Source: Arenibacter amylolyticus
GTDB lineage: Bacteria; Bacteroidota; Bacteroidia; Flavobacteriales; Flavobacteriaceae
DNA: 64,000 nt
Assembly: GCF_002150785.1 (NCBI RefSeq)
Contig: NZ_MTAZ01000049.1
Location: 1-64,000 of the forward strand
Reading direction: 5' to 3'
Every line of letters begins with the position of its first letter. Within the stretch, counting starts at the first letter, position 1. A model generated the notes under the pieces. The model was not told the origin of the DNA. It saw only the letters and a program-made list of their open reading frames with translations, and did not search any database. The translations under genes and the position numbers were made by a program. Of this stretch, positions 1 through 64,000 are shown one piece after another.

Positions 1-465
1 TCGCATACAGTAACCGTTACGGACGGGGTTTTGGATATTGACTTCTCCTCTTTGGTTGCCGATGGTGGTGTTCGCCACCCTATTATAAATGGGATTGAGG
101 TCTTAGGAAATAGCAGTCCAGCGGGTCCACAAGGAGCTGCTGGGAAAGGAGTATCAACGAGAACTTCAACTAGTGCTATTGCTGAAACTGAAATAAATCC
201 AGAAATGAATATGGTAAGCATAACCCCCAACCCTGCAAGTTGGGAGGTTGCAGTTAGCTTATGGGATAAGTCTTTGGAAATTAGGGATTTTAAAATCCAC
301 GATGTTAGTGGACGATATATAGGAAGCCTTCAACCATTAGAGTCCAAATCGATGAATGGAATATATCGTTTTGACGTTTCCGCTCTGGAAAGTGGATTCT
401 ACATTCTTAATATTACCACCAATGATGGCAATAGATCTAGGCATAAATTAATAATCAAGAAGTAG
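1..465 (+). CDS. C-terminal part of a secreted protein with malectin-like end and T9SS type A sorting domain (5' end outside window)
   Basis: The frame is open from base 1, so this is the end of a larger gene. The first about 40 residues (HTVTVTDGVLDIDF, then INGIEVLG) resemble the last strands of a malectin-type carbohydrate-binding domain. After a low-complexity linker rich in Gly, Ser and Thr comes a type A type IX secretion sorting domain of about 80 residues: ITPNPA at its start, then D-V-S-G-R, a G-x-Y-x-F-D-V-S strand, S-G-F-Y-I-L-N, and a basic end KLIIKK. Such domains send Bacteroidota proteins through the T9SS to the cell surface, where the domain is removed. The function of the missing body cannot be read here. 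A malectin-like domain suggests a sugar-binding surface protein, perhaps a glycoside hydrolase or adhesin; this is inference. Confidence 0.85.
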   Translation, partial: SHTVTVTDGVLDIDFSSLVADGGVRHPIINGIEVLGNSSPAGPQGAAGKGVSTRTSTSAIAETEINPEMNMVSITPNPASWEVAVSLWDKSLEIRDFKIHDVSGRYIGSLQPLESKSMNGIYRFDVSALESGFYILNITTNDGNRSRHKLIIKK

Positions 466-953
466 CGGAGCAGATAATTGTAAAAGAATTAATAATAGCA
501 AGTTAAAGCCAAAAGCAAACTTTATAATGTAGCTTGGTTTTGCCCTCTATACCCTTATCATATTGTAATGTTGGTGGTACTCTTCAGTAGTAAAGCTAGC
601 TCAAATATTAGGTAAACTCCTGTGATATAAGGGGTTTAGAGATTTATTAGGCTGAGGGATATTTTTAATTTTTGTGTCAATTTTTCGTATATCTTTGATT
701 AAACTTAATGCAAGAGGGAGATGGGGTAAATCTATTGTTACCATGATTATGTTAGGACATAAAGTTTTGTGCATTGCAGTCCCTAAACATGTTTTACCAG
801 TTTTTTGAGCCTTTTCCAAACCACATTTATACTTAAATAAGAAATACTGACAGACCTTTACTTCGTCACCTCGCTATGGGCAAGACTTTTTGGGCTTCCA
901 ATTTAAATCTGCCATTCGCAATTTTCACATTAACCAAATAAACCATTCCTACT
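466..953. other. Intergenic region, 488 bp, nothing convincing
   Basis: AT-rich stretch between the T9SS-tagged protein and the ATP-grasp gene. A 72-codon open frame lies on the minus strand at 601-819, but it shows no recognisable domain and I do not call it. No clear TAnnTTTG promoter or hairpin terminator was found. Confidence 0.4.
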
Positions 954-2267
954 TTGAATAAGGAACAACCTAAGAACAATAAGACCGTAATAAAACGCAA
1001 TTTTTTAATCATCTCCCGATGGGGTGAAACTCTAGATTTGGCTTTGGCAATTTTAAACGAAGGCCACGAGTTGAAGATGTATATTGAGGATAAACCCTCC
1101 CGAGAAATAGGCTACGGCTTTGTGAAAAAAGTCAGGGATTGGAAAAAACATGTAGCCTGGGCCGATGTGCTAATTTTTGACTATACTGGTTATGGTAAAA
1201 TATGTGCCGAATTAAGGGCTCAGGGAAAATTGGTAATTGGAGGTACCGAATATTCAGACTTATTGGAATTGGATCGTAATTTTGGTCAAGACGAACTTAA
1301 GAAACACGGAATAAAAATACTGCCATCCAAGGAGTTTTTTAATTTTCAGGATGCTATAGATTATGTGAAAAGCAATCCAAATTCATATGTAATAAAACCC
1401 TCCGGGGAAACCCAAGAATACAAGCAATTATTATTTGTGGGTAACGACGATGAAGGCTTGGATGTTATTCGAGTGTTAAAGGCCTACGAGAAATCTTGGG
1501 GCAATGATTTTGGCAACTTCCAATTACAACGGAAGGTAAAAGGGGTAGAGGTATCTGTTTCTGCTTATTTTAACGGAAAAGAATTTATTTACCCAATTAA
1601 CGTAACCTTCGAACATAAAAAGTTATTCCCCAAAGAATTGGGAATTTCCACTGGTGAAATGGGCTCTAGCATGTTTTGGACCAAAGATTCGCCTATTTTT
1701 GACGCAACTCTAAAAAAGTTTGAAAAGTCTTTGGCAAAAGGGGGATTCGTAGGACAGTTAGATATCAACTGTATTGTAAACGGAAATGGCATTTATCCAT
1801 TAGAATTTACTGCTAGGTTTGGCTATCCGCAAATATACATTCAGCGTGCAGGAATCGTAGAACCCATAGGAAATATGTTCTATAAATTGGCTGCGGGTGA
1901 ACACTTTAAGATTAATGTTAGAAAGGGATTTCAAGTAGGTGCCTATATGGTGGTTCCTCCCTTTCCCTTTGAAGATAAAAAGTCTTTTGAACTGTTCTCC
2001 AAAGACTCTGTAATAGTATTTAAAAAGGAAATGAAGGAAGGCATTCACCCAATGCACCTTAAAAAAGTAAATGGAGAATGGTTGATTACTGGGAATACAG
2101 GGATCGCTTTAATGGTAAGTGGAACAGGGCTTACCATGAAGGATGCCCAACGGATGATGAAAAATAGGATTGGGAATATTATAATTAATAATGTGTATTA
2201 CCGTACGGACATTGGTGACCGGTGGTCCGATGATTTTGATAGATTATGGTCCTGGGGCTTGTTGTAG
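954..2267 (+). CDS. PurD-like ATP-grasp family enzyme
   Basis: A 437-residue protein of the phosphoribosylamine-glycine ligase (PurD)-like ATP-grasp type. The N-terminal 110 residues look like a Rossmann-like pre-ATP-grasp domain (NFLIISRWGETLDLALAIL). The central region holds the ATP-grasp fold: YVIKPSG near residue 145 and a Mg-binding LDINCIVNGNGIYPLEFTAR near residues 265-285. The canonical PurD start (a glycine-rich GSGGREHA loop) is replaced by SRWGETLDLAL, so this is probably a PurD paralogue making a carboxylate-amine bond on another substrate, not the purine enzyme. The start is TTG at 954; an in-frame stop lies just upstream and no early ATG is available. It stands alone on the plus strand, with a GNAT about 100 bp downstream. 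Family assignment is good; substrate is unknown. Confidence 0.75.
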   Translation: MNKEQPKNNKTVIKRNFLIISRWGETLDLALAILNEGHELKMYIEDKPSREIGYGFVKKVRDWKKHVAWADVLIFDYTGYGKICAELRAQGKLVIGGTEYSDLLELDRNFGQDELKKHGIKILPSKEFFNFQDAIDYVKSNPNSYVIKPSGETQEYKQLLFVGNDDEGLDVIRVLKAYEKSWGNDFGNFQLQRKVKGVEVSVSAYFNGKEFIYPINVTFEHKKLFPKELGISTGEMGSSMFWTKDSPIFDATLKKFEKSLAKGGFVGQLDINCIVNGNGIYPLEFTARFGYPQIYIQRAGIVEPIGNMFYKLAAGEHFKINVRKGFQVGAYMVVPPFPFEDKKSFELFSKDSVIVFKKEMKEGIHPMHLKKVNGEWLITGNTGIALMVSGTGLTMKDAQRMMKNRIGNIIINNVYYRTDIGDRWSDDFDRLWSWGLL

Positions 2268-2363
2268 AAAAATTGAATGGGGTTTAAAAAGACCATACAC
2301 TTCATTAGATAATACCTGATTCCCAAGAATATGAAAGACTGTAGTTGGTAAAAAATAGGTATT

Positions 2364-2813
2364 ATGGAATTCCAGGAAATAAGGAGTAACTACCAGGATT
2401 TTTTTAATATGCTGCCCATGGATTGGCAGGAAATTATCAGCCCATTATGGAAGTTCTATGCTGATACAGCCAATATATATGCCTTATTGGATAATAATAT
2501 GATTGTTGCTGGAGGAATCGTTTTTAAGACCACCCCTCCAAATAGAACGGATTTCGAAATTTTAATAGGTGACCGGTACTCCTCCAAAGGGTATCATTAT
2601 ATAGGTTTTTTATATGTGGATTTAGATAGAAGAAATGAAGCCTTAGGTTCCCGCTGGCTCTCCGCTCTAAAGATTCAATTCCCAACTCAAGGGTATTGGT
2701 TAACTATTGAGGAAGAGGCATTGAAACACTTTTATATAAAAAACGGTTTTGAAGTTGTGCAGCAAAGCGAGGATGTAGATGCTCCCGAATGGATTTTAGT
2801 GTATAATCCATGA
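2364..2813 (+). CDS. GNAT family N-acetyltransferase
   Basis: A 149-residue protein with the GNAT outline: a strand carrying IVAGGIVFKT, a central strand YIGFLYVDLDRRNEALGSRW that gives the acetyl-CoA-binding motif A (a weak form of R-x-x-G-x-G/A) and a final F-Y-I-K-N-G-F motif typical of the C-terminal strand. GNATs move an acetyl group from acetyl-CoA to an amine; the acceptor here cannot be told. The ATG at 2364 is 96 bp downstream of the ATP-grasp gene on the same strand, so the two might be co-transcribed. It converges with the MFS gene, about 75 bp apart, with no obvious hairpin between them. Confidence 0.75.
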   Translation: MEFQEIRSNYQDFFNMLPMDWQEIISPLWKFYADTANIYALLDNNMIVAGGIVFKTTPPNRTDFEILIGDRYSSKGYHYIGFLYVDLDRRNEALGSRWLSALKIQFPTQGYWLTIEEEALKHFYIKNGFEVVQQSEDVDAPEWILVYNP

Positions 2814-2890
2814 AGATCAATATATAAGGATATATAGTGTATTTTAAAACAATAGTAGATAAGTAAGTTCTTATTTCTGTTTTATGAAAT

Positions 2891-4171
2891 TTAATTTCGC
2901 TTACTATCTGCCGTTCCATGCTCCTCCATATCCTTGCGTAAATCTAACTTTCTAAAAGTGGGGGAGACAGCCCCGGTAAATAAAACAGTTGCCAAAGTCA
3001 TACAACCTCCAAAGACCACTGAGGTGACGGTACCCATCAGTTTGGCAGCAAGTCCACTTTCAAAAGCTCCTAACTCGTTGGATGATCCCACAAACATAGA
3101 GTTAACGGAAGCCACCCTTCCACGCATGTGGTCTGGTGTCCTTAATTGTAAAATGGTTTGACGTATTACCATGGAGATTCCGTCCGTGGCCCCGCTTAGG
3201 AATAGTGCTACGACCGATACCCAGAACCAAGTGGATACTCCAAAAACGATAATACATATTCCAAATCCAAAAATAGCTCCCAGTAATTTCATGCCGGCAT
3301 TTTTAGTTAGGGGAAAATGGGCAGAGGTAAACATAATAATCAAGGCGCCCACCGCGGGGGCTGCTCTTAATATTCCAAAGCCTTCCGGACCTACCTTTAA
3401 AATATCTTGCGCATAAATAGGAAGGAGAGCCACCGCTCCGCCAAAAAGTACGGCAATCATATCCAGGCTTAAAGCCCCTAGAATAACCTTTGTACTAAAA
3501 ACAAACTTCACGCCCTCTTTAAGACTTTGTAATACAGGCTCACCTAATTTAGGATTTAGAATGGGTTTTCTTTTGATTTGGGTAAGCGTTATAATAGCAA
3601 TTAAGGAAAAGAAGAATATAAGGCACATGGACCAATGTACCCCGATCCAGTGAATACTGAATCCGGCGAGGGCTGGCCCCAACACTGCCCCCATTTGCCA
3701 AACCGAACTACTCCAAGTAGCAGCATTGGGATACACACTTTTTGGTACTATCAATGCAAAAAGGGAGAATATAGTAGGTCCTAGAAAAGCACGTACAATT
3801 CCCCCTAAAAATACCAGAAAATAGATGGAGTATAAAATTTCATTCTTGGACCAACTGCCCACCAATTTTGGCCAAGTCAATAAAAAAAGTCCTAAGCTGA
3901 TTACAGAAAACCCTAAAATGCATTTTAAAAGCAATCCTTTTTTTTCCTTTTGGTCAACAATATGCCCAGCAAAAAGTGCCATGGATACAGCAGGAATTAC
4001 TTCCATAAGCCCTATTATCCCTAGGGATAATGGATTCTTGGTTAAAGAGTATACCTCCCATTCTATGACAATAAACTGCATAGACCAAGCAAATACCATA
4101 GCGAAACGGACTATCAAGAAAATGTTGAATTCCCTAAATCTTAACGCGGCATAAGCATCGTTCTTGGCCAT
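2891..4171 (-). CDS. MFS transporter, EntS-like (MFS_3) group
   Basis: A 426-residue polytopic inner-membrane protein with about 12 hydrophobic segments. The N-terminus FREFNIFLIVRFAMVFAWSMQ and the loop after helix 2 (AGHIVDQKEKK), which fits the MFS G-x3-D-R-x-G-type loop, match the EntS/MFS_3 branch. The second repeat begins near LKEGVKFVF, followed by helices, and TPDHMRGRVASV is the equivalent of the second conserved loop. Members of this branch export small molecules such as siderophores, but many Bacteroidota carry copies unrelated to any cluster. It lies 1.5 kb beyond the TonB receptor of the NRPS island with two unrelated genes between, so a link to export of the island's product is only a possibility. 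Substrate unknown. Confidence 0.85.
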   Translation of the reverse strand: MAKNDAYAALRFREFNIFLIVRFAMVFAWSMQFIVIEWEVYSLTKNPLSLGIIGLMEVIPAVSMALFAGHIVDQKEKKGLLLKCILGFSVISLGLFLLTWPKLVGSWSKNEILYSIYFLVFLGGIVRAFLGPTIFSLFALIVPKSVYPNAATWSSSVWQMGAVLGPALAGFSIHWIGVHWSMCLIFFFSLIAIITLTQIKRKPILNPKLGEPVLQSLKEGVKFVFSTKVILGALSLDMIAVLFGGAVALLPIYAQDILKVGPEGFGILRAAPAVGALIIMFTSAHFPLTKNAGMKLLGAIFGFGICIIVFGVSTWFWVSVVALFLSGATDGISMVIRQTILQLRTPDHMRGRVASVNSMFVGSSNELGAFESGLAAKLMGTVTSVVFGGCMTLATVLFTGAVSPTFRKLDLRKDMEEHGTADSKRN

Positions 4172-4302
4172 TGGTTACTTCTTATTGGTTTTATAAAAGT
4201 TGACTGATTTCCGATTTGAAATGGAAAAAATCCTATAATGAATCCTAACCAGTTATGAAACCATGCAAAAACGTGTTAAGCAGTATCTAATACTGCCTTA
4301 CC

Positions 4303-4881
4303 CTATAATTTTTTCACGTACTTGGTAAGAATCACTATTTGCTGTCCGTCCACTCTTCCTTCTATAAACTCGGCATTATCCCGATCTAAGGAGACGCGTC
4401 TTACAGCGGTACCCCTTTTGGCAACCATACTAGATCCCTTTACAGGTAAATCTTTAATAAGTACCACGCTGTCCCCAGATTCAATAATAACACCATTGCT
4501 GTCGCGATGAACAACTTGATTCTCTTCGGGAGCACCTTCGCCGGTAGCTTTGGCCCATTCCAACTCTTCCTCCTCCAGGTACATCATATCCAAAAGGTCT
4601 TGTGGCCAACCTTCCTGACGAATTCTATTTAACATTCTCCAAGCAATCACTTTAACAGGAGTATGCTCGCTCCACATGCTGTCATTTAAACACCTCCAAT
4701 GATTGGGTTCTGTTTTATCAGAGTCTTCAATCTGTTCTTTACATATACCACAAACCAATAGACTTCCATCTAGACCGTTATTCTTTACAGGCTGTACCTC
4801 CAAGACTACTAAGTTTTCGGTGCTAGTACATAGCTCACAGCTATTATTGCTTCTTTTCTCCAATTCTCGCTGAATATTCAT
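4303..4881 (-). CDS. PhnA-like zinc-ribbon protein
   Basis: A 192-residue cytoplasmic protein. Residues about 15-55 carry two Cys pairs (C-E-L-C and C-G-I-C) that fit a zinc ribbon. The last about 70 residues are the PhnA/YjdM C-terminal domain (DSNGVIIESGDSVVLIKDLPVKG), a small SH3-like beta barrel. The middle part (KVIAWRMLNRIRQEGWPQDLLD) is the extension seen in longer Bacteroidota members. Despite its name, the family is not a proven phosphonoacetate hydrolase and its role is unclear. The gene stands alone. A TAATTTTG box lies about 20 bp upstream of the ATG on the minus strand. Confidence 0.85.
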   Translation of the reverse strand: MNIQRELEKRSNNSCELCTSTENLVVLEVQPVKNNGLDGSLLVCGICKEQIEDSDKTEPNHWRCLNDSMWSEHTPVKVIAWRMLNRIRQEGWPQDLLDMMYLEEEELEWAKATGEGAPEENQVVHRDSNGVIIESGDSVVLIKDLPVKGSSMVAKRGTAVRRVSLDRDNAEFIEGRVDGQQIVILTKYVKKL

Positions 4882-4900
4882 TCCAAAAAGTTTTAGGCAA

Positions 4901-4908
4901 CAAAATTA
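4901..4908 (-). promoter_or_regulatory. Candidate -7 box (TAATTTTG) of the PhnA-like gene
   Basis: Reading the minus strand, TAATTTTG matches the Bacteroidota -7 consensus TAnnTTTG about 20 bp before the ATG. No TTTG is found at the expected -33 spacing, so this is a partial match. Confidence 0.35.
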
Positions 4909-5127
4909 CACCAATTGCATTAATGGCGTTCATCTAAGTCTGAAAATACTGCTTTTTGGGGTTTTATCGCTATCAATTGAGAATATATAAATAAGGGAAT
5001 AGGCTTTGAGATTAATCTTACTTGACAAGACACCTATAAAGAGGTATAGTATTTTCACCAAGGGATTGCTTTTTCCTAGTGTTTATAAAATTCAGCATCA
5101 ATGGTTCCTTAAGTAGTTTTGGTAAGG

Positions 5128-5135
5128 TATTTTTG
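5128..5135 (+). promoter_or_regulatory. Candidate -7 box (TATTTTTG) for the 5158 gene
   Basis: TATTTTTG fits TAnnTTTG exactly, followed by CG, and lies 22 bp before the ATG at 5158. The -33 position reads TTCC, so the upstream half is weak. Confidence 0.4.
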
Positions 5136-5157
5136 CGCCCTGATTTAAATAAAGACA

Positions 5158-5574
5158 ATGTTAAAAGTAGGGGATAAGCTATATAATGTAAGTCAGAATG
5201 GGTTCACAGACTTTATGCGATATACCTTTTCGGAGGTAGTTAGATTAACCAAGACCTTGGCAATACTTGAAAATGGAGAAAGGTTACGGAATGTTGAGAC
5301 CACGTCTGCCTTAAACGACGAAATCTGTTATGCCCAAGCAAATAACAGGTGGGTATATTGGTATGAGGTTACCGATGAAGTACTTCGCTTGGCCCAGGAG
5401 GAGGAAGAAAGAATTGCCGCCAATGATTGGTTTAACAAGCGGGACTTTAGCCTAGAAGAGAAAAGAATGATCTATAAATTTTTCCAGGAAAAGGGGCAAT
5501 TGCAACCAGAATCAATAGATGGTGGTGAAAGTTTAGGAAATTCCATAGAAAATCTACAAGATGCTGGCTTTTAG
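5158..5574 (+). CDS. Conserved-looking hypothetical protein, 138 aa
   Basis: I do not recognise this family. The protein starts with a beta-rich stretch (LKVGDKLYNVSQNG, then FSEVVRLTKTLAILENGERLRN) that resembles a small SH3-like or KOW-like barrel. A W-V-Y-W-Y motif near residue 65 is followed by a charged helix (EEEERIAANDWFNKRDFSLEEKRMIYKFFQ). It has no signal peptide or membrane segment, so it is probably cytoplasmic. A good -7 box sits directly upstream and codon use looks ordinary, which supports a real gene. It is transcribed toward the convergent TonB receptor gene and shows no sign of belonging to the NRPS island. Confidence 0.6.
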   Translation: MLKVGDKLYNVSQNGFTDFMRYTFSEVVRLTKTLAILENGERLRNVETTSALNDEICYAQANNRWVYWYEVTDEVLRLAQEEEERIAANDWFNKRDFSLEEKRMIYKFFQEKGQLQPESIDGGESLGNSIENLQDAGF

Positions 5575-5663
5575 CATTCTTCTTCTGTGCTATCCATCTC
5601 CTAGCTAGTCCGTGATCTTATACCGTAAATAATACCATCTAGACTGCAATCGTTAACTAAAAT

Positions 5664-7895
5664 CTAGAATTTCACGGATATTTTGCCTCGTAGATAAAAT
5701 GGGCTTCCTGGTGTAAAATGGATTTCTTCAACAGAGGAAGGTTCGTTAAACAGTCTGCTCTCTGTTGCAAATTGGGTTTCGTTCCATTTGGTATCCAGTA
5801 AATTCTCTACAATAAGTCCAACACTCCAATTTTTAAGGGCGTAATTTACATTGAAATCGACCACAGTATATCCTTCAGCCACTATGGAATTGTCCTCATT
5901 GGCGGGTCTGTTTTTTATATATCTAGTATTAAGACTTCCAGAAAAGTTGTTTAAATCCCTAAAGGACAACCCAAGGGAGGAGGTAAGATCTGGTGCTAAT
6001 GGAATGTAGTCCATATCCTGGGGTTCCTCGGTGCTTCTAGCAAAAGTATAGTTTATATCCCCATTAAAGTATAACCAATCATTGAGCTGGTACCTCAGGC
6101 CCAAATCGGCCCCTAATCGCCTTGTTTTCCCACTGGGTTCCACAATTCCGGCATCACCAACATAGACAAATTCCTGTTCCAGAAATAAACTCCAAAGGGT
6201 TGCATTTAATACCAGTTGATCTATGGGTTTTACAATCGTTCCCAAATCCACGGAATAAGCAGCTGGTAATATCTTTTCGCCATTGTTGGCCGTTACAACC
6301 CGAGTGTCATTGGAATGAAAACCGATACCACTTTTCAAATAGAGTTGTAGCATTTGCGAAGCGGAGAATAGGAGGTTAAATTTTGGGCCTAAAAACAGTT
6401 TGTTTTCACTTTTTAGATCATAATCCCCTGTTAGTAGATTTTCATAATCGAATTTGAAATAATCTATCCGCAATCCTGGATTAAACGTCCAGTGGTTTTT
6501 CTTGTAGGTTAAATCAAAAAATCCATATCCGTTAAACTCGTCAATATTTCCGTAAGCGATTCGGTCCAAAAGTTCCTTCCTGTTTTTGGTTTTGGATAAT
6601 TGTACCTTATTAATATCATCATATCTAAAACCAACTCCTGCCTCGTACTTTAATTGGGAGTCATGGTCACCTACGTGTATGGAATGCAGATACTTGGTCT
6701 CTACTCCAAATAGGGTCCGATTTTCCTTTTGTCTTATCTGATCTCCATTTTCTGGGTCTTCCAAGAAAAAGGTGAAATTGGAAAATAATTCAAAATCATA
6801 GGCAGAAACGTACGCTTTGCTGGTGATACTGGCATGTTCGTTTAATTGTTTTCTGTGATTCACCAAAAAATTTGATCTACTTGTATTCCCTCCTTCCGTA
6901 TCATCTATAGCCCCAAACCTTCCAATTAACCCCTGATCTATGGCTCGCTGTGGTATTTGCCCTGAAGCGTCCCATTTACTTTGAAAATGGGATATGGAAA
7001 TACGCAGTTCCTGATCACTCCTATTATTATAGGCATAACGCCCCATAACATTTATCCGGTTAAAATTTTGTGGGGAGGTAAAGGGACCATCAGACAGTAA
7101 TAGTTCCGAGGCGATATAAGCATTGTGATGCGTTCTTTCCAATACTTTTAACATAGCCAGATTTCTAAGAGTATTAAATTGTCCTAGTTCTATGGAAACC
7201 AAGTTGTTTTCTAGCTTGTCCTTCGTATGTAAATCAATATATCCTGCGGTATTAAAATTCCCTTTTTGCGCATAAAATGCCCCCTTCCCAAAATCTATAT
7301 TATCTATGGTTTCTGGAATAATGAAATGCATATCGGCATAACCTTGTCCATGGGCATGAGATACCATATTTACTGGAATTCCATCTACGGAAATGGCGAT
7401 ATCCGTTCCATGATCAATATCGAACCCACGAAGGAATATCTGCTCTGCCTTTCCGCCACCGGCATGTTGACCAATAATAAGTCCTGGGACCTTTCTCAGT
7501 ATCTCCTGAGATGATTTTACGGGATTGGTTTTTACATCCACATTCACAAATTGACTCAGAGCATTTACTTTGGATACCAGAATAACTTGATCCAAGGATA
7601 CAGCAGCCTCTTTCATTATTATTTCAACGGTACTGTCTAAATGCCCTTGGGTTATGGTAAGCTGGTAGTTATGGAACCCTAAACTATAAAAATAGATGTG
7701 GTCTCCAGGGGAGATATCATCTAATTCAAAATATCCGGATACATTGGAATACGTATAGGCTCCGGTTGTTTTATTATAAACGCCCACTCCACTCAATGGG
7801 GTCTGGTCTTCAGATAAAATAGATCCGTTTAAATCATGTGCTCTTAGGTTCTCAAATAGACCTAAAAGCATAATAAAGACAATAAGGTTTTTCAT
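5664..7895 (-). CDS. TonB-dependent outer-membrane receptor with carboxypeptidase-regulatory-like N-domain
   Basis: A 743-residue receptor. A signal peptide (about residues 1-19, ending ENLRA) precedes a CarboxypepD_reg-like domain (residues about 20-95; L-N-G-S-I-L-S, G-V-G-V-Y). The plug follows at about 105-225, with KSSQEILRKVPGLIIG and LRGFDIDHGTDIAISVDG, and then a beta-barrel to the terminal aromatic F. The plug has a His-containing segment NMVSHAHGQGYADMHF, which I associate with a receptor group often placed beside HupE/UreJ-like proteins and metal uptake; that is from memory. It lies 205 bp downstream of the first NRPS gene in the same direction, and a HupE-like gene lies at the other side of the island. 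A role in importing a metal or a metal complex of the island's product is possible. The substrate cannot be assigned. Confidence 0.88.
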   Translation of the reverse strand: MKNLIVFIMLLGLFENLRAHDLNGSILSEDQTPLSGVGVYNKTTGAYTYSNVSGYFELDDISPGDHIYFYSLGFHNYQLTITQGHLDSTVEIIMKEAAVSLDQVILVSKVNALSQFVNVDVKTNPVKSSQEILRKVPGLIIGQHAGGGKAEQIFLRGFDIDHGTDIAISVDGIPVNMVSHAHGQGYADMHFIIPETIDNIDFGKGAFYAQKGNFNTAGYIDLHTKDKLENNLVSIELGQFNTLRNLAMLKVLERTHHNAYIASELLLSDGPFTSPQNFNRINVMGRYAYNNRSDQELRISISHFQSKWDASGQIPQRAIDQGLIGRFGAIDDTEGGNTSRSNFLVNHRKQLNEHASITSKAYVSAYDFELFSNFTFFLEDPENGDQIRQKENRTLFGVETKYLHSIHVGDHDSQLKYEAGVGFRYDDINKVQLSKTKNRKELLDRIAYGNIDEFNGYGFFDLTYKKNHWTFNPGLRIDYFKFDYENLLTGDYDLKSENKLFLGPKFNLLFSASQMLQLYLKSGIGFHSNDTRVVTANNGEKILPAAYSVDLGTIVKPIDQLVLNATLWSLFLEQEFVYVGDAGIVEPSGKTRRLGADLGLRYQLNDWLYFNGDINYTFARSTEEPQDMDYIPLAPDLTSSLGLSFRDLNNFSGSLNTRYIKNRPANEDNSIVAEGYTVVDFNVNYALKNWSVGLIVENLLDTKWNETQFATESRLFNEPSSVEEIHFTPGSPFYLRGKISVKF

Positions 7896-8100
7896 TTGGA
7901 AGGTATTTTAATTTTGCATTGTTTTAATATCGTACGGAGTAGTAAAACATCTTGGTGAAAAGTCTCATACCCAGTAAAGAAGTGGCAGCGTGGTAGTTTC
8001 CTGAGAAAATAAAGTAAGGGTTAACTAACTTGCCTAAACGAGTGCCACCTAAGGTAATTTGAGGAGGTTCAACCAAATAATGATAAAATGCATTTTCATT

Positions 8101-11100
8101 CTATTCCTTCATAAGTGTTATTATAGTTTTCTCTATGTATTTCGCATACTTTGAAATTGTGGGTAGTTCAAAAACTTTGTTCAGTGGAAAGTTTAGGTGT
8201 AGCTCATCCTTTAAACGCGCAGTAATCCTAATGGCCGCTAAAGAATGTCCGCCCAAGGCAATAAAATTATCCTGGGTACCTAAACGCTTTAATCCCAACA
8301 CCTCTTGCCAAATTCCAGCCAATAGCTCTTCTATTTCTCCATTTGGTGAAACAAATGGGGTCTCCATTTCCAGTTGTTTATAATCCAGATCCTTTAATGC
8401 TTTTTTATCAACTTTTCCGTTGACGGTAAGGGGAAGTTCTTTCATAAATTTAAAGCGGCTGGGAATCATGTGGTGAGGAAGGCGTTTCTTTAGGAAATCG
8501 GAGAGATCCTTTGAGTTATTAATTCCACTTCCAGTATAATAAGCTACCAGTTGTTTGGGGTTCATCCCAAAGGTATTGGAGTCTTGATATCCAATTTCGT
8601 TCATGATACGCTTTACTTCCTTTTCATTTATAGGCTCGTTGATTTCTTCTAATGTTTCAGTTCGCGTCTTATGTCCCATACGTACATCCCAACTATAGGG
8701 GTAGGCATAATTACTATACCCCAGTTGTTTTTTATGCACATAGATTCCTACCTGATTTATCAGGCAATTGGTAGATCTACCTGTGTCGGTTGGCCGTACC
8801 CAACCTACTTTTTCCTTTAAAAAGGTAAGCATTTCTTCCAAGCGTACATCACTATATCTATAAAAATCCAAAAATTGTACTCTTTCAAAGGTGTCTTCTT
8901 TTTGGAACATGGTAACGTCCAAACATTGTTTTACAGCATCGTCTTCTTGATGGTACAGTTTTCTAGCCTGTAAAATGGTGTCGTCTATAGTTGCTATTTG
9001 AACTTCTTCATCCAAAAACAGCTCCTCCGATAAACGGGTTTCAAAGAATTGACCACGAGATAGGCCAGTGATTATAAAGGGCACCTTTTTCTCCAGAGCA
9101 AGTTTTGTGCTAAGAGTATAGATAGTTTTAAAGCAACCGTTGCAAACGTTGTGATGACGGTGAAGGCTGTCCACAAAAATTTTGTTCATTTGGTCGGTAC
9201 TGCCATAAATATGATCTACTCCAAGCTTGGTTATAATGCTACGGATATTTTCTTTGGCCTGCTCTGATATATAACCATTGTCTAAGGTAAATGCGAGTAC
9301 TTTTAAACCCATATCCACCAACCGTGCCAATACGTAGGTACTATCTTTACCTCCACTTAATAGGGAGATACAATCATAAGTAGGATTCTTTCCTCTATTA
9401 GACATCAACAGGGAAGCTAATTCGTCTTCCGTTTTAAAGTACCGAAGTGCCTTGTCCTTATAGCTTTTAAAAGCATTGCATAGATGACAAACCCCGCTTT
9501 CATCAAAATCCGTTTTGGGGTAGTTGGAGGGAAGGCCACATTGAGTGCAGTGGACAACGTCCTTTTCTGGCAGTCTATTTTCTTCTTCCAGAAGTAGCAC
9601 TGCGCAATTCTTTAAGGCCGGATGTTGCAGTAAATTTGATTCCACCTCCGCCAGTTCAATCCTAACACCTCCAAGCTTTACCTGATCGTCCTTCCTTCCA
9701 AGAAACTCTAGGTCTTTGGAATCGTTCCAACGAGCTAAATCTCCAGTGGAGTATAATTTATCTCCCTTGATAAAGGGATTGGTTATAAACTTCTCAAGGG
9801 TTAAGTTGGGGAGGTTTACATAACCTTCTGCCAGACCAATACCACTAAGAAATAGTTCTCCAACTAATCCATTGGGCACTAGATTGAGGTAGGCATCTAA
9901 AACGTAGGCCTTCATATTATCTATAGGTTTCCCAATAGGGACAATAGTTTTAGTATGTGAGCTTACATCATATTGCGCTACTATACAGCCAACCGTTGCT
10001 TCGGTTGGTCCATATTCGTTAAAGATTTTTATTGGGTTAGTAAAACTGTTTAAAACCGATTTTACAAGCTGGGTCTTTAGGTCTTCCCCTCCAAGAATCA
10101 TCAACTTAATGTTAGACTTTGCTAGATCCATATCAGAGATCAACGTTAAATGTGAAGGGGTAAGCTTAATGGCATTCACAAGGTTGTCCGTAATTACATC
10201 CAAAAATGATAGATCGGGACCCGATTCCATTTCTTGGTAGATAATAAGTTCACCCCCTGTAATCAGCGGTAAAAACGTAGCGGTGATGGTTAAATCAAAG
10301 CCTATGGAGGTGAAAAGTGGCATTTTAATATGATCTTCCAATGCATACGCGCCCTTAGCCCAAGTAAGATAATTTGTGAGGGCAGCATGGGAAATTAGTA
10401 CTCCTTTTGGTTTTCCTGAAGATCCTGAGGTATACAAAATATAAGCGATGTCTGTGGCATGAAGGGAGGGAATCATATCCTTTTCTCCATTAGCCTCCAT
10501 ATTATCGGGATCTACCACCAAATGCATAATATCAATAGTGGATATGGGGTTATCTTCTACAAGGTTTTTACTAGTTAATAGGAGTGCGCTTTCCGAGTCT
10601 TGCAATATTAATGCAACGCGATTTATAGGGGTATCGGAGGGAATTGGAATGAAGGTTCCTCCGGATTTTAATACAGCTATCAGGGCAATGAGGTAGGCAG
10701 GACTTCTTTCCATATATAAGGCAACCCGGCTACCTTTAATAATCCCTTTTTCCAGTAATAAAGTAGCAAGTTGATTCGATTTTTGATCTATTTCCCGGTA
10801 GGTGTACTGTTTATTTCTGTCATATAATGCCGGTTTGTTTGGCTTAGATTTTACCTGTTGTTTAAATTGATGTACTACAGACGAAAAACTAGTAAACTTA
10901 ATAGTTTGACTACGCAATAGCGTTGTTTCTTCTTTTTCCGTAATCATGCTGGGCATTCCTACCGGGTGCTCCAAATTGTCTAGCAGTCCATCCATTAAAT
11001 TTAATAAGTGCATAGGAGCCTGACTCCTGAGTTGAGTGTCAAAAACACTTTCATTAAAATCTAATAGCATCGTTATATCGCCCGTTCCATCAAAGTCCAT

Positions 11101-12249
11101 TACATGACATCGTAAATGGTGTGCAGGATCGCAATGACCGGGGTGTATCCATTCAGAACGCATAGGAATACCATTAAAGTCGTTGAATTGTGCATTAATA
11201 AAATTCAAGATTACATTAAAACTTTTGTTTATTGAGGGGGTAGACATCCCTGGTTGTGCATACCGCAAGTAATTAGCGGTCTCTAATTTAACGCGTTCTA
11301 AAAGCTTGCCAAAACTATCAGTAGCCTCTAATTGAAATATCATGGGAAACAAGGCTATAAAAAGTCCTGGAGTTTGCTTAAAAACCGTAGTGGAACGATT
11401 GTGGGAAGGAATACCGATGGAAATATGTGGATTTTCTGTCACACGGTACAAATAGGCCACCAAAAGCGTAGTAAAGAGATGAAATAGGGTTAAATCCTTT
11501 GTCCATGCCCTAATATCTGGGCGCGCTGCCAATGCCGTTAATTTCCTCATTCTTTCCTTTCCCATATGTAACTGTACTCGACGGGATCTGGTAGATGTTT
11601 TAGCAGGGTGTTTACCGTAAAACTTTGGAGGGCCTAATTGGTTTGCCAGTCTTTGTTTCCAGTAAGATGCTGTTTCCGATTGCTTTTGTGATGCAGTCCG
11701 TTCCGTTTCAAAATCAATGTAGTTGCTATAGGAAGGTATTTCCTTAAAGGCAGCAAGGGTATCTTCCTGTAGATGTCTGTAAAGAGAACTCATTGCCCTA
11801 TATAAAATAGAGGAGGAGCTTGCATCCGTGACTAAATGGTGAATATTGAGAAACCAGATATACCTATTTGGGGACACTTTTAGTAGGACTGAATCGAAGA
11901 GAGGTTGGGAGAGGTTAAAAAGTTGCCGACTTCTATGTTCCATCCAGTTTTGGATGGATTGTTCGGTCTCCGTGCTAACATCCAACACTTCCAGCTTGTA
12001 AGTTAGATGGGGAAGTATGGATTGTACCGGACTTGTCTCTAATTCTGAAAAAACGGTTCGCAAGGCATCCGTTCTGTTAATTAATTCCTGGAATGCCTTG
12101 GAAAATATCTCAGGATTTATGGCACCATTTATTTCAAATGAATGGGCCATATTATAAAGGGGTACCTCTGGATGTAGCTTTTGACCGATCCATAGCGATA
12201 ACTGACTTTTGGTCAGTTTCTTATATGATGAAGTTTCATTAGTACCCAT
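8101..12249 (-). CDS. NRPS module C-A(interrupted by PP-loop amidotransferase domain)-PCP
   Basis: 1382 residues. A condensation domain fills about 1-440, with HHLVTDASS (about 136) for the catalytic HHxxxDG motif. The adenylation domain starts near 450: A3 YTSGSSGKPKG (about 603), A4 FDLT (about 650), A5 NEYGPTE (about 743), A7 STGDL (about 832), A8 GGVRIELAEVE (about 860). After LLLEEENRLPEK the A domain is interrupted by a zinc-ribbon/PP-loop domain of about 335 residues, then resumes at KQLVAYY (about 1230) and reaches A10 NGKVDKK. A carrier domain follows, with ALGGHSL (Ser about 1333). There is no TE. The pocket residues I read are D-L-T-K-I-G-E-V-G-K; the known asparagine code differs only by L for I. 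It starts 7 bp after the free carrier gene. It probably accepts the pyrrolyl starter and adds Asn, which the inserted domain may modify. Confidence 0.9.
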   Translation of the reverse strand: MGTNETSSYKKLTKSQLSLWIGQKLHPEVPLYNMAHSFEINGAINPEIFSKAFQELINRTDALRTVFSELETSPVQSILPHLTYKLEVLDVSTETEQSIQNWMEHRSRQLFNLSQPLFDSVLLKVSPNRYIWFLNIHHLVTDASSSSILYRAMSSLYRHLQEDTLAAFKEIPSYSNYIDFETERTASQKQSETASYWKQRLANQLGPPKFYGKHPAKTSTRSRRVQLHMGKERMRKLTALAARPDIRAWTKDLTLFHLFTTLLVAYLYRVTENPHISIGIPSHNRSTTVFKQTPGLFIALFPMIFQLEATDSFGKLLERVKLETANYLRYAQPGMSTPSINKSFNVILNFINAQFNDFNGIPMRSEWIHPGHCDPAHHLRCHVMDFDGTGDITMLLDFNESVFDTQLRSQAPMHLLNLMDGLLDNLEHPVGMPSMITEKEETTLLRSQTIKFTSFSSVVHQFKQQVKSKPNKPALYDRNKQYTYREIDQKSNQLATLLLEKGIIKGSRVALYMERSPAYLIALIAVLKSGGTFIPIPSDTPINRVALILQDSESALLLTSKNLVEDNPISTIDIMHLVVDPDNMEANGEKDMIPSLHATDIAYILYTSGSSGKPKGVLISHAALTNYLTWAKGAYALEDHIKMPLFTSIGFDLTITATFLPLITGGELIIYQEMESGPDLSFLDVITDNLVNAIKLTPSHLTLISDMDLAKSNIKLMILGGEDLKTQLVKSVLNSFTNPIKIFNEYGPTEATVGCIVAQYDVSSHTKTIVPIGKPIDNMKAYVLDAYLNLVPNGLVGELFLSGIGLAEGYVNLPNLTLEKFITNPFIKGDKLYSTGDLARWNDSKDLEFLGRKDDQVKLGGVRIELAEVESNLLQHPALKNCAVLLLEEENRLPEKDVVHCTQCGLPSNYPKTDFDESGVCHLCNAFKSYKDKALRYFKTEDELASLLMSNRGKNPTYDCISLLSGGKDSTYVLARLVDMGLKVLAFTLDNGYISEQAKENIRSIITKLGVDHIYGSTDQMNKIFVDSLHRHHNVCNGCFKTIYTLSTKLALEKKVPFIITGLSRGQFFETRLSEELFLDEEVQIATIDDTILQARKLYHQEDDAVKQCLDVTMFQKEDTFERVQFLDFYRYSDVRLEEMLTFLKEKVGWVRPTDTGRSTNCLINQVGIYVHKKQLGYSNYAYPYSWDVRMGHKTRTETLEEINEPINEKEVKRIMNEIGYQDSNTFGMNPKQLVAYYTGSGINNSKDLSDFLKKRLPHHMIPSRFKFMKELPLTVNGKVDKKALKDLDYKQLEMETPFVSPNGEIEELLAGIWQEVLGLKRLGTQDNFIALGGHSLAAIRITARLKDELHLNFPLNKVFELPTISKYAKYIEKTIITLMKE
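8553..9565 (-). other. Inserted domain: WbpG-like PP-loop ATP-dependent amidotransferase inside the A domain
   Basis: This is the domain within the NRPS at residues about 895-1230. It begins with a zinc ribbon, CTQCGLPSNYP followed by FDESGVCHLC. It continues with the PP-loop SLLSGGKDSTY (about 963), which binds ATP and forms an adenylated carbonyl, and a further C-N-G-C pair. The tail (GRSTNCLINQ, YVHKKQLGY, YSWDVRMGHKTR, EVKRIMNEIGY) matches the C-terminal half of the N-acetyl-sugar amidotransferase family (TIGR03573; WbpG/WbuX/PtmG). Those enzymes turn an acetamido group into an acetamidino group using ammonia from a HisH-type glutaminase. No such partner lies in the window. The fold is also shared with sulfur-transfer PP-loop enzymes, so amidine or thioamide formation are both possible. 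Confidence 0.85.
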
Positions 12250-12256
12250 AGGCGTT

Positions 12257-12499
12257 TTAGGATTGTTCTTTATTAGTTAAATAGTTGGTGATATGCGATA
12301 CGGTCATAAAGTTCTCAATAATCATATCCTGTGGAGGAACCGTTATATTGTATTTTTGTTCTATAAACAGGATCAGCTTCATCATACCCAAAGAATCTAA
12401 AATACCACTCCCCAATAAATCATCCTGCGGGCTTAGCCCGGATTCCAATTCATTGTTCAGTAAATCCTCACAGATATATGTTATCAATATTTCATTCAT
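12257..12499 (-). CDS. Stand-alone peptidyl carrier protein (PltL-like)
   Basis: An 80-residue carrier protein. The motif LLGSGILDSLGMMKLI carries the serine (in D-S-L) that takes the phosphopantetheine arm. The start is placed at 12499 (MNEILITYI): an earlier in-frame start at 12541 would run 39 bases into the adenylase gene, while 12499 falls one base after that gene's stop. The PltF-PltL-PltE trio (adenylase, carrier, dehydrogenase) makes pyrrole-2-carbonyl-S-carrier from L-proline in pyoluteorin-type pathways, and the same three types are adjacent here. It is probably charged by the Sfp-type transferase encoded at 25869-26681. Confidence 0.9.
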   Translation of the reverse strand: MNEILITYICEDLLNNELESGLSPQDDLLGSGILDSLGMMKLILFIEQKYNITVPPQDMIIENFMTVSHITNYLTNKEQS

Positions 12500-12500
12500 A

Positions 12501-14072
12501 TTAAATAGCCTTAATTTTGTTTTTAAAAGCGAGAAGATCAATTTTACCAGAGCTGGTTTTAGGAAATTCTTTCATTATTTCTATTTTTTGAGGCACCATA
12601 TAAGGGGGGAGGTGTAGTTTGCAGTACAACTTTAGGGCATTAGGAGAAATCATAGTTGTTTTTTCCAACTGGATACCTGCAAAAATCACGGTGTCCGAAG
12701 GACTACTATTCACCAAGCAAACTGCTGCTTTTTTGATTAAATTATGTCGCTCCAGCACCGTCTCTATTTCATCCAACTCAACACGATAGCCTCTAAACTT
12801 CACTTGTCGGTCGTTACGTCCTACAAATACCAGATCGTTTGTAAGGTTCCGTTTTACTAAATCCCCAGTTCTAAAATATTTCTTTGTTTTATTGGAAGAG
12901 GTGTTTTCTAAATAGAACGATTTCTTGGTCAATTCTGGATTATTCCAATACCCTATCATCATGGTATCTGTTTTAACAACCAACTCCCCAACTTGGCCTA
13001 TACCTCTCAACTCTTGATCATTTTCATTCAGTATTTTATACTCATTAGCACCCCAAACCTTGCCAATTGGAACGGGTTTGTCTAGCGGAGGCAATTCATC
13101 TATAAGGTAATGGGTACATTGGTTTACTTCGGCCGGACCGTAAATATTGTAGAATTTGGCATGTGGCCACTCTTGCATTAAAGCCCGTAAATATTTTAAA
13201 GTGAAATTCTCTCCACCAAAAAGGACGCAGCGCAAGGATGTTAGATTATATTCGGAGATTAATCCGCAGAGGTGCAATTGAATCAGTGCAAGAGGCACGG
13301 AATACCAAATGCTAAGCTTTTCCTTCTCCATTAGGGCCAACATACTTACGGGTAATTTGGTATGAGCTTCTGGGATTATAATGGTGGTAGCGCCTGCTAG
13401 CGGCGCGGTAAAATATCCGAATGTGGAGATGTCAAAATGCAATGGGGCATGGTTTCCTACCCGATCTTCCGGGGATACCTTAAATAATTGAGCCGATAAC
13501 CCGGCATAGGTTAAACCGCTTTTATGGGAGTGTACAATGCCCTTTGGTAAACCCGTAGACCCAGAGGTGTACATAATGTACGCTACATCCTCTTCGGCAA
13601 TTAAAATGGGCTTAAAACCTTTTATTTCCACTTGATAAATCTCTTCCCACGGGGTAGTCTGGTAAGTTACTTTAAGCTGCACCCCAATCAACCGCTCCAG
13701 AGGACTTTGGGCCTCCAACAGTTTTTGAAGTTTTTTGGAAAACGTTTCGGTACCTACCACTATTTTAATGTTGGCATCATTTAAAAGAAATACTGTTCTG
13801 GCATGGGGGGCATTGGCATCTAGGGGTACATAGGCCGCACCGGCCTTCATGATCCCATACACTGCAATTACGCTTTCCAAACAGCGGTTCATGAAAATCC
13901 CTACCCGATCGCCCTTCTGAACTCCAACACTGCCCAAGTATTTTGCAAGTTGAGTGGTTTTCACCTCCAATTCACGGTAGGATATAGCTTCCTGCTCAAA
14001 TCTAAAAGCCGCTTTGTGAGGGGATTTATCCGAGGAGTTGCTAATAATATCTACCAGTGTTGTTGTTGACAT
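12501..14072 (-). CDS. Stand-alone adenylation enzyme, PltF-like (L-proline to carrier)
   Basis: A 523-residue single A domain. It shows A3 IMYTSGSTGLPKG (about 165), A5 NIYGPAEVNQCTHY (about 307), A7 FRTGDL, A8 RGYRVELDEIE and A10 SSGKIDLL near the end (the catalytic Lys). It activates an amino acid as the AMP ester and loads it on a separate carrier. The pocket residues I read (D-I-F-Y-L-G-I-Q-C-K) and the N-Q-C-T run after the A5 motif resemble prolyl adenylases of pyrrole pathways (PltF, RedM, CloN4), recalled from memory and not computed. Its position between a carrier gene and a PltE-like dehydrogenase supports L-proline as substrate. A D-alanine-like or other small amino acid cannot be excluded. 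It follows the dehydrogenase gene by 14 bp, so one operon is likely. Confidence 0.85.
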   Translation of the reverse strand: MSTTTLVDIISNSSDKSPHKAAFRFEQEAISYRELEVKTTQLAKYLGSVGVQKGDRVGIFMNRCLESVIAVYGIMKAGAAYVPLDANAPHARTVFLLNDANIKIVVGTETFSKKLQKLLEAQSPLERLIGVQLKVTYQTTPWEEIYQVEIKGFKPILIAEEDVAYIMYTSGSTGLPKGIVHSHKSGLTYAGLSAQLFKVSPEDRVGNHAPLHFDISTFGYFTAPLAGATTIIIPEAHTKLPVSMLALMEKEKLSIWYSVPLALIQLHLCGLISEYNLTSLRCVLFGGENFTLKYLRALMQEWPHAKFYNIYGPAEVNQCTHYLIDELPPLDKPVPIGKVWGANEYKILNENDQELRGIGQVGELVVKTDTMMIGYWNNPELTKKSFYLENTSSNKTKKYFRTGDLVKRNLTNDLVFVGRNDRQVKFRGYRVELDEIETVLERHNLIKKAAVCLVNSSPSDTVIFAGIQLEKTTMISPNALKLYCKLHLPPYMVPQKIEIMKEFPKTSSGKIDLLAFKNKIKAI

Positions 14073-14086
14073 TTATACTTTTTTCA

Positions 14087-15238
14087 TTATAGCCCTAGTA
14101 GGTTGGCAATTATATTCCTTTGTATATCTGAAGTACCTGCATAAATAACCCCCCCAACAGCATCCCTTAAGTCGCGCTCTACCTCCGTGGCGGTTAAATA
14201 CCCACTTCCTCCTTGATTCCGAATGGCATCGAGGCTAGACTGTACAAAGCTTTCACTTAATAGAAGTTTTAAGAGGGCTGCTTCCATCATGGCCGATTTC
14301 CCTATGCTTTTTAGCCAGGCTACCTTATAGAGCATCAGTCTTGAGGTCTCCAGTCTCAGTTTCATATTGGCAATCCGGTTGGATACAGATTGAAAATCCC
14401 CGATAGATTTTCCAAACTGTTTTCGTTGTTTTACAAATTTTATGGTTTCCTCCAATTGGCGTTCCATGGCCCCCAATTGACTGGCAAGAATGGTACACCG
14501 ATCATACTCCAAGGAGGTGGTGGTAATACTCCATCCTGCACCTTCACCCCCTAATCTATTTTCCAGGGGTACAAAACATTCTTTAAATAGTAAATCTCCA
14601 ATTGGTACCGTTCTGAGCCCCATTTTATGTTGATTTTCACCCCTGGTAAAACCTGGCATTCCATTTTCCACTATAAACCCAGTAACGCCCCATTTCCCTA
14701 AGGACTTGTTGGTGCTAGCAAATACAAGGGCTACATCTGCAATTGGCGCCAAGGTAATTAGGCATTTTTTTCCGTTTAGAACATATCCGCCATCGACTTT
14801 GGTGGCAGTGGTTTCCATGGAGAAAATATCGGATCCTGCATTGGGTTCGGTCAGTCCGTGAGAGGCAATCCATTTCCCAGATGCTAGTTTGGGAAGAAAT
14901 CGCTTTTTTTGCATTTCAGTGCCAAATTTGGCAATAGGAAGCTGTACGGTCCACATTTGTGCATTTAACGCAAAGGGAAGTCCGTTGTCCTTACATCCAT
15001 ATCCAAGTCCTTCCATAGCCAAAGTGGCAGATAGTATGTCTATTTCTTTATCCTGCCCTCCGTATGCCGATGGACATGCCAAGGCCTGAATACCAAAGTG
15101 GGCACATTTTTGCCAATCTTCCATGGAAAAGGTACTGCTGACATCATTACTTGCTATGGAATTATTTAATTCTTCCTGTGCAAACTTGATGACCCGGCTT
15201 TTATAATCCAATTGTTCTTTTGTCCAAGTGAAATCCAA
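14087..15238 (-). CDS. Prolyl-carrier dehydrogenase, PltE-like (acyl-CoA dehydrogenase family)
   Basis: A flavoprotein of the acyl-CoA dehydrogenase fold. Diagnostic stretches include GLTEPNAGSDIFS, MERQLEETIKFVKQRKQFGK, RIANMKLRLETSRLMLYK and YAGTSDIQRNIIA. From memory these follow Pseudomonas PltE closely (MERQLEQTIEHARTRRQFGK, RIAQMKLRLESARLLLF). PltE-type enzymes oxidise prolyl-S-carrier by four electrons to pyrrolyl-2-carbonyl-S-carrier. The catalytic Glu lies in the region around TSLEYDR, as in that subfamily. The frame opens at a GTG at 15313 directly after a stop, but LDFTWTKEQ at the TTG 15238 aligns with the PltE start and gives 383 residues, close to the family length of about 380; I prefer it. 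This is probably the first gene of the left-arm operon (dehydrogenase-adenylase-carrier-NRPS). Confidence 0.85.
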   Translation of the reverse strand: MDFTWTKEQLDYKSRVIKFAQEELNNSIASNDVSSTFSMEDWQKCAHFGIQALACPSAYGGQDKEIDILSATLAMEGLGYGCKDNGLPFALNAQMWTVQLPIAKFGTEMQKKRFLPKLASGKWIASHGLTEPNAGSDIFSMETTATKVDGGYVLNGKKCLITLAPIADVALVFASTNKSLGKWGVTGFIVENGMPGFTRGENQHKMGLRTVPIGDLLFKECFVPLENRLGGEGAGWSITTTSLEYDRCTILASQLGAMERQLEETIKFVKQRKQFGKSIGDFQSVSNRIANMKLRLETSRLMLYKVAWLKSIGKSAMMEAALLKLLLSESFVQSSLDAIRNQGGSGYLTATEVERDLRDAVGGVIYAGTSDIQRNIIANLLGL

Positions 15239-15589
15239 ATTTATAGTGGTTTTTGTCCTACATCCAATGATTCTATAAAACTTGGATAGAGGGAGTTGGT
15301 TAAATACGCCCACTTAGTGGGATTTACTTATTTTGATGCTCGCGCCTAAGCGCAATCAATTATTCCAGACGATAGCCTTTTGGAATTGCCCTGAAGCAAT
15401 TACTCTGGTAGCTTGTGTTATATTGATAAAACCTAGGCTAACAAAATTTCAAATAATTTTTCAGCTCGTTAATTAGTATAAGTGATGTATTTTCAACCGA
15501 CTCTTAACCAGAGGGTTGAAGAATAAAGAAGATGGGGTCTAATTTTTATTTTCTTAAATTTAACTAAAATTTTCTTTACACCTACCTAT

Positions 15590-15597
15590 TAATTTTG
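15590..15597 (+). promoter_or_regulatory. Candidate -7 box (TAATTTTG) for the broken membrane-protein gene
   Basis: TAATTTTG fits TAnnTTTG exactly and lies 16 bp before the ATG at 15613. That placement supports 15613, not 15721, as the original start. The -33 position has no TTTG. Confidence 0.35.
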
Positions 15598-15612
15598 CTT
15601 TACCAGAAAAAT

Positions 15613-16413
15613 ATGATGAATTCCACCTTTAAATCGTTTATGAGGAATCTGGTTAGCTATTGAAGTAGAATAGCATTCAATCCTGAACATTGGAAAAATC
15701 TTTTTCCAAGACTTTTAAAAGTGCTTTTTATTTTTGTAACGATAGAAAGAATCTTGTTTTGGATCACTACTATACCCTCAAAGTGTTATTTTAGCGAGAA
15801 TATTTTCTGGGAATTTATTACAACAAATGGCCTTAATGCTTTCCTCGTTATTTTGGCCATTGTTCTAATAATTGTCTTCAATAGAAAACTGTTGGCACCT
15901 TGGGAGAGCTTTGATAATGGAAATCGCATCAAATCTCTGTTGTTGGTAGTTGCCTGTATATTGAGCTGGGAATATGTATTGTATGATTTTAATTATTATC
16001 TAAATCAGGAACATTATCTAGACCGTGGTCTTCTTTTAGTCTTTATCATTCTCCTTATTTGGCGGTTAATATTTATTGTACCCTATATAGTGATGCTCTT
16101 ACTAATTATTGGTCAATTTAAAATTCTTCCTCTTTACTCTTTGGCAGTCCCACTTCTTTCCATCAGGAAACCTCTCCTGTTTATGGCTTTCTACTGCTAT
16201 AAATTGCTGCGAAAAATTTTCTATTTTAAAGATTTTCTTTTTTTGTCAGGTTGCCTTATAGCAGCTTTTTATTTTAGTTCCGGTATTCGAAAATTAAATT
16301 TTGAATGGCTTTGGTACGACCCAATAGTATATTTACTATCAAATTCATACGCAAATGGCTGGCTGAATATAGGCAACGGGGAATGGAAAAATATCGGAGG
16401 TCACCATTATTGA
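15613..16413 (+). pseudogene. Multi-pass membrane protein gene, probably broken by an in-frame TGA
   Basis: From the ATG at 15613 the frame reads MMNSTFKSFMRNLVSY, then TGA at 15661-15663, and then runs open to 16413. The 19 residues between the TGA and the first later start codon (GTG at 15721) look like normal protein: SRIAFNPEHWKNLFPRLLK. So the intact gene probably had TGG (Trp) where TGA now stands. The 230-residue remainder has 5-6 hydrophobic helices and a segment FYFSSGIRKLNFEWLW that loosely recalls HTTM/gamma-carboxylase-like membrane proteins; this is weak. The 3' end may also be damaged: just after the TGA at 16411 the next frame stays open for about 30 codons. If translation restarts at the GTG, a shortened protein could still be made. 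It lies inside the NRPS island and its role is unknown. Confidence 0.5.
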
Positions 16414-16503
16414 GGTATCCTCCTTCTTTTCGAAATCTAGGGGCTATGAAGTACTGAGGGAACGGGAGGTATTTATGACGCTAATAATTTTTATCCAAAT
16501 TAA

Positions 16504-17577
16504 CTAGACTTGTACAGAAGTCAATAAAAAGTGATATGGATTTTTCACATCAGAGGAGATATGTTCTAAGTTCACCTTTAAACCAATATTGAATTCCTTG
16601 GCTAGATCCAAGAACAATTCCAAAACAACTTGGTCCTCTAAGGCCCAACCAGTAGAATCGAACACGGATAATTTGTCCTTAAAAAGGTGATAGGCGGTAT
16701 GGTTTTGAATTAATGGAACCAGACTTGGTCCAATTTCTTCTGGCTTCAGCTGCTGGCATTCCCCTTCTATATTTGCCTGTTCAAGGAAATCTGGACAAAC
16801 CAAAGAATCCTTTAATAAGGCTAGGGGCAATTCAATTTTTCCAGGGAAATCCGATCCAATCGCATTGATGTGAAGATGCTTTTGATGGCCTTTGTAATGT
16901 GAAAATATTGGGCCTTCACCTATTCCAATAGAAGTTTGGGTACATAGTATATCAGCCTCCTTTACAATGGCACCTACGTTGAGCGGAATTACTTCTAGAT
17001 TGAGATTCAGCATACTGATTCGTTTATTGAACGATTTTATAACATCGGGGTCAATATCATAAATCATTACTTTTTCAAACTCAAATATTCTGGAAAGGGC
17101 GTGCAATTGTGTTATGGACTGTGCACCACATCCTATAAGTCCTAAAGTTGAGCTGTGTGGGTTTGCAAGGTATTTGCTTGCAACCGCAGATGCCGCTCCT
17201 GTTCGCAAGGCGGTTAATAAAACTCCATCGGCTATACCTTTTAAATGACCGGTTTGAGTGTCATAGCTGGAAATGGAAGACAGAATAGAGGGTAATTTAA
17301 ACTTCTCTGGATTGTTAGGGTGGTATCCTACCACCTTAATAACAATTTCCTTATCCTTATGGTGTAGTGGCATCCACTCAATTAAACCGGGATAATTACT
17401 GGTATAATTAAAACCACTCCTTACGGGTACGTCAGTACATTTTGGATCATAATCCTTAATGGCTGTAGTTAGTCTACGGATAAGGACGTCCATAATATTA
17501 TCCATTCCAAATTTTTCTACAATGCTACAAACATCACTTCCGGAAAGTATCAAGGTGGAATTTTCTTTTTTATACAT
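16504..17577 (-). CDS. Ornithine cyclodeaminase
   Basis: 357 residues of the ornithine cyclodeaminase/mu-crystallin family, which converts L-ornithine to L-proline and ammonia using bound NAD. The NAD-binding Rossmann motif is [13 protein letters not shown] (about 145). The substrate-side residues of true ornithine cyclodeaminase are present: Glu in LIEWMPL, Lys in [10 protein letters not shown] and Asp in [10 protein letters not shown]. The end [11 protein letters not shown] also matches. This agreement argues against the related SbnB (2,3-diaminopropionate) enzymes, and no SbnA-type partner is in the window. In the island it probably supplies proline to the pyrrole-starter genes, which face the same way from 15.2 kb. 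The lysine analogue RapL makes pipecolate, so lysine as substrate cannot be excluded. Its start at 17577 borders a 463 bp divergent promoter region shared with the HupE-like gene. Confidence 0.85.
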
Positions 17578-18040
17578 TTTCAGGATGGTTAAAAATATGA
17601 TTTTATAAATCTCAATGTTGCAATAGGAGTTATGTAAGTATATGGGAGTATTGAAATAGGCTTTTAACTACAATATGTCAGGTTTAGGCTTCCAAAAGGG
17701 GATAGGTAAGTTTTGGAAAAATATAATAACAAGGTTATAAATATGCGTTAAATGTAAAAATAACGATAATAATTTAAAATAAATGTATTATATGTCTTAT
17801 ATTTATAATGATTTGATGTGATTGTTGTTTAGAGGGGGAAAAGGTGCTTTTTATCGAACCTCATCAAACTAAGGAAGCAATTACTTGGCTGCGCTGATAT
17901 TTATTTTACAGTTTATAGAAAACGATTAATGGGTTAAAGAATTTTGCGCCATTAATTTACAAAGTTGTTACCCGCCATTCACCATAAGGAGACCAAACCT
18001 TTAGACCAATTTATGAATACCATTAAATACTTATAGCCTT
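17578..18040. promoter_or_regulatory. Divergent intergenic region, 463 bp, between ornithine cyclodeaminase and HupE-like genes
   Basis: Very AT-rich around 17735-17815. It should hold the promoters for both arms. The best plus-strand candidate is GAATTTTGCG at about 17939-17948, one mismatch from TAnnTTTG, about 90 bp before the HupE-like ATG. I see no operator repeat, riboswitch or regulator gene. Confidence 0.35.
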
Positions 18041-19303
18041 ATGAGTAATAGACTTTCCTTCATGTTGGGATTCTTTTTGCTTATCCCGTTACTACTTCTT
18101 TCACACATTCCAAATCAGAGTTATATCTTTCTTAGGGTTTATGAGAATGATGGTATTGATGGAAGATTTGAAATAAACACCAACGACATCAATAAAATAT
18201 ACAATACCGATTTTAAAAAAGGCGTTACACTTTCAGAACTCAATCCATATGTGGAAGATTTAAAAGCCTATATGCTTTCCAGGTCTTCCTTTAACTCACC
18301 ATTAGGGCATCATCAAGTGTTGCTAAGGGATTCTGTACAGATTTTTCCCGGTGTTTTGGGTGATTATCTACAGATATACTTTTCCTTGGATAATATGGAA
18401 ACCTTACCTGAATCATTGGAGGTGGAGTTTCGTCCGGTCTTTGATGTGGACCCTACCCATAAGGGCTATTTAATTACGGAATACAATTGGCGGGCAGGAG
18501 TAATTAATGAGGAATCCAATATTTCCATGGAATTTTCTCCAAATTCACCCATAGATACTATGTCTTTAACAGATGTTTCTATTTGGAAGGGAATTGTGGC
18601 CATGGTAAAGCAGGGGGTGTGGCACATTTGGATAGGTTTAGATCATATTCTGTTTTTGATAGCCTTAATATTACCCTCAGTAGTACGACGACGTAAAAAC
18701 CCACATGAAAACAAGGATGGGCGCCACGGCCTTTGGCAAGTTTTGGGAAGGTATTCATGGGAACCCGTTATGGGCTTTAAACCTGCCTTTATATACATTA
18801 TCAAGGTGATAACCTTTTTTACGATAGCCCATACCATTACCCTTAGTTTGGCCTCCCTCCAATTAGTTGTTTTACCCTCTAGGTTTGTAGAGTCTATGAT
18901 TGCCCTATCCATAGGATTGGCGGCACTACATAATATAGTGCCTATTTTCAAAGGAAATGATTGGGTAATAGCCTTTGGATTTGGACTTTTTCACGGATTT
19001 GGCTTTGCCAGTGTTTTAGGGGATCTAGGACTTACTAGTGAGTTTCTCACCCTCTCGCTTTTAGGATTTAATATAGGGGTAGAACTAGGACAAATAGTGA
19101 TTATAGCGATCTTCTTTCCCCTGTTGTATCTACTAAGAAATGCAAAGGCCTATCCCAAGTTACTGGTAGGCGTGTCTATTCTATTGATTTTAATATCTAT
19201 AAATTGGAGTGTGGAACGCTCTTTTGAAATTGACTTGGGGGTGTATGGATTTTTAAAATCCTCTTTGAGAAAGGTTTTGGTTTTTATTGGCTTACTAAGT
19301 TAG
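18041..19303 (+). CDS. HupE/UreJ-like membrane protein with N-terminal periplasmic domain
   Basis: A 420-residue protein. An N-terminal hydrophobic segment (LGFFLLIPLLLLSHIP) acts as a signal or anchor. A mostly beta periplasmic domain follows to about residue 185, and then about seven transmembrane helices. The membrane part carries the HupE/UreJ_2 motifs: HIWIGLDHILFLIALILP, AHTITLSLASL and FGLFHGFGFASVLGDLGL, with conserved His residues that may bind metal. HupE/UreJ relatives are linked to nickel or cobalt entry, but this long form is not characterised to my knowledge. It is followed 26 bp later by the GTG of the C-A NRPS gene, so it probably heads the right-arm operon. With the TonB receptor on the other flank it hints at metal handling by the island. 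Confidence 0.8.
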   Translation: MSNRLSFMLGFFLLIPLLLLSHIPNQSYIFLRVYENDGIDGRFEINTNDINKIYNTDFKKGVTLSELNPYVEDLKAYMLSRSSFNSPLGHHQVLLRDSVQIFPGVLGDYLQIYFSLDNMETLPESLEVEFRPVFDVDPTHKGYLITEYNWRAGVINEESNISMEFSPNSPIDTMSLTDVSIWKGIVAMVKQGVWHIWIGLDHILFLIALILPSVVRRRKNPHENKDGRHGLWQVLGRYSWEPVMGFKPAFIYIIKVITFFTIAHTITLSLASLQLVVLPSRFVESMIALSIGLAALHNIVPIFKGNDWVIAFGFGLFHGFGFASVLGDLGLTSEFLTLSLLGFNIGVELGQIVIIAIFFPLLYLLRNAKAYPKLLVGVSILLILISINWSVERSFEIDLGVYGFLKSSLRKVLVFIGLLS

Positions 19304-19329
19304 CTGAATGTGTACCTAAATAAAACATT

Positions 19330-22251
19330 GTGAGTAACCCTATAGATAAAAAGTCGCTTTTAAGTAGATGGAAGGAGCACTCCCTTAAAGATGCGTCTAT
19401 CGTTCCTATTTCCAAGGCTCCGGATGGAATTGATGTTCCTTTATCGCGGGGTCAAGAACGACTGTGGGTTCTGCAACAACTTCACCCTTCAAACCCATTT
19501 TATAATTATTGTGAGTTATACAGATTTAAAGGAGAACTACACTCAGGGTTTCTATTGCAAAGCATGCAGGCGGTGTTTCTAAACAATTCTATTTTTAGAA
19601 CAACCTTCTATATGAAGGGAGCTATTACCTACCAAAAACCTCATGATTCAGAAATAAAAATTAATTATAGGGATCTCAGTCCTTTGGATGAAAAAGAAAA
19701 GGAACGCGCCAAAGAAAAGATCATCGACACAGTGGCTAAATCCAGTTTTGATCTGGCCACCTTTCCCTTAACCATCTGTTGGTTATTAAAACTTTCCGAT
19801 GTTGAACATTTACTTATTCTCAATATGCACCATATCATCACGGATAAATGGTCCATGGGTGTTTTTAGGAAAGAATTGATTGGACATTACCAAAGGTTAC
19901 GTGCAGGGATAGCGATCCCAGTGGATAAGGAATTGCAATACAGTGATTATGCCTACTGGCAATCCAAGCAAACCATAGATGAAAATCAATTGAGCTATTG
20001 GGAGGAGCAATTAAAGGGCCAAATTCCAACGCTGGATCTTCCGCTAGACTATCCGCGGAAAATGACGCCAAGTTTTAAAGGGGGATTGGTGAGTAATAAG
20101 TTAGATCATGATTTATCCTCAGCTATACTAACCTTGGCAAAGCAATGGAATACTACCCCCTATGTATTATTACTTTCAGTGTTTAAACTGTTGTTATATA
20201 AATATTCGGGACAGGAAGATATTCTTATTGGTTCTCCTATATCCAATAGAAATGAGAAGTCGGTAGAAAACCTTATAGGCTTTTTCAATGAGACCGTGGT
20301 GTTACGCTCCAGGCTATCGCCCCAAATGACATTTTTGGAATTGGTAGAATCTGTTAGGGAAACCACTTTGGAGGCATTTAATAATAAGGACGTACCCTTT
20401 GAACTATTGGTGAAAAAGTTAAAACCTGAAAGATCTTTAAACCTACATCCATTTTTTCAGGTGATGTTTCTTTTTCATTCAGTACCATCACCCCTGCCAC
20501 TAGATAGTAATTGTACTATGGAATATGCTGTATTGGATCTAGATATTGCAAAATTTGATCTTACGCTATACGTGGAAGAGGACAATGGGAAGCTTTCCAC
20601 TACTTTTGAGTATGCCAAAGATTTATTTAAAGAATCTACCATTCAAAGGATGCAGCAGTACTTCCAACTCCTTTTGGAAAAAGTGGTAGGGTTTCCATCA
20701 TTGCCCATTGGTAAAGGATCCTTGCTTACTACACTTGAAAAGAAATTAGTGACGGACGCAAAGCCTAGAATGGAATACAGCTACCATGGAATACACGAGT
20801 TAATATCCATCGAAGCTGGGATTAACCCAAATTCCATTGCAGTGGTCTATGAAAATGAGCGGATTTCCTATGGTGAATTAAACGAGAAATCGACCATCTT
20901 GGCCAACAACCTTCAAGAGTATAGTAGGGGAGAGAATTTATTTGTGGGGTTATGTGTAGAACGATCCGTGGATATGATCGTAGGAATACTGGGAATCCTA
21001 AAAGCAGGATGCGCTTATCTTCCCTTAGATCCTGGATATCCTATGGAGCGCATAGATTATATGCTGAAGGACGCCAAGATAAAAGTATTCCTCACCAGTA
21101 AAAATTTAAAGCCCAAATTTAATAAGGAAGCTCTAATTACACTAACAATCGCCAAGCTGTGTACCTCCAATAGTAAGAAGGAAATTGCCTTGCCCATAGC
21201 CAGAGAAAGTAACTTTGCCTATCTAATTTACACCTCGGGAAGTTCCGGAACTCCTAAAGGGGTGGCAATTACACATAAAAATATTATCAGCGCTACCATC
21301 TCAAGAATAACGTACTACAAAAACGCTCCTACCTCGTTTCTACTGATGTCGTCCATTGCATTTGATAGTTCCAAAGCAGGAATTTTCTGGACGCTTTGTA
21401 CTGGTGGTCAATTAGTGGTGACTAGGAAGGGATTGGAGCAGGAAGTTGACTTGCTCTATAAGACACTTTCCGAACATCAAGTTAGTCATACCTTAATGTT
21501 ACCGAGCGTTTACAAATTGGTGTTGGATAATCTGGCGAATTGGAAATTCCCTAAGTTAAACACTGTAATAGTTGCAGGGGAGGAGTGTAGTAGGGCGGTC
21601 GGTTGTCTACATCTCTCCAAGTTGCCTCAGGTAGAGCTTCACAATGAGTACGGACCTACAGAAGCTACGGTATGGTGTACCGTTCATAGGATAAACAGTG
21701 CTGAGGAACACGGCAAGGTCCCCATCGGGAGGCCTATTGAAAATTCGGAAATCTTGTTGTTGGATGATCATCTTAACCATGTGCCTTTTGGTGCCAAGGG
21801 CGAGATTTACATTGGAGGAGCAGGGGTAGCTAACGGGTATTTAAACCGTGATGAAGCGTCTGAAGAGGCATTTATTGCCCATCCATTTAAAATGGATGCA
21901 CCTTATAAGTTGTATAAAACAGGGGATATAGGTCGCTATAGGTTTGATGGAAACTTAGAGTTTCTTGGCAGAAAGGATACGCAGATAAAAATTAGGGGAC
22001 ACAGGGTATCCCTACATGAAATTGAAAGTCTGATACGCACCACGGATTGCGTCTATGAGGTGATGGTGAAGTTGGAATCTACCGGAGGCGAATTACAAGA
22101 GGTTGCAGTGGCTGATTTTTCTGTGGAAGAGCTGCTTGCCTTTATGGATAAGTATATGGAGGAGGCCCAAATTAAGGAAATTATATCCTCCGTTACTTCG
22201 TTGCGCAAGGAGGAATTAAATTATCTCTTGGAACAAATAAAAGATAAATAA
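19330..22251 (+). CDS. NRPS: condensation domain plus N-terminal portion of an adenylation domain (split)
   Basis: 973 residues. The C domain spans about 30-470: LSRGQERLW as C1 and HHIITDKWS (about 167) as the catalytic motif of LCL type, with Lys at the usual Gly. The A domain shows A2 KAGCAYLPLDPGYP, A3 YTSGSSGTPKG (about 632), A4 FDSS (about 678), A5 NEYGPTE (about 771), A7 KTGDIGRY (about 861) and A8 RGHRVSLHEIE (about 888). It stops soon after VMVKLES with no A10 lysine and no carrier. The missing end (LVAYI to NGKID) is at the start of the gene two further down. The last about 45 residues are helical and charged (VEELLAFMDKY, LRKEELNYLLEQI) and may dock. The pocket reads D-S-A-L-I-A-E-V-W-(K from the partner); I cannot assign a substrate. 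The start is GTG. Confidence 0.9.
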   Translation: MSNPIDKKSLLSRWKEHSLKDASIVPISKAPDGIDVPLSRGQERLWVLQQLHPSNPFYNYCELYRFKGELHSGFLLQSMQAVFLNNSIFRTTFYMKGAITYQKPHDSEIKINYRDLSPLDEKEKERAKEKIIDTVAKSSFDLATFPLTICWLLKLSDVEHLLILNMHHIITDKWSMGVFRKELIGHYQRLRAGIAIPVDKELQYSDYAYWQSKQTIDENQLSYWEEQLKGQIPTLDLPLDYPRKMTPSFKGGLVSNKLDHDLSSAILTLAKQWNTTPYVLLLSVFKLLLYKYSGQEDILIGSPISNRNEKSVENLIGFFNETVVLRSRLSPQMTFLELVESVRETTLEAFNNKDVPFELLVKKLKPERSLNLHPFFQVMFLFHSVPSPLPLDSNCTMEYAVLDLDIAKFDLTLYVEEDNGKLSTTFEYAKDLFKESTIQRMQQYFQLLLEKVVGFPSLPIGKGSLLTTLEKKLVTDAKPRMEYSYHGIHELISIEAGINPNSIAVVYENERISYGELNEKSTILANNLQEYSRGENLFVGLCVERSVDMIVGILGILKAGCAYLPLDPGYPMERIDYMLKDAKIKVFLTSKNLKPKFNKEALITLTIAKLCTSNSKKEIALPIARESNFAYLIYTSGSSGTPKGVAITHKNIISATISRITYYKNAPTSFLLMSSIAFDSSKAGIFWTLCTGGQLVVTRKGLEQEVDLLYKTLSEHQVSHTLMLPSVYKLVLDNLANWKFPKLNTVIVAGEECSRAVGCLHLSKLPQVELHNEYGPTEATVWCTVHRINSAEEHGKVPIGRPIENSEILLLDDHLNHVPFGAKGEIYIGGAGVANGYLNRDEASEEAFIAHPFKMDAPYKLYKTGDIGRYRFDGNLEFLGRKDTQIKIRGHRVSLHEIESLIRTTDCVYEVMVKLESTGGELQEVAVADFSVEELLAFMDKYMEEAQIKEIISSVTSLRKEELNYLLEQIKDK

Positions 22252-22261
22252 GCCCGGAAAA

Positions 22262-23050
22262 ATGAAAAGAATAAAGAGAACTCAGGATTTTGAAGTGGTC
22301 CTTACCATTCCCGATCCAACTTTTATAAAACCGCCAAGAGAAGCTCAAAGAAATGCGGTAGTCAATAGGGCGCTAAAGGAATTTGGTTCCGATATACAAG
22401 CGCTTCATCAACAGGTAAAAACATTTGTACCTGGCGCAACGGTACAGGCCTTTGATGACCGTACTCAAAAGGCCTTGGAGGATCAGGAAATCATGGAGGA
22501 TTGGCAAATTCCTGTGATGGCTAAAATGGCCGAGGCCATTGCCAACAAAGGGGGTGATATTCTCGAAATTGGATTTGGACGCGGAATAGCCTCCGAGATG
22601 ATTCAGCAATACCCCCTTAGTAGTCACACCATTATTGAATGTAATGACACGGTCGTAGAACGATTTTATAAGTGGAAAAAGCAACACGAATCAAAAGAGA
22701 TTACCTGTGTTCATGGGTTGTGGCAAGATACTATAGATGAACTTGGATTGTTCGATGGAATATTTTTTCATACCTACCCCTTAAACGAGGATGAATACAT
22801 GCGTTATGTTAACGGAAGTATCACTTTCGCCGAACATTTTTTTGAACATGCAAAAAAACATTTGAAACCTGGGGGGGCTTTTACCTACTTTTCCAATGAG
22901 GTTGATTCTTTAAGCAGGGAACATCAGCGGCTACTTTTAAAGTATTTTGATTCCTTCTCGGTTGCCGTGGTAGGCCTGTCTATGCCTGAAGATGTAAAGG
23001 ATACTTGGTGGGCCAATACGATGGCGATTGTAAAAGCGAGTAACTCATGA
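22262..23050 (+). CDS. SAM-dependent methyltransferase, guanidinoacetate N-methyltransferase-like
   Basis: 262 residues. The SAM-binding motif is DILEIGFGRGIASEMI (about 98). Flanking stretches EIMEDWQIPVMAKMAEAIA, HTIIECNDTVVERF and FDGIFFHTYPLNEDE correspond to guanidinoacetate methyltransferase (GAMT) signatures, where the last motif normally reads Y-D-T-Y-P-L. The Asp that binds the guanidino group in GAMT is His here, so the methyl acceptor probably differs. The gene sits exactly where the A domain of this module is split, 10 bp after the C-A gene and overlapping the next gene by ATGA. In single-chain NRPSs a methyltransferase is often inserted at this same A8-A10 point, so this looks like an interrupted A domain dispersed over three genes. 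Likely job: methylating a nitrogen of the carrier-bound residue; inferred. Confidence 0.85.
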   Translation: MKRIKRTQDFEVVLTIPDPTFIKPPREAQRNAVVNRALKEFGSDIQALHQQVKTFVPGATVQAFDDRTQKALEDQEIMEDWQIPVMAKMAEAIANKGGDILEIGFGRGIASEMIQQYPLSSHTIIECNDTVVERFYKWKKQHESKEITCVHGLWQDTIDELGLFDGIFFHTYPLNEDEYMRYVNGSITFAEHFFEHAKKHLKPGGAFTYFSNEVDSLSREHQRLLLKYFDSFSVAVVGLSMPEDVKDTWWANTMAIVKASNS

Positions 23051-25731
23051 ATGAAGCTTTGGAAAATAGCATCCTAAACCTTACTTCAAGCGAGCTTAAA
23101 ATGGTTCGAATGAAGCTCTCACAGTATTTGGAAAAATTACAGGAATTGGAGAAGGAAAAGGGTGCTAAGAGATTGGTGGCCTATATAAGGCCCAAACCTA
23201 ATTTTAATCTGGAGGATTTTCAGATGACTCTTGGGAAAAGGATGCCCGATCATATGATTCCGGCTAAATTCATTCAAGTTGAGGAATTTCCCAAACTGCC
23301 CAATGGCAAGATAGATTTTAGAAAAATAAAAACCAGCACCCAAGAAGCGGTAGGTCCAAGAACGGTTATTGAAAAGCCGAAGAACAAAATAGAAGAGCAG
23401 TTGGTAGCCATATGGGAGAAGGTTTTAAATTTTTCCCCAATCCATACCACCGATAACTTTTTTGAGATAGGGGGAGATTCTATATTAAGCATTCAGATCA
23501 TTGCTAAATTACGGGAATGTGGTATTGATATTACCCCCAACCAATTATTTAAGCATCAGACTATTGCAGCACTATCAGCAGAAGTGAAGTCGTCCCTAAA
23601 ACCAACCTATACCTACAGGCATTTGGTGGAGATTAAGGGAACGGGCAGTAAACCTCCGTTGTACTGTCTTCATGCAGGGGGTATCCATTTATTTTCCTAT
23701 AACCGATTGGCAGATTATATGGATTCCCAAAGGCCTATTTATGCATTGCAGGCCTCCGCAGTAACGGGAAAACTAAAACTCCATAAGAGCGTGGAGGAAA
23801 TGGCCCATGATTTTTTAGATGAAATTAAAATAAATCAACCAAAAGGACCCTACCATATTATGGCCTATTGCTTTAGTACCGCTGTAGGTTTGGAAATCGC
23901 TAGGATTCTTGAAGAGCGTAAAGAGGAGGTGAATTTTATAGTTGTAGATACTATAGCACACTTTCATCAGTTGTTCGCTTGGAATAGGACTAAAACTCGG
24001 ATTTTGAATATTTTGAAGGTTTTACGAGATCGGCGTGTAAATAGGTTTTTTGGCTTAATAAGAAAAAGAATAAAAAGTTTCATAGATCCCAAACTTGTTA
24101 AATATTTAGGGGAAAAAGAAGAAAGAAAAATAGAAAGACTTCGATTAAACTACTTGAAAATATATAAAAAGTATTCATGGGATGTCTACAAGGGGAAATT
24201 TATATTGTTACTAACCGAAAGTGGAGGGAGGCATTTAGTTTCAGACATAATAAAATCATGGGAGAAAATCACCGAAAAAGAGAATGATATAATAGATATT
24301 GAAGGAAAGCATGAGGAACTATTTTCCGATGTTGGGGTAAGGGACACAGCAATCTCTTTAGAATACTGTATGGAGAATTTTGAAAATGAATTGGATAAAA
24401 CTTTTGAACGAAACCTTCAAAGTAATATCCTGTTAACACCCATTCAGCATTGGTTTTTTGATACGCACAAAAGACAACCACATTATTGGAATCAAATCGT
24501 CCGTTTAACGAATGTAGGTTCTTTAGATCAGACTAATATTAAATCAATTTTGGATTTTCTGGTATTTCAACATGATGCACTTCGGCTCAGTTTTAGTAAC
24601 AATACAGATGGTTGGAAGGCAAATTTGCATCCCAAAAAAAATGTGGAAGTTTTTCGATTAGTGGACCTGAGCCAAACAGAGGATGTACTTGAACAGAATA
24701 AAGAGATTAAAGAAGTTATATTGGGTGTTCAGGAGAAGTGTAGCTTGGTTGACGGCCCATTATTTAAATGTCTTTTTTTTAAATGTGGAGAATTACAGGA
24801 AAATAAGATCTATTTATTGGCTCACCATTTAGTTATTGACTCGGTATCATGGAGTTTACTTAACAAAAATTTTAATACGGGAGTAAAACATCAATTTAAA
24901 AAGAAGCCCATAGTTTTATCGGGAAAGACACTTTCCATTAAACAATGGGGTGAATATCTTTTGGAATTATCAACTTCTCCCGAAATATTGAAAGAACTGC
25001 CATTTTGGGAGATGCAGAAGGAAGACTCCTATATGTTTCCATCAGATTATACACAGAGGAATAATCACTTTGAGGAGTGTAGTATAAAAGTATTAAAGGC
25101 CGTAATAAGTGAAGAGGAAACCTCACTAATGTTACAAGGAACTGATTGGGGGTTTAGTACAGAAATTGAGGAGTTATTGATTACGGTTCTTCATACTGTG
25201 CTTAGTGAGTGGAGCAATTTGGAACGGATATGTTTCGGATTGGAAAAACATGGTCGTAATGCCGGCATCTTGGAGGTAGATGTTTCAAATACTGTTGGAT
25301 GGTTCACTTCCTATTTTCCTATTTCAATAAATATTTCAAAAACTTCCACTTTAAAAGCACGATTAAAACATGTTAGTGAACAATTAAGGTCGGTCCCTAA
25401 CGATGGGATAGGCTATGGTATATTAAAATATCTTAATCAGGATCAGAGAAGAAATAGTAAACTGAGACAAAAGCCGCAAGTAATTTTCAATTATTTGGGT
25501 ATAAGTAGTGATAACAAGAATGGATCTAATGTGGGATTCAAAATGATTAATAAGTGGAGTCGTCATCCAAATAGTGAGCGTAGTTATGGTTTGGAAGTGA
25601 ATGCAATCATAGAGAATGGGCAATTGCGAATGAATTGGAGTTACAGTACCGAATTATTTAAAGAAACCACCGTTAAAAATTTAGTTGCTAGGTATAATAC
25701 AGTTTTACGTGAAATTCTTTTGCAATGCTAG
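23047..25731 (+). CDS. NRPS: C-terminal end of A domain, PCP, TE and epimerisation domain
   Basis: 894 residues. A helical N-terminus (residues 1-38) is followed by the missing end of an A domain: RLVAYIRPKP, MPDHMIPAKF and A10 NGKIDFRK (about 84-91). The carrier domain follows with EIGGDSILS (Ser about 145). A thioesterase spans about 195-450: the nucleophile elbow reads AYCFS, so Cys is where GxSxG has Ser; VVDT supplies Asp and GKHEEL a His. From about 455 to the end is an epimerisation domain: HHLVIDSVSW, EKHGRN, VGWFTSYFP, GIGYGILKY and FNYLG are the E motifs. An E domain behind a TE is unusual, since E normally follows the carrier directly. The start ATG overlaps the methyltransferase stop (ATGA). 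It probably releases the product and sets a D-residue. Confidence 0.88.
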   Translation: MNEALENSILNLTSSELKMVRMKLSQYLEKLQELEKEKGAKRLVAYIRPKPNFNLEDFQMTLGKRMPDHMIPAKFIQVEEFPKLPNGKIDFRKIKTSTQEAVGPRTVIEKPKNKIEEQLVAIWEKVLNFSPIHTTDNFFEIGGDSILSIQIIAKLRECGIDITPNQLFKHQTIAALSAEVKSSLKPTYTYRHLVEIKGTGSKPPLYCLHAGGIHLFSYNRLADYMDSQRPIYALQASAVTGKLKLHKSVEEMAHDFLDEIKINQPKGPYHIMAYCFSTAVGLEIARILEERKEEVNFIVVDTIAHFHQLFAWNRTKTRILNILKVLRDRRVNRFFGLIRKRIKSFIDPKLVKYLGEKEERKIERLRLNYLKIYKKYSWDVYKGKFILLLTESGGRHLVSDIIKSWEKITEKENDIIDIEGKHEELFSDVGVRDTAISLEYCMENFENELDKTFERNLQSNILLTPIQHWFFDTHKRQPHYWNQIVRLTNVGSLDQTNIKSILDFLVFQHDALRLSFSNNTDGWKANLHPKKNVEVFRLVDLSQTEDVLEQNKEIKEVILGVQEKCSLVDGPLFKCLFFKCGELQENKIYLLAHHLVIDSVSWSLLNKNFNTGVKHQFKKKPIVLSGKTLSIKQWGEYLLELSTSPEILKELPFWEMQKEDSYMFPSDYTQRNNHFEECSIKVLKAVISEEETSLMLQGTDWGFSTEIEELLITVLHTVLSEWSNLERICFGLEKHGRNAGILEVDVSNTVGWFTSYFPISINISKTSTLKARLKHVSEQLRSVPNDGIGYGILKYLNQDQRRNSKLRQKPQVIFNYLGISSDNKNGSNVGFKMINKWSRHPNSERSYGLEVNAIIENGQLRMNWSYSTELFKETTVKNLVARYNTVLREILLQC

Positions 25732-25868
25732 TTTTATTAAGAAAAGCATTGGAAAAGGTAATAGGGACAATACAAGAGAGATAATTTTATCTTTCATGAA
25801 ATGCAATAGAAACATATTAAGCTGCCTCAGGTTGATATATCTGGGATTTATTTGAATTACATAGGCAT

Positions 25869-26681
25869 ATGAACAAGGGTTTCGGATTGGGGCCATTTAA
25901 ATTAATCACCAATATGATAGGGGGTAAATCATTGGATCTTGCTAGTTTAGAATCAGGGGCTGTACATATATGGTATATTGATGCTTCAGCTAGAATAGAT
26001 AGTCGTTATTATGAAATGTTAAATGCGTGCGAAAAAATAAGGGCAGAAAAGTATAAGTTTATTAAAGATAAAAATATGTTTATAACTGCTCGCTCAGTTT
26101 TGAGAATGTTGTCTGCATTTTACCTTAACAAAACTCCTTCTCAAATAGAGATTAAATATGGCCCATTTGGTAAGCCATATCTCTATGGGGAAAACAGATT
26201 GAAATTTAATATTTCCCACTCAGGTTGCCGGGTTGTGCTGGCTTTTTGTAAACAGGGAGCTATAGGAGTTGATATTGAAAAGATAAAGACCAATTTTGAT
26301 GTAATGGAAATAGCTGAAAATTATTTCTCAGAAATGGAAGTCAATGCACTTGGCGCAATCCCCCAAGCTGACCAGAAAAAGGCGTTTTTTCGTTGTTGGA
26401 CTCGGAAAGAATCCTTTTTAAAAGCAATTGGAGAAGGGCTTTCCCTTCCATTAGATTCATTTTCTGTTACCCTTGATGGCGATAAGAATGCTGTATTGCT
26501 AGAAACAAAATGGGATCCATCTGAAAAAGAGAAATGGAAAATGTTTTCATTTGTACCGGACACCAATTACATGGGAGCGATTTCTGTCCACTCTAACATT
26601 GAAAATATTAAATATTACAGATGGGATAAATTCAAGGAATTGCTTCTTTGTGAAGAAAGACATCCAAACGATCGCCAATAA
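25869..26681 (+). CDS. 4'-phosphopantetheinyl transferase, Sfp type
   Basis: A 270-residue enzyme that moves phosphopantetheine from CoA to carrier-domain serines. It has the Sfp-family motifs: FGKPYL and FNISHSGCRVVLAF, then the Mg-binding IGVDIEKIK (about 137), and FRCWTRKESFLKAIGEGLS (about 174) with the W-x-x-K-E-S/A core. It comes 137 bp after the TE-E gene on the same strand and closes the island, and it would activate the three carrier sites encoded there. No second phosphopantetheinyl transferase is in the window. The first about 40 residues, before VHIWYIDAS, are longer than usual, so the true start may be internal. Confidence 0.92.
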   Translation: MNKGFGLGPFKLITNMIGGKSLDLASLESGAVHIWYIDASARIDSRYYEMLNACEKIRAEKYKFIKDKNMFITARSVLRMLSAFYLNKTPSQIEIKYGPFGKPYLYGENRLKFNISHSGCRVVLAFCKQGAIGVDIEKIKTNFDVMEIAENYFSEMEVNALGAIPQADQKKAFFRCWTRKESFLKAIGEGLSLPLDSFSVTLDGDKNAVLLETKWDPSEKEKWKMFSFVPDTNYMGAISVHSNIENIKYYRWDKFKELLLCEERHPNDRQ

Positions 26682-26775
26682 TTTAAGAAATAATAATAAA
26701 ATTTTCTATCACAGTATTTTTTTCTGGTATGGCAAGCTATAAGTTATACGCGGTTTTGCTATTCATTTAATTAAA

Positions 26776-26795
26776 ATCTTAATCTTCGTTAAGAT
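26776..26795. terminator. Weak AT-rich hairpin between convergent genes
   Basis: ATCTTAA and TTAAGAT form a 7-bp stem around a TCTTCG loop, between the end of the phosphopantetheinyl transferase gene and the end of the GAF gene. There is no proper U-run. A weak bidirectional terminator is possible. Confidence 0.25.
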
Positions 26796-26821
26796 AAACA
26801 GATTTGAATAAAACTTAGGCA

Positions 26822-27280
26822 TTACTCCCCTACATAATCACAGATTTCTTCACCAATCGCCATAAGAGTAGTAATCTCCTCCTCCGTAAAGTCGTACGGT
26901 ACTGGTTTTGCAATCCCCAAGGTGCCGAATAACTTATTTTCCTTTAATAAGGGAACGGCAATAGACCCTTCTACCTTTGTCTCTTTGGCGGCAGGACGCG
27001 CCACCCCAGAATCGTCCGTTTGAAGATTACACATTTCCACCGGCTTCCTGCGCTGGGCTGCAATACCAGCCATTCCTTTTCCTACAGGTATTTTTGAAAG
27101 TTTGGGTACCAAAAAAGACGGAATTCCCTGCTGTGCTTTTAGGTGGAGTAGGGACGGGTCTTCCTCTATGAAATGAATGGTCCCTGTAGTGCAACCATAG
27201 GCTGCAATGATAGTAGATAATACCTCTTCCCAATTTATGGGTTTTGTAGACAAGAGTGGGGTTACGACGGTGTTAGACAT
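26822..27280 (-). CDS. GAF domain protein
   Basis: 152 residues, essentially one GAF domain: TTIAAYGC-type first helix, GTIHFIEED strand, IPVGKGMAGIAAQ loop-helix, EGSIAVPLL strand, GTLGIAKP strand and a final helix EEITTLMAIGEEI. GAF domains bind small ligands or act as sensor modules. No output domain is attached and the two Cys residues do not follow the pattern of free-methionine sulfoxide reductase, so the function is open. It is transcribed toward the NRPS island. A TAAATTTG box with a TTG upstream lies 43 bp before the ATG. Confidence 0.8.
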   Translation of the reverse strand: MSNTVVTPLLSTKPINWEEVLSTIIAAYGCTTGTIHFIEEDPSLLHLKAQQGIPSFLVPKLSKIPVGKGMAGIAAQRRKPVEMCNLQTDDSGVARPAAKETKVEGSIAVPLLKENKLFGTLGIAKPVPYDFTEEEITTLMAIGEEICDYVGE

Positions 27281-27322
27281 TGCATTCTGTTGTTTTATCT
27301 GCGTTTAAAATAGATCAATGTT

Positions 27323-27354
27323 CAAATTTACCGAATTCATTTCATACCTGCCAA
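27323..27354 (-). promoter_or_regulatory. Candidate promoter of the GAF gene
   Basis: On the minus strand a TTG at 27352-27354 is followed after 21 bp by TAAATTTG (27330-27323), matching the Bacteroidota -33/-7 pattern. It lies about 43 bp before the start codon. Confidence 0.45.
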
Positions 27355-27428
27355 TCCACTTTTTATACAGATTTAAACTATTTCCCTGGGACAGTAGTTA
27401 TCAGAGGATTGGGCTATCACCAACGTAC

Positions 27429-27839
27429 TTAGAAATATTTTTCCATAATCACATAATCTTGTCCCGCTTTGTTAAAACGGGTATTGGTTGGTGAGAAACC
27501 AAATTTCTTATAGAAATCTTGCTTGTCCAATCGGGCATTGCACCATATTTTATTAACCTTATAATCTTCCGCACAATTTAAAAGATGGGTGAGAAGCATG
27601 CTGCCATAGCCTTTTTGCTGTTCTTTTTGATCGGTTGCCAATTTTCGGAACTGTGCAATCTTATTCTCGATAAATAGGGAGACCACAGAGACTAAAACCT
27701 CATCCACATAAAGTCCGTAATGAATTCCATGGGCGTCATTTGGCAGTATTATAAAGGTAAGTGGCTTTTGGGGCCACATAACCCTTTGCCTAAGGGCATA
27801 GGTTTCCTCAGCAGGTATTTGTCGTATCTTTTTATTCAT
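27429..27839 (-). CDS. GNAT family N-acetyltransferase
   Basis: 136 residues from the ATG at 27839 (MNKKIRQIPAEETYALRQ). This start overlaps the upstream YhhN gene by 8 bp; the ATG at 27857 would add only six residues and a longer overlap. GNAT features are FRKLATDQKEQQKGYGSMLL, with the acetyl-CoA loop Q-x-x-G-Y-G, and IWCNARLDKQDFYKKFGF, the usual C-terminal Y/F-x-K-x-G-F motif. It resembles ElaA/YjcF-like acetyltransferases. The acceptor is unknown. It is probably co-transcribed with the SemiSWEET and YhhN genes upstream. Confidence 0.8.
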   Translation of the reverse strand: MNKKIRQIPAEETYALRQRVMWPQKPLTFIILPNDAHGIHYGLYVDEVLVSVVSLFIENKIAQFRKLATDQKEQQKGYGSMLLTHLLNCAEDYKVNKIWCNARLDKQDFYKKFGFSPTNTRFNKAGQDYVIMEKYF

Positions 27840-28503
27840 TACTAGCCAATAGGCCATTGACTATTAGGTACTGAGAGGCGGCATAGGTGCTCATTATCCA
27901 GAAATTGGCCATTGGTACCGGAGTGTTAAATTTATTGATGGCCAAGATGCTATCTGAAATAATAAAGAAGATAGCTCCCAATAATACCAGCGAGTAACTT
28001 TTCATACCAACTTCTGCTTTACGGTTAGAGGACGTTATGGCCATTACCAAAATCGCTATTATATAAATAATCACGGGAACCATAAAATCTCCCAAGTTTT
28101 CCATCACCATTAAAAAAATGGCAACCCCAAAGCTAACTATGGCGGTAAGTATTATCCAATATTCTCTGGTATAACTAAGATTTCGCTGACTCGTAAAAAC
28201 AACACTATAACTTAAATGAGCCAATAAAAATGCAGTTAATCCCAGGGTGAATAATGAAGGTGAACGAAGTTCAAAAAGCAAAATAATATCACCAATTAAG
28301 GAAAAGAACAAGGCCAGAATCGTAAATTGAAATGTTTTTTTGGGCAGATGCTTTCCGTGTAATCCAAAGTGAATCATCAATGAAATAACGATCAGCGGTT
28401 TAGTTAGAAGCCTATATTCATGAAAATTTAAATAGCCAAATAGAAGGTCTAGAAAGACAATAAAAACATAACCGAGTAAGAAGTATATGGACTTAAAGTT
28501 CAT
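27832..28503 (-). CDS. YhhN/TMEM86 (lysoplasmalogenase-like) membrane protein
   Basis: 223 residues with about eight hydrophobic helices. The family landmarks are the early TKPLIVISL segment, FFSLIGDIILLF with a conserved Gly-Asp, LTAFLLAHLSYSVVF, and FFIISDSILAINKF near the end, whose Ser/Asp residues are part of the proposed active site. TMEM86B cleaves the vinyl-ether bond of lysoplasmalogens; bacterial YhhN proteins are largely untested. It lies 17 bp after the SemiSWEET gene and overlaps the GNAT gene downstream, so the three form a compact operon. Confidence 0.85.
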   Translation of the reverse strand: MNFKSIYFLLGYVFIVFLDLLFGYLNFHEYRLLTKPLIVISLMIHFGLHGKHLPKKTFQFTILALFFSLIGDIILLFELRSPSLFTLGLTAFLLAHLSYSVVFTSQRNLSYTREYWIILTAIVSFGVAIFLMVMENLGDFMVPVIIYIIAILVMAITSSNRKAEVGMKSYSLVLLGAIFFIISDSILAINKFNTPVPMANFWIMSTYAASQYLIVNGLLASNE

Positions 28504-28520
28504 ATGCGGTGGGGAGGTTT

Positions 28521-28820
28521 TTATGGATTAGATGGGTACATTCTACGTTTTTTAATTACAATAAAACAGAGTGTTAGCTGTAATAAAATGGCAATTCCAT
28601 TGGTGAGCCATAGTGCGATGGCATTGAACCTAATACCATAAAAACACCAAAACAGGTATATTACAACCCAGCCAAAGATAAATCCGTTAGACAGGCTACT
28701 GGGTCCTTTAAATCTATATTCCTTATAAACTTGAATTGCGATAACCAAACAGGCACATAAACCAGCTACTATACCAATAGTTTCAAAGATATGTTCTGGA
28801 ATACTATAGATAAAATTCAT
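28521..28820 (-). CDS. SemiSWEET family transporter (PQ-loop/MtN3)
   Basis: 99 residues with three transmembrane helices, the single triple-helix bundle of bacterial SemiSWEETs. TIGIVAGLCACLVIAIQVYKEYRFKGPSSLS fits the first helix and its conserved loop; the usual sugar-pathway residues P-Q are replaced by I-Q. W-V-V-I-Y-L-F-W-C-F-Y-G is the second helix. Members work as dimers moving small sugars along their gradient across the inner membrane. It is the first gene of a three-gene minus-strand operon with YhhN and a GNAT. Confidence 0.85.
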   Translation of the reverse strand: MNFIYSIPEHIFETIGIVAGLCACLVIAIQVYKEYRFKGPSSLSNGFIFGWVVIYLFWCFYGIRFNAIALWLTNGIAILLQLTLCFIVIKKRRMYPSNP

Positions 28821-29202
28821 ACCACAGCGTATTTAAATTTAATTAAAAAATTATAAACCTAACCTATACTATCATTTTTTTTAGGGATGGTATGGATCAA
28901 AATCTACCTTCCCCAAGCCCAATGGAACTTTTTTATCTTACATGGTAATTACTCTTAAAATTAGCTCAGGGATGTTGGTTTATTATAGGATTTTAAAATT
29001 TAGTTTGGCATGGAATGCCCAAATTCATTGTGAACTTTAGTCCTTCCTTTATTATTGACAGACCCCCATTTCTAGGAGCAGCTTTATACAAATATATATA
29101 TTTAAATGGTTTATGCTAGTCCAATCAAGTATATAGGTCTCAATAATGAAAGCTATGTAGTACGGTAGTGGAGTCAGGGGGTATAAGTATGGTATAGACT
29201 AG
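28821..29202. other. Intergenic region, 382 bp, nothing convincing
   Basis: AT-rich, with no open frame of interest, no exact TAnnTTTG box at a useful position and no strong hairpin. It should contain the promoter of the SemiSWEET operon and the terminator of the DUF3124 gene, which I could not pinpoint. Confidence 0.4.
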
Positions 29203-29712
29203 CTATAATTTTATTCCGTGGGTTGTAAACGAAATTCCTTGCTGCCCCGTTGTAGATATCATGACCGCTTCAAAAATAGGTTCATGATCGTTTGGATGAA
29301 CCGCCCAATCGAAAATGAAATTGGCTCCGGTGCCTCCATATTTATCATCCTGATCTATTACTATTTCAATTGTTTCCAATGGTTTTAGGAAAATTGGCTT
29401 GTCAAAATAAGTGCGTATAAGGTTTCCCTGCGTATCATAATAAGATGCTTTTAAAAGAAATACTGTGTCGGATATACTTACATTCCGCATGCTCGCAGTT
29501 GCGGTTAAGTGGTGAAGGGCCTTTTCCGTACCGTCGTAAATGGAGGAGTAAATGGAAAGATAGGAGCTACCTTTCAATAAAGTATCATTTTTGGGTAGGG
29601 TAGTATAGCGATTACTCCAGTTGACAGGATCTATATGACTTATTTTCTTTTCCTCGGTGCAACTTATCCCGAAAATCGATGCAAATAGCATCACCCATAA
29701 TATTCTTTTCAT
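29203..29712 (-). CDS. DUF3124 lipoprotein
   Basis: 169 residues from the ATG at 29712; an ATG at 29727 adds five residues before a typical signal. The signal (MKRILWVMLFASIFGISC) ends in a lipobox with Cys at about 18, so the protein is a lipoprotein. The body matches DUF3124: SSYLSIYSSIYDG, HLTATASMRNVS, SYYDTQGNLIRTY, PLETIEIVI, GGTGANFIFDW and GQQGISFTTHG. Role unknown. The gene stands alone on the minus strand, separated by about 100 bp from the small acetyltransferase upstream. Confidence 0.85.
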   Translation of the reverse strand: MKRILWVMLFASIFGISCTEEKKISHIDPVNWSNRYTTLPKNDTLLKGSSYLSIYSSIYDGTEKALHHLTATASMRNVSISDTVFLLKASYYDTQGNLIRTYFDKPIFLKPLETIEIVIDQDDKYGGTGANFIFDWAVHPNDHEPIFEAVMISTTGQQGISFTTHGIKL

Positions 29713-29816
29713 TGTAAATGTTTTCAACTATCTATATTTTTAATGGCTTTTCCGAAAAGACGGGTGTTAATTTAGGTAAGTTGGTATTGCTTATAAAGTT
29801 CGGGCAATCAACGGGG

Positions 29817-30095
29817 TTAGGTCAGTCTTTTCCACTCAGGATGCCTTTCCAAGTAGCCCGCAACAAACGGACATTTGGGTATCAAGGTCAAGTTTTTCTT
29901 TTCTATATCCTCCAAAACTGCTTTTACCAGGGCAGAGGCAATTCCTTTACCTCCTAATTCTTGGGGCACCTCGGTGTGGATAAGGTAAATTTTATTCTCT
30001 TTTCTTTTAAACTCAATTTTTGCTACTGAACCAGCAACATGAAACTCGTATTGTTGGTCTTTTTCGTTGACCACTAAATTATAGGGCATAGACAT
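29817..30095 (-). CDS. Small GNAT-like acetyltransferase (YjdJ/COG2388 type)
   Basis: 92 residues, the short GNAT form seen in YjdJ. It shows the strand IYLIHTEVPQELGGKGIASALVKAVLEDI, with the acetyl-CoA loop G-G-K-G-I-A, and CPFVAGYLERHPEW near the end, the conserved Cys-Pro-Phe and W residues of this group. The start MSMPYNL may be the second Met (MPYNLVV). Function not established. Single gene. Confidence 0.88.
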   Translation of the reverse strand: MSMPYNLVVNEKDQQYEFHVAGSVAKIEFKRKENKIYLIHTEVPQELGGKGIASALVKAVLEDIEKKNLTLIPKCPFVAGYLERHPEWKRLT

Positions 30096-30348
30096 ATATT
30101 TTTACCAAAACTGGGCCAAAAGCTTTCCCATTTTATTCAACCTACTTTTAAAAGTACTAATCATATCCAGTGCTTCCAGAATTCTTTTAGGTTTTCGGCC
30201 TCATATAACACAATGCCATGGGACATCTGTTTAAATATAACAAATTAATGGGAACTAAAATGAATTTTCCAACTAGCTAATCAAATTTTAAATGCCCTTA
30301 AAATAGATGACTTTGGGAATCCCTTTTCCCATTCGTCTACACAAGGCG

Positions 30349-31659
30349 TTAACTCAAGGCCGACTTGTATACTCTTAGGCACCTTTCACGAGCTTCTTTG
30401 TGGTCTACCATTTTATCGGGATAGCTTGGATCCGCAATATTCGGAACCCATTTTTCTGTGTATTTACCCTCCTTGTCAAATTTATCTGCTTGGGTCATAG
30501 GGTTAAAAATTCGAAAATATGGTGCGGCATCCACACCGCTTCCAGCGGCCCATTGCCAATTCCCTACATTGGAGCTCATTTCATAATCCAGTAATTTTTC
30601 CGCAAAATACGCTTCCCCCCATCGCCAGTCTATTAGAAGGTGCTTACATAGAAAACTGGCTACCAACATGCGTACCCGGTTGTGCATATAACCGGTAGCA
30701 TTTAATTGTCGCATCCCGGCATCGATTAATGCGTAACCCGTTTCACCTTTCTTCCATTTTTCAAATTCCTTTTCATTATTGCGCCACTCAATTCGGTCGT
30801 ACTTAGGTTTAAAGGCATCTGTAACGGTATTTGGATAATGCCATAAAATTTGCATAAAAAATTCGCGCCAAATCAATTCACTCATAAAAACTTCATTTTC
30901 CGATGAAATTGCCTTTTTTACAATGCTGCGAATAGAAACGGTTCCGAATCGTAAATGAGGACCCAGTCTGGAGGTACCGTTTTTGATGGCAGGGTAGTTT
31001 CTGGTATCCTCATACTTACTAATTAGGTTGGAAGTAAGAGTGTAATCGGGAATTTTAACTGTTGAGACTTCAAAACCTATATCGGACAGTGATAAATTGG
31101 GCAGTCTGCTGTGCTGCATAAAATTCTTTAAACTATCTTCCGATGCACTGGGTTGCAAATGTTCGTCATTATTAAATTTAAACAACCATTTATTCTTGTA
31201 AGGTGTATATACTAGGTATGGGTCTCCGTCAGATTTTACAATTTCGTCCTTTTCAAAAATCACCTGATCTTTATAGGTGCTAAAATTAATGTTGTTTTCA
31301 GTGAGAAAACCCTTTATTTCATTATCCCGGTTCAGGGCATAAGGTTCATAGTCCCGGTTGGTGTAAACGTGCTTTACCTCATGTTCTTGAACTAATTTAT
31401 GGAAAATGTCCTTGGGCCTACCGTGATAAATAGCCAGGGAGGAACCATAATCCTCCTGAAGTTGTGAGCGCATGCGTTGAAGTTGATCATAAATAAAGGA
31501 AACACGAGGATCTTTTTTGGGAAGTTTATCCAGGATTTCTGGGTCAAAAATAAATATAGGCAGCACTGGGAGGGAACTTTCCAATGCTGCAAATAGCCCA
31601 ACATTGTCTTGAAATCGCAAATCCCTCCTAAACCAAAATATTGCTATCGCTTTGCTCAT
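30349..31659 (-). CDS. phrB: Deoxyribodipyrimidine photolyase (class I cryptochrome/photolyase)
   Basis: 436 residues. The N-terminal alpha/beta domain begins IFWFRRDLRFQDNVGL. The C-terminal helical domain binds FAD: SELIWREFFMQILWHYPN, DAGMRQLNATGYMHNRVRM and NVGNWQWAAGSGVDAAPYFRIFNP. This is the class I CPD photolyase pattern, which uses near-UV/blue light to split cyclobutane pyrimidine dimers; a cryptochrome role is less likely but possible. Its ATG follows the stop of the SDR gene by one base, and that gene follows an SRPBCC gene, so all three share an operon. The same trio occurs in other flavobacteria as I remember, but its purpose is not known to me. Confidence 0.9.
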   Translation of the reverse strand: MSKAIAIFWFRRDLRFQDNVGLFAALESSLPVLPIFIFDPEILDKLPKKDPRVSFIYDQLQRMRSQLQEDYGSSLAIYHGRPKDIFHKLVQEHEVKHVYTNRDYEPYALNRDNEIKGFLTENNINFSTYKDQVIFEKDEIVKSDGDPYLVYTPYKNKWLFKFNNDEHLQPSASEDSLKNFMQHSRLPNLSLSDIGFEVSTVKIPDYTLTSNLISKYEDTRNYPAIKNGTSRLGPHLRFGTVSIRSIVKKAISSENEVFMSELIWREFFMQILWHYPNTVTDAFKPKYDRIEWRNNEKEFEKWKKGETGYALIDAGMRQLNATGYMHNRVRMLVASFLCKHLLIDWRWGEAYFAEKLLDYEMSSNVGNWQWAAGSGVDAAPYFRIFNPMTQADKFDKEGKYTEKWVPNIADPSYPDKMVDHKEARERCLRVYKSALS

Positions 31660-31660
31660 T

Positions 31661-32353
31661 TTAGTCGGTACTTAAGGTTGATAGTCCGCCATCTACACCA
31701 ATAACCTGCCCCGTTATCCAAGCACTTTTGTCGCTTAAAAGAAATTGTGCGGCATTACCGATATCCGCGGTGTCACCTATTTTTTTTAAGGGGTGTCTGC
31801 TTGCCATGTTTTTGCGTTTTGCTTCGGTATTCAATAATTTGGAGGCTAATGGGCTATCTACCAAGGAAGGTGCTATTACATTAACACGAATTTTTGGCGC
31901 GTATTCAGCTGCAAGTGACCTTGCAAAACCTTCTATGGCTCCTTTGGATGCTGCGATACTGGTATGAAAAGGCATGCCCTTCTTTACGGCTACGGTACTA
32001 AAAAATACCATACTAGAATTTTCTGCCATCCTCGGCATAATCTGTTGAACTACCTTAACCATAGCAAAGAAATTGATATGCATATCCTCCTTAAAACCTT
32101 CTAGGTCTATTCTTTTAAAGGGCTTTAAGCTTATGCTTCCTGGTAAATAGGCAAACCCGTGTAACTCTTGGGGCAATAAACCTAGGTCTAAGGTGTCCGC
32201 AGTGGCATCAAAAGGAATATGCACCAATTGCAGGCTCCCTAAATCCCCTTTTGTCCTAGAGGCAACGTACATAGTAAAATCTGGCACCAAGCTTTTGGCC
32301 AAGTATTGCCCAATTCCATAAGACCCTCCAATAAGTAGCATGTTCTTTTTCAT
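31661..32353 (-). CDS. SDR family protein lacking the catalytic tyrosine
   Basis: 230 residues with the short-chain dehydrogenase fold. The cofactor loop is LIGGSYGIGQYLA, the active Ser lies in MVFFSTVAV and the end has ITGQVIGVDGG. In the catalytic Y-x-x-x-K motif the sequence is I-A-A-S-K, so Tyr is replaced by Ile (codon ATC); the Lys remains. Classical SDR reduction needs the Tyr, so this protein may be a binding or regulatory member, or use a different mechanism. It is placed between the SRPBCC and photolyase genes; spacing to photolyase is one base. Confidence 0.85.
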   Translation of the reverse strand: MKKNMLLIGGSYGIGQYLAKSLVPDFTMYVASRTKGDLGSLQLVHIPFDATADTLDLGLLPQELHGFAYLPGSISLKPFKRIDLEGFKEDMHINFFAMVKVVQQIMPRMAENSSMVFFSTVAVKKGMPFHTSIAASKGAIEGFARSLAAEYAPKIRVNVIAPSLVDSPLASKLLNTEAKRKNMASRHPLKKIGDTADIGNAAQFLLSDKSAWITGQVIGVDGGLSTLSTD

Positions 32354-32421
32354 GGATATTATATTTTGTTAACTGCAATAATTTTAGATCTCATCTTTGA
32401 GTGATTTTCTGGACCCAAGGG

Positions 32422-32916
32422 TTAAAATGATTTAAATTCTACAAACGATGCTTGGTTTTCAACTTCCCCAAACAGGGTAATTAATTTATTATTTCTATAA
32501 TCAAAGATTTTCTTTAATTGATTTTTCACCAAAAATGGATGGACCATTCTTCCGAAAATTCCCAAAGGGAGTTTGTAATCAATGATATCTTCCATTACCA
32601 CTCCTTGGGGGACAGCCCTTAAAAAGTGTTTGTGATGCCATAGGGCATAAGGACCCGCCCGTTGCTCATCCACAAAGTATTCACCTTCCTGTACGTGGGT
32701 TATTTCTGTAAGCCAATGGGTGGTATACCCTGGAAATGGAGAAACGGTATACAGTATTATTTTTCCGGGAAACATTGGGGATTCCCCTCCTGTTAAGATA
32801 TGAAATCCCATGCTATCTGGAGTTATAATGCTGAGATTTTTTGGGTCTGTAAGGAATTTCCAAGCCTTTTCCTGGGAAATGGGAAGGGTTTGTTTGGAAC
32901 GGAGTTGATAGTGCAT
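32422..32916 (-). CDS. SRPBCC (START/Bet v1-like) ligand-binding protein
   Basis: 164 residues. The start HYQLRSKQTLPISQEKAWKFLTDPKNLSIITP is the first strand and helix of the SRPBCC fold, and VMEDIIDYKLPLGIFGRMVHPFLVK fits the later strand and long C-terminal helix that close the hydrophobic pocket. Such proteins bind or process lipophilic compounds. It is the first gene of the photolyase operon and has a good promoter 60 bp upstream. Confidence 0.82.
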   Translation of the reverse strand: MHYQLRSKQTLPISQEKAWKFLTDPKNLSIITPDSMGFHILTGGESPMFPGKIILYTVSPFPGYTTHWLTEITHVQEGEYFVDEQRAGPYALWHHKHFLRAVPQGVVMEDIIDYKLPLGIFGRMVHPFLVKNQLKKIFDYRNNKLITLFGEVENQASFVEFKSF

Positions 32917-32975
32917 TGATAATTTATTTATGTAAAGTTATAAAAATTGTTTAATGAAAAGGTAAATAAGTTAAA

Positions 32976-33006
32976 CAAATTTAATTAGACTTGAAATGGA
33001 AAGAAA
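32976..33006 (-). promoter_or_regulatory. Candidate promoter of the SRPBCC-SDR-photolyase operon
   Basis: On the minus strand TTTC (33006-33003), then 19 bp, then TAAATTTG (32983-32976). The -7 box is an exact TAnnTTTG and the spacing is the same as at tRNA-His; the -33 box has one mismatch. I see no clear operator for a light regulator. Confidence 0.5.
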
Positions 33007-33124
33007 TTTTTTGTTTAAAAGGGTAGGGGGAGTGTCTTGTGAGAACACACTAAGTTTGGGGATTGTTCTGTGATATCTGCTTAAATAATGTTAAATTAGC
33101 CAGAACTCAATAAATAAGATAAAC

Positions 33125-33970
33125 ATGAAAAAGTATTTAATTTTAACATTAGTATTAGCCATGGGCATGGGCATGCAAGCACAACTCGCTACTCCACAGC
33201 CCAGCCCTTCGGCAACAATTGTACAGAAGGTAGGGCTTACCGATGTTTCCTTGGAATATTCCAGGCCTTCCATGAGAGGAAGAACAATTTTTGGGGATTT
33301 GGTGCCCTACGACAAATTATGGAGGACAGGAGCCAATGCACGAACAAAAATTAGTTTTAGTGATAACGTTATGATAGGGAACCAGGAGCTAAAAGCAGGT
33401 TCTTATGCCATCCTAACCAAACCCGGTGTTTCCAATTGGGAGGTTATCTTCTATTCTGAGGCCGATGGCAACGGTGCGCCCGCTACCTTGGATCAAAATA
33501 AGGTAGTTGCTAAAGTGAACGCAGCGGTACAATCAATGCCCATGCCTATAGAAACCTTTACCATAAGTTTTGATGATTTATCGGATAACTCGGCCACTTT
33601 GGGCATACTTTGGGAGAAGACCTATGTAGGTGTTAAAATTGAGGTGCCTACAGAGCGGAAGGTAATGAAGAATATAGATATGGTGCTTAATGGCCCTAGT
33701 GCAGGGGATTACTATGCAGCGGCTGTGTATTACCTAAATTCGGATAAAGATATCAATCAGGCTAAGGCATGGATGGAAAAGGCATTGTCCATGACCAAGG
33801 AGCCTGCTTTTTGGCAGTTAAGGCAGCAATCCCTTATCTATGCCAAGGCTGGTGATAAACAAAAAGCTATAGAAACAGCAAAGAAATCCTTGACTGCCTC
33901 CAAAGCGGCGGGCAATGCAGATTACGTTAAGATGAATGAAGATTCCCTAAAAGAGTGGGGAGCCAACTAA
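33125..33970 (+). CDS. DUF2911 secreted protein with C-terminal TPR-like repeats
   Basis: 281 residues. A signal peptide (MKKYLILTLVLAMGMGMQAQ) is followed by the DUF2911 domain at about 22-170: QPSPSATIVQKVGLTDVSLEYSRPSMRGR, LVPYDKLWRTGANARTKISF and LKAGSYAILTKPG are characteristic. The last about 100 residues form TPR-like helices (YYLNSDKDINQAKAWMEKAL, YAKAGDKQKAIETAKKSL). The family is widespread in Bacteroidota; its function is unknown, with a periplasmic location likely. A bidirectional terminator follows. Confidence 0.88.
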   Translation: MKKYLILTLVLAMGMGMQAQLATPQPSPSATIVQKVGLTDVSLEYSRPSMRGRTIFGDLVPYDKLWRTGANARTKISFSDNVMIGNQELKAGSYAILTKPGVSNWEVIFYSEADGNGAPATLDQNKVVAKVNAAVQSMPMPIETFTISFDDLSDNSATLGILWEKTYVGVKIEVPTERKVMKNIDMVLNGPSAGDYYAAAVYYLNSDKDINQAKAWMEKALSMTKEPAFWQLRQQSLIYAKAGDKQKAIETAKKSLTASKAAGNADYVKMNEDSLKEWGAN

Positions 33971-33991
33971 CTGATACAAAATGTAGTAAAT

Positions 33992-34017
33992 AAAAGCCCG
34001 TCCCTTGGCGGGCTTTT
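33992..34017. terminator. Bidirectional hairpin terminator
   Basis: AAAAGCCCG and CGGGCTTTT form a 9-bp stem around an 8-base loop, with T-runs on both strands. It lies between the convergent DUF2911 and symporter genes and can end both. Confidence 0.85.
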
Positions 34018-34072
34018 ATTAGATCAAGAATTTTGGAAGGAGGATAGACAGGAGGTATTATAGGTAATTCCC

Positions 34073-35767
34073 TTACGATATCTTAAATAGTCGGTCCAAG
34101 CTCTCAAGGATAAAGGATAGTAAAATAACGAGGCTACATCCAAAGGCATTGAGCCATAAATAGGACATCCAATCATTATCAAACCCTATAATAACTACCA
34201 CCTGGGTAATGATAGCAGCTATAAAAACGGCATTTCCCCTTATATATTTAAAGAAGAAAGCAATTAGGAATATGCCCAGTACGTTGCCGTAAAATATGGA
34301 TCCTATAATATTTACCAACTGAATTAAATTCTCAAAAAGATTGGCATAAAATGCAATCAATATGGCAATTACCCCCCATAAAAGTGTAAAATACTTAGAC
34401 GCTTTTACATAATGTTGTGGGGAGGCTTCCTTCCGTTTATTTCGTTTATAAATATCCAAAGCCGTAATAGTCCCTAATGCATTTAGCTCTGAGGCAGTAG
34501 AGGACATGGCAGCCGATAAAATAACAGCTAACAAGAGTCCAATTAATCCCTTTGGAAGATAGTTAAGGATGAAATGGATAAAAACGTAATCCTTGTCTGT
34601 GGGCTCTGCCTTATCATCTGCCTTGGAAATTAGGGCCCTAGCCGCTTCCCGGTTCATTTTTTCCTTTTTGTTGATATTGATGATCTGTTGCTTAGCATCC
34701 TGGGTGCTGTCATATTCATGTAAGTCCAAAGCGACCGCAAATTTGTTTTGGGCTATTCTCTTTTCTGTCTCCAACCTAAGGTGCTCTTTTTCCAAGAGCT
34801 GGTATTCCTTGGCGTAGGGAGAATTCATCACTGCTTTGGTAGCTGCGGGATTAAAATTTAAGGGAGAATGGTTGTATTGAAAGAAAACAAATACCATCAC
34901 CCCCACCAAAAGAATAAAGAATTGCATGGGAATTTTTAGAATTCCGTTGAATATTAGCCCTAGTTGGCTTTCTCGTACAGATTTACCTGAAAGATAGCGT
35001 TGTACCTGACTTTGATCTGTGCCAAAATAGGCGAGAGCAAGGAACAACCCTCCCGTTATACCACTCCAGAAAGTATATCTACTAGAAGTGTTAAAACTGA
35101 AATCCAATATGTTTAGTTTATCGCTTGCCCCAGCAACTTTCAAGGCTTTGCTAAAGGTGATATTATCTGGTAAATAGCTCAAAATAAAGAAGAATGCAAT
35201 AAACATTCCGGTCATTATGATAAACATTTGTTGTTTTTGGGTGATGCTTACCGCTTTTGTTCCCCCAGATACGGTATAAATAATTACTAAAATACCGATA
35301 ATGACATTTAGGGTATGAAGATTCCACCCTAACACAGCAGATAGGACAATGGAAGGTGCGTATATGGTAATACCTGCGGCAAGTCCACGCTGTATTAGGA
35401 AGAGAATGGCAGCCAAAGACCGGGTCTTTAAATCGAATCGACTCTCCAAAAATTCATAGGCAGTGTAAACTTTAAGTCGGTGGTAAAGCGGGATAAATAC
35501 AATACAAATAATAATCATGGCCAATGGAAGCCCAAAATAGAACTGTACAAAGCCCATTCCATCGTGATATGCTTGCCCAGGGGTGGATAAGAATGTGATG
35601 GCACTCGCTTGTGTGGCCATAACGGATAATCCAATGGTCCACCATTTTGCAGATTTGCCGCCTAGCACGTAATCGTTTACATTTTTACTACCCTGTGTTT
35701 TCCAAACCCCAAAACCAACAATAAAAAGTAAGGTTCCACCGAGTATAATCCAATCTATGGTTGCCAT
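34073..35767 (-). CDS. Sodium:solute symporter (SSS/SLC5 family)
   Basis: 564 residues with about 13 transmembrane helices. Family signatures include the early GGKSAKWWTIGLSVMATQASAITFLSTPGQ, LAYFGTDQSQVQRYLSGKS and LSAAMSSTASELNALGTITALDIYKR, which carries the conserved sodium-site Ser residues. A charged loop of about 80 residues (roughly 300-385) separates helices in the middle, typical of Bacteroidota members. The substrate is unknown; sugars, sialic acid and amino-sugar relatives are common in this group. A 33-residue membrane peptide gene ends one base upstream, and the PIG-L deacetylase gene precedes it, so uptake of a deacetylated sugar or lipid part is conceivable. Confidence 0.88.
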   Translation of the reverse strand: MATIDWIILGGTLLFIVGFGVWKTQGSKNVNDYVLGGKSAKWWTIGLSVMATQASAITFLSTPGQAYHDGMGFVQFYFGLPLAMIIICIVFIPLYHRLKVYTAYEFLESRFDLKTRSLAAILFLIQRGLAAGITIYAPSIVLSAVLGWNLHTLNVIIGILVIIYTVSGGTKAVSITQKQQMFIIMTGMFIAFFFILSYLPDNITFSKALKVAGASDKLNILDFSFNTSSRYTFWSGITGGLFLALAYFGTDQSQVQRYLSGKSVRESQLGLIFNGILKIPMQFFILLVGVMVFVFFQYNHSPLNFNPAATKAVMNSPYAKEYQLLEKEHLRLETEKRIAQNKFAVALDLHEYDSTQDAKQQIININKKEKMNREAARALISKADDKAEPTDKDYVFIHFILNYLPKGLIGLLLAVILSAAMSSTASELNALGTITALDIYKRNKRKEASPQHYVKASKYFTLLWGVIAILIAFYANLFENLIQLVNIIGSIFYGNVLGIFLIAFFFKYIRGNAVFIAAIITQVVVIIGFDNDWMSYLWLNAFGCSLVILLSFILESLDRLFKIS

Positions 35768-35768
35768 G

Positions 35769-35870
35769 CTATTGGTTTGCGGTCATTAATAAATAAAATA
35801 AGATAATATATAGTGCATTGAGTACAATGACCAATGTGTACGCTTTTTTCCAAATAAATTTATCCTGCAT
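35769..35870 (-). CDS. 33-aa single-helix membrane peptide, likely symporter partner
   Basis: A short frame (ATG at 35870, TAG at 35771-35769) encoding MQDKFIWKKAYTL followed by the hydrophobic helix VIVLNALYIILFYLL and a short tail. A positive N-terminus (three Lys) suggests the N-in orientation. It fills the gap between the PIG-L and symporter genes exactly: 7 bp after the first and 1 bp before the second, as expected for translational coupling. Small single-helix peptides are known beside some SSS symporters; whether this is the same kind is inference. Confidence 0.65.
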   Translation of the reverse strand: MQDKFIWKKAYTLVIVLNALYIILFYLLMTANQ

Positions 35871-35877
35871 CCTTAAC

Positions 35878-38391
35878 TTATTTTTTTGATTTTTCCTGCT
35901 TCAGGGATAGCATGTTGGTAAATAGTCGGTACGCACCGGGCACACCTGCCGGAAGCTCCCTGAAAAAACTTAGTCCGGTATAAACATAATATCCTTCCCC
36001 GTAAGGAGCAACCAAAAGACTGCCTTTCAAAGGTGACTCGTCCTTGTCCCACATGGAAAGGATTGGGGTAAACTCCTTAGACCACTGGCCTGGAAAATAA
36101 AGTCCTCGTTCTTGTACCCAACCTTTAAAGTCTTCCTGGGTTATTTTGTTTGGGTAGTTTACAATCGGATGATTTTTATCTAAGATTTCAACATCAGATT
36201 CCTCATCGGTTACCCTATTTCTGGAAAGGGTCAAAGGATAAGGGGCCAGATTTTCCATGGAGGTTACCTGCCGGTCGGCAGTATTGTATTGAATAATCAG
36301 GTTGCCTCCATTCCTAACATACTCTAATAAGAAACGCTGTTTAAACTTTAATTCTTCTACTACATTATAGGCTCTAATCCCTACTACAATGGCATCATAA
36401 TGTTGTAATGACTGGGAGCGAATGGAGGCGGGGTCTATGATAGAAACATCATACCCAATTTGCTGTAAGCTGCTGGGAATTTCATCGCCCGCACCCCTAA
36501 TATATCCTATTTTGTTTCCATTTTTAATAATGTTTAAACGGACCACCTTGGCTTCGGCGGGTAATAAAACGGATTGTTTGGGGATATGGTCATAATCTAT
36601 TTCTACCAATTCTTTGGAGACTTCCTTTCCATCTAAATGAATTATAGGTGTTATATAGCTTTCACTCTTGGTAGTAGGAGGACTTAAAAGGAAGCGCACA
36701 ATTTGCTGATCCCCTTTGTTGGAGATTTTAAAAGGTTTACTTTCTTGGTCTACCTGCCAGCCTTTTCCTAGTTGAAGCTGTACCTTCCCTTCAATATGAT
36801 CCTTGTGGGCTTTTACGGAAATCGCAATTTCCTTTGGTTGGCTATCCGCGAAGATGATTACCTTATCCTTGAAACTAGCCGTGGCCTTTGGTAAAATACT
36901 GAATGGCTGGTAAATCTCTCCCTTATCGGGTCTAGAGTATCGGTATACCAGTGGTTTTACTATGCGCACTGGGTATCCATTAAACTCCAGATCAAAGTTT
37001 ATATTGATGGCTGCGGGGGTTTCCGGTTTGCCAATAAGGTCTTGGTCTTTAACTTGGTACATTCCTAAGTCCCACTTTTCATTTAACCAGTAGGGATTGG
37101 TAATAGGGGCCTCGTTGGATATTGGTAAACCAATTTCAATTAGCTCTTTTTTATTTTCCTTCAAAGGAATATTTTTAGCAATGGAGGGCTGGTTGGGCAT
37201 GGCAATGCTCTTAAGGACGATATCGGAATTACTTCTGTTAAGTGCTTCAATAGAAACGGTAATCTTCCCACCTTGGTACGAGCTAGCCTCCGAGGCAGTA
37301 GCCTCCAAAAACAATCCGCTTACAGAAAGTATGATTTCCTCCAGTTCCTTTAGTTTTATGTTCCTCCAATGATCATCTTTAATATTTTTCAATGCGCTAT
37401 GGGCTTCTAAAAGCTGAGGTAAATGTGTGGATGGATCCTTAAAATTGAAGTTTTGTTCTAGATCATAGAGGATTTTCCCCACCGCATCACCGCCTTCTAC
37501 CCTAGACCAAGTGGTATTTATGCCCTCAAAAATGTCGGACTCCTTACTGGGCATCTCACCTTTTAATAGCTCTAAATACTCCATTTCGCTTCCGCGGGTG
37601 CGCAATCTTCCAAATCCTTGGCAAAGGTGTTGACTGCTGGCAAGCGCCGCAATCTCATTATTAGATAATCCGCTTAGTGGGTAGTAGGTGCCAACATCTA
37701 CTTGGAGCATATTGGACTTATCGGCACTTTTAAATCGCTCTTCACTTCCGTAAAACCACCAAGAGGTATTGAAAAATAATCTTGAGGGCTGCCAAATGCT
37801 GGTTTTGTTTAGTTGTTCTGGGTAGTGGGCTGCGTTACCAGCCATGTCAAAGGCCGAGACACTCAACATGGCCGAGGAGGTATGGTGTCCGTGGGTTGTT
37901 CCAGGGCTGCGATGGTCAAAGCGATTAATAATTACGTCTGGCTTAAAAGTCCGAATAACCCAAATAATATCGCTCAGTACCTCGTCCTTGTTCCATACCT
38001 CGAGGGTTTCATTGGGATGTTTGGAATATCCAAAATCGTTGGCTCTGGTAAAAAACTGTTTACCTCCATCTATTCGCCTTGCAGCCAATAACTCTTCGGT
38101 ACGTAGTACCCCCAATAGCTCACGTAATTCCGGTCCTATTAAATTCTGGCCACCATCTCCACGGGTAAGGGAAAGGTAAGCGGTATTCGCCTTTATTTCG
38201 TTAGACAGGTAAGATATTAGCCTGGTGTTTTCGTCGTCGGGATGCGCAGCAACATAGAGGGCCGATCCTAAAAAATTTAGTTTTTGAAGCGCCTGGTAAA
38301 TGTCAGACGAACTATGGGATGGTGGAGTCTGGGAATAAACAAGCTTGTTTGATAGTATTATTAAAGTGAATAATAGCCAGAAAGAGCGCAT
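35878..38391 (-). CDS. Secreted PIG-L (LmbE-like) deacetylase, long form
   Basis: 837 residues with a signal peptide (MRSFWLLFTLIILSNKLVYSQ). The deacetylase domain (about 35-310) shows ALYVAAHPDDENTRLISYL, whose AHPDDE provides the zinc ligands and base, LTRGDGGQN, and RFDHRSPGTTHGHHTSSAML with the further His. The middle part is beta-rich (about 370-620), and the last 180 residues (YDAIVVGIRAYNVVEEL, YVRNGGNLIIQYN) resemble a class I glutamine-amidotransferase-like or DUF4350-like fold seen in long PIG-L proteins. These enzymes remove N-acetyl groups from sugars; the periplasmic substrate here is unknown. It heads an operon with the membrane peptide and symporter. Confidence 0.85.
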   Translation of the reverse strand: MRSFWLLFTLIILSNKLVYSQTPPSHSSSDIYQALQKLNFLGSALYVAAHPDDENTRLISYLSNEIKANTAYLSLTRGDGGQNLIGPELRELLGVLRTEELLAARRIDGGKQFFTRANDFGYSKHPNETLEVWNKDEVLSDIIWVIRTFKPDVIINRFDHRSPGTTHGHHTSSAMLSVSAFDMAGNAAHYPEQLNKTSIWQPSRLFFNTSWWFYGSEERFKSADKSNMLQVDVGTYYPLSGLSNNEIAALASSQHLCQGFGRLRTRGSEMEYLELLKGEMPSKESDIFEGINTTWSRVEGGDAVGKILYDLEQNFNFKDPSTHLPQLLEAHSALKNIKDDHWRNIKLKELEEIILSVSGLFLEATASEASSYQGGKITVSIEALNRSNSDIVLKSIAMPNQPSIAKNIPLKENKKELIEIGLPISNEAPITNPYWLNEKWDLGMYQVKDQDLIGKPETPAAININFDLEFNGYPVRIVKPLVYRYSRPDKGEIYQPFSILPKATASFKDKVIIFADSQPKEIAISVKAHKDHIEGKVQLQLGKGWQVDQESKPFKISNKGDQQIVRFLLSPPTTKSESYITPIIHLDGKEVSKELVEIDYDHIPKQSVLLPAEAKVVRLNIIKNGNKIGYIRGAGDEIPSSLQQIGYDVSIIDPASIRSQSLQHYDAIVVGIRAYNVVEELKFKQRFLLEYVRNGGNLIIQYNTADRQVTSMENLAPYPLTLSRNRVTDEESDVEILDKNHPIVNYPNKITQEDFKGWVQERGLYFPGQWSKEFTPILSMWDKDESPLKGSLLVAPYGEGYYVYTGLSFFRELPAGVPGAYRLFTNMLSLKQEKSKK

Positions 38392-38466
38392 TTATTATTG
38401 TTTTTGAAGTTGGTTCAATATTAAATTTAAACTTGGTATAAAATTGTTTAACAACTATTTTGAGGA

Positions 38467-39018
38467 TTAAAGCTCGCTGCTACTATCAAAGTCGTCCTCA
38501 TAGGTCCCTACAAGTCCCACTGCTTTTTGAAGCATCAGGTTATTGGGATAGGTATAGAGTTCGCCATTTTTACTTCTTAGGTGAATATGGAAAGCCCTTA
38601 TATCCTCAATAATAAAAATTTCATCCGGTAATTCCATTTCCTTATCCTTCACACGAATCCTATCCCCAATTTTAAATGGAAAAGAAAAGAACAGTATAAT
38701 CCCTGCTGTAATATTGCTTAAAATTGACCATTGAGCAAATAGTGCGACTCCGATTACTGCAAAGGCAGAGGAAAAAACAATCCCTATTTGCTCAAAATCC
38801 ACCCCCCAGATCAGCGTAAGGGCAAGCAGACCCACCCCAGTTATACCAATAGTGACATATTTTATGATTAAACGAGTTCTTATCTCATTGATATCGCTCA
38901 TTTTGCCAATCTTGCGAATGGTTTTGGCACCAAAATATTTTAATATCATTAATACTATTAGGCATAAAATGGTGCCCAATATTTGATTCATGTACTTCAG
39001 GTAAAAGGTCTCCTCCAT
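38467..39018 (-). CDS. Small-conductance mechanosensitive channel (MscS-type), short
   Basis: 183 residues. Three hydrophobic helices are followed by the MscS pore and beta domain: GVALFAQWSILSNITAGIILFFSFPFKIGDRIRVKD gives the pore-lining helix and the start of the upper beta barrel. The large C-terminal vestibule of E. coli MscS (286 aa) is reduced; the protein ends soon after EDIRAFHIHLRSKNGELYTYPNN. Such channels release solutes on hypo-osmotic shock. Its start lies 5 bp after the stop of the lipoprotein gene upstream, suggesting co-transcription. Confidence 0.85.
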   Translation of the reverse strand: MEETFYLKYMNQILGTILCLIVLMILKYFGAKTIRKIGKMSDINEIRTRLIIKYVTIGITGVGLLALTLIWGVDFEQIGIVFSSAFAVIGVALFAQWSILSNITAGIILFFSFPFKIGDRIRVKDKEMELPDEIFIIEDIRAFHIHLRSKNGELYTYPNNLMLQKAVGLVGTYEDDFDSSSEL

Positions 39019-39023
39019 ATTTG

Positions 39024-39980
39024 CTATAATCCTAAACTATCGCGAAAAATTACGTCTTTATTTTTGTTTTCTTGCCAATATGCCCGTTTTAGGGTCTTTA
39101 TTTTAGTGGCTGTAGACCTAGCTGTTTTTGCATTGTCCCCAGTTCCACTTTTAAAAGTTTCAGTCCAACCTTCAACCGTATAGGGGAAATTACTGGAAAA
39201 ATGGATGGCTAGGGTCCTTTCCAAGGAAGGGTAGGTAATGGTATATGTACTTATACCATCCAATGTTTCCAGACTGCCTTGGGCCTCGTAGGCCTTGAGC
39301 TGCTTATGGGCCAATCTTACATATTCCAATGAAGGAATCATCTCCATCTTTCCCGTGGGCAGGTTTTCTGGATTTATTCGGATTTTATTCCATACTTCAT
39401 TCTCCAAATGTTTTTTTTCCAATTTTAAGAATTGATCCCCATCAGATTCAAAATAGGAAAAGGAATTCACCTCATAATGTAACCTGTTATTTAATTGAGT
39501 AAAGACCTGTCCGCACCATTCCTGAATGGAAGAAGTTAACTTTATTGCATGCTGATTGTCGTGCACCGGATAAAAGCTGCTGTTCATAATGGAGTAGGGG
39601 TAAATGCCCGTTAGAAACTTTTTGGTGCTGTTTAATTTTAAAACGGAAATTTGGTCGTCCTGGGGAAGATCTGGTTTAACCTGCTTGTCTTTCAAAAAAG
39701 GCTCGGTTACATAGATTAGCACCGCTTTGCCATCCCTTAATTCCCCATAACGAGCCTGCTCTAATTTATAGGAGGTAATTTCTGCCTTTCCGGCATACCA
39801 GTATTCCTTAAACTCCTGGGAAAGTGGTCTTTTGGTTTCAGTGCTTTGTGAAGGGGTAGTGTTAGCTTTACCAACAAAACCTTCTTCTGCAGATGAACCT
39901 TCTCCCTTACAGGAGGATAGGGAAACCATTACAAGGAGTGTAGCTGCCCAGCAAGAAATGGGTGTGGATAATAATCTCAT
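39024..39980 (-). CDS. Lipoprotein of unknown function
   Basis: 318 residues from the ATG at 39980; the frame begins ten codons earlier, but this Met gives a normal lipoprotein signal ending LVMVSLSSC, with Cys at about 24. The mature part has alternating polar and beta-like segments (EYWYAGKAEITSYKLEQARYGELRDGKAVLIYVTEP) without a family I can name. Similar proteins sit beside maf in Flavobacteriaceae in my memory and are often mislabelled as septum inhibitors. It lies 37 bp after maf and 5 bp before the MscS gene. Confidence 0.75.
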   Translation of the reverse strand: MRLLSTPISCWAATLLVMVSLSSCKGEGSSAEEGFVGKANTTPSQSTETKRPLSQEFKEYWYAGKAEITSYKLEQARYGELRDGKAVLIYVTEPFLKDKQVKPDLPQDDQISVLKLNSTKKFLTGIYPYSIMNSSFYPVHDNQHAIKLTSSIQEWCGQVFTQLNNRLHYEVNSFSYFESDGDQFLKLEKKHLENEVWNKIRINPENLPTGKMEMIPSLEYVRLAHKQLKAYEAQGSLETLDGISTYTITYPSLERTLAIHFSSNFPYTVEGWTETFKSGTGDNAKTARSTATKIKTLKRAYWQENKNKDVIFRDSLGL

Positions 39981-40016
39981 GGCAATAGGATTTGTTATAA
40001 AAATATTCAAAATAAG

Positions 40017-40604
40017 CTAACCTACCATGGTCATTAACGTTTTAAAGACTAAATGGGTGGGCAAGCCAACGACATTGGAGTAGGAGCCCTGTATCTCTTC
40101 TATACCAATTAATCCGATCCATTCTTGTATGCCATACCCGCCGGCCTTGTCAAAAGGTTTGTAGTGATCCACGTAATGATGGATTTCCTCCTCGGCTAGC
40201 TTTCTAAACTTGACTTTCGTCTTATACGTTGCTGTTTTTTGCGTGCTGCAGGTAGTAAAACAGACCGAGGTAATCACCTGGTGCCAATCATTGGATAGAG
40301 TCTGTAACATGCGTATTGCCTCTTCTCGGTCTTGGGGTTTGGCCAGGGAGACTCCCCTATGCCAAACTACCGTGTCCGAAGTGATTACGATTGTTTTATC
40401 CCTTAGTTGATCTTTAAACTGCGAAGCTTTTAGGACGGCCAGGTATTCGGAAATCTCTTCTCCTTGAAGGTGCGGGGGGTAAACCTCTTCCACGGGAAGT
40501 GTCTGTACCTTAAAAGGTATTCCCATTTCTTTGAAATACTGTTGTCTTCTGGGAGAGGCAGATGCTAAAACTATAGAATGACCCTTTAATTTGTCGGCTA
40601 TCAT
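40017..40604 (-). CDS. maf: Maf-type nucleotide pyrophosphatase
   Basis: 195 residues. The P-loop-like start SIVLASASPRRQQYFKEMGIPF, the central ITSDTVVW and the late GGYGIQEWIGLIGIEEIQGSYSNVVGLP are the Maf/YhdE family motifs. Maf proteins hydrolyse nucleoside triphosphates such as dTTP, UTP or modified bases to monophosphates, guarding nucleic-acid synthesis. It lies 4 bp after the KdsC-like gene, in a compact operon with the DUF2520 gene upstream. Confidence 0.92.
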   Translation of the reverse strand: MIADKLKGHSIVLASASPRRQQYFKEMGIPFKVQTLPVEEVYPPHLQGEEISEYLAVLKASQFKDQLRDKTIVITSDTVVWHRGVSLAKPQDREEAIRMLQTLSNDWHQVITSVCFTTCSTQKTATYKTKVKFRKLAEEEIHHYVDHYKPFDKAGGYGIQEWIGLIGIEEIQGSYSNVVGLPTHLVFKTLMTMVG

Positions 40605-40608
40605 AAAA

Positions 40609-41136
40609 TTAGTCGTTTTTGGCGCTAAAGTTATCGGCCCAATGGCCCCTTACCTTTAATACTTGCTCTATAACATCTCGTACGCAACCATCACCACCAT
40701 TTTTATGGGAAATGTATTTGGAAACAGCCTTTACCTCTGGAACGGCATTTTGAGGGCAACATGGAAGCCCGGCTTCCATTAAAGGGGGAATGTCTGGGAT
40801 ATCATCCCCCATATACAATACATTTTTTGGGTCGATACCGTAAATGTCCAGGTACTCCTCAAAAGGGTCTATTTTATGATGCGCTCCCATGTGGATGTCC
40901 GTGACCCCCAACCCCTTTAGTCGTACTCGCACTCCTTCATTAGTACCTCCAGAAATAATGCATACATTATAACCTTGCTCTATGGCTACTTTTAAAGCAT
41001 ACCCATCTTTTACGCTCATGGTCCGTAATAGTTCCCCCTCAGAGGTAATAACAACTTTACCATCGGTAAAGACACCGTCCACGTCAAATATAAAGGTAGT
41101 TATGTTGTGTAATAATTCCTTATAGCTCTTTTCCAT
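40609..41136 (-). CDS. KdsC-like HAD phosphatase (Kdo-8-phosphate phosphatase family)
   Basis: 175 residues. The HAD motif I is FIFDVDGVFTDGKV with both Asp residues, motif II Ser/Thr lies in CIISGGTNEGV, and motif III/IV is LYMGDDIPDIPPLMEAGL. The size and the lack of a cap domain fit the C0-type tetrameric KdsC/YrbI family, which frees phosphate from Kdo-8-phosphate in lipopolysaccharide synthesis; related enzymes act on other sugar acids. It overlaps the DUF2520 gene by 17 bp and precedes maf. Confidence 0.88.
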   Translation of the reverse strand: MEKSYKELLHNITTFIFDVDGVFTDGKVVITSEGELLRTMSVKDGYALKVAIEQGYNVCIISGGTNEGVRVRLKGLGVTDIHMGAHHKIDPFEEYLDIYGIDPKNVLYMGDDIPDIPPLMEAGLPCCPQNAVPEVKAVSKYISHKNGGDGCVRDVIEQVLKVRGHWADNFSAKND

Positions 41137-41884
41137 ATTTCTTACTGATCGATTTGCTTAACAAGCTGTAAATATCCTTATTATTTTTGTTTTTTAGTTG
41201 ATTAAGGTGGTTTTCAATGGTGGTCATGTCATTTCTTCGTGCGGGACCCGTTTGGGCTTTATGGGGAGTCATATAATCTAGCTTTTGCACCGTCTCCCTA
41301 ATTAATGGGAGTAAAATATGAAAAGGAATATTGTGATCGTTGCAAATCTCATTGCCTATATCATATAGGTGATTAGTGAAATTATTGACGAAAACAGCTG
41401 CCAAATGGAGTGTTTTCCGTTGGTCCGAGGATATTTCCTGTACCTGGTCACTAATAGTGTTCCCTAGTTTTTTCAGCAACTCTAAATCGCCCTCGCTCTC
41501 TGCCTCCAAACATAGGGGAATCGACTTAAAATCAATTTTTCTTCCTACACTAAAGCTTTGAAGCGGATAAAAAACGCCTCTTCTATTTCTTGGATCCAAA
41601 GCCGTTAAGGGTGCGCTTCCAGAACAATGCGCAACTAGCCCACTTTTGTTAATGAGATATTTGGCTACTTCAGGAACGGCATCATCGCTAACTGCAATCA
41701 AATATAGGTCTGCATCTACAATGTTATGGAAATCGGTACCTATGGCACCTGCTTTTTTAAAGTAAGCAAGTTGCTCCTTGTTTCGCGCAACTACTTGGCG
41801 AATTTCAACGTCTTCCACATCCATAAAAGTATCGAACATATGTTTGGCTACATTGCCCGACCCCAGTATTACTAAAGAAATCAT
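41120..41884 (-). CDS. DUF2520 Rossmann-type NADP-binding protein
   Basis: 254 residues from the ATG at 41884 (MISLVILGSGNVAKHMF). Upstream in-frame codons exist to 41950, but this Met starts directly with the beta strand and G-S-G-N-V-A cofactor loop, as in relatives. The C-terminal half (HLAAVFVNNFTNHLYDIGNEIC, then LLPLIRETVQKLDYMTPHKAQTGPARRND) is the DUF2520 domain, related to ketopantoate/pyrroline-carboxylate reductase folds. The reaction is unknown. First gene of the operon with kdsC-like, maf, the lipoprotein and probably mscS. Confidence 0.85.
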   Translation of the reverse strand: MISLVILGSGNVAKHMFDTFMDVEDVEIRQVVARNKEQLAYFKKAGAIGTDFHNIVDADLYLIAVSDDAVPEVAKYLINKSGLVAHCSGSAPLTALDPRNRRGVFYPLQSFSVGRKIDFKSIPLCLEAESEGDLELLKKLGNTISDQVQEISSDQRKTLHLAAVFVNNFTNHLYDIGNEICNDHNIPFHILLPLIRETVQKLDYMTPHKAQTGPARRNDMTTIENHLNQLKNKNNKDIYSLLSKSISKKYGKEL

Positions 41885-42268
41885 GATCAAAAGTAACCAA
41901 TCTGTGAAAACTTCTCCGCTTTGCCCTAAAAGAATTGTTGTAACCGCCATTTTTTGAGAAATTGAACCCTTACTAAAAGGTGGGCTAGGGTTTAAAATGT
42001 AACCTTGGGGTGAATAATCTATCTAATGGATAACGGCATTTCCAAAAGGGTAATTTTAACTTTCTTAGCTAGGAGTGAGGTCCCGTTGGGATCCATTGTT
42101 AATTTTATAGGGTTCCCTTAGTTCTATGTTTTGGAATCCATAAGTATATGGGAGTTTTATGCTGATTTTGGGAATTTTAAATAGGGAGTCAATTAACATA
42201 ACATTCACTTATTTAACTTATAGAAATATGTATTTTTGCGATTTTAAATCAAACCTTATCTTTCCAAG
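41885..42268. other. Intergenic region, 384 bp, divergent promoters
   Basis: Between the divergent DUF2520 and ccsBA genes. The plus side holds a TAnnTTTG box at 42231. On the minus side a TACTTTTG at 41895-41888 lies too close to the chosen ATG to be a certain promoter. No structured RNA was recognised. Confidence 0.4.
42231..42238 (+). promoter_or_regulatory. Candidate -7 box (TATTTTTG) of ccsBA
   Basis: TATTTTTG followed by CG, an exact TAnnTTTG, 30 bp before the ATG. The -33 element is not clear. Confidence 0.4.
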
Positions 42269-45200
42269 ATGACCGAATTTTTAAAGAAGTTTTTCTTTTC
42301 CACTCGATTGATGTCCATTTTATTTATTGTTTTTGCCACTGCCATGGGGATCGGAACCTTTGTCGAAAGCAAATATAGTACCGATACTGCGAGGATCTAT
42401 ATTTACAACGCTACGTGGTTTGAGGCAATAATGGGGTTTTTTGTAATCAACTTTATTGGCAACATAGCCCGATATAGATTGTTGAGAAAAGAAAAATGGG
42501 CGGTTTTAATGTTGCACCTTTCTTGGATATTGATTATTGTAGGAGCTTTTGTTACAAGATATATCAGTTACGAAGGAATGATGCCCATCAGGGAAGGAGA
42601 GACCGAGAATGTGTTTTATTCGGACAAAACATATTTAACCGTTTATGTAGACGGGGAAATTAACCAAGAACGGAAACGTAAGGTTTTGCAAGATGCCATT
42701 CTAGTAACGGCACAGGGAAAAAAATCTAACCTACCATGGAATTCCGATTTTAATGGACAGCCTTTTACCATTTCTTATGCAGGTTTTATTGAGGGTGCAA
42801 AGGAAGGTCTGATTGAAGATCCCAACGGAAAGGAATATCTGAAAATAGTGGAATCTGGTGAGGGGCAGCGACATGAACACTATTTGGAGAATGGGACTGT
42901 AGCCAGTATTCATAATGTGTTATTTGCCCTTAATAAACATACCCCTGGAGCTATCAATATTTCTACTACCGGGGATGAATATACCATAGAATCCCCGTTT
43001 GAAGGTCAGTTTATGCGAATGGCCGATCAGATGGAGGGAGAGGTTGCCAAGGACAGCGTGCAGAAATTTCAGCTCAGATCCTTGTACAATATGGCGGGAA
43101 TGCAATTTGTAATCCCCGATCCTTTAGTGAAAGGAGAAGAAGGGATTGTACCAATTCCTGAAGAAGATAGAACAGAGAACGATTTAGATGCCTTGGTATT
43201 GGATATTACCAGTAATGGGGAGACCGTTCGCAAGAAATTATTGGGAAGTAAAGGGACGTCTAACTTTTCTGGTAAGTTTGAGGTTGGCGGACTGGAATTT
43301 CATATGAGTTACGGGTCCAAGGTATACGAATTGCCATTTGGTATTAAATTGAATGATTTTATTGCAGAAAGATATCCTGGGACGGAAAATAGCTACTCTT
43401 CATTTATGAGTAAGGTAACCGTTGTAGACGATAGACCATTTGATTACGATATATACATGAACCATATTTTAGACCATAGGGGATATCGCTTTTTCCAAGC
43501 TAGTTTCCATCCAGACGAAAAGGGAACCGTACTGTCCGTGAACCACGATTTCTGGGGAACATGGATTACCTATATAGGGTACTTTTTACTGTATACGGGT
43601 CTAATGGGGATTATGTTCTTTGGAAAAACAAGGTTTAAGGACCTTGGGGTGGCCTTGGAAAAATTGAAAAATAAACAGGCGAAACTGACAACCGTCTTGT
43701 TGCTTGGAGCAGCATTGACCATGACGGCACAGGATGCCGATGGTGTAACCATCCATGCTCATAGCAATACTCCAACGGCCGAGCAGATTGACTCGCTGCT
43801 ACATGCTATTACGCCTTCTAAGGAACATGCAGCAAAGTTTGCCAGATTGGTTATACAAGATGAGGGAGGGCGCATGAAGCCTATTAACACCTTCTCCTCA
43901 GAATTATTGCGAAAGTTAAGCCTACGCGATAAGTACACCGACTTTAACTCGGACCAGGTATTTCTTTCGATGATGTTAAACGCACCGGCTTGGTATAACG
44001 CAGAGTTCATTGCATTAGATAAGAAGGGGCAAAATGATAGCCTTAGGAATATTATTGGGGTTCCCCATGATCAGAAGTATGTAAAGGCAACCGATTTTTT
44101 TGATGCACAAGGACGTTATAAATTGGCACCTTACTTAAAAGATGCCTATAGTACCAATACGCCAAACCAGTTTCAAAAAGACTTTAAGAGTATAGATGAG
44201 CGACTAATTTTATTGAATAGGGCGCTGGGAGGCGATATTGTAAAGATTTTCCCGCTCTTAAACCATGAAAATAATAAGTGGATATCGGCCGTGGAATATA
44301 GGGGAGGGCAATACCCAATTGCAGATTCCCTCTATGCTAACTTTGTAAAAAATGCCGTTCCCTTCTATTTAATGAGCCTAGAAAAGGCGGTGCAGACGGG
44401 AGATTACACTGAGGCAGATAAATTATTGGCGGCCTTTAAGAAGAATCAGGAGAATCACGGTAGCGAAGTGTTGCCTAGCAAGAGTAAAATAAAAGCGGAA
44501 ATCTTTTATAATAAAGCGGATATATACAATAGACTTTATAAGTACTATGCGTTGGTAGGACTAGTGATGTTCACCTTGTTGGTATTCCAAATTATTAAGG
44601 ATAGAAAGGTACTTCGTTATAGTGTTAAAGGCTTAAAGTGGATTGTGTATTTGTTTTTCATTGTCCACACCATTGGCTTGGGCCTACGTTGGTATATTTC
44701 AGGACATGCCCCGTGGAGTGATGCCTATGAGAGTATATTATATGTATCCTGGGCAACGGTAGGAATGGGACTGTTATTCACCAAAAAGAGTAATATGACC
44801 GTGGCCGCTTCTACCTTTGTAACGGCTATGCTATTATGGATTGCCCATCAGAGTTGGGTAGACCCATCTATTGCCAACCTACAACCGGTACTGGATAGCT
44901 ATTGGTTAATGGTGCATGTTGCGGTAATTGTTGGAAGCTATGGACCCTTGACCGTAGGTATGATTCTAGGGGTGGTGAGTTTGATACTTATGACCGTTAC
45001 CAACGAAAGAAATTTGGAACGAATGAAATTGAACATTCAAGAGTTGACCATTATCAATGAGCTTTGCCTTACCGTTGGATTGGCCATGTTGACAATTGGT
45101 AACTTCTTGGGCGGACAATGGGCTAACGAAAGTTGGGGCCGTTATTGGGGATGGGATCCAAAAGAGACCTGGGCTCTGATTTCCATTATGGTATATGCCT

Positions 45201-45445
45201 TTGTTCTACACGTACGCTTGGTTCCGGGACTACGCGGGAGATGGACCTACAACTTTTTAAGCGTTGTTGCCTTTGCCAGTATTATGATGACCTATTTTGG
45301 AGTGAACTTTTATTTGGTGGGCTTGCATAGTTATGCCAGTGGAGCACAGGTGATTACGCCTACCTTTATTTACTATACCGTATTTGGAGTATTTGTTTTG
45401 GGAGCTGTTAGTTACTGGCGTTATAAGAAGTTTTACGTGAAGTAA
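42269..45445 (+). CDS. ccsBA: Fused cytochrome c biogenesis protein CcsBA (ResB-CcsA)
   Basis: 1058 residues, joining a ResB/CcsB half to a CcsA half. The N-terminal part has four membrane helices around a large periplasmic domain and ends near FWGTWITYIGYFLLYTG. A linker of about 250 residues follows. The CcsA half starts near KYYALVGLVMFTLLVF and holds the heme-handling WGRYWGWDPKETWALI loop and the flanking His residues (VHTIGLGLRWY; LHSYASG). It exports heme and joins it to apocytochromes c in system II. The long middle linker with KLSLRDKYTDFNSDQVFL is typical of Bacteroidota fusions. Single transcription unit; next gene 213 bp away. Confidence 0.92.
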   Translation: MTEFLKKFFFSTRLMSILFIVFATAMGIGTFVESKYSTDTARIYIYNATWFEAIMGFFVINFIGNIARYRLLRKEKWAVLMLHLSWILIIVGAFVTRYISYEGMMPIREGETENVFYSDKTYLTVYVDGEINQERKRKVLQDAILVTAQGKKSNLPWNSDFNGQPFTISYAGFIEGAKEGLIEDPNGKEYLKIVESGEGQRHEHYLENGTVASIHNVLFALNKHTPGAINISTTGDEYTIESPFEGQFMRMADQMEGEVAKDSVQKFQLRSLYNMAGMQFVIPDPLVKGEEGIVPIPEEDRTENDLDALVLDITSNGETVRKKLLGSKGTSNFSGKFEVGGLEFHMSYGSKVYELPFGIKLNDFIAERYPGTENSYSSFMSKVTVVDDRPFDYDIYMNHILDHRGYRFFQASFHPDEKGTVLSVNHDFWGTWITYIGYFLLYTGLMGIMFFGKTRFKDLGVALEKLKNKQAKLTTVLLLGAALTMTAQDADGVTIHAHSNTPTAEQIDSLLHAITPSKEHAAKFARLVIQDEGGRMKPINTFSSELLRKLSLRDKYTDFNSDQVFLSMMLNAPAWYNAEFIALDKKGQNDSLRNIIGVPHDQKYVKATDFFDAQGRYKLAPYLKDAYSTNTPNQFQKDFKSIDERLILLNRALGGDIVKIFPLLNHENNKWISAVEYRGGQYPIADSLYANFVKNAVPFYLMSLEKAVQTGDYTEADKLLAAFKKNQENHGSEVLPSKSKIKAEIFYNKADIYNRLYKYYALVGLVMFTLLVFQIIKDRKVLRYSVKGLKWIVYLFFIVHTIGLGLRWYISGHAPWSDAYESILYVSWATVGMGLLFTKKSNMTVAASTFVTAMLLWIAHQSWVDPSIANLQPVLDSYWLMVHVAVIVGSYGPLTVGMILGVVSLILMTVTNERNLERMKLNIQELTIINELCLTVGLAMLTIGNFLGGQWANESWGRYWGWDPKETWALISIMVYAFVLHVRLVPGLRGRWTYNFLSVVAFASIMMTYFGVNFYLVGLHSYASGAQVITPTFIYYTVFGVFVLGAVSYWRYKKFYVK

Positions 45446-45658
45446 TAGTTGCCGGACCGAATATGGTTGTGAAAGGAGCGATGCCTAAAGCCGGTTAGTA
45501 TTTACAGGTATAGTTGAATATTTCTTGGGAATTGGCTATCTATGGTGGATTATATGTGCCATTAGTAATTTTTGTGGGAGTTTGGAAAATAGATTCCCAT
45601 GAAATGGTATGTAAGCAATTTTTGTAACTTTAAGGACTTAAATCCCTAAAAACAAAAA

Positions 45659-46813
45659 ATGAATCAACATAAAAACGGCTTAAATACGATATGTACACAT
45701 ACAGGGGAATTGGAAGACCTTACTTATAAGGGGGCCATTTCCCCTTTGTATATGGCTACCTCCTATGCCTTTGAAGATGTAGATGTAAAGCGTTATCCTC
45801 GGTATTTTAATACGCCCAATCAACAAGGATTGGCAAAGAAAATTGCGGCCTTGGAAAACGCCGAGGGAGCTTTAATATTTGGTAGTGGCATGGCGGCCAT
45901 CAGTACGTCCCTATTAGCTTTTTTAAGGGCCGGTGACCATATAGTTCTGCAAAACACCTTATACGGTGGGACTTACAACTTGGTTACAGAGGAATTTGAA
46001 AAATTCGGTATCTCCTATTCCTTTACGGAGGGTTGGAAAGCGAGCGACTTTGAAGCTAAAATTCAAACGAATACCAAGGTGTTGTATATAGAGACTCCTT
46101 CCAATCCTTTGTTGACCATCACAGATATCGCAGCGGTGGCGGAGACGGCCAAAAAGCATGGAATTGTATCTATGATAGATAATACTTTTGCCAGTCCAGT
46201 AAATCAGAATCCCATAGACTTTGGAATTGATATCGTAATCCATAGTGCTACTAAATACATGGGAGGGCATTCGGACATCTGTGCAGGGGCAGTGGCCGCT
46301 TCTGAAGATAATATGAAACGAATCTTCCATTTGGCAAAAAACTTGGGCGGAAGTCTAAGCGATTACACGGTATGGTTGCTAGAAAGGAGTATTAAAACAA
46401 TGGGTATAAGGGTGCGGGCACAAAACGACAATGCTCAGCAAATGGCTCAGTATCTGTTAAACCATGAGGCAGTGGATGCCGTTTACTACCCGGGATTACC
46501 ATCCCATCCAGACCATGAAATAGCCAAATTGCAGATGAAAGGTTTTGGCGGAATGCTTTCTTTTGAGCTTAAAACTGGATATTGTGCCTCCCAATTTCAA
46601 AAATCTTTAAAATTGATAAAACCCTCTATGAGTCTGGCAGGGGTAGAAAGTACTACACTATCGCCAGCACTCACCTCACATTCCCTGTTAAGTGCGGAAG
46701 AACGTAAGAGACAGGGTATTTCCGATGGCTTAATCCGTTTTTCAGTGGGAATAGAGGAAACAGCCGATTTAATACAGGATATGGAGCAAGCTTTTAAAAC
46801 TGCCAAAGCATAG
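45659..46813 (+). CDS. Cys/Met-metabolism PLP enzyme (cystathionine gamma-synthase / methionine gamma-lyase family)
   Basis: 384 residues. The PLP lysine is in HSATKYMGGHSD (about 203), with IETPSNPLLTITD and IDNTFASP before it, and the early YPRYFNTPNQQGLAKKIAALE takes the place of the usual Y-S-R-x-x-N-P-T. The family moves sulfur between homocysteine, cysteine and methionine, or cleaves them with release of ammonia and a thiol. The exact reaction (gamma-synthase, beta-lyase or gamma-lyase) cannot be told from sequence alone. It stands alone; no SAM or T-box riboswitch could be recognised upstream. Confidence 0.88.
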   Translation: MNQHKNGLNTICTHTGELEDLTYKGAISPLYMATSYAFEDVDVKRYPRYFNTPNQQGLAKKIAALENAEGALIFGSGMAAISTSLLAFLRAGDHIVLQNTLYGGTYNLVTEEFEKFGISYSFTEGWKASDFEAKIQTNTKVLYIETPSNPLLTITDIAAVAETAKKHGIVSMIDNTFASPVNQNPIDFGIDIVIHSATKYMGGHSDICAGAVAASEDNMKRIFHLAKNLGGSLSDYTVWLLERSIKTMGIRVRAQNDNAQQMAQYLLNHEAVDAVYYPGLPSHPDHEIAKLQMKGFGGMLSFELKTGYCASQFQKSLKLIKPSMSLAGVESTTLSPALTSHSLLSAEERKRQGISDGLIRFSVGIEETADLIQDMEQAFKTAKA

Positions 46814-46970
46814 AATGAACTACCCATTACGTCGCACTGCGATAGCAAGTTGATGTTTTTAATTGGGAATCGTTCCATGGTTACAAGAGGTAGTTATCAT
46901 TGAATAATTGGGAAACTGTTTTTGCTCAGTAGCATATATTTTCCAAGACATAGGATTAGAATAAGAAGTA

Positions 46971-47693
46971 ATGAAATTAGACATATTAGTGTTCGGAGCA
47001 CATCCGGACGATGCAGAATTAGGCGCTGGTGCTACCATTGCAAAAGAGGTTGCCAACGGTAAAAAAGTAGGATTAATAGATTTAACACGTGGAGAATTGG
47101 GAACACGTGGTTCTGCGGAAATTAGGGATAAGGAAGCTGCTGAAGCTGCTAAAATATTGGGGGTTAGCGTTCGGGAAAATTTGGGTTTTGCCGATGGCTT
47201 TTTTACCAACGATAAGGAACATCAGCTAGAGGTTATTAAAGTGATCCGAAAATATCGTCCAGATACGGTATTGTGCAATGCCATTGAGGATCGCCATATA
47301 GATCACGCCAAAGGGAGTAAATTGGTAAGTGATGCCTGTTTTTTAAGCGGATTGCCCAAAGTGGTGACTTCTATGGCGGGTGATTCCAAGTCCCAGGATG
47401 CTTGGCGACCAAAATGGGTGTACCATTATATACAATGGAAAAATTTGGAACCAGATTTTATCGTGGATGTATCCGGATTTTTAGACATAAAAATGAAAGC
47501 CATTATGGCCTATGGTTCTCAGTTCTATAATCCCAACAGCAAGGAGCCAGAAACACCAATTAGTAGTAAAAACTTTACCGATAGTGTGGAGTACAGGGCA
47601 CGAGACTTGGGTAGATTAATAGGAGTGGAGTACGGGGAAGGATTTACCGCAGAAAGACATTTAGCAGTTAGAAACCTGGATAGTCTAATCTAA
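46971..47693 (+). CDS. bshB1: Bacillithiol biosynthesis deacetylase BshB1
   Basis: 240 residues. The zinc site GAHPDDAELGAGATIA, then LTRGELGTRGSAEIRDKEA, CNAIEDRHIDHAKGSKL and VDVSGFLDIKMKAIMAYGSQF are the BshB1 signatures within the LmbE/PIG-L family. It removes acetyl from GlcNAc-malate in bacillithiol synthesis; bacillithiol is the main low-mass thiol of many Bacteroidota. It converges on the histidine kinase gene and the two stops overlap in a CTAA. Confidence 0.92.
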   Translation: MKLDILVFGAHPDDAELGAGATIAKEVANGKKVGLIDLTRGELGTRGSAEIRDKEAAEAAKILGVSVRENLGFADGFFTNDKEHQLEVIKVIRKYRPDTVLCNAIEDRHIDHAKGSKLVSDACFLSGLPKVVTSMAGDSKSQDAWRPKWVYHYIQWKNLEPDFIVDVSGFLDIKMKAIMAYGSQFYNPNSKEPETPISSKNFTDSVEYRARDLGRLIGVEYGEGFTAERHLAVRNLDSLI

Positions 47694-49798
47694 GCCGATT
47701 TTTTCTGTTGCTGTCTACCACGGGGTACGGTAAAGTAAAAGATGGAGCCTTTCTCCACTTCGCTTTGTACCCACAACTTTCCACCATTATTTAATATCAT
47801 TTCCTTACATAAAGACAATCCTAAACCGGTTCCTTTCTCATTATTGGTGCCATAGGTGGTGTAATTGGAATTCTTTTGAAGGATTTTCTCTTGAATATCT
47901 TTTGGGATTCCCTGACCGGTATCCTTAACAAATACTTCTATATAATCCTTATTTTCCACGGCCCCAAAGGTAATACAGCCTTGGTTGGGTGTAAACTTTA
48001 TAGCATTGCTCAATAAATTGCGCAACACTACACTCATTTGGTTTTCATCGGCATAAATCCAGATATCATCAGAAACTGAATTTTTTACTTCGATAGATTT
48101 TTTAGAGCTTATTTCATTTAAGAGGTTAATGTTTCGTTGAACCAGATTGGAAAGCATAACATTGGATGGTGTAGTGGTAGACACCTTCATTTGCGACTGA
48201 CCCCAGCTAAGTAAGTTATTTAAGGTGAAGGATAGGTTGTTTACATCATTCTTTAACTTTGGGACAAATGCCATAAAGTCTTCCCGTTCCATCTGTCCAC
48301 TATTTAGCATTGTCAACACACTTTCCAAAGCCCCAATAGGCCCGCGTAGGTCGTGCGCAATGATGGAAAATAGTTTGTTCTTTGTTTCATTGGATGCCTG
48401 TAACTCCAATTTTCCTTGCTCTAAAACTTCCTTTTGCTGTTGAAGCTTATGATTTAAGTTTTTCTGAATTTTCTGGGCCCTTGCCACAAAGAATCCAACT
48501 ATTCCCATGATGGCAATTATCAATAGGGAAATGTAGATATAATATTGTTGCCTAGCCAAGGCTTTTTCGTTCGCTTCAATTAAAGCCTCTTGCTGATCTT
48601 TATGGGCAATTTCGGTTTTTAATAGGGTTAAACTGTTTCTATTCTCATCCCTAGCTAAGGTGTCCGATATTTTTTGAAATATTTCATGGTACTCCAAAGC
48701 TTTCGCATAGTCATTTTCGTCCTTGTATATTTTATAAAGTGTTTTGGATCCGCTTTTTATGCCCTCCATGGATTTTATTTTAGAGGCTATATCATAGGAT
48801 TTTTGGGCGTACTTTAAAGCTGCGTCGTCATTATTGAGTGCTAAATACGCCTCTGCCATTCCATTATATAAGTCTATGCTGCCTCTTGGATCCTGGAGTT
48901 CATTATGTAATTCATTACTTTTATTATACCAAAATAGCGCCAAGGAATGCCTTTTTTGCATTAGGTAAATCCTGCCTTTTACCATATACGAATAGGCAAG
49001 CCAATCTTGAACCTTATTTTGTTTAAAGATGGCGATGCTTTTATCAATATGTGTGAGTGCATTTTCATATTGTTGTGTTTCCGTATAGATATTCGCCAAA
49101 TTGCTCATGGTTTGGGCAGAGTTAATTGGATCTCCAACAATTTTATTGAGGTTTTCTACCTTTTGAAAAAAGTATAAAGCCTGTTCGTAGTCCTTATGGT
49201 AGACATATATACTGGCTAAATTTTCGTTGATAACAGCTTCTATTAATTTGTCTCCATGGGCCTGAGCCAGTTCTAAACTTTCCAAATATCTTTTTAAGGC
49301 AAGGGAGTAGTTTCCGGTATAGACATATTCGGAGGCCAAATTGTTGGTAATTCTCAGAATTAAATCCGTGTTATCATCGGATTTTGCCAATACCAAGGCT
49401 CTTCGGAAATAGGAGATGGACTCGGTGTGTTTACCTCTATCGGAATAGTAGTCTCCTATATTCTTTAGTGCTTCGCCTTGGCCTGATTTATAATTAATTT
49501 CTTTGCTCAACAATTCGGCCTCCTTGGCCAGCAGTAACAAGCTGTCTGGATTAACAAACCGCAATTCAAGCGCCAAGTCGTTTAAAAGTCCGATATATAG
49601 TTCTTCATCCTTTACTATTTTACCGTCCTCCTTAATTTTCTTAATGGATGCCTTTAGATGGGCAACAATGTTTTCCTTTCCATATAGTAACGCTCCATTA
49701 AAATTAAAAAATAGAAACAGAACGATGAACACTACATTTCGTCTCTGCTTTATGTGATTTAATGGCTGGGTATACATGGGGGTATTTTCTTGTTTCAA
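47690..49798 (-). CDS. Orphan TPR-containing sensor histidine kinase
   Basis: 702 residues. A signal or anchor helix (VVFIVLFLFFNFNGALL) leads to a periplasmic region of about 370 residues with at least six tetratricopeptide repeats (for example YFRRALVLAKSDDNTD, ALKRYLESLELAQAHGD). A transmembrane helix IYISLLIIAIMGIVGFFV (about 415) and a coiled coil follow. The HisKA domain has SIIAHDLRGPIGALES with the phospho-His, and the ATPase domain shows NLLSNAIKFTPNQG, DTGQGIPKD and GTGLGLSLCKEM. It has no receiver domain and no response regulator beside it. TPR sensors of this type are common in Bacteroidota; the signal is unknown. The start may be the Met seven codons later. Confidence 0.88.
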   Translation of the reverse strand: MKQENTPMYTQPLNHIKQRRNVVFIVLFLFFNFNGALLYGKENIVAHLKASIKKIKEDGKIVKDEELYIGLLNDLALELRFVNPDSLLLLAKEAELLSKEINYKSGQGEALKNIGDYYSDRGKHTESISYFRRALVLAKSDDNTDLILRITNNLASEYVYTGNYSLALKRYLESLELAQAHGDKLIEAVINENLASIYVYHKDYEQALYFFQKVENLNKIVGDPINSAQTMSNLANIYTETQQYENALTHIDKSIAIFKQNKVQDWLAYSYMVKGRIYLMQKRHSLALFWYNKSNELHNELQDPRGSIDLYNGMAEAYLALNNDDAALKYAQKSYDIASKIKSMEGIKSGSKTLYKIYKDENDYAKALEYHEIFQKISDTLARDENRNSLTLLKTEIAHKDQQEALIEANEKALARQQYYIYISLLIIAIMGIVGFFVARAQKIQKNLNHKLQQQKEVLEQGKLELQASNETKNKLFSIIAHDLRGPIGALESVLTMLNSGQMEREDFMAFVPKLKNDVNNLSFTLNNLLSWGQSQMKVSTTTPSNVMLSNLVQRNINLLNEISSKKSIEVKNSVSDDIWIYADENQMSVVLRNLLSNAIKFTPNQGCITFGAVENKDYIEVFVKDTGQGIPKDIQEKILQKNSNYTTYGTNNEKGTGLGLSLCKEMILNNGGKLWVQSEVEKGSIFYFTVPRGRQQQKKSA

Positions 49799-49976
49799 TG
49801 CTGGATAAAACTACTTTTCTTTCAATGTACTAGGTAAAAAATGTTGTGAATGATAGCTTTCTTGTTGTTTCAACCATAAAAATACACCTTTTATCGAGGA
49901 TTTATAAGTAAATAGCTAAGTTTAAACACTAAAGGTAAGATTATTCAACATATCTGAAAAATAAGGTCGATTTTAT

Positions 49977-50007
49977 TTTGTCTGATGAAACAAAAAATCT
50001 ATCTTTG
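49977..50007 (+). promoter_or_regulatory. Promoter of tRNA-His
   Basis: TTTG at 49977-49980, 19 bp spacer, TATCTTTG at 50000-50007: a full match to the Bacteroidota -33/-7 pattern, with the tRNA starting 16 bp downstream. Confidence 0.75.
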
Positions 50008-50022
50008 CCACCGCTTACAAAT

Positions 50023-50097
50023 GGTGGTTGTAGCTCAGCTGGTTAGAGCGCTGGATTGTGGTTCCAGAGGTCGCCGGTTCGAACCCGGTCTTCCACC
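50023..50097 (+). tRNA. tRNA-His (anticodon GTG)
   Basis: A full cloverleaf can be drawn: TAGCTCAGC D-arm, anticodon arm CTGGA-TTGTGGT-TCCAG with anticodon GTG, and T-arm GCCGG-TTCGAAC-CCGGT. The base before the acceptor stem is G (50023) and would pair with C at 50097, the extra G-1 pair of histidine tRNAs. Positions 5-68 and 6-67 of the acceptor stem read T opposite T, so the stem has two mismatches. CCA is not encoded. Confidence 0.93.
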
Positions 50098-50107
50098 CAA
50101 AAATAAC

Positions 50108-50139
50108 AAGCCTTATTCTTAATGAATAGGGCTTTTTTT
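50108..50139 (+). terminator. Rho-independent terminator after tRNA-His
   Basis: AAGCCTTATTC and GAATAGGGCTT form an 11-bp stem with one G-T pair and a 5-base loop, followed by seven T. Confidence 0.9.
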
Positions 50140-50352
50140 GTGGCCTAAAGTGAAGTGGTCCTAAGGAATGCTTAGCGAGAAAATTTCATTATTTAAAGTC
50201 TCAAGAGTGGTATTAGTTAATTACTCCTAGACCCAGACTTTGAGATTGATCCTCAATAAGTCAAAGGTAGAGGGATAGTGAGCAGGAAGTATGTTTCCTA
50301 CTTCAAGGTAATCCGCGTAGGGAATAAGAGATCGTTGGAGGATCCCCTGATG

Positions 50353-52452
50353 TTAACTAATATAATTCCAAATATTCTTATGTTTTACAATCTGGGCATA
50401 GGCTTGTCTAATAACCTGATGCCGTTCTAGGTGAGCATCCTCTTTTAAGAGGGCTTGGGCATAACTCCTAGCGATCTTTAAAATCTCATTATCCTTAACA
50501 ATATCCGCGATCTTTAAGTTTAAAACCCCACTTTGCTGAGTACCCATAAGATCTCCGGGGCCCCTTAGCTTTAAGTCTACCTCGGCAATTTCGAAACCGT
50601 CGGCGGTTCTTACCATAGTTTCCAACCGGGTTTTGGAATCTGCGGATAATTTATGTCCGGTCATCAATATACAAAAACTTTGATCTGCACCACGGCCAAC
50701 CCTTCCCCTTAACTGATGAAGCTGAGACAAACCAAATCGCTCTGCGCTCTCTATGATCATTACAGAGGCATTGGGAACATTTACGCCTACCTCTATTACC
50801 GTGGTAGCTACCATTATTTGGGTTTCACCCCGTACAAATCTGTCCATTTCATAATCTTTGTCGGCGGGTTTCATTTGTCCATGAACAATGGAGATTTGGT
50901 ATTTCGGCATAGGAAAATCACGTACAATACTTTCATAGCCATCCATGAGATCCTTATAATCCAACGCTTCGGATTCCTGAATCAACGGGTATACTACATA
51001 TATTTGCCGGCCTTTTTCAATCTCATCCCTTATAAATCTAAACACCTTTAATCGGTTGGCATCGTAGCGGTGAACCGTCTTGATGGGTTTTCTCCCTGGG
51101 GGTAGTTCATCAATAGTGGAAATATCTAAATCCCCATATAAGCTCATAGCAAGGGTTCTGGGAATGGGGGTAGCGGTCATGACCAAAATATGCGGCGGTA
51201 TCTCGTTCTTATGCCATAATTTGGCTCGTTGGGCAACGCCAAACCGATGTTGTTCATCTACAATGGCTAATCCTAGGTTCTTAAATTGAACCTTATCTTC
51301 CAACAGTGCGTGCGTTCCTATCAAAATATGAAGGTCTCCACTTTCTAGCTGTTCATGGATTATTTTTCGATCCTTTTTCTTGACCGAACCGGTTAATAGA
51401 GCAATGTTGACCCCTATATCGCTTAAAAGCTCTTTAATTCCCATATAATGCTGATTAGCCAGTATTTCTGTTGGAGCCATTAAACAGGCTTGAAAGCCGT
51501 TGTCTATAGCTAATAACATGGTCATTAACGCTACAATAGTTTTTCCAGAGCCTACGTCGCCTTGCAATAACCTATTCATTTGGGCATTGCTCCCTAGGTC
51601 TGCCCTAATTTCTTTGATAACCCGTTTTTGGGCATTGGTGAGGTCAAATGGAAGGTGGTTTTTGTAGAATTCATTAAACAGTGTTCCTACCTTGTCAAAT
51701 GTAAAACCTTTAATTCGTTTCTTGTGGCTAAGGTTCTTGGCAATTAGCTGTAATTGGATGTAGAACAATTCTTCAAACTTCAATCTAAACTGCGCCTTTC
51801 CCAATAAATCTTGATTTTTTGGAAAGTGTATATTGAATAGGGCTTCATTTTTTGCAAGTAGTTTTAACCTGTCTAAAATCTCAGGGGATAGTGTTTCCGA
51901 AAACCTTCCCTTGGTTTCAATAAATAATTGTTGCACCATTTTTCCAATTACCCTGTTGGTTATTCCAGAATTGGATAATTTTTCTGTGGAAGGGTAAATC
52001 GGTTGCATGCCTATTTTAAACCCCTTTTTATGTTCTTCCAGTAATTCCATTTCAGGATGAGGCATGGAAAAGACGCCATTAAACCAATTTAACTTACCAA
52101 AAATCACATAGGGCACATTTATTTTAAGATTTTCCCGGATCCACTTATGTCCACGGAACCATACCAATTCCATTTCCCCATGTCCATCGGTAAATTTGGC
52201 AACCAATCTTTTACCCCTTTTTTGCTCTACAGTTTTTATAGATACAATTTTACCAACTATCTGTACCTCGGCACTGGTTCGTTGTAGTTGGTTTATTTTA
52301 TAATATTGCGTCTTGTCTATATATCTATTAGGGAATAAATGCAGCAAGTCTTGGCAAGTTTCTATCCCAAGTTCCGACTTTAAGGTGGCTGCCCTACTAG
52401 GGCCCACACCTTTCAAATAGGCTATTGGGGATTGAAGTATGTTGGGGTTCAT
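50353..52452 (-). CDS. recG: ATP-dependent DNA helicase RecG
   Basis: 699 residues. The N-terminal wedge/OB domain (LKGVGPSRAATLKSELGI; VQIVGKIVSIKTVEQKRGK) binds branched DNA. The helicase domains follow: Walker A RLLQGDVGSGKTIVALMT (about 300), motif II IVDEQHRFGVAQRAKL, motif III MTATPIPRTLAMSLYGDLD and motif VI QLRGRVGRGADQSFC. The end (LKLRGPGDLMGTQQSG) is the RecG C-terminal signature. RecG remodels stalled replication forks and Holliday junctions. Length fits the family (about 690-700). Single gene. Confidence 0.95.
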   Translation of the reverse strand: MNPNILQSPIAYLKGVGPSRAATLKSELGIETCQDLLHLFPNRYIDKTQYYKINQLQRTSAEVQIVGKIVSIKTVEQKRGKRLVAKFTDGHGEMELVWFRGHKWIRENLKINVPYVIFGKLNWFNGVFSMPHPEMELLEEHKKGFKIGMQPIYPSTEKLSNSGITNRVIGKMVQQLFIETKGRFSETLSPEILDRLKLLAKNEALFNIHFPKNQDLLGKAQFRLKFEELFYIQLQLIAKNLSHKKRIKGFTFDKVGTLFNEFYKNHLPFDLTNAQKRVIKEIRADLGSNAQMNRLLQGDVGSGKTIVALMTMLLAIDNGFQACLMAPTEILANQHYMGIKELLSDIGVNIALLTGSVKKKDRKIIHEQLESGDLHILIGTHALLEDKVQFKNLGLAIVDEQHRFGVAQRAKLWHKNEIPPHILVMTATPIPRTLAMSLYGDLDISTIDELPPGRKPIKTVHRYDANRLKVFRFIRDEIEKGRQIYVVYPLIQESEALDYKDLMDGYESIVRDFPMPKYQISIVHGQMKPADKDYEMDRFVRGETQIMVATTVIEVGVNVPNASVMIIESAERFGLSQLHQLRGRVGRGADQSFCILMTGHKLSADSKTRLETMVRTADGFEIAEVDLKLRGPGDLMGTQQSGVLNLKIADIVKDNEILKIARSYAQALLKEDAHLERHQVIRQAYAQIVKHKNIWNYIS

Positions 52453-52566
52453 TGGATTAAATTAATTATTTTGCCAGGGATTGTATCTACAGGTCCGGTA
52501 TTAGCCGTGCTATTTTATATATTGGACTAAAATAGGACTTACTATAATTAACTGCAATAAACTAAA

Positions 52567-54684
52567 ATGCTAAATTTAGGAAGACTTGGAGCTGCATCTA
52601 TAAGCCGTATCATTATTTCTTTCTTCCTGCTGTTTGTTTATGTGGGTGCCGCCCAACATCAGGATAAGGTGAATTTCACAGAGGCAGCGGTAGAATTGTA
52701 TCCCGATGCTTACAATAAAAGTATTGCTGGGGATGTAGACTATAAGTTCCGTATCCTTCAAGATGTGGATAGCATTTTTCTAGATGCCCAAAACTTGGAT
52801 ATATCCACCGTGCTTCTCAACAATAAAAAGGTGAAATACAGGAACAACGGAAAAACCTTAACCGTTTATAAACCGTATCGTAAAAACCGCACCTACAACT
52901 TAAAAATCTCCTATACCGCCAAACCTAAGCAAACCGTATATTTTATAGGATGGGACAGTTTGTCTACCACCCATCAGATATGGACACAGGGACAGGGGAA
53001 ATATACCAGTCATTGGCTTCCTAGTTTTGATGATATGCAAGAAAAGGTGATTTTTAACCTTAATATTTACTTTGATAAGGATTACCAGGTTCTAGCTAAT
53101 GGGAAGCTGATGGGGGTCTATACGAAAGGGGAGCTTAATAAATGGGTCTTTACTATGGATCGGCCCATGAGTAGCTATCTCTTGGCCTTTGCCATAGGGG
53201 AATTTGATAAAAAAGAACTTAGGTCGTCTAGCGGAATCCCACTTCATCTTTACTACCATCCGAGAGATTCACTCTTAGTAGAACCCACCTATAGGTATAC
53301 TCGGGAGATTTTTCAATTTCTAGAACATGAGATCGGACTGGGGTTTCCATGGAGAAAATACGATCAAGTGCCAGTGCGCGACTTTCTTCATGCTGGAATG
53401 GAAAATACGGGACTCACCATATTTTCCGAGGGATTTCTATCGGACTCCATTGCATTTAATGATAGGAACTATGTGAATGTAAACGCTCATGAAATGGCCC
53501 ATCAATGGTTTGGAAACCTAGTGACTCAAACAGATAGTAGATCCCATTGGTTACACGAAGGCTTTGCAACCTACTATGCCCTTTTGGCGGAAAAGGAAAT
53601 CTTTGGTGAGGCTTATTTCCACTGGAAGCTATATGAAACTGCACAAAAGTTAAAACAAGACTCCTTACTCAATGGGGGAGAAGCCTTAACAGATCCTAAG
53701 GCCAGTAGTCTTACTTTTTATGATAAAGGAGCCTGGGCAGTTCACATGCTGCGTCAAGAACTGGGAGATTTAGTATACAAGGCCGGTGTGAAACAATTTT
53801 TGGAGCGGTATAAATATCAAAATGCGGATATAGAACAATTTTTACGTGAAATGGAGCTGGTTAGTGGGGCTAATCTTAATTGGTTTAAAAAGAAATGGCT
53901 TTCTGGTACAACTTTTCCCTATCAGGACGTAAAGGATATTTTAGTAAGTGAATCCACAGAAGTGGCACAATTCTACCATTTGCAGGATGCGTTGATCTCC
54001 ACTAAAGAAGAACGACAATCGATTATAGAAAATTATTGGAATAAAACGGAGTCGGAGTACCTAAGGGCCAAAATAATTGAAACCAATTTTGAAGATTTGT
54101 CCCAGGCATTTCTAAAAAAAGCACTAGAAACCAATAATCTAAAAATACGTCAAGCCATCGCAATTAACGCTAAAAAAATTCCGTTGGAATTGAAAGCTGA
54201 TTTTGAATCGCTCCTGAATGATGAAAGTTATCTAACCCAAGAGCATATATTATATAAATTATGGATATATTTCCCTGAAGCAAGGGAAAAGTATTTAAAC
54301 CATACCATAAATACTATTGGATTTCCGGATAGAAATATGCGGATTTTGTGGTTAACCTTAGCGTTGGTTACCAAGGATTATAATCCTAAAAACCGTACGT
54401 CCTATTATGAGGAACTCAATGGATATACAGACCCTAGCTACCCCTTTGAGGTGAGGCAGAATGCTTTTGGGATGTTAATGGAGGTGATTGGTTTATCCGA
54501 TAAGAACTTGCTAGACCTTATTCAGGCAGCACAACATCATTCCTGGCAGTTTAGACAATTTTCCAGGAAGATGATAGATCACCTTTTGGAAGAAGAAGGG
54601 ATGCCAAAAAGAATAGAAAATTTAATGGGAAAACTAAATGACGAAGAAAGGCGTTATATGTATACTAAATTAAAGAAGAGATGA
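52567..54684 (+). CDS. M1 family metallopeptidase (aminopeptidase), secreted
   Basis: 705 residues with an N-terminal hydrophobic signal (IIISFFLLFVYVGAAQ). The M1 exopeptidase motif is HAGMENTGLTIF, close to G-A-M-E-N, and the zinc site is HEMAHQWFGN followed by Glu in HEGFATYY (H-E-x-x-H-x18-E). The C-terminal third is a helical repeat region (LRAKIIETNFEDLSQAFLKKAL). It removes N-terminal residues from peptides, probably in the periplasm. Its stop overlaps the ATG of the first patatin gene (ATGA), so three genes form one operon. Confidence 0.9.
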   Translation: MLNLGRLGAASISRIIISFFLLFVYVGAAQHQDKVNFTEAAVELYPDAYNKSIAGDVDYKFRILQDVDSIFLDAQNLDISTVLLNNKKVKYRNNGKTLTVYKPYRKNRTYNLKISYTAKPKQTVYFIGWDSLSTTHQIWTQGQGKYTSHWLPSFDDMQEKVIFNLNIYFDKDYQVLANGKLMGVYTKGELNKWVFTMDRPMSSYLLAFAIGEFDKKELRSSSGIPLHLYYHPRDSLLVEPTYRYTREIFQFLEHEIGLGFPWRKYDQVPVRDFLHAGMENTGLTIFSEGFLSDSIAFNDRNYVNVNAHEMAHQWFGNLVTQTDSRSHWLHEGFATYYALLAEKEIFGEAYFHWKLYETAQKLKQDSLLNGGEALTDPKASSLTFYDKGAWAVHMLRQELGDLVYKAGVKQFLERYKYQNADIEQFLREMELVSGANLNWFKKKWLSGTTFPYQDVKDILVSESTEVAQFYHLQDALISTKEERQSIIENYWNKTESEYLRAKIIETNFEDLSQAFLKKALETNNLKIRQAIAINAKKIPLELKADFESLLNDESYLTQEHILYKLWIYFPEAREKYLNHTINTIGFPDRNMRILWLTLALVTKDYNPKNRTSYYEELNGYTDPSYPFEVRQNAFGMLMEVIGLSDKNLLDLIQAAQHHSWQFRQFSRKMIDHLLEEEGMPKRIENLMGKLNDEERRYMYTKLKKR

Positions 54685-55592
54685 GAGCAATGGTAATATC
54701 TGGGGGAGGTAGTAAAGGTGCCTTTGCGGGTGGTGTTGCCCAGTACCTTATAGAGGAAATGAACCACAACTATGATATGTTTTTGGGTACTTCTACCGGC
54801 AGCTTGTTAATCTCACATCTTGCCCTTAATAAAATTGAAAAAATAAAAAAAGTATATACCTCCGTAGATAAGGATCAGATTTTTAGCAACTGTCCATTTG
54901 TTACCTCTAAGAAACATGGGATAGACACCATTGCTATAAATCATATGAACGTATTGAAAAACTTTTACAAGGGAAGTAAAACGTTTGGAGAAAGTTACAA
55001 CCTTCTTAAATTGATTAAAAAAACGCTTACACAAAAAGAATTTGACCAATTAAAATTGGAACGGTCCGATATTATTGTCACGGTTTCCAATCTATCCTTG
55101 AATCAGGTAGAATATAAATCCATTAAAGATTGTACCTATGAGGAGTTTTGCGATTGGATTTGGATTTCTTGTAACTATACCCCCTTTATGAGCTTGGCAT
55201 ATAGAAATGGTTGTGAATATGCCGATGGGGGACTGGGTAGTATGGTCCCTATAGAGGAGGCTATCAAAAGAGGAGCTACGGAAGTGGATGCAATTATTCT
55301 AAAAACCGAGGTGACTCAGCTAAATAGATTGCCTTCTAAGAATGTATTTTCATTACTTACCAATATGTTTTCCTTTATGCTGGATAGAATAGAGCATCAA
55401 AACATACGAATTGGGAAGTATGCTGCTACCCATAACAACGCAATCATTAATTTTTATTACACACCTACAGTTTTAACAACCAACTCGCTTATTTTTGAAA
55501 AGGAAAAAATGTCCCTCTGGTGGGAAAGTGGCTTTAATTTTGCGAAATATAAAAATGCAGAAACCAATCAAATAGAAAGCGCAGTTGTATGA
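54681..55592 (+). CDS. Patatin-like phospholipase, copy 1
   Basis: 303 residues. The oxyanion loop VISGGGSKGAFAGGVAQYL is at the start, the nucleophile elbow is FLGTSTGSLL (G-x-S-x-G, Ser about 40), and the dyad Asp lies in YADGGLGSMVP (D-G-G). So the Ser-Asp lipase dyad is intact. The rest differs from well-known patatins (SNLSLNQVEYKSIKDCTYEEFCDWIWISCNYTPF). Patatins hydrolyse acyl esters of phospholipids. There is no signal peptide, so it is probably cytoplasmic. It overlaps the genes on both sides by 4 bp (ATGA). Confidence 0.9.
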   Translation: MRAMVISGGGSKGAFAGGVAQYLIEEMNHNYDMFLGTSTGSLLISHLALNKIEKIKKVYTSVDKDQIFSNCPFVTSKKHGIDTIAINHMNVLKNFYKGSKTFGESYNLLKLIKKTLTQKEFDQLKLERSDIIVTVSNLSLNQVEYKSIKDCTYEEFCDWIWISCNYTPFMSLAYRNGCEYADGGLGSMVPIEEAIKRGATEVDAIILKTEVTQLNRLPSKNVFSLLTNMFSFMLDRIEHQNIRIGKYAATHNNAIINFYYTPTVLTTNSLIFEKEKMSLWWESGFNFAKYKNAETNQIESAVV

Positions 55593-56506
55593 GAGCATTG
55601 GTAATTAGTGGTGGGGGTAGTAAAGGTGCTTTTGCCGGGGGCGTAGCACAGTACCTCATGGAAGTGGAAAAACGTGAATATGATATTTTTGTGGGTACCT
55701 CTACCGGCAGTCTTTTGATTCCACAATTGGCCTTGAACAAAATTGATAAACTTCATGAGATATACACCAATGTTAATCAACATGCTATTTTTAGCCTAAA
55801 CCCATTCGTGGTACGGAAAAAGGAAGGAAGGGAATATGTATCTATTAATTTTCTAACATCAATTCTCCAATTCATTAAAAGGAAACGAACCTTTGGTGAG
55901 AGTAAATCCTTACGACGAACTATTAAGAAAAACTTCTCCGTACAAGATTTTAACGAGATTAGAGAATCTGGCAAGGAAGTGGTGGTCACCGTTTCTAATC
56001 TGTCTAAAAACATGGTGGAATATAAATCGATAAAAGATTTTACCTATGCCGAATTCTGTGATTGGATATGGATATCTTGCAATTACATCCCCTTTATGTC
56101 TTTGGTGAAAAAAGATGGGTTTGAATACGGGGATGGGGGACTAGGCTGCGTAGTGCCCATTAGGGAAGCCATTAAGCGGGGAGCAACCGAAGTAGATGCT
56201 ATTGTTTTGGAATCGGAGAAAATGGAACGCAATAAGGTGCTGGGTAAAAACCCATTCTCACTAATGCTTAGTATTTACGGGTTTGTGTTAGATCAGATAG
56301 AATACCACGATATTTCGGAAGGGGTCTTGGCAGCAAAACATCGTGGTGTTCAATTAAACTTATATTATACACCTACTAGATTAACGGAAAACTCCTTGGT
56401 CTTTAATAAAAAACTAATGACCAAATGGTGGCAACAGGGCTTTAGTTATGCTGAGGAGAAATTTGCAGCCTCCCCAGAGCAACCCATAAAGGCTACAAGG
56501 AACTAA
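55589..56506 (+). CDS. Patatin-like phospholipase, copy 2
   Basis: 305 residues, a tandem paralogue of the preceding gene, alignable end to end. Same motifs: VISGGGSKGAFAGGVAQYL, FVGTSTGSLL and YGDGGLGCVVP, with the catalytic Ser and Asp kept. The two copies share almost identical blocks (GATEVDAI, EFCDWIWISCNY) but differ elsewhere, so the duplication is not recent. It starts within the stop of copy 1 (ATGA) and is the last gene of the M1 peptidase operon. Confidence 0.9.
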   Translation: MRALVISGGGSKGAFAGGVAQYLMEVEKREYDIFVGTSTGSLLIPQLALNKIDKLHEIYTNVNQHAIFSLNPFVVRKKEGREYVSINFLTSILQFIKRKRTFGESKSLRRTIKKNFSVQDFNEIRESGKEVVVTVSNLSKNMVEYKSIKDFTYAEFCDWIWISCNYIPFMSLVKKDGFEYGDGGLGCVVPIREAIKRGATEVDAIVLESEKMERNKVLGKNPFSLMLSIYGFVLDQIEYHDISEGVLAAKHRGVQLNLYYTPTRLTENSLVFNKKLMTKWWQQGFSYAEEKFAASPEQPIKATRN

Positions 56507-56554
56507 GCCGCTACCCAGCTATACATTGTCCAAGTTCCATGGTCTTCTTAAAGT

Positions 56555-57073
56555 TTACCACAGGTCACTAATCTCCTTTTTTACATAGGAAAGTGCTGTA
56601 GCAGATGGGGAAGCTTTGTCCATACTAGCACTTAGGATATCCTCCCTAAATTTATCCGAAGAATCGGATTCGCTCATACCCGCTTTACGGATCATTTGTA
56701 TGGTAGCGCTCTTTGCCGCCTTTATTATATTCCAACACTCATCTGTCATATAAATCTGCTGGGAAAGGTTATGGTCAAATTCATTTTCAATGGTCTTGAT
56801 CAACAACTTCTCATAATCGTTCTTGTTGGAGGATACAGGCGAAACACGCACCACTAAATTGGGGATGGAGATCCTTTCCAGAAACAATGCCATTCTTTCA
56901 TAAGCCTGTAACCGGATGGGCAGGGTGTTTTTTTGTGAATCCTTATGTAATAGAAATCTTCTTCTTCCTTCCTCGTTCCTGGTATGTAGCCTAAAAAAGT
57001 AAAAGGCCACTACCCCTGTAACCACTGCAGGTAAGAGATAGGCAAAAAGCTGTAAAATTCCATCATCGGTCAT
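56555..57073 (-). CDS. Membrane-anchored hypothetical protein, 172 aa
   Basis: One N-terminal transmembrane helix (FAYLLPAVVTGVVAFYFF) followed by a charged helical cytoplasmic part: LPIRLQAYERMALFLERISIPNLVVRV, then LLIKTIENEFDHNLSQQIYMTDECWNIIKAAK. I think it belongs to a Bacteroidota-wide group of unknown function (DUF7935-like), but I am not certain. It converges with the patatin operon and lies upstream of the convergent end, as a single gene on the minus strand. Confidence 0.7.
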   Translation of the reverse strand: MTDDGILQLFAYLLPAVVTGVVAFYFFRLHTRNEEGRRRFLLHKDSQKNTLPIRLQAYERMALFLERISIPNLVVRVSPVSSNKNDYEKLLIKTIENEFDHNLSQQIYMTDECWNIIKAAKSATIQMIRKAGMSESDSSDKFREDILSASMDKASPSATALSYVKKEISDLW

Positions 57074-57224
57074 AATCGTCTTTGTGTTTAGGTTGATAGT
57101 TGAATAAACGGACTAATCCCAAAAAAATTATAGAATTTCTTTAATAATTGCAAGTCATAAGGGGTAATACTAAATCGGTCCCTAAGCGATCCAATTCCCT
57201 TAAAGCCCTAGCGCCCCGCCATTT

Positions 57225-58031
57225 TTATTTCATATTTTCCTTCACCATATTATAGAACTCATAAAACTTAGGCTGAACTATAATTTCCGTTGCGGTGTCT
57301 ATGCTATAAAGTCCCAGTTCGGATTTGCCGGTGGCAAGCATTCTTTTTGCCTCCACTTCGTATTTATCTTCCAAGAGATATGCTATGGTAGCTGCTTGTT
57401 GGGTGCTAATTTTCCAGTTGTCGTGCTTTTTCTGTGCATTGTTCACTAAATTACTATTGCTTACAATGGTAATGTCCAAGCTGGGATCTGCCTTTAATAT
57501 ACTGCCAATTTTACTGATAACAGCCTCACCTTCTGGGGTTACTTTGTTGCTTTTGGTTGGATCTCCAAATAAGAAAGCATTGTCTAAGGAAATCGTAATA
57601 GCCCCTTTGCTGATCGCAATTTTTGTATCTGGGCCTAGATTCTTCTTAAATAAGGTTAAAGTTGCAAAGGTTACAGAATCCCTGCTGGTTAAAGCATCGC
57701 TAATAGCCCTTAATTGCCCTTCGTTCTTCTGAAGACTGGCTAAGGTACTATTGATATATTCGGACCTTTTGGTAGATGCTTCGGTGAAATTGTTTAAGCT
57801 CTGTAGTAGGTTGTTATTGGTAACCCTTAACTCCTCCAACTGGGCTTCGTACGATTTAACTTTAGCAGAACTCATTCGCTCTAGTCGCCTTACCTCAGAC
57901 AAGGTGGTTTCAGTTTCCCGTAAGCGCGATTCTAGATCTTCCACTTCTTGCATTAACTCCCTTCTGTTTTGGGAATAGGAGATAGTAACGGTCATTAATA
58001 AGATTAGGGCGGTAATAATATTTTTTCTCAT
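57225..58031 (-). CDS. OmpA-family-like envelope protein with degenerate peptidoglycan-binding motif
   Basis: 268 residues. A signal peptide (NIITALILLMTVTISYS) is followed by a long coiled coil (about 20-110) and an OmpA-like C-terminal domain (about 135-255). It is a paralogue of the gene at 63406: shared landmarks are ALTSRDSVTFATL versus ALTRRDSVNLALV and the ends PKFYEFYNMVKENMK versus PKIDQFYSMIEEGMK. The Asp and Arg that hold diaminopimelate in OmpA (T-D and N-R-R) are here S-N and absent, so it may not bind peptidoglycan. It sits alone on the minus strand. Confidence 0.8.
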   Translation of the reverse strand: MRKNIITALILLMTVTISYSQNRRELMQEVEDLESRLRETETTLSEVRRLERMSSAKVKSYEAQLEELRVTNNNLLQSLNNFTEASTKRSEYINSTLASLQKNEGQLRAISDALTSRDSVTFATLTLFKKNLGPDTKIAISKGAITISLDNAFLFGDPTKSNKVTPEGEAVISKIGSILKADPSLDITIVSNSNLVNNAQKKHDNWKISTQQAATIAYLLEDKYEVEAKRMLATGKSELGLYSIDTATEIIVQPKFYEFYNMVKENMK

Positions 58032-58094
58032 TTATATAGGTAGTTTTTTCAATCGGATTCCGATAGTTCAATCAGCAAATTTAACCAAATAGTT

Positions 58095-58127
58095 CAAATC
58101 TATATAGTTAATTTAACGCTAGTCCAA
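58095..58127 (-). promoter_or_regulatory. Candidate promoter of the OmpA-like gene
   Basis: On the minus strand TTG (58127-58125), 22 bp, then TAGATTTG (58102-58095). A second exact box, TAAATTTG, is at 58083-58076. Either could serve; both lie 45-65 bp before the ATG. Confidence 0.4.
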
Positions 58128-58200
58128 GTTAAAGAAGTTTAATAGGGGAAAATGGATAGGAATACCCCTGGCTTTTGATGCAAATACGGGGGAAATTAAC

Positions 58201-58240
58201 AAGAGGCAGGGAATGGTTAACCACTATTCCCTGCCTCTTT
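58201..58240 (-). terminator. Hairpin terminator after the M20 amidohydrolase
   Basis: AAGAGGCAGGGAA pairs with TTCCCTGCCTCTT, a perfect 13-bp stem with a 13-base loop, 17 bp after the stop of the amidohydrolase gene. The T-run behind it on the minus strand is short. Confidence 0.75.
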
Positions 58241-58256
58241 CCATGAGGTAGATCCA

Positions 58257-59531
58257 TTATTGATTTAAAAAGTCGAGACACAATTCTGTCATCGCCTTCA
58301 CGCCCAATAATAGACCATCTTCGTCTATCCGGAAATCAGGCGTGTGATGCGGAAAAGAATCCTTTGTTCCAGGCGTCATACCACCCAGAAAGAAAAAGAA
58401 GCCAGGCACTTCTTTTTGGTAATAGGAGAAATCCTCGGCTCCGGTTACCGCTTTTTGTGTTTGCACATTGTTTTCGCCAGCGACCCTTTTAAGAGTGGGT
58501 AGCATCCGGGTTACCAAGTCAGGGTCGTTATAGGTGATTTCTGTGGCCTCCTTTATCTCGATCGTAGCTTCCCCACCGTAGGCTTTTGCAATGGTGGGAA
58601 CCATTTCCTTCATTCTGCGATTAATTAGATCCTTCATGTCGTAATCCAAGGTACGGATGGTACCGATCATTTCAGCAGTTTCTGGAATAATATTGAACCG
58701 CACTCCAGAATTGATTTTGCCGACGGTAATAACTGCGGCCTCATTGGTAAGCTGCGCTTCCCTACTGATGATGGTTTGCAACCCATCAATAATTTTTGCA
58801 CTTATCAATATGGGGTCTACCCCTGCCCAGGGTTGGGAACCATGACTTTGTTTCCCTTTTACCTTAATTTCAAAACTTTGTGCGGCGGCCATGGTACCTC
58901 CAGACTTATAGCGAATAACACCAACTGGGGTTTGGGAGTTAATATGAAGGCCAAAAATGGCATCCACATCCGGATTTTTAAGGACCCCCTCTTTTACCAT
59001 CAATAGCGCCCCGCCTTCTTCCCCTGGTGGCGGACCTTCCTCTGCGGGTTGAAAGATGAATTTTACGCTACCCTTGATCTTGTCCTTGTTTTTGGATAAG
59101 ATTTCGGCGACCCCCATTAGAATGGCAGTATGGGTATCATGACCGCAGGCGTGCATTACGCCCACTTCCTGACCAAGAAATTCTGAGACTTCGGTAGATT
59201 TAAAGGGTAGATCGTTTCGTTCCGTTACAGGGAGTGCATCAATATCTGCCCTAAGTGCGATTACCTTTCCGGGCTTATTTCCCTTTAGTACGCCCACGAC
59301 GCCTGTTTTGGCGACCCCTGTTTCTACCTCTATTCCTAAAGAACGCAGGTGGGTGGCTATTTTCTCGGCAGTTTTAAATTCTCTATTGGAGAGCTCAGGG
59401 TACTGATGAAAATCGCGCCTCCACTCAATTACCTGTTCTTCAATTGCTGAGTATTCTTTATCTAATTTATAGTTTTGTGCCGTAAGGCTGTAACAGCCAA
59501 GGAACATGGTGGCAATTAATAAATGTTTCAT
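58257..59531 (-). CDS. M20D family amidohydrolase, secreted
   Basis: 424 residues with a signal peptide (MKHLLIATMFLGCYSLTAQ). The metal ligands are in MHACGHDTHTAILMG (Cys and His), QPAEEGPPPGEEGG (Glu) and a late His in FPHHTPDF. The dimerisation domain lies at about 205-325. The group includes IAA-amino-acid hydrolases and N-acyl-amino-acid amidohydrolases, which cleave an acyl or acetyl group from an amino acid. The substrate here is unknown; a periplasmic site is expected. A strong hairpin terminator follows. Confidence 0.9.
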   Translation of the reverse strand: MKHLLIATMFLGCYSLTAQNYKLDKEYSAIEEQVIEWRRDFHQYPELSNREFKTAEKIATHLRSLGIEVETGVAKTGVVGVLKGNKPGKVIALRADIDALPVTERNDLPFKSTEVSEFLGQEVGVMHACGHDTHTAILMGVAEILSKNKDKIKGSVKFIFQPAEEGPPPGEEGGALLMVKEGVLKNPDVDAIFGLHINSQTPVGVIRYKSGGTMAAAQSFEIKVKGKQSHGSQPWAGVDPILISAKIIDGLQTIISREAQLTNEAAVITVGKINSGVRFNIIPETAEMIGTIRTLDYDMKDLINRRMKEMVPTIAKAYGGEATIEIKEATEITYNDPDLVTRMLPTLKRVAGENNVQTQKAVTGAEDFSYYQKEVPGFFFFLGGMTPGTKDSFPHHTPDFRIDEDGLLLGVKAMTELCLDFLNQ

Positions 59532-59857
59532 AAAGGGTCTTTTTGTTATCGTGATTTATTATGTGCTAAACAGGTAGAATCTAAGTAGGTGCCTAACTGT
59601 CGCAAACTACCTATTGCTATAGGAAATTATATTTTTCCACTAAATCTGTGCAAATACAGTTTGCCTTTTCTTAGAATCCTAAATTTATCAAAACTGGTAT
59701 CGTTATAGGTAATATTTATTGTTTAAATTGTATAAATATATCGAAATTTGCCAAGGATTTGGTAGTGGTTGGATTTTTTATTGAACCATCAACTTTTGGA
59801 TAAGGCCAATAATGGTTACTTTCACCGATCCTTAAAGGACTAAAATTAAATAGACAG
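59532..59857. other. Intergenic region, 326 bp, divergent
   Basis: Between the divergent amidohydrolase and helicase genes. AT-rich, with no exact TAnnTTTG box at a convincing distance from either start and no clear hairpin. Confidence 0.35.
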
Positions 59858-62179
59858 TTGGAGAAGTATTTAAATGAGTTGAATGAGGCCCAAAAAGCCC
59901 CTGTCCTTCATAAAGATGGACCCTTAATGGTGATTGCAGGTGCTGGCTCGGGAAAGACAAGGGTACTTACCTATCGCATTGCCTATCTTATGAATCAGGG
60001 GGTAGATGCGTTTAATATTTTATCCCTAACCTTTACCAATAAGGCAGCACGGGAAATGAAGAGTCGTATTTCCCAAATTGTAGGTTCGTCCGAAGCAAAA
60101 AACTTGATGATGGGTACCTTCCACTCGGTTTTTGCAAAGCTTTTACGTTTCGACGGTGATAAACTGGGTTACCCAAGTAATTTTACGATTTACGATACCC
60201 AAGATTCCCAGCGACTTATCGCTGCAATCATTAAAGAGATGGGATTAGACAGGGATATTTATAAGTATAAACAGGTGCAGAATAGGATATCCTCCTATAA
60301 AAACAGCCTAATTACCGTAAAGGCATATTATAATAATCCCGATCTGATGGAGGCCGATGCTATGGCCAAGCGGCCGCGTATGGGAGAGATATATCAGAAT
60401 TATGTGGATCGATGCTTTAAGGCTGGGGCCATGGATTTTGATGACTTATTATTGCGTACCAATGAGTTGCTTACCCGATTCCCCGAAGTGCTGTCTAAAT
60501 ACCAGAATAGGTTTCGGTATATATTGGTAGATGAGTACCAGGATACCAATCACTCCCAGTATTTGATCATTAAAGCCCTATCCGATAAATTTCAAAATAT
60601 ATGTGTGGTAGGAGACGATGCCCAAAGTATTTATTCCTTTAGGGGGGCCAACATTAGTAACATCCTTAACTTCCAGAAGGATTACGACAATGTGGGCATG
60701 TACCGATTGGAGCAGAATTATAGGTCTACCAAAAATATTGTAAATGCCGCCAACTCCATCATTGCCAATAACAAGAATCAATTGGAGAAAGTGGTATGGA
60801 CGTCTAATGACGACGGACCCTTGATAAAGGTGCATCAAAGCCCCACCGATGCGGAGGAAGGTAGGTTTGTAGCTGGCTCTATTTTTGAGCATAAAATGCA
60901 AGAGCAGCTGCCTAATGGGCATTTTGCAGTACTATATAGAACCAACTCCCAATCCAGGGCTATTGAAGACGCTCTTAGAAAAAGGGATATTCCTTATAGA
61001 ATTTATGGAGGGCTCTCCTTTTATCAGCGTAAAGAGATAAAAGATGTACTGTCCTATTTGCGTTTGGTAATAAACCCTAAGGACGAAGAGGCTATAAAGC
61101 GGGTCATTAACTTTCCAGCTAGGGGGATAGGTCAAAGTACGATGGATAAACTCACCGTGGCCGCCAATCACTATAACCGATCCATTTTTGAGGTTATAGA
61201 GCATCTAGATCGTATAAATCTAAAGATAAATTCTGGGACAAAGAGAAAATTGGCCGATTTTGTGAGCATGATTAAAAGCTTTCAAATAATGAACGAGAGC
61301 GAGGATGCTTTTGTATTGGCAGAAAATGTAGCTAAAAAAACTGGTCTCTTGCTAGAGTATAAAAAAGACGGTACTCCAGAGGGAATCGGTAAAATGGAAA
61401 ACATTGAAGAGCTGCTGAACGGTATTAAAGATTTTGTAGAGGGTCAGAAAGAAGTAGCCGATGCCAAGGGAGATCTAGGGGAGTTTTTGGAAGATGTAGC
61501 CTTGGCGACCGATTTGGATAAGGATACTGGTGATGATGATAGGGTGGCATTAATGACCATACATCTCGCCAAAGGATTGGAGTTTCCGTATGTGTATATT
61601 GTAGGAATGGAGGAAGATCTTTTCCCTTCCGCCATGAGTATGAGTACTAGGAGTGAGTTAGAAGAGGAGCGTAGATTGTTTTATGTAGCCCTTACCAGAG
61701 CAGAGAAGCAGGCTTATCTCACCTTTACCCAGAACCGATACCGTTGGGGGAAGTTAATAGATGCAGAGCCAAGTAGATTTATTGAGGAGATAGACGAGAA
61801 GTATGTGGAGAACTTAACTCCCATTAAAAGTAATAGGTATACCCCGTTAATAGATGTTGATATTTTTGGGGATGTGGATAAAAGTAAATTGCGCCAGCAT
61901 AAGCCGGTGCAGGGGACTCCGCCAAAAGGGAATGCTCCCAATGAGAACCAATTGCGCAAGCTACGCAAGTTAAAACCAACGTTAGACGTCCCTGTAGGAA
62001 ACACCAATCAGGTAGATCCTGGGCTGGTAGAGGGGGCAAGGGTAAACCATACCAGGTTTGGTAGGGGGCAGGTTATTAAAATAGAAGGAGTTGGCAATGA
62101 TAAAAAGGCAGAAATAAAGTTTGATAAGGGCGATGTAAAAAAGCTGCTGCTCCGTTTTGCTAAGTTAGAATTACTTTAA
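59858..62179 (+). CDS. UvrD/PcrA family DNA helicase
   Basis: 773 residues, superfamily 1A. Q motif LNEAQKAPV, Walker A VIAGAGSGKTRVLTYRIAYL, motif Ia LTFTNKAAREMKSRI, motif II YILVDEYQDTNHSQY, motif III VVGDDAQSIYSFRGAN, motif IV LEQNYRST, motif V MTIHLAKGLEFPYVYIVG and motif VI EERRLFYVALTRAEKQAYL are all present. The C-terminus has the PcrA Tudor-like domain (VNHTRFGRGQVIKIEG). It unwinds DNA in repair and replication restart. The start is TTG at 59858, giving MEKYLNELNEAQ; no ATG fits. Confidence 0.95.
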   Translation: MEKYLNELNEAQKAPVLHKDGPLMVIAGAGSGKTRVLTYRIAYLMNQGVDAFNILSLTFTNKAAREMKSRISQIVGSSEAKNLMMGTFHSVFAKLLRFDGDKLGYPSNFTIYDTQDSQRLIAAIIKEMGLDRDIYKYKQVQNRISSYKNSLITVKAYYNNPDLMEADAMAKRPRMGEIYQNYVDRCFKAGAMDFDDLLLRTNELLTRFPEVLSKYQNRFRYILVDEYQDTNHSQYLIIKALSDKFQNICVVGDDAQSIYSFRGANISNILNFQKDYDNVGMYRLEQNYRSTKNIVNAANSIIANNKNQLEKVVWTSNDDGPLIKVHQSPTDAEEGRFVAGSIFEHKMQEQLPNGHFAVLYRTNSQSRAIEDALRKRDIPYRIYGGLSFYQRKEIKDVLSYLRLVINPKDEEAIKRVINFPARGIGQSTMDKLTVAANHYNRSIFEVIEHLDRINLKINSGTKRKLADFVSMIKSFQIMNESEDAFVLAENVAKKTGLLLEYKKDGTPEGIGKMENIEELLNGIKDFVEGQKEVADAKGDLGEFLEDVALATDLDKDTGDDDRVALMTIHLAKGLEFPYVYIVGMEEDLFPSAMSMSTRSELEEERRLFYVALTRAEKQAYLTFTQNRYRWGKLIDAEPSRFIEEIDEKYVENLTPIKSNRYTPLIDVDIFGDVDKSKLRQHKPVQGTPPKGNAPNENQLRKLRKLKPTLDVPVGNTNQVDPGLVEGARVNHTRFGRGQVIKIEGVGNDKKAEIKFDKGDVKKLLLRFAKLELL

Positions 62180-62190
62180 TCCATTGCTGT

Positions 62191-62216
62191 TAGACCTCGC
62201 TTTTTAGGTCTTCTTC
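62191..62216 (+). terminator. Short hairpin terminator after the helicase gene
   Basis: AGACCT and AGGTCT form a 6-bp stem with an 8-base loop, followed by TCTTC. Moderate match to a rho-independent terminator. Confidence 0.5.
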
Positions 62217-62259
62217 GGGGAAAAAGCTGCTTTTAGAAAATAACGCTGTATATTAATAT

Positions 62260-62301
62260 TTCCCCATGAGAGAGTACAGCTGGTACGACTCTCGTGGGGA
62301 A
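62260..62301. repeat. Long two-step hairpin flanked by a 9-bp direct repeat
   Basis: TTCCCCATGAGAG pairs with CTCTCGTGGGGAA (13 bp, one G-T pair), and inside it GTAC pairs with GTAC around AGCTG. The same AACGCTGTA occurs before it (62242-62250) and at its end (62300-62308). There is no T-run on either side. It lies in the 420 bp between the helicase and tsaC genes; the rest of that gap shows nothing else. Confidence 0.6.
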
Positions 62302-62601
62302 CGCTGTAGGTGTTTATGTTCTAATTTTTTAGCAGCCACTACTTTTAAATGGGGTGGTTATATAAGCAGGCAATAAATAAGAGGTAAAGGGCGGATGTAT
62401 ATTTGAGAGTTTAGGCATTGTCCCTTTTATGAGGCCTTCGCAATGCTATGGAATCCAATTCCTAGTATTGGTAGCATCCTGTGGCACCAAGTGGGAGTCA
62501 TGCTCAGGTATATACCACTGGTTAGGGATGTTAGAACACATCACTGGTCTATATTTAAATTAATTATCTTTATAAACCAAAACGTCTATTCTAATTTTAA
62601 T

Positions 62602-63222
62602 ATGTCTGAATTCATTAAAATTTACCCAGAGAATCCCAATCCTAGGGAAATTAACAAGGTAGTGAAGGTGCTTCGCAAAGGAGGCTTAATTATTTATCCA
62701 ACGGATACTGTTTATGGTTTGGGGTGTGATATTACCAATACCAAAGCTTTGGAAAAGATTGCCTGGATAAAGGGGGTGAAATTGGCCAAGGCAAATTGGT
62801 CTTTTATCTGTGCGGATTTAAGCAATATGTCAGACTATGTCAGGCAAATTGATACCGCTACCTTCAAGATACTAAAAAGGGCATTGCCTGGTCCGTATAC
62901 CTTTATTTTACCAGGGAACAATAGCCTGCCAAAGGCTTTTAAGAATAAGAAAACAGTGGGGATTAGGGTTCCAGACAACTCCATAGCTAGGACTCTAGTG
63001 GAGGCTCTAGGCAACCCAATAGTTTCTACCTCTATTAGGGATGAAGATACGCTATTAGAGTATACCACCGATCCAGAACTGATTTTTGAAAAGTGGAAGA
63101 ACCTAGTGGATATTGTTATAGACGGAGGTTATGGGGACAACGTAGCTTCTACAGTAATAGATTTATCCCAAGACGAACCAATTATCGTTAGGGAAGGAAA
63201 GGGGAGTTTAGATGTTTTATAA
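62602..63222 (+). CDS. L-threonylcarbamoyladenylate synthase (Sua5/YciO/YrdC)
   Basis: 206 residues from the ATG at 62602 (MSEFIKIYPENPNPREI). The frame runs up to 62443, but the extra 53 codons look non-coding and the family starts here. Motifs: GLIIYPTDTVYGLGCDI for nucleotide binding, LAKANWSFICADLSNMSDYV in place of the K-P-L/M-S loop, LPGPYTFILPG and VGIRVPDNSIA. The enzyme makes threonylcarbamoyl-AMP for the t6A base at position 37 of tRNAs reading ANN codons. A YciO-like role without proven t6A activity remains possible. Confidence 0.88.
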   Translation: MSEFIKIYPENPNPREINKVVKVLRKGGLIIYPTDTVYGLGCDITNTKALEKIAWIKGVKLAKANWSFICADLSNMSDYVRQIDTATFKILKRALPGPYTFILPGNNSLPKAFKNKKTVGIRVPDNSIARTLVEALGNPIVSTSIRDEDTLLEYTTDPELIFEKWKNLVDIVIDGGYGDNVASTVIDLSQDEPIIVREGKGSLDVL

Positions 63223-63357
63223 GTGGTGGCGCTTGGTGGTTTCTTTTGCTATCAACAGCCGTTAATTTTAGTGTCTACTTCTGTTGGGTACGGTGTCATA
63301 TAATTAATTAAGTGGGAGGTATATTTTTCAGCTTGAACTAATCAAAATAATAGTCAA

Positions 63358-63387
63358 AAAAAAAGCGACCAATTTGGTCGCTTTTTA
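63358..63387. terminator. Bidirectional hairpin terminator
   Basis: AAAAAGCGACCAA and TTGGTCGCTTTTT form a near-perfect stem with A- and T-runs on the two sides, between the convergent tsaC-like and OmpA-like genes. Confidence 0.88.
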
Positions 63388-63405
63388 ATTTTATAACTAT
63401 TCTGC

Positions 63406-64000
63406 TTAGTTAATTGCAGGATCTTTCATTCCTTCTTCGATCATGCTATAGAACTGATCAATTTTTGGAAGTACTACTATACGAGTTCTTCTGTTCTTGG
63501 CATTATCAGTAGCTGATACAGGTAGGTACTGAGATCTACCAGCAGCAGTCATACGTTTTGGGTCTACGTTGTAATCGTTCTGTAGGATACGTACAACAGA
63601 GGTAGCACGCTTAACACTTAAGTCCCAGTTATCCAATAACACACCACTTCTGTAAGAGCGAGGGTCAGTATGTCCTTCAACCATAAACTCAAAATCTGGC
63701 TTATTGTTTACTACCTGAGCAACTTTTCCTAATACTTCTTTAGCTTTGTTGGTAACGGTATAGCTTCCGCTTCTAAACAATAGCTTGTCTGAAATAGAAA
63801 CAAATACAACTCCTTTTTCAACACTGATTTCGATATCCTCATCATCCAAGTTTCCAAGAACACCTTTTAAGCTTTGTACCAAGGCAAGGTTCACAGAATC
63901 CCTTCTTGTAAGTGCGTCGTTTAATTTTCTAATAGTAAGATCTTTTTCCCTTAAGCTCTCCAAAGATCTCTCTAAGTTATCGGCTCCTTTAGTAGTAAGG
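63406..64000 (-). CDS. OmpA family protein, C-terminal part (5' end outside window)
   Basis: The frame stays open to the window edge, so the gene continues beyond 64000; any start codon inside is internal. The visible 198 residues begin with a coiled-coil region (NLERSLESLREKDLTIRKLNDAL) and then an OmpA C-terminal domain with VEGHTDPRSYRS, DNWDLSVKRATSVVRIL, RMTAAGRSQYLPV and TDNAKNRRTRIVV. The Asp and Arg that bind diaminopimelate are present, so it should anchor to peptidoglycan in the periplasm. It is a paralogue of the gene at 57225. Confidence 0.9.
   Translation of the reverse strand, partial: LTTKGADNLERSLESLREKDLTIRKLNDALTRRDSVNLALVQSLKGVLGNLDDEDIEISVEKGVVFVSISDKLLFRSGSYTVTNKAKEVLGKVAQVVNNKPDFEFMVEGHTDPRSYRSGVLLDNWDLSVKRATSVVRILQNDYNVDPKRMTAAGRSQYLPVSATDNAKNRRTRIVVLPKIDQFYSMIEEGMKDPAIN

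What the first reader, a model, noticed from the sequence alone, without database searches (positions are those of the whole stretch)
8553..9565. PP-loop amidotransferase domain inserted inside an NRPS adenylation domain
Between A8 and A10 of the 1382-residue NRPS lies a whole zinc-ribbon plus PP-loop ATPase (CTQCG, FDESGVCHLC, SGGKDS) of the WbpG/TIGR03573 type. A-domain interruptions known to me carry methyltransferases or oxygenases, not an amidotransferase. It could activate an amide carbonyl on the carrier-bound residue with ATP and install N (amidine) or S (thioamide). No HisH-like glutaminase is in the window, so the N or S donor is open. I know of no described example, but cannot search.
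Basis: partly seen in the sequence, partly recalled or inferred. Interest (0 to 1): 0.92.

Follow-up and report, generated by a model that had tools for sequence, protein, structure and literature searches.

The report
Asparagine-to-nitrile domain inside peptide synthetase
A peptide-making enzyme carries an extra ATP-using domain inside its amino-acid-loading domain; the same arrangement is already known from two antibiotic pathways, where it is shown or proposed to turn loaded asparagine into a nitrile, but here it sits in an uncharacterised gene cluster that looks like a metal-uptake pathway.

Summary
One open frame (8101-12249, minus) encodes C-A-[zinc ribbon + PP-loop]-A-PCP, with the insert between A8 and A9/A10. 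It is no assembly join: two same-family genomes share it, and in the 80 best database loci it lies inside an A domain (78 with both halves, 2 cut by contig ends). 'No described example' is wrong: this is the AMDH architecture of CysH (cystobactamid) and AlbIV (albicidin); CysH dehydrates carrier-bound asparagine to beta-cyano-alanine in vitro (PMC7966384). The window has an Asn-type code, 51% insert identity to a probable AlbIV, and no TauD hydroxylase in the genome. Best reading: ATP-dependent conversion of PCP-bound Asn to beta-cyano-alanine or isoasparagine. Additions: (1) a cysteine triad (C1036, C1039, C1162; 83 of 83 inserts) matches CtaC's [4Fe-4S] site and may explain why CysH is brown; (2) 49 of 60 related loci of at least 14 kb also encode a HupE/UreJ-type permease homolog, suggesting a widespread metallophore-like family.

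The parts
8101..12249 (-). NRPS1: C-A-[AMDH-type insert]-A-PCP, 1382 aa
10915..12216 (-). Condensation domain, residues 12-445
9595..10866 (-). A-domain core, residues 462-885; specificity residues DLTKIGEVG (Asn type)
8575..9564 (-). Insert: zinc ribbon plus PP-loop (AANH/AMDH-type) domain, residues 896-1225
9478..9549 (-). Zinc-ribbon cysteines C901, C904, C924 (83 of 83 inserts) and C921 (82 of 83)
9340..9357 (-). ATP-binding motif SGGKDS, residues 965-970
9133..9144 (-). C1036xxC1039, first part of the putative [4Fe-4S] site
8764..8766 (-). C1162, third cysteine of the putative [4Fe-4S] site
8380..8568 (-). A-domain C-terminal subdomain, residues 1228-1290
8134..8325 (-). Carrier protein (PCP), residues 1309-1372
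12257..12541 (-). Stand-alone carrier protein between ligase and NRPS1
   Evidence: equivalents in L021 and L023
12501..14072 (-). Stand-alone adenylating ligase, code DIFYLGIQC (resembles proline:PCP ligases by recall)
14087..15313 (-). Acyl-CoA-dehydrogenase-family enzyme nearest PigA and RedW (prolyl-PCP to pyrrolyl-PCP type), below their cut-offs
16504..17577 (-). Ornithine cyclodeaminase/mu-crystallin family protein
5664..7895 (-). TonB-dependent receptor, 743 aa
18041..19303 (+). HupE/UreJ_2-family membrane protein, the only one found in the genome
19330..22251 (+). NRPS2 first part: C and A core, code DSA(M)IAEVW, position 278 read by eye (His type)
22262..23050 (+). Methyltransferase-like ORF (Pfam matches below cut-off) between the two halves of the NRPS2 A domain
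23047..25731 (+). NRPS2 second part: A subdomain (by similarity), PCP, thioesterase, C
25869..26681 (+). 4'-phosphopantetheinyl transferase

Best explanation
The insert is an AMDH-type domain: a zinc-ribbon PP-loop (AANH) ATPase inserted between A8 and A9 of an asparagine-activating A domain, as in CysH and AlbIV. The A domain loads L-Asn onto the adjacent PCP. The insert then uses ATP to activate the side-chain amide oxygen of PCP-bound Asn and eliminates it, giving beta-cyano-L-alanine, or rearranges Asn to isoasparagine. Shown elsewhere, for CysH: in vitro dehydration of loaded Asn that needs this domain, and loss of both modified linkers in vivo when it is deleted. Shown here: same architecture, insertion site, specificity code and motifs. 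Inferred: that the window's domain runs the same reaction; adenylation as the activation step (by analogy with other PP-loop enzymes); a [4Fe-4S] cluster on C1036/C1039/C1162; and a lean towards nitrile, because no TauD-type hydroxylase like CysJ is encoded. That lean is modest: after cysJ deletion the major cystobactamids carried isoasparagine or asparagine linkers, beside substantial nitrile. The cluster probably makes a small peptide (starter acid, modified Asn, His-type residue) for metal uptake.
For: Architecture and motifs. Asn-type code in 82 of 82 readable of 83 A domains. PMC12283262 (passages) gives DLTKIGEVGK as also compatible with beta-cyano-alanine, found only in albicidin, whose A domain carries a 342-residue AANH-like insertion. 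CysH AMDH biochemistry, and the statement that its BLAST homologs are all inserted into Asn-type A domains (PMC7966384). L083 (Xanthomonas albilineans), whose ORFs of 343, 167 and 941 aa fit albII-albIII-albIV by recall, has the same insert at 51.3% identity and the same code; its insert scores alike on TIGR03573 (150.1 bits). L090, sister of L083 in the tree (support 100; 65% identical), lies in what I read by eye as a pABA-type cluster. 85 of 86 rows labelled insert form one group with support 100. Insert model pLDDT 92; Foldseek gives an N-acetyl sugar amidotransferase first (TM 0.60), then TtuA, YcfA and LarE (TM 0.30-0.40). No TauD domain in the genome.
Against: Identity to the probable AlbIV insert is only 51%, and that label rests on recalled gene sizes; the CysH sequence was not fetched. 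CysH and AlbIV are stand-alone modules, whereas here the insert is in a C-A-PCP elongation module. In the cysJ deletion of cystobactamid, isoasparagine and asparagine were the major linkers. The cysteine triad is that of sulfur-inserting enzymes. More distant clostridial relatives sit in A domains that I read by eye as non-Asn (L137, L139). The PDB 'nitrile synthetase' match (9leh/9lei, E 0.005) spans only the ATP-loop stretch and says little.
Confidence: 0.8

Rival explanations
1. Thioamide synthetase in cis, CtaC-like: the insert adenylates an amide of the PCP-bound residue or dipeptide and a [4Fe-4S]-bound sulfide replaces oxygen.
For: CtaC needs its ATP site and C154/C157/C284 and works only on PCP-bound substrates (PMC6772006). 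The insert has SGGKDS plus CxxC and a distal Cys in 83 of 83, aligned with those of CtaC. Foldseek lists TtuA next after the sugar amidotransferase, and the best profile match among PDB sequences is LarE 8cnz (name). A pyrrole/thioamide pair would suit a metal chelator (inference).
Against: The characterised homolog CysH dehydrates or isomerises Asn in a buffer for which no sulfide is listed, and the albicidin and cystobactamid linkers are nitrile, asparagine or isoasparagine types. The conserved Asn code points to side-chain chemistry.
Confidence: 0.1
2. A sub-case of the best explanation: the outcome is isoasparagine, not nitrile. It may arise by exchanging the thioester and amide ends, for example through an aminosuccinimide, with no movement of the amine.
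For: CysH makes isoasparagine, most efficiently from beta-hydroxy-Asn, and isoasparagine and asparagine linkers remained the major products after cysJ deletion. Converting beta-hydroxy-Asn to alpha-hydroxy-isoAsn by moving the amine would also require moving the hydroxyl; swapping the two acyl ends gives it directly (my inference from the structures named). Uniformly 13C/15N-labelled Asn, the label described, cannot tell the two routes apart.
Against: After cysJ deletion the isoasparagine/asparagine ratio fell six- to eightfold and nitrile became substantial; no TauD-type hydroxylase is encoded here; no isoasparagine albicidin is known. In vitro mass spectrometry saw the nitrile but cannot see the isomer.
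Confidence: 0.27
3. An amidotransferase in the WbpG/TIGR03573 sense: ammonia from a glutaminase attacks the activated amide to give an amidine.
For: Best PP-loop match in NCBIfam is TIGR03573, and the best solved match by single sequence and by fold is an N-acetyl sugar amidotransferase.
Against: Below the TIGR03573 cut-off. 14 of 15 readable stand-alone relatives from the window's order lack the CxxC..C triad. No GATase-family glutaminase on the contig.
Confidence: 0.03
4. A structural or regulatory relic with no catalysis.
For: A more distant relative, in a genome that I identify as Ruminiclostridium cellulolyticum, has a degenerate PP-loop, SGGRGA.
Against: The insert is more conserved than the C and A domains around it; SGGKDS and the cysteine triad are present in 83 of 83 inserts (SGGKDST was also one of two search patterns).
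Confidence: 0.03

Closest known systems
AMDH domain of CysH (cystobactamid biosynthesis)
   Same: Insert inside an Asn-activating A domain followed by a carrier domain; SGGKD motif (PMC7966384)
   Different: CysH is a stand-alone module served by hydroxylase CysJ, methyltransferase CysQ and shuttle CysB; here the insert is in a C-A-PCP elongation module in a cluster with metal-transport-type genes, and the genome has no TauD domain
AlbIV (albicidin biosynthesis)
   Same: Code DLTKIGEVGK, 342-residue AANH-like insertion, beta-cyano-alanine in the product (PMC12283262)
   Different: 51% insert identity to the probable AlbIV locus L083; stand-alone module; its reaction is proposed, not proven
CtaC thioamide synthetase (closthioamide)
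   Same: PP-loop AANH, cysteine-rich N-terminus, CxxC..C triad, PCP-bound substrate
   Different: Stand-alone protein that inserts S; grouped with the inserts only weakly in a quick tree (support 57)
WbpG/TIGR03573 N-acetyl sugar amidotransferases
   Same: Zinc ribbon and PP-loop; best PP-loop match in NCBIfam
   Different: Score below cut-off; 14 of 15 readable stand-alone relatives from the window's order lack the triad
A domains interrupted by methyltransferase, ketoreductase, oxidase or monooxygenase domains
   Same: Usual insertion site A8-A9 (PMC11355689 and PMC8097286, passages)
   Different: Different inserted enzyme; the passages seen do not mention an AANH insertion

Membership tests
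AMDH-interrupted Asn A domain (CysH/AlbIV) | Insert lies inside an A domain, between A8 and A9 | tested here: met
AMDH-interrupted Asn A domain (CysH/AlbIV) | A domain has Asn-type specificity residues | tested here: met
   DLTKIGEVG
AMDH-interrupted Asn A domain (CysH/AlbIV) | SGGKD ATP-binding motif | tested here: met
AMDH-interrupted Asn A domain (CysH/AlbIV) | Sequence homology to the AlbIV/CysH insert | tested here: met
   51.3% to L083, AlbIV by recalled gene sizes; 85 of 86 insert rows in one group, support 100. The CysH sequence itself was not fetched.
AMDH-interrupted Asn A domain (CysH/AlbIV) | Dehydrates or isomerises PCP-bound Asn | not testable with these tools
   needs protein mass spectrometry
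TIGR03573 N-acetyl sugar amidotransferase | Score above curated cut-off 203.2 | tested here: not met
   140.4 bits
TIGR03573 N-acetyl sugar amidotransferase | Partner glutaminase nearby | tested here: not met
   5 GATase domains in the genome, none on this contig; other glutaminase families were not tested
Fe-S PP-loop enzymes (CtaC/TtcA/TtuA) | CxxC plus distal Cys after the PP-loop | tested here: met
   C1036, C1039, C1162; 83 of 83 inserts; aligned with CtaC
Fe-S PP-loop enzymes (CtaC/TtcA/TtuA) | Binds a [4Fe-4S] cluster | not testable with these tools
   CysH is reported dark brown
NRP thioamide synthetase | O to S exchange on the carrier-bound peptide | not testable with these tools
   no sulfur chemistry reported for CysH in the passages read

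The most novel reading that the evidence does not exclude
AMDH domains are [4Fe-4S]-dependent PP-loop enzymes acting on the amide carbon of carrier-bound Asn, and the window belongs to a large, cross-phylum family of uncharacterised clusters (pyrrole- or other starter acid, modified Asn, His-type residue that is sometimes methylated, HupE/UreJ-type permease, and a TonB receptor in Bacteroidota) that make a new class of small metallophore for nickel, cobalt, copper or zinc.
Probability: 0.4. Interest if true: 0.78.

Novelty: new member of a known kind. Interest (0 to 1): 0.5.

Why it matters
The domain is known, but its mechanism is called unknown in PMC7966384. A conserved cysteine triad shared with CtaC gives a testable cofactor hypothesis for nitrile formation on an assembly line. 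The recurring neighbourhood of a metal-permease homolog across phyla points to a widespread, uncharacterised family of natural products, probably metallophores, that could be sought through this domain.

Tried and rejected
Thioamide synthetase was my leading reading until; the CysH/AlbIV precedent displaced it. Riboswitches: one tRNA and nothing else in the window, nothing in 7 related loci, at Rfam gathering scores. A shared palindrome upstream of HupE: the commonest occurs in 2 of 55 upstream regions. Solved relatives of the TonB receptor: none at E 1e-5 by phmmer. The EntS-like MFS gene (2891-4171) was not found near any related synthetase (0 of 84 locus rows), so it is left out of the parts. 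Scripts that sought stand-alone relatives first used too narrow a motif; one search replaces them, with 4 of 40 loci unreadable (L016, L115, L116, L128; the last three are NRPS-sized frames, and L137, which covers L116, shows a degenerate PP-loop).

Caveats. Neighbour counts are tblastn matches within at most 10 kb of the insert, so distant genes are missed, and the 'carrier protein' count may include carrier domains of other synthetases. Phyla are hand-sorted from record titles, many of them metagenome bins. The novelty check rests on ten searches of open-licence papers; most subscription papers are not held. antiSMASH has a 'thioamide-NRP' class (listing, passages); whether it flags these clusters was not tested.

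Full report
What is there. The 1382-residue ORF at 8101-12249 (minus) reads C-A(core)-insert-A(sub)-PCP in one frame. The insert, residues 896-1225, has a four-cysteine zinc ribbon, a PP-loop SGGKDS, a CxxC at 1036-1039 and a further cysteine at 1162. It scores on TIGR03573 at 140.4 bits, under the cut-off of 203.2.

It is real. Of 296 genomes of the same order, 18 (the window's own included) match the insert; two others, G291 and G286 of the same family, carry it in an NRPS-sized frame (71% and 68%), and the remaining matches are in frames of 378-621 aa. Between the three synthetases the insert (74/70%) is better conserved than C (40/41%), A core (51/50%) and A sub (49/48%), and slightly better than the PCP (66/68%). 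In all 80 the insert lies in an A domain, with both A halves found in 78 and one half in L068 and L074, where the contig ends. By record title they fall in 14 phyla (32 Bacteroidota, 15 Actinomycetota, 9 Pseudomonadota, 4 Cyanobacteria, 4 Acidobacteriota, 13 in nine others; 3 unnamed).

What it is. The specificity residues are DLTKIGEVG in 61 of 83 and close variants in 21; 1 is unreadable. PMC12283262 (passages only) says that DLTKIGEVGK is also compatible with beta-cyano-alanine, that this residue was found only in albicidin, and that its A domain carries a 342-residue insertion, probably of the AANH superfamily, suggesting that AlbIV converts Asn in situ. PMC7966384 (section 7 read whole, other passages) names the domain AMDH, shows that CysH dehydrates loaded Asn in vitro only when the domain is present, shows in vivo that deleting it abolishes cyano-alanine and isoasparagine linkers, and states that its BLAST homologs are all inserted into Asn-type A domains and that none could be linked to a known metabolite. 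L083, from Xanthomonas albilineans, has ORFs of 343, 167 and 941 aa in a row; by recalled gene sizes these are albII-albIII-albIV. Its insert is 51.3% identical to the window's. The window is therefore a new member of a described architecture.

Mechanism. By analogy with other PP-loop enzymes I infer that ATP adenylates the side-chain amide oxygen and AMP leaves to give the nitrile. PMC7966384 reports purified CysH as dark brown, found no CxxCxxxC motif, and calls the mechanism unknown. C1036, C1039 and C1162 are present in 83 of 83 inserts and align with C154, C157 and C284 of CtaC, whose [4Fe-4S] role is in PMC6772006 (parts 1-2 of 3 read). L135 was recognised as CtaC because all five residues named in that paper fall at the right numbers; its genome, unnamed in the tool, has the size that I recall for R. 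cellulolyticum. Of 15 readable stand-alone relatives from the window's order, 14 lack the triad; of 21 readable loci from a clostridial order, 17 have it, two of them NRPS inserts (4 of 40 loci unreadable). The insert model (pLDDT 92) matches an N-acetyl sugar amidotransferase first (TM 0.60), then the Fe-S sulfurtransferase TtuA, YcfA and LarE (TM 0.30-0.40), with asparagine synthetase and carbapenam synthetase further down. By profile, LarE 8cnz is the best PDB sequence match. So the domain is built on a scaffold shared with Fe-S PP-loop enzymes; what a cluster would do here is open.

On isoasparagine. Going from beta-hydroxy-Asn to alpha-hydroxy-isoAsn by moving the amine would need the hydroxyl to move as well. 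Exchanging the thioester and amide ends of the same molecule gives that product directly, and suits an amide-activating enzyme. This is my inference; I did not see it in the sections read. The absence of a TauD-type hydroxylase in the genome leans towards nitrile, but only modestly: after cysJ deletion the major cystobactamids had isoasparagine or asparagine linkers, beside substantial nitrile.

The cluster. The window also encodes a stand-alone carrier protein and ligase, a PigA/RedW-like dehydrogenase (below cut-off), an ornithine-cyclodeaminase-family protein, a HupE/UreJ_2 protein, a TonB receptor, a second synthetase with a His-type code, and a PPTase; PMC12283262 assigns DSALIAEVWK to His. 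In one search I looked at 14 loci: 9 show DSA-x-(I, M or P)AEVW, one differs (L065), one is unreadable (L089), and in 3 no second A code was read. Of 60 related loci of at least 14 kb, 49 have a HupE homolog, 45 a carrier protein, 40 the ligase, 32 the dehydrogenase, 26 the TonB receptor and 7 the methyltransferase; outside Bacteroidota 23 of 33 have HupE and 1 of 33 the receptor. The 11 without HupE include L083 and its sister L090. In 296 genomes a HupE homolog of 53% or more occurs only in the three with this synthetase; 10 others have weaker matches of 29-45%. Against a dedicated receptor: homologs of the TonB protein (44% or more) occur in 38 of 296, and the closest, 75%, is in G133, which has no insert match. 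In G158 and G261, which also have no insert match, the receptor homolog lies beside a distant HupE. HupE/UreJ proteins are known as nickel/cobalt permeases (recalled). I infer a metallophore; the metal is unknown, and no riboswitch or shared operator was found.

Against my reading. The Asn rule is not universal: L137 and L139, from clostridia, have the insert in A domains that I read by eye as non-Asn, and L137 has a degenerate PP-loop. One NRPS-sized frame, L119, falls outside the insert group. The window's module elongates in cis, unlike CysH and AlbIV. Thioamide formation cannot be excluded by sequence.

Noticed in passing
window 19330-25731: The A domain of the second synthetase is split over three ORFs: C-A core, a separate methyltransferase-like ORF, then A sub-PCP-TE-C. 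The same order in different frames is seen in L042 and L065; in L091 (all three parts) and L075 (first two parts) the matches share one frame, stops between them not checked.
   Followed up: partly
L137:5829-12257: NRPS of a genome that I identify as Ruminiclostridium cellulolyticum, whose A domain seems interrupted twice: a radical-SAM-like stretch (CxxxCxxC by eye, no HMM run) before A3 and an AMDH-like insert with a degenerate PP-loop (SGGRGA) after A8.
   Followed up: partly
L139:8623-12771 and 12809-14680: Clostridial A-[insert]-A-PCP-C protein with a non-Asn code by eye, next to a gene that looks like an asparagine synthetase (by eye).
   Followed up: no
L119: A 1715-aa clostridial frame contains an Fe-S-type PP-loop domain (SGGVDS) outside the main insert group; possibly a separate fusion.
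   Followed up: no
L005: Stand-alone 398-aa frame with the full cysteine triad in a genome of the window's family.
   Followed up: no
G158:C17:20528-23608 and G261:C66:283361-286399: Homologs of the window's TonB receptor sit beside a distant HupE homolog in genomes with no match to the insert.
   Followed up: no
L021:17701-18168: A small 155-aa protein with a His-rich stretch lies between the synthetase and the TonB receptor; it has matches in 23 of 84 locus rows, itself included, and no Pfam match. The window has no such ORF of 100 aa or more between its two genes.
   Followed up: partly
L033:2288-2569: Only two short matches to the methyltransferase lie between the A halves of the second synthetase, suggesting a degraded copy.
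   Followed up: no
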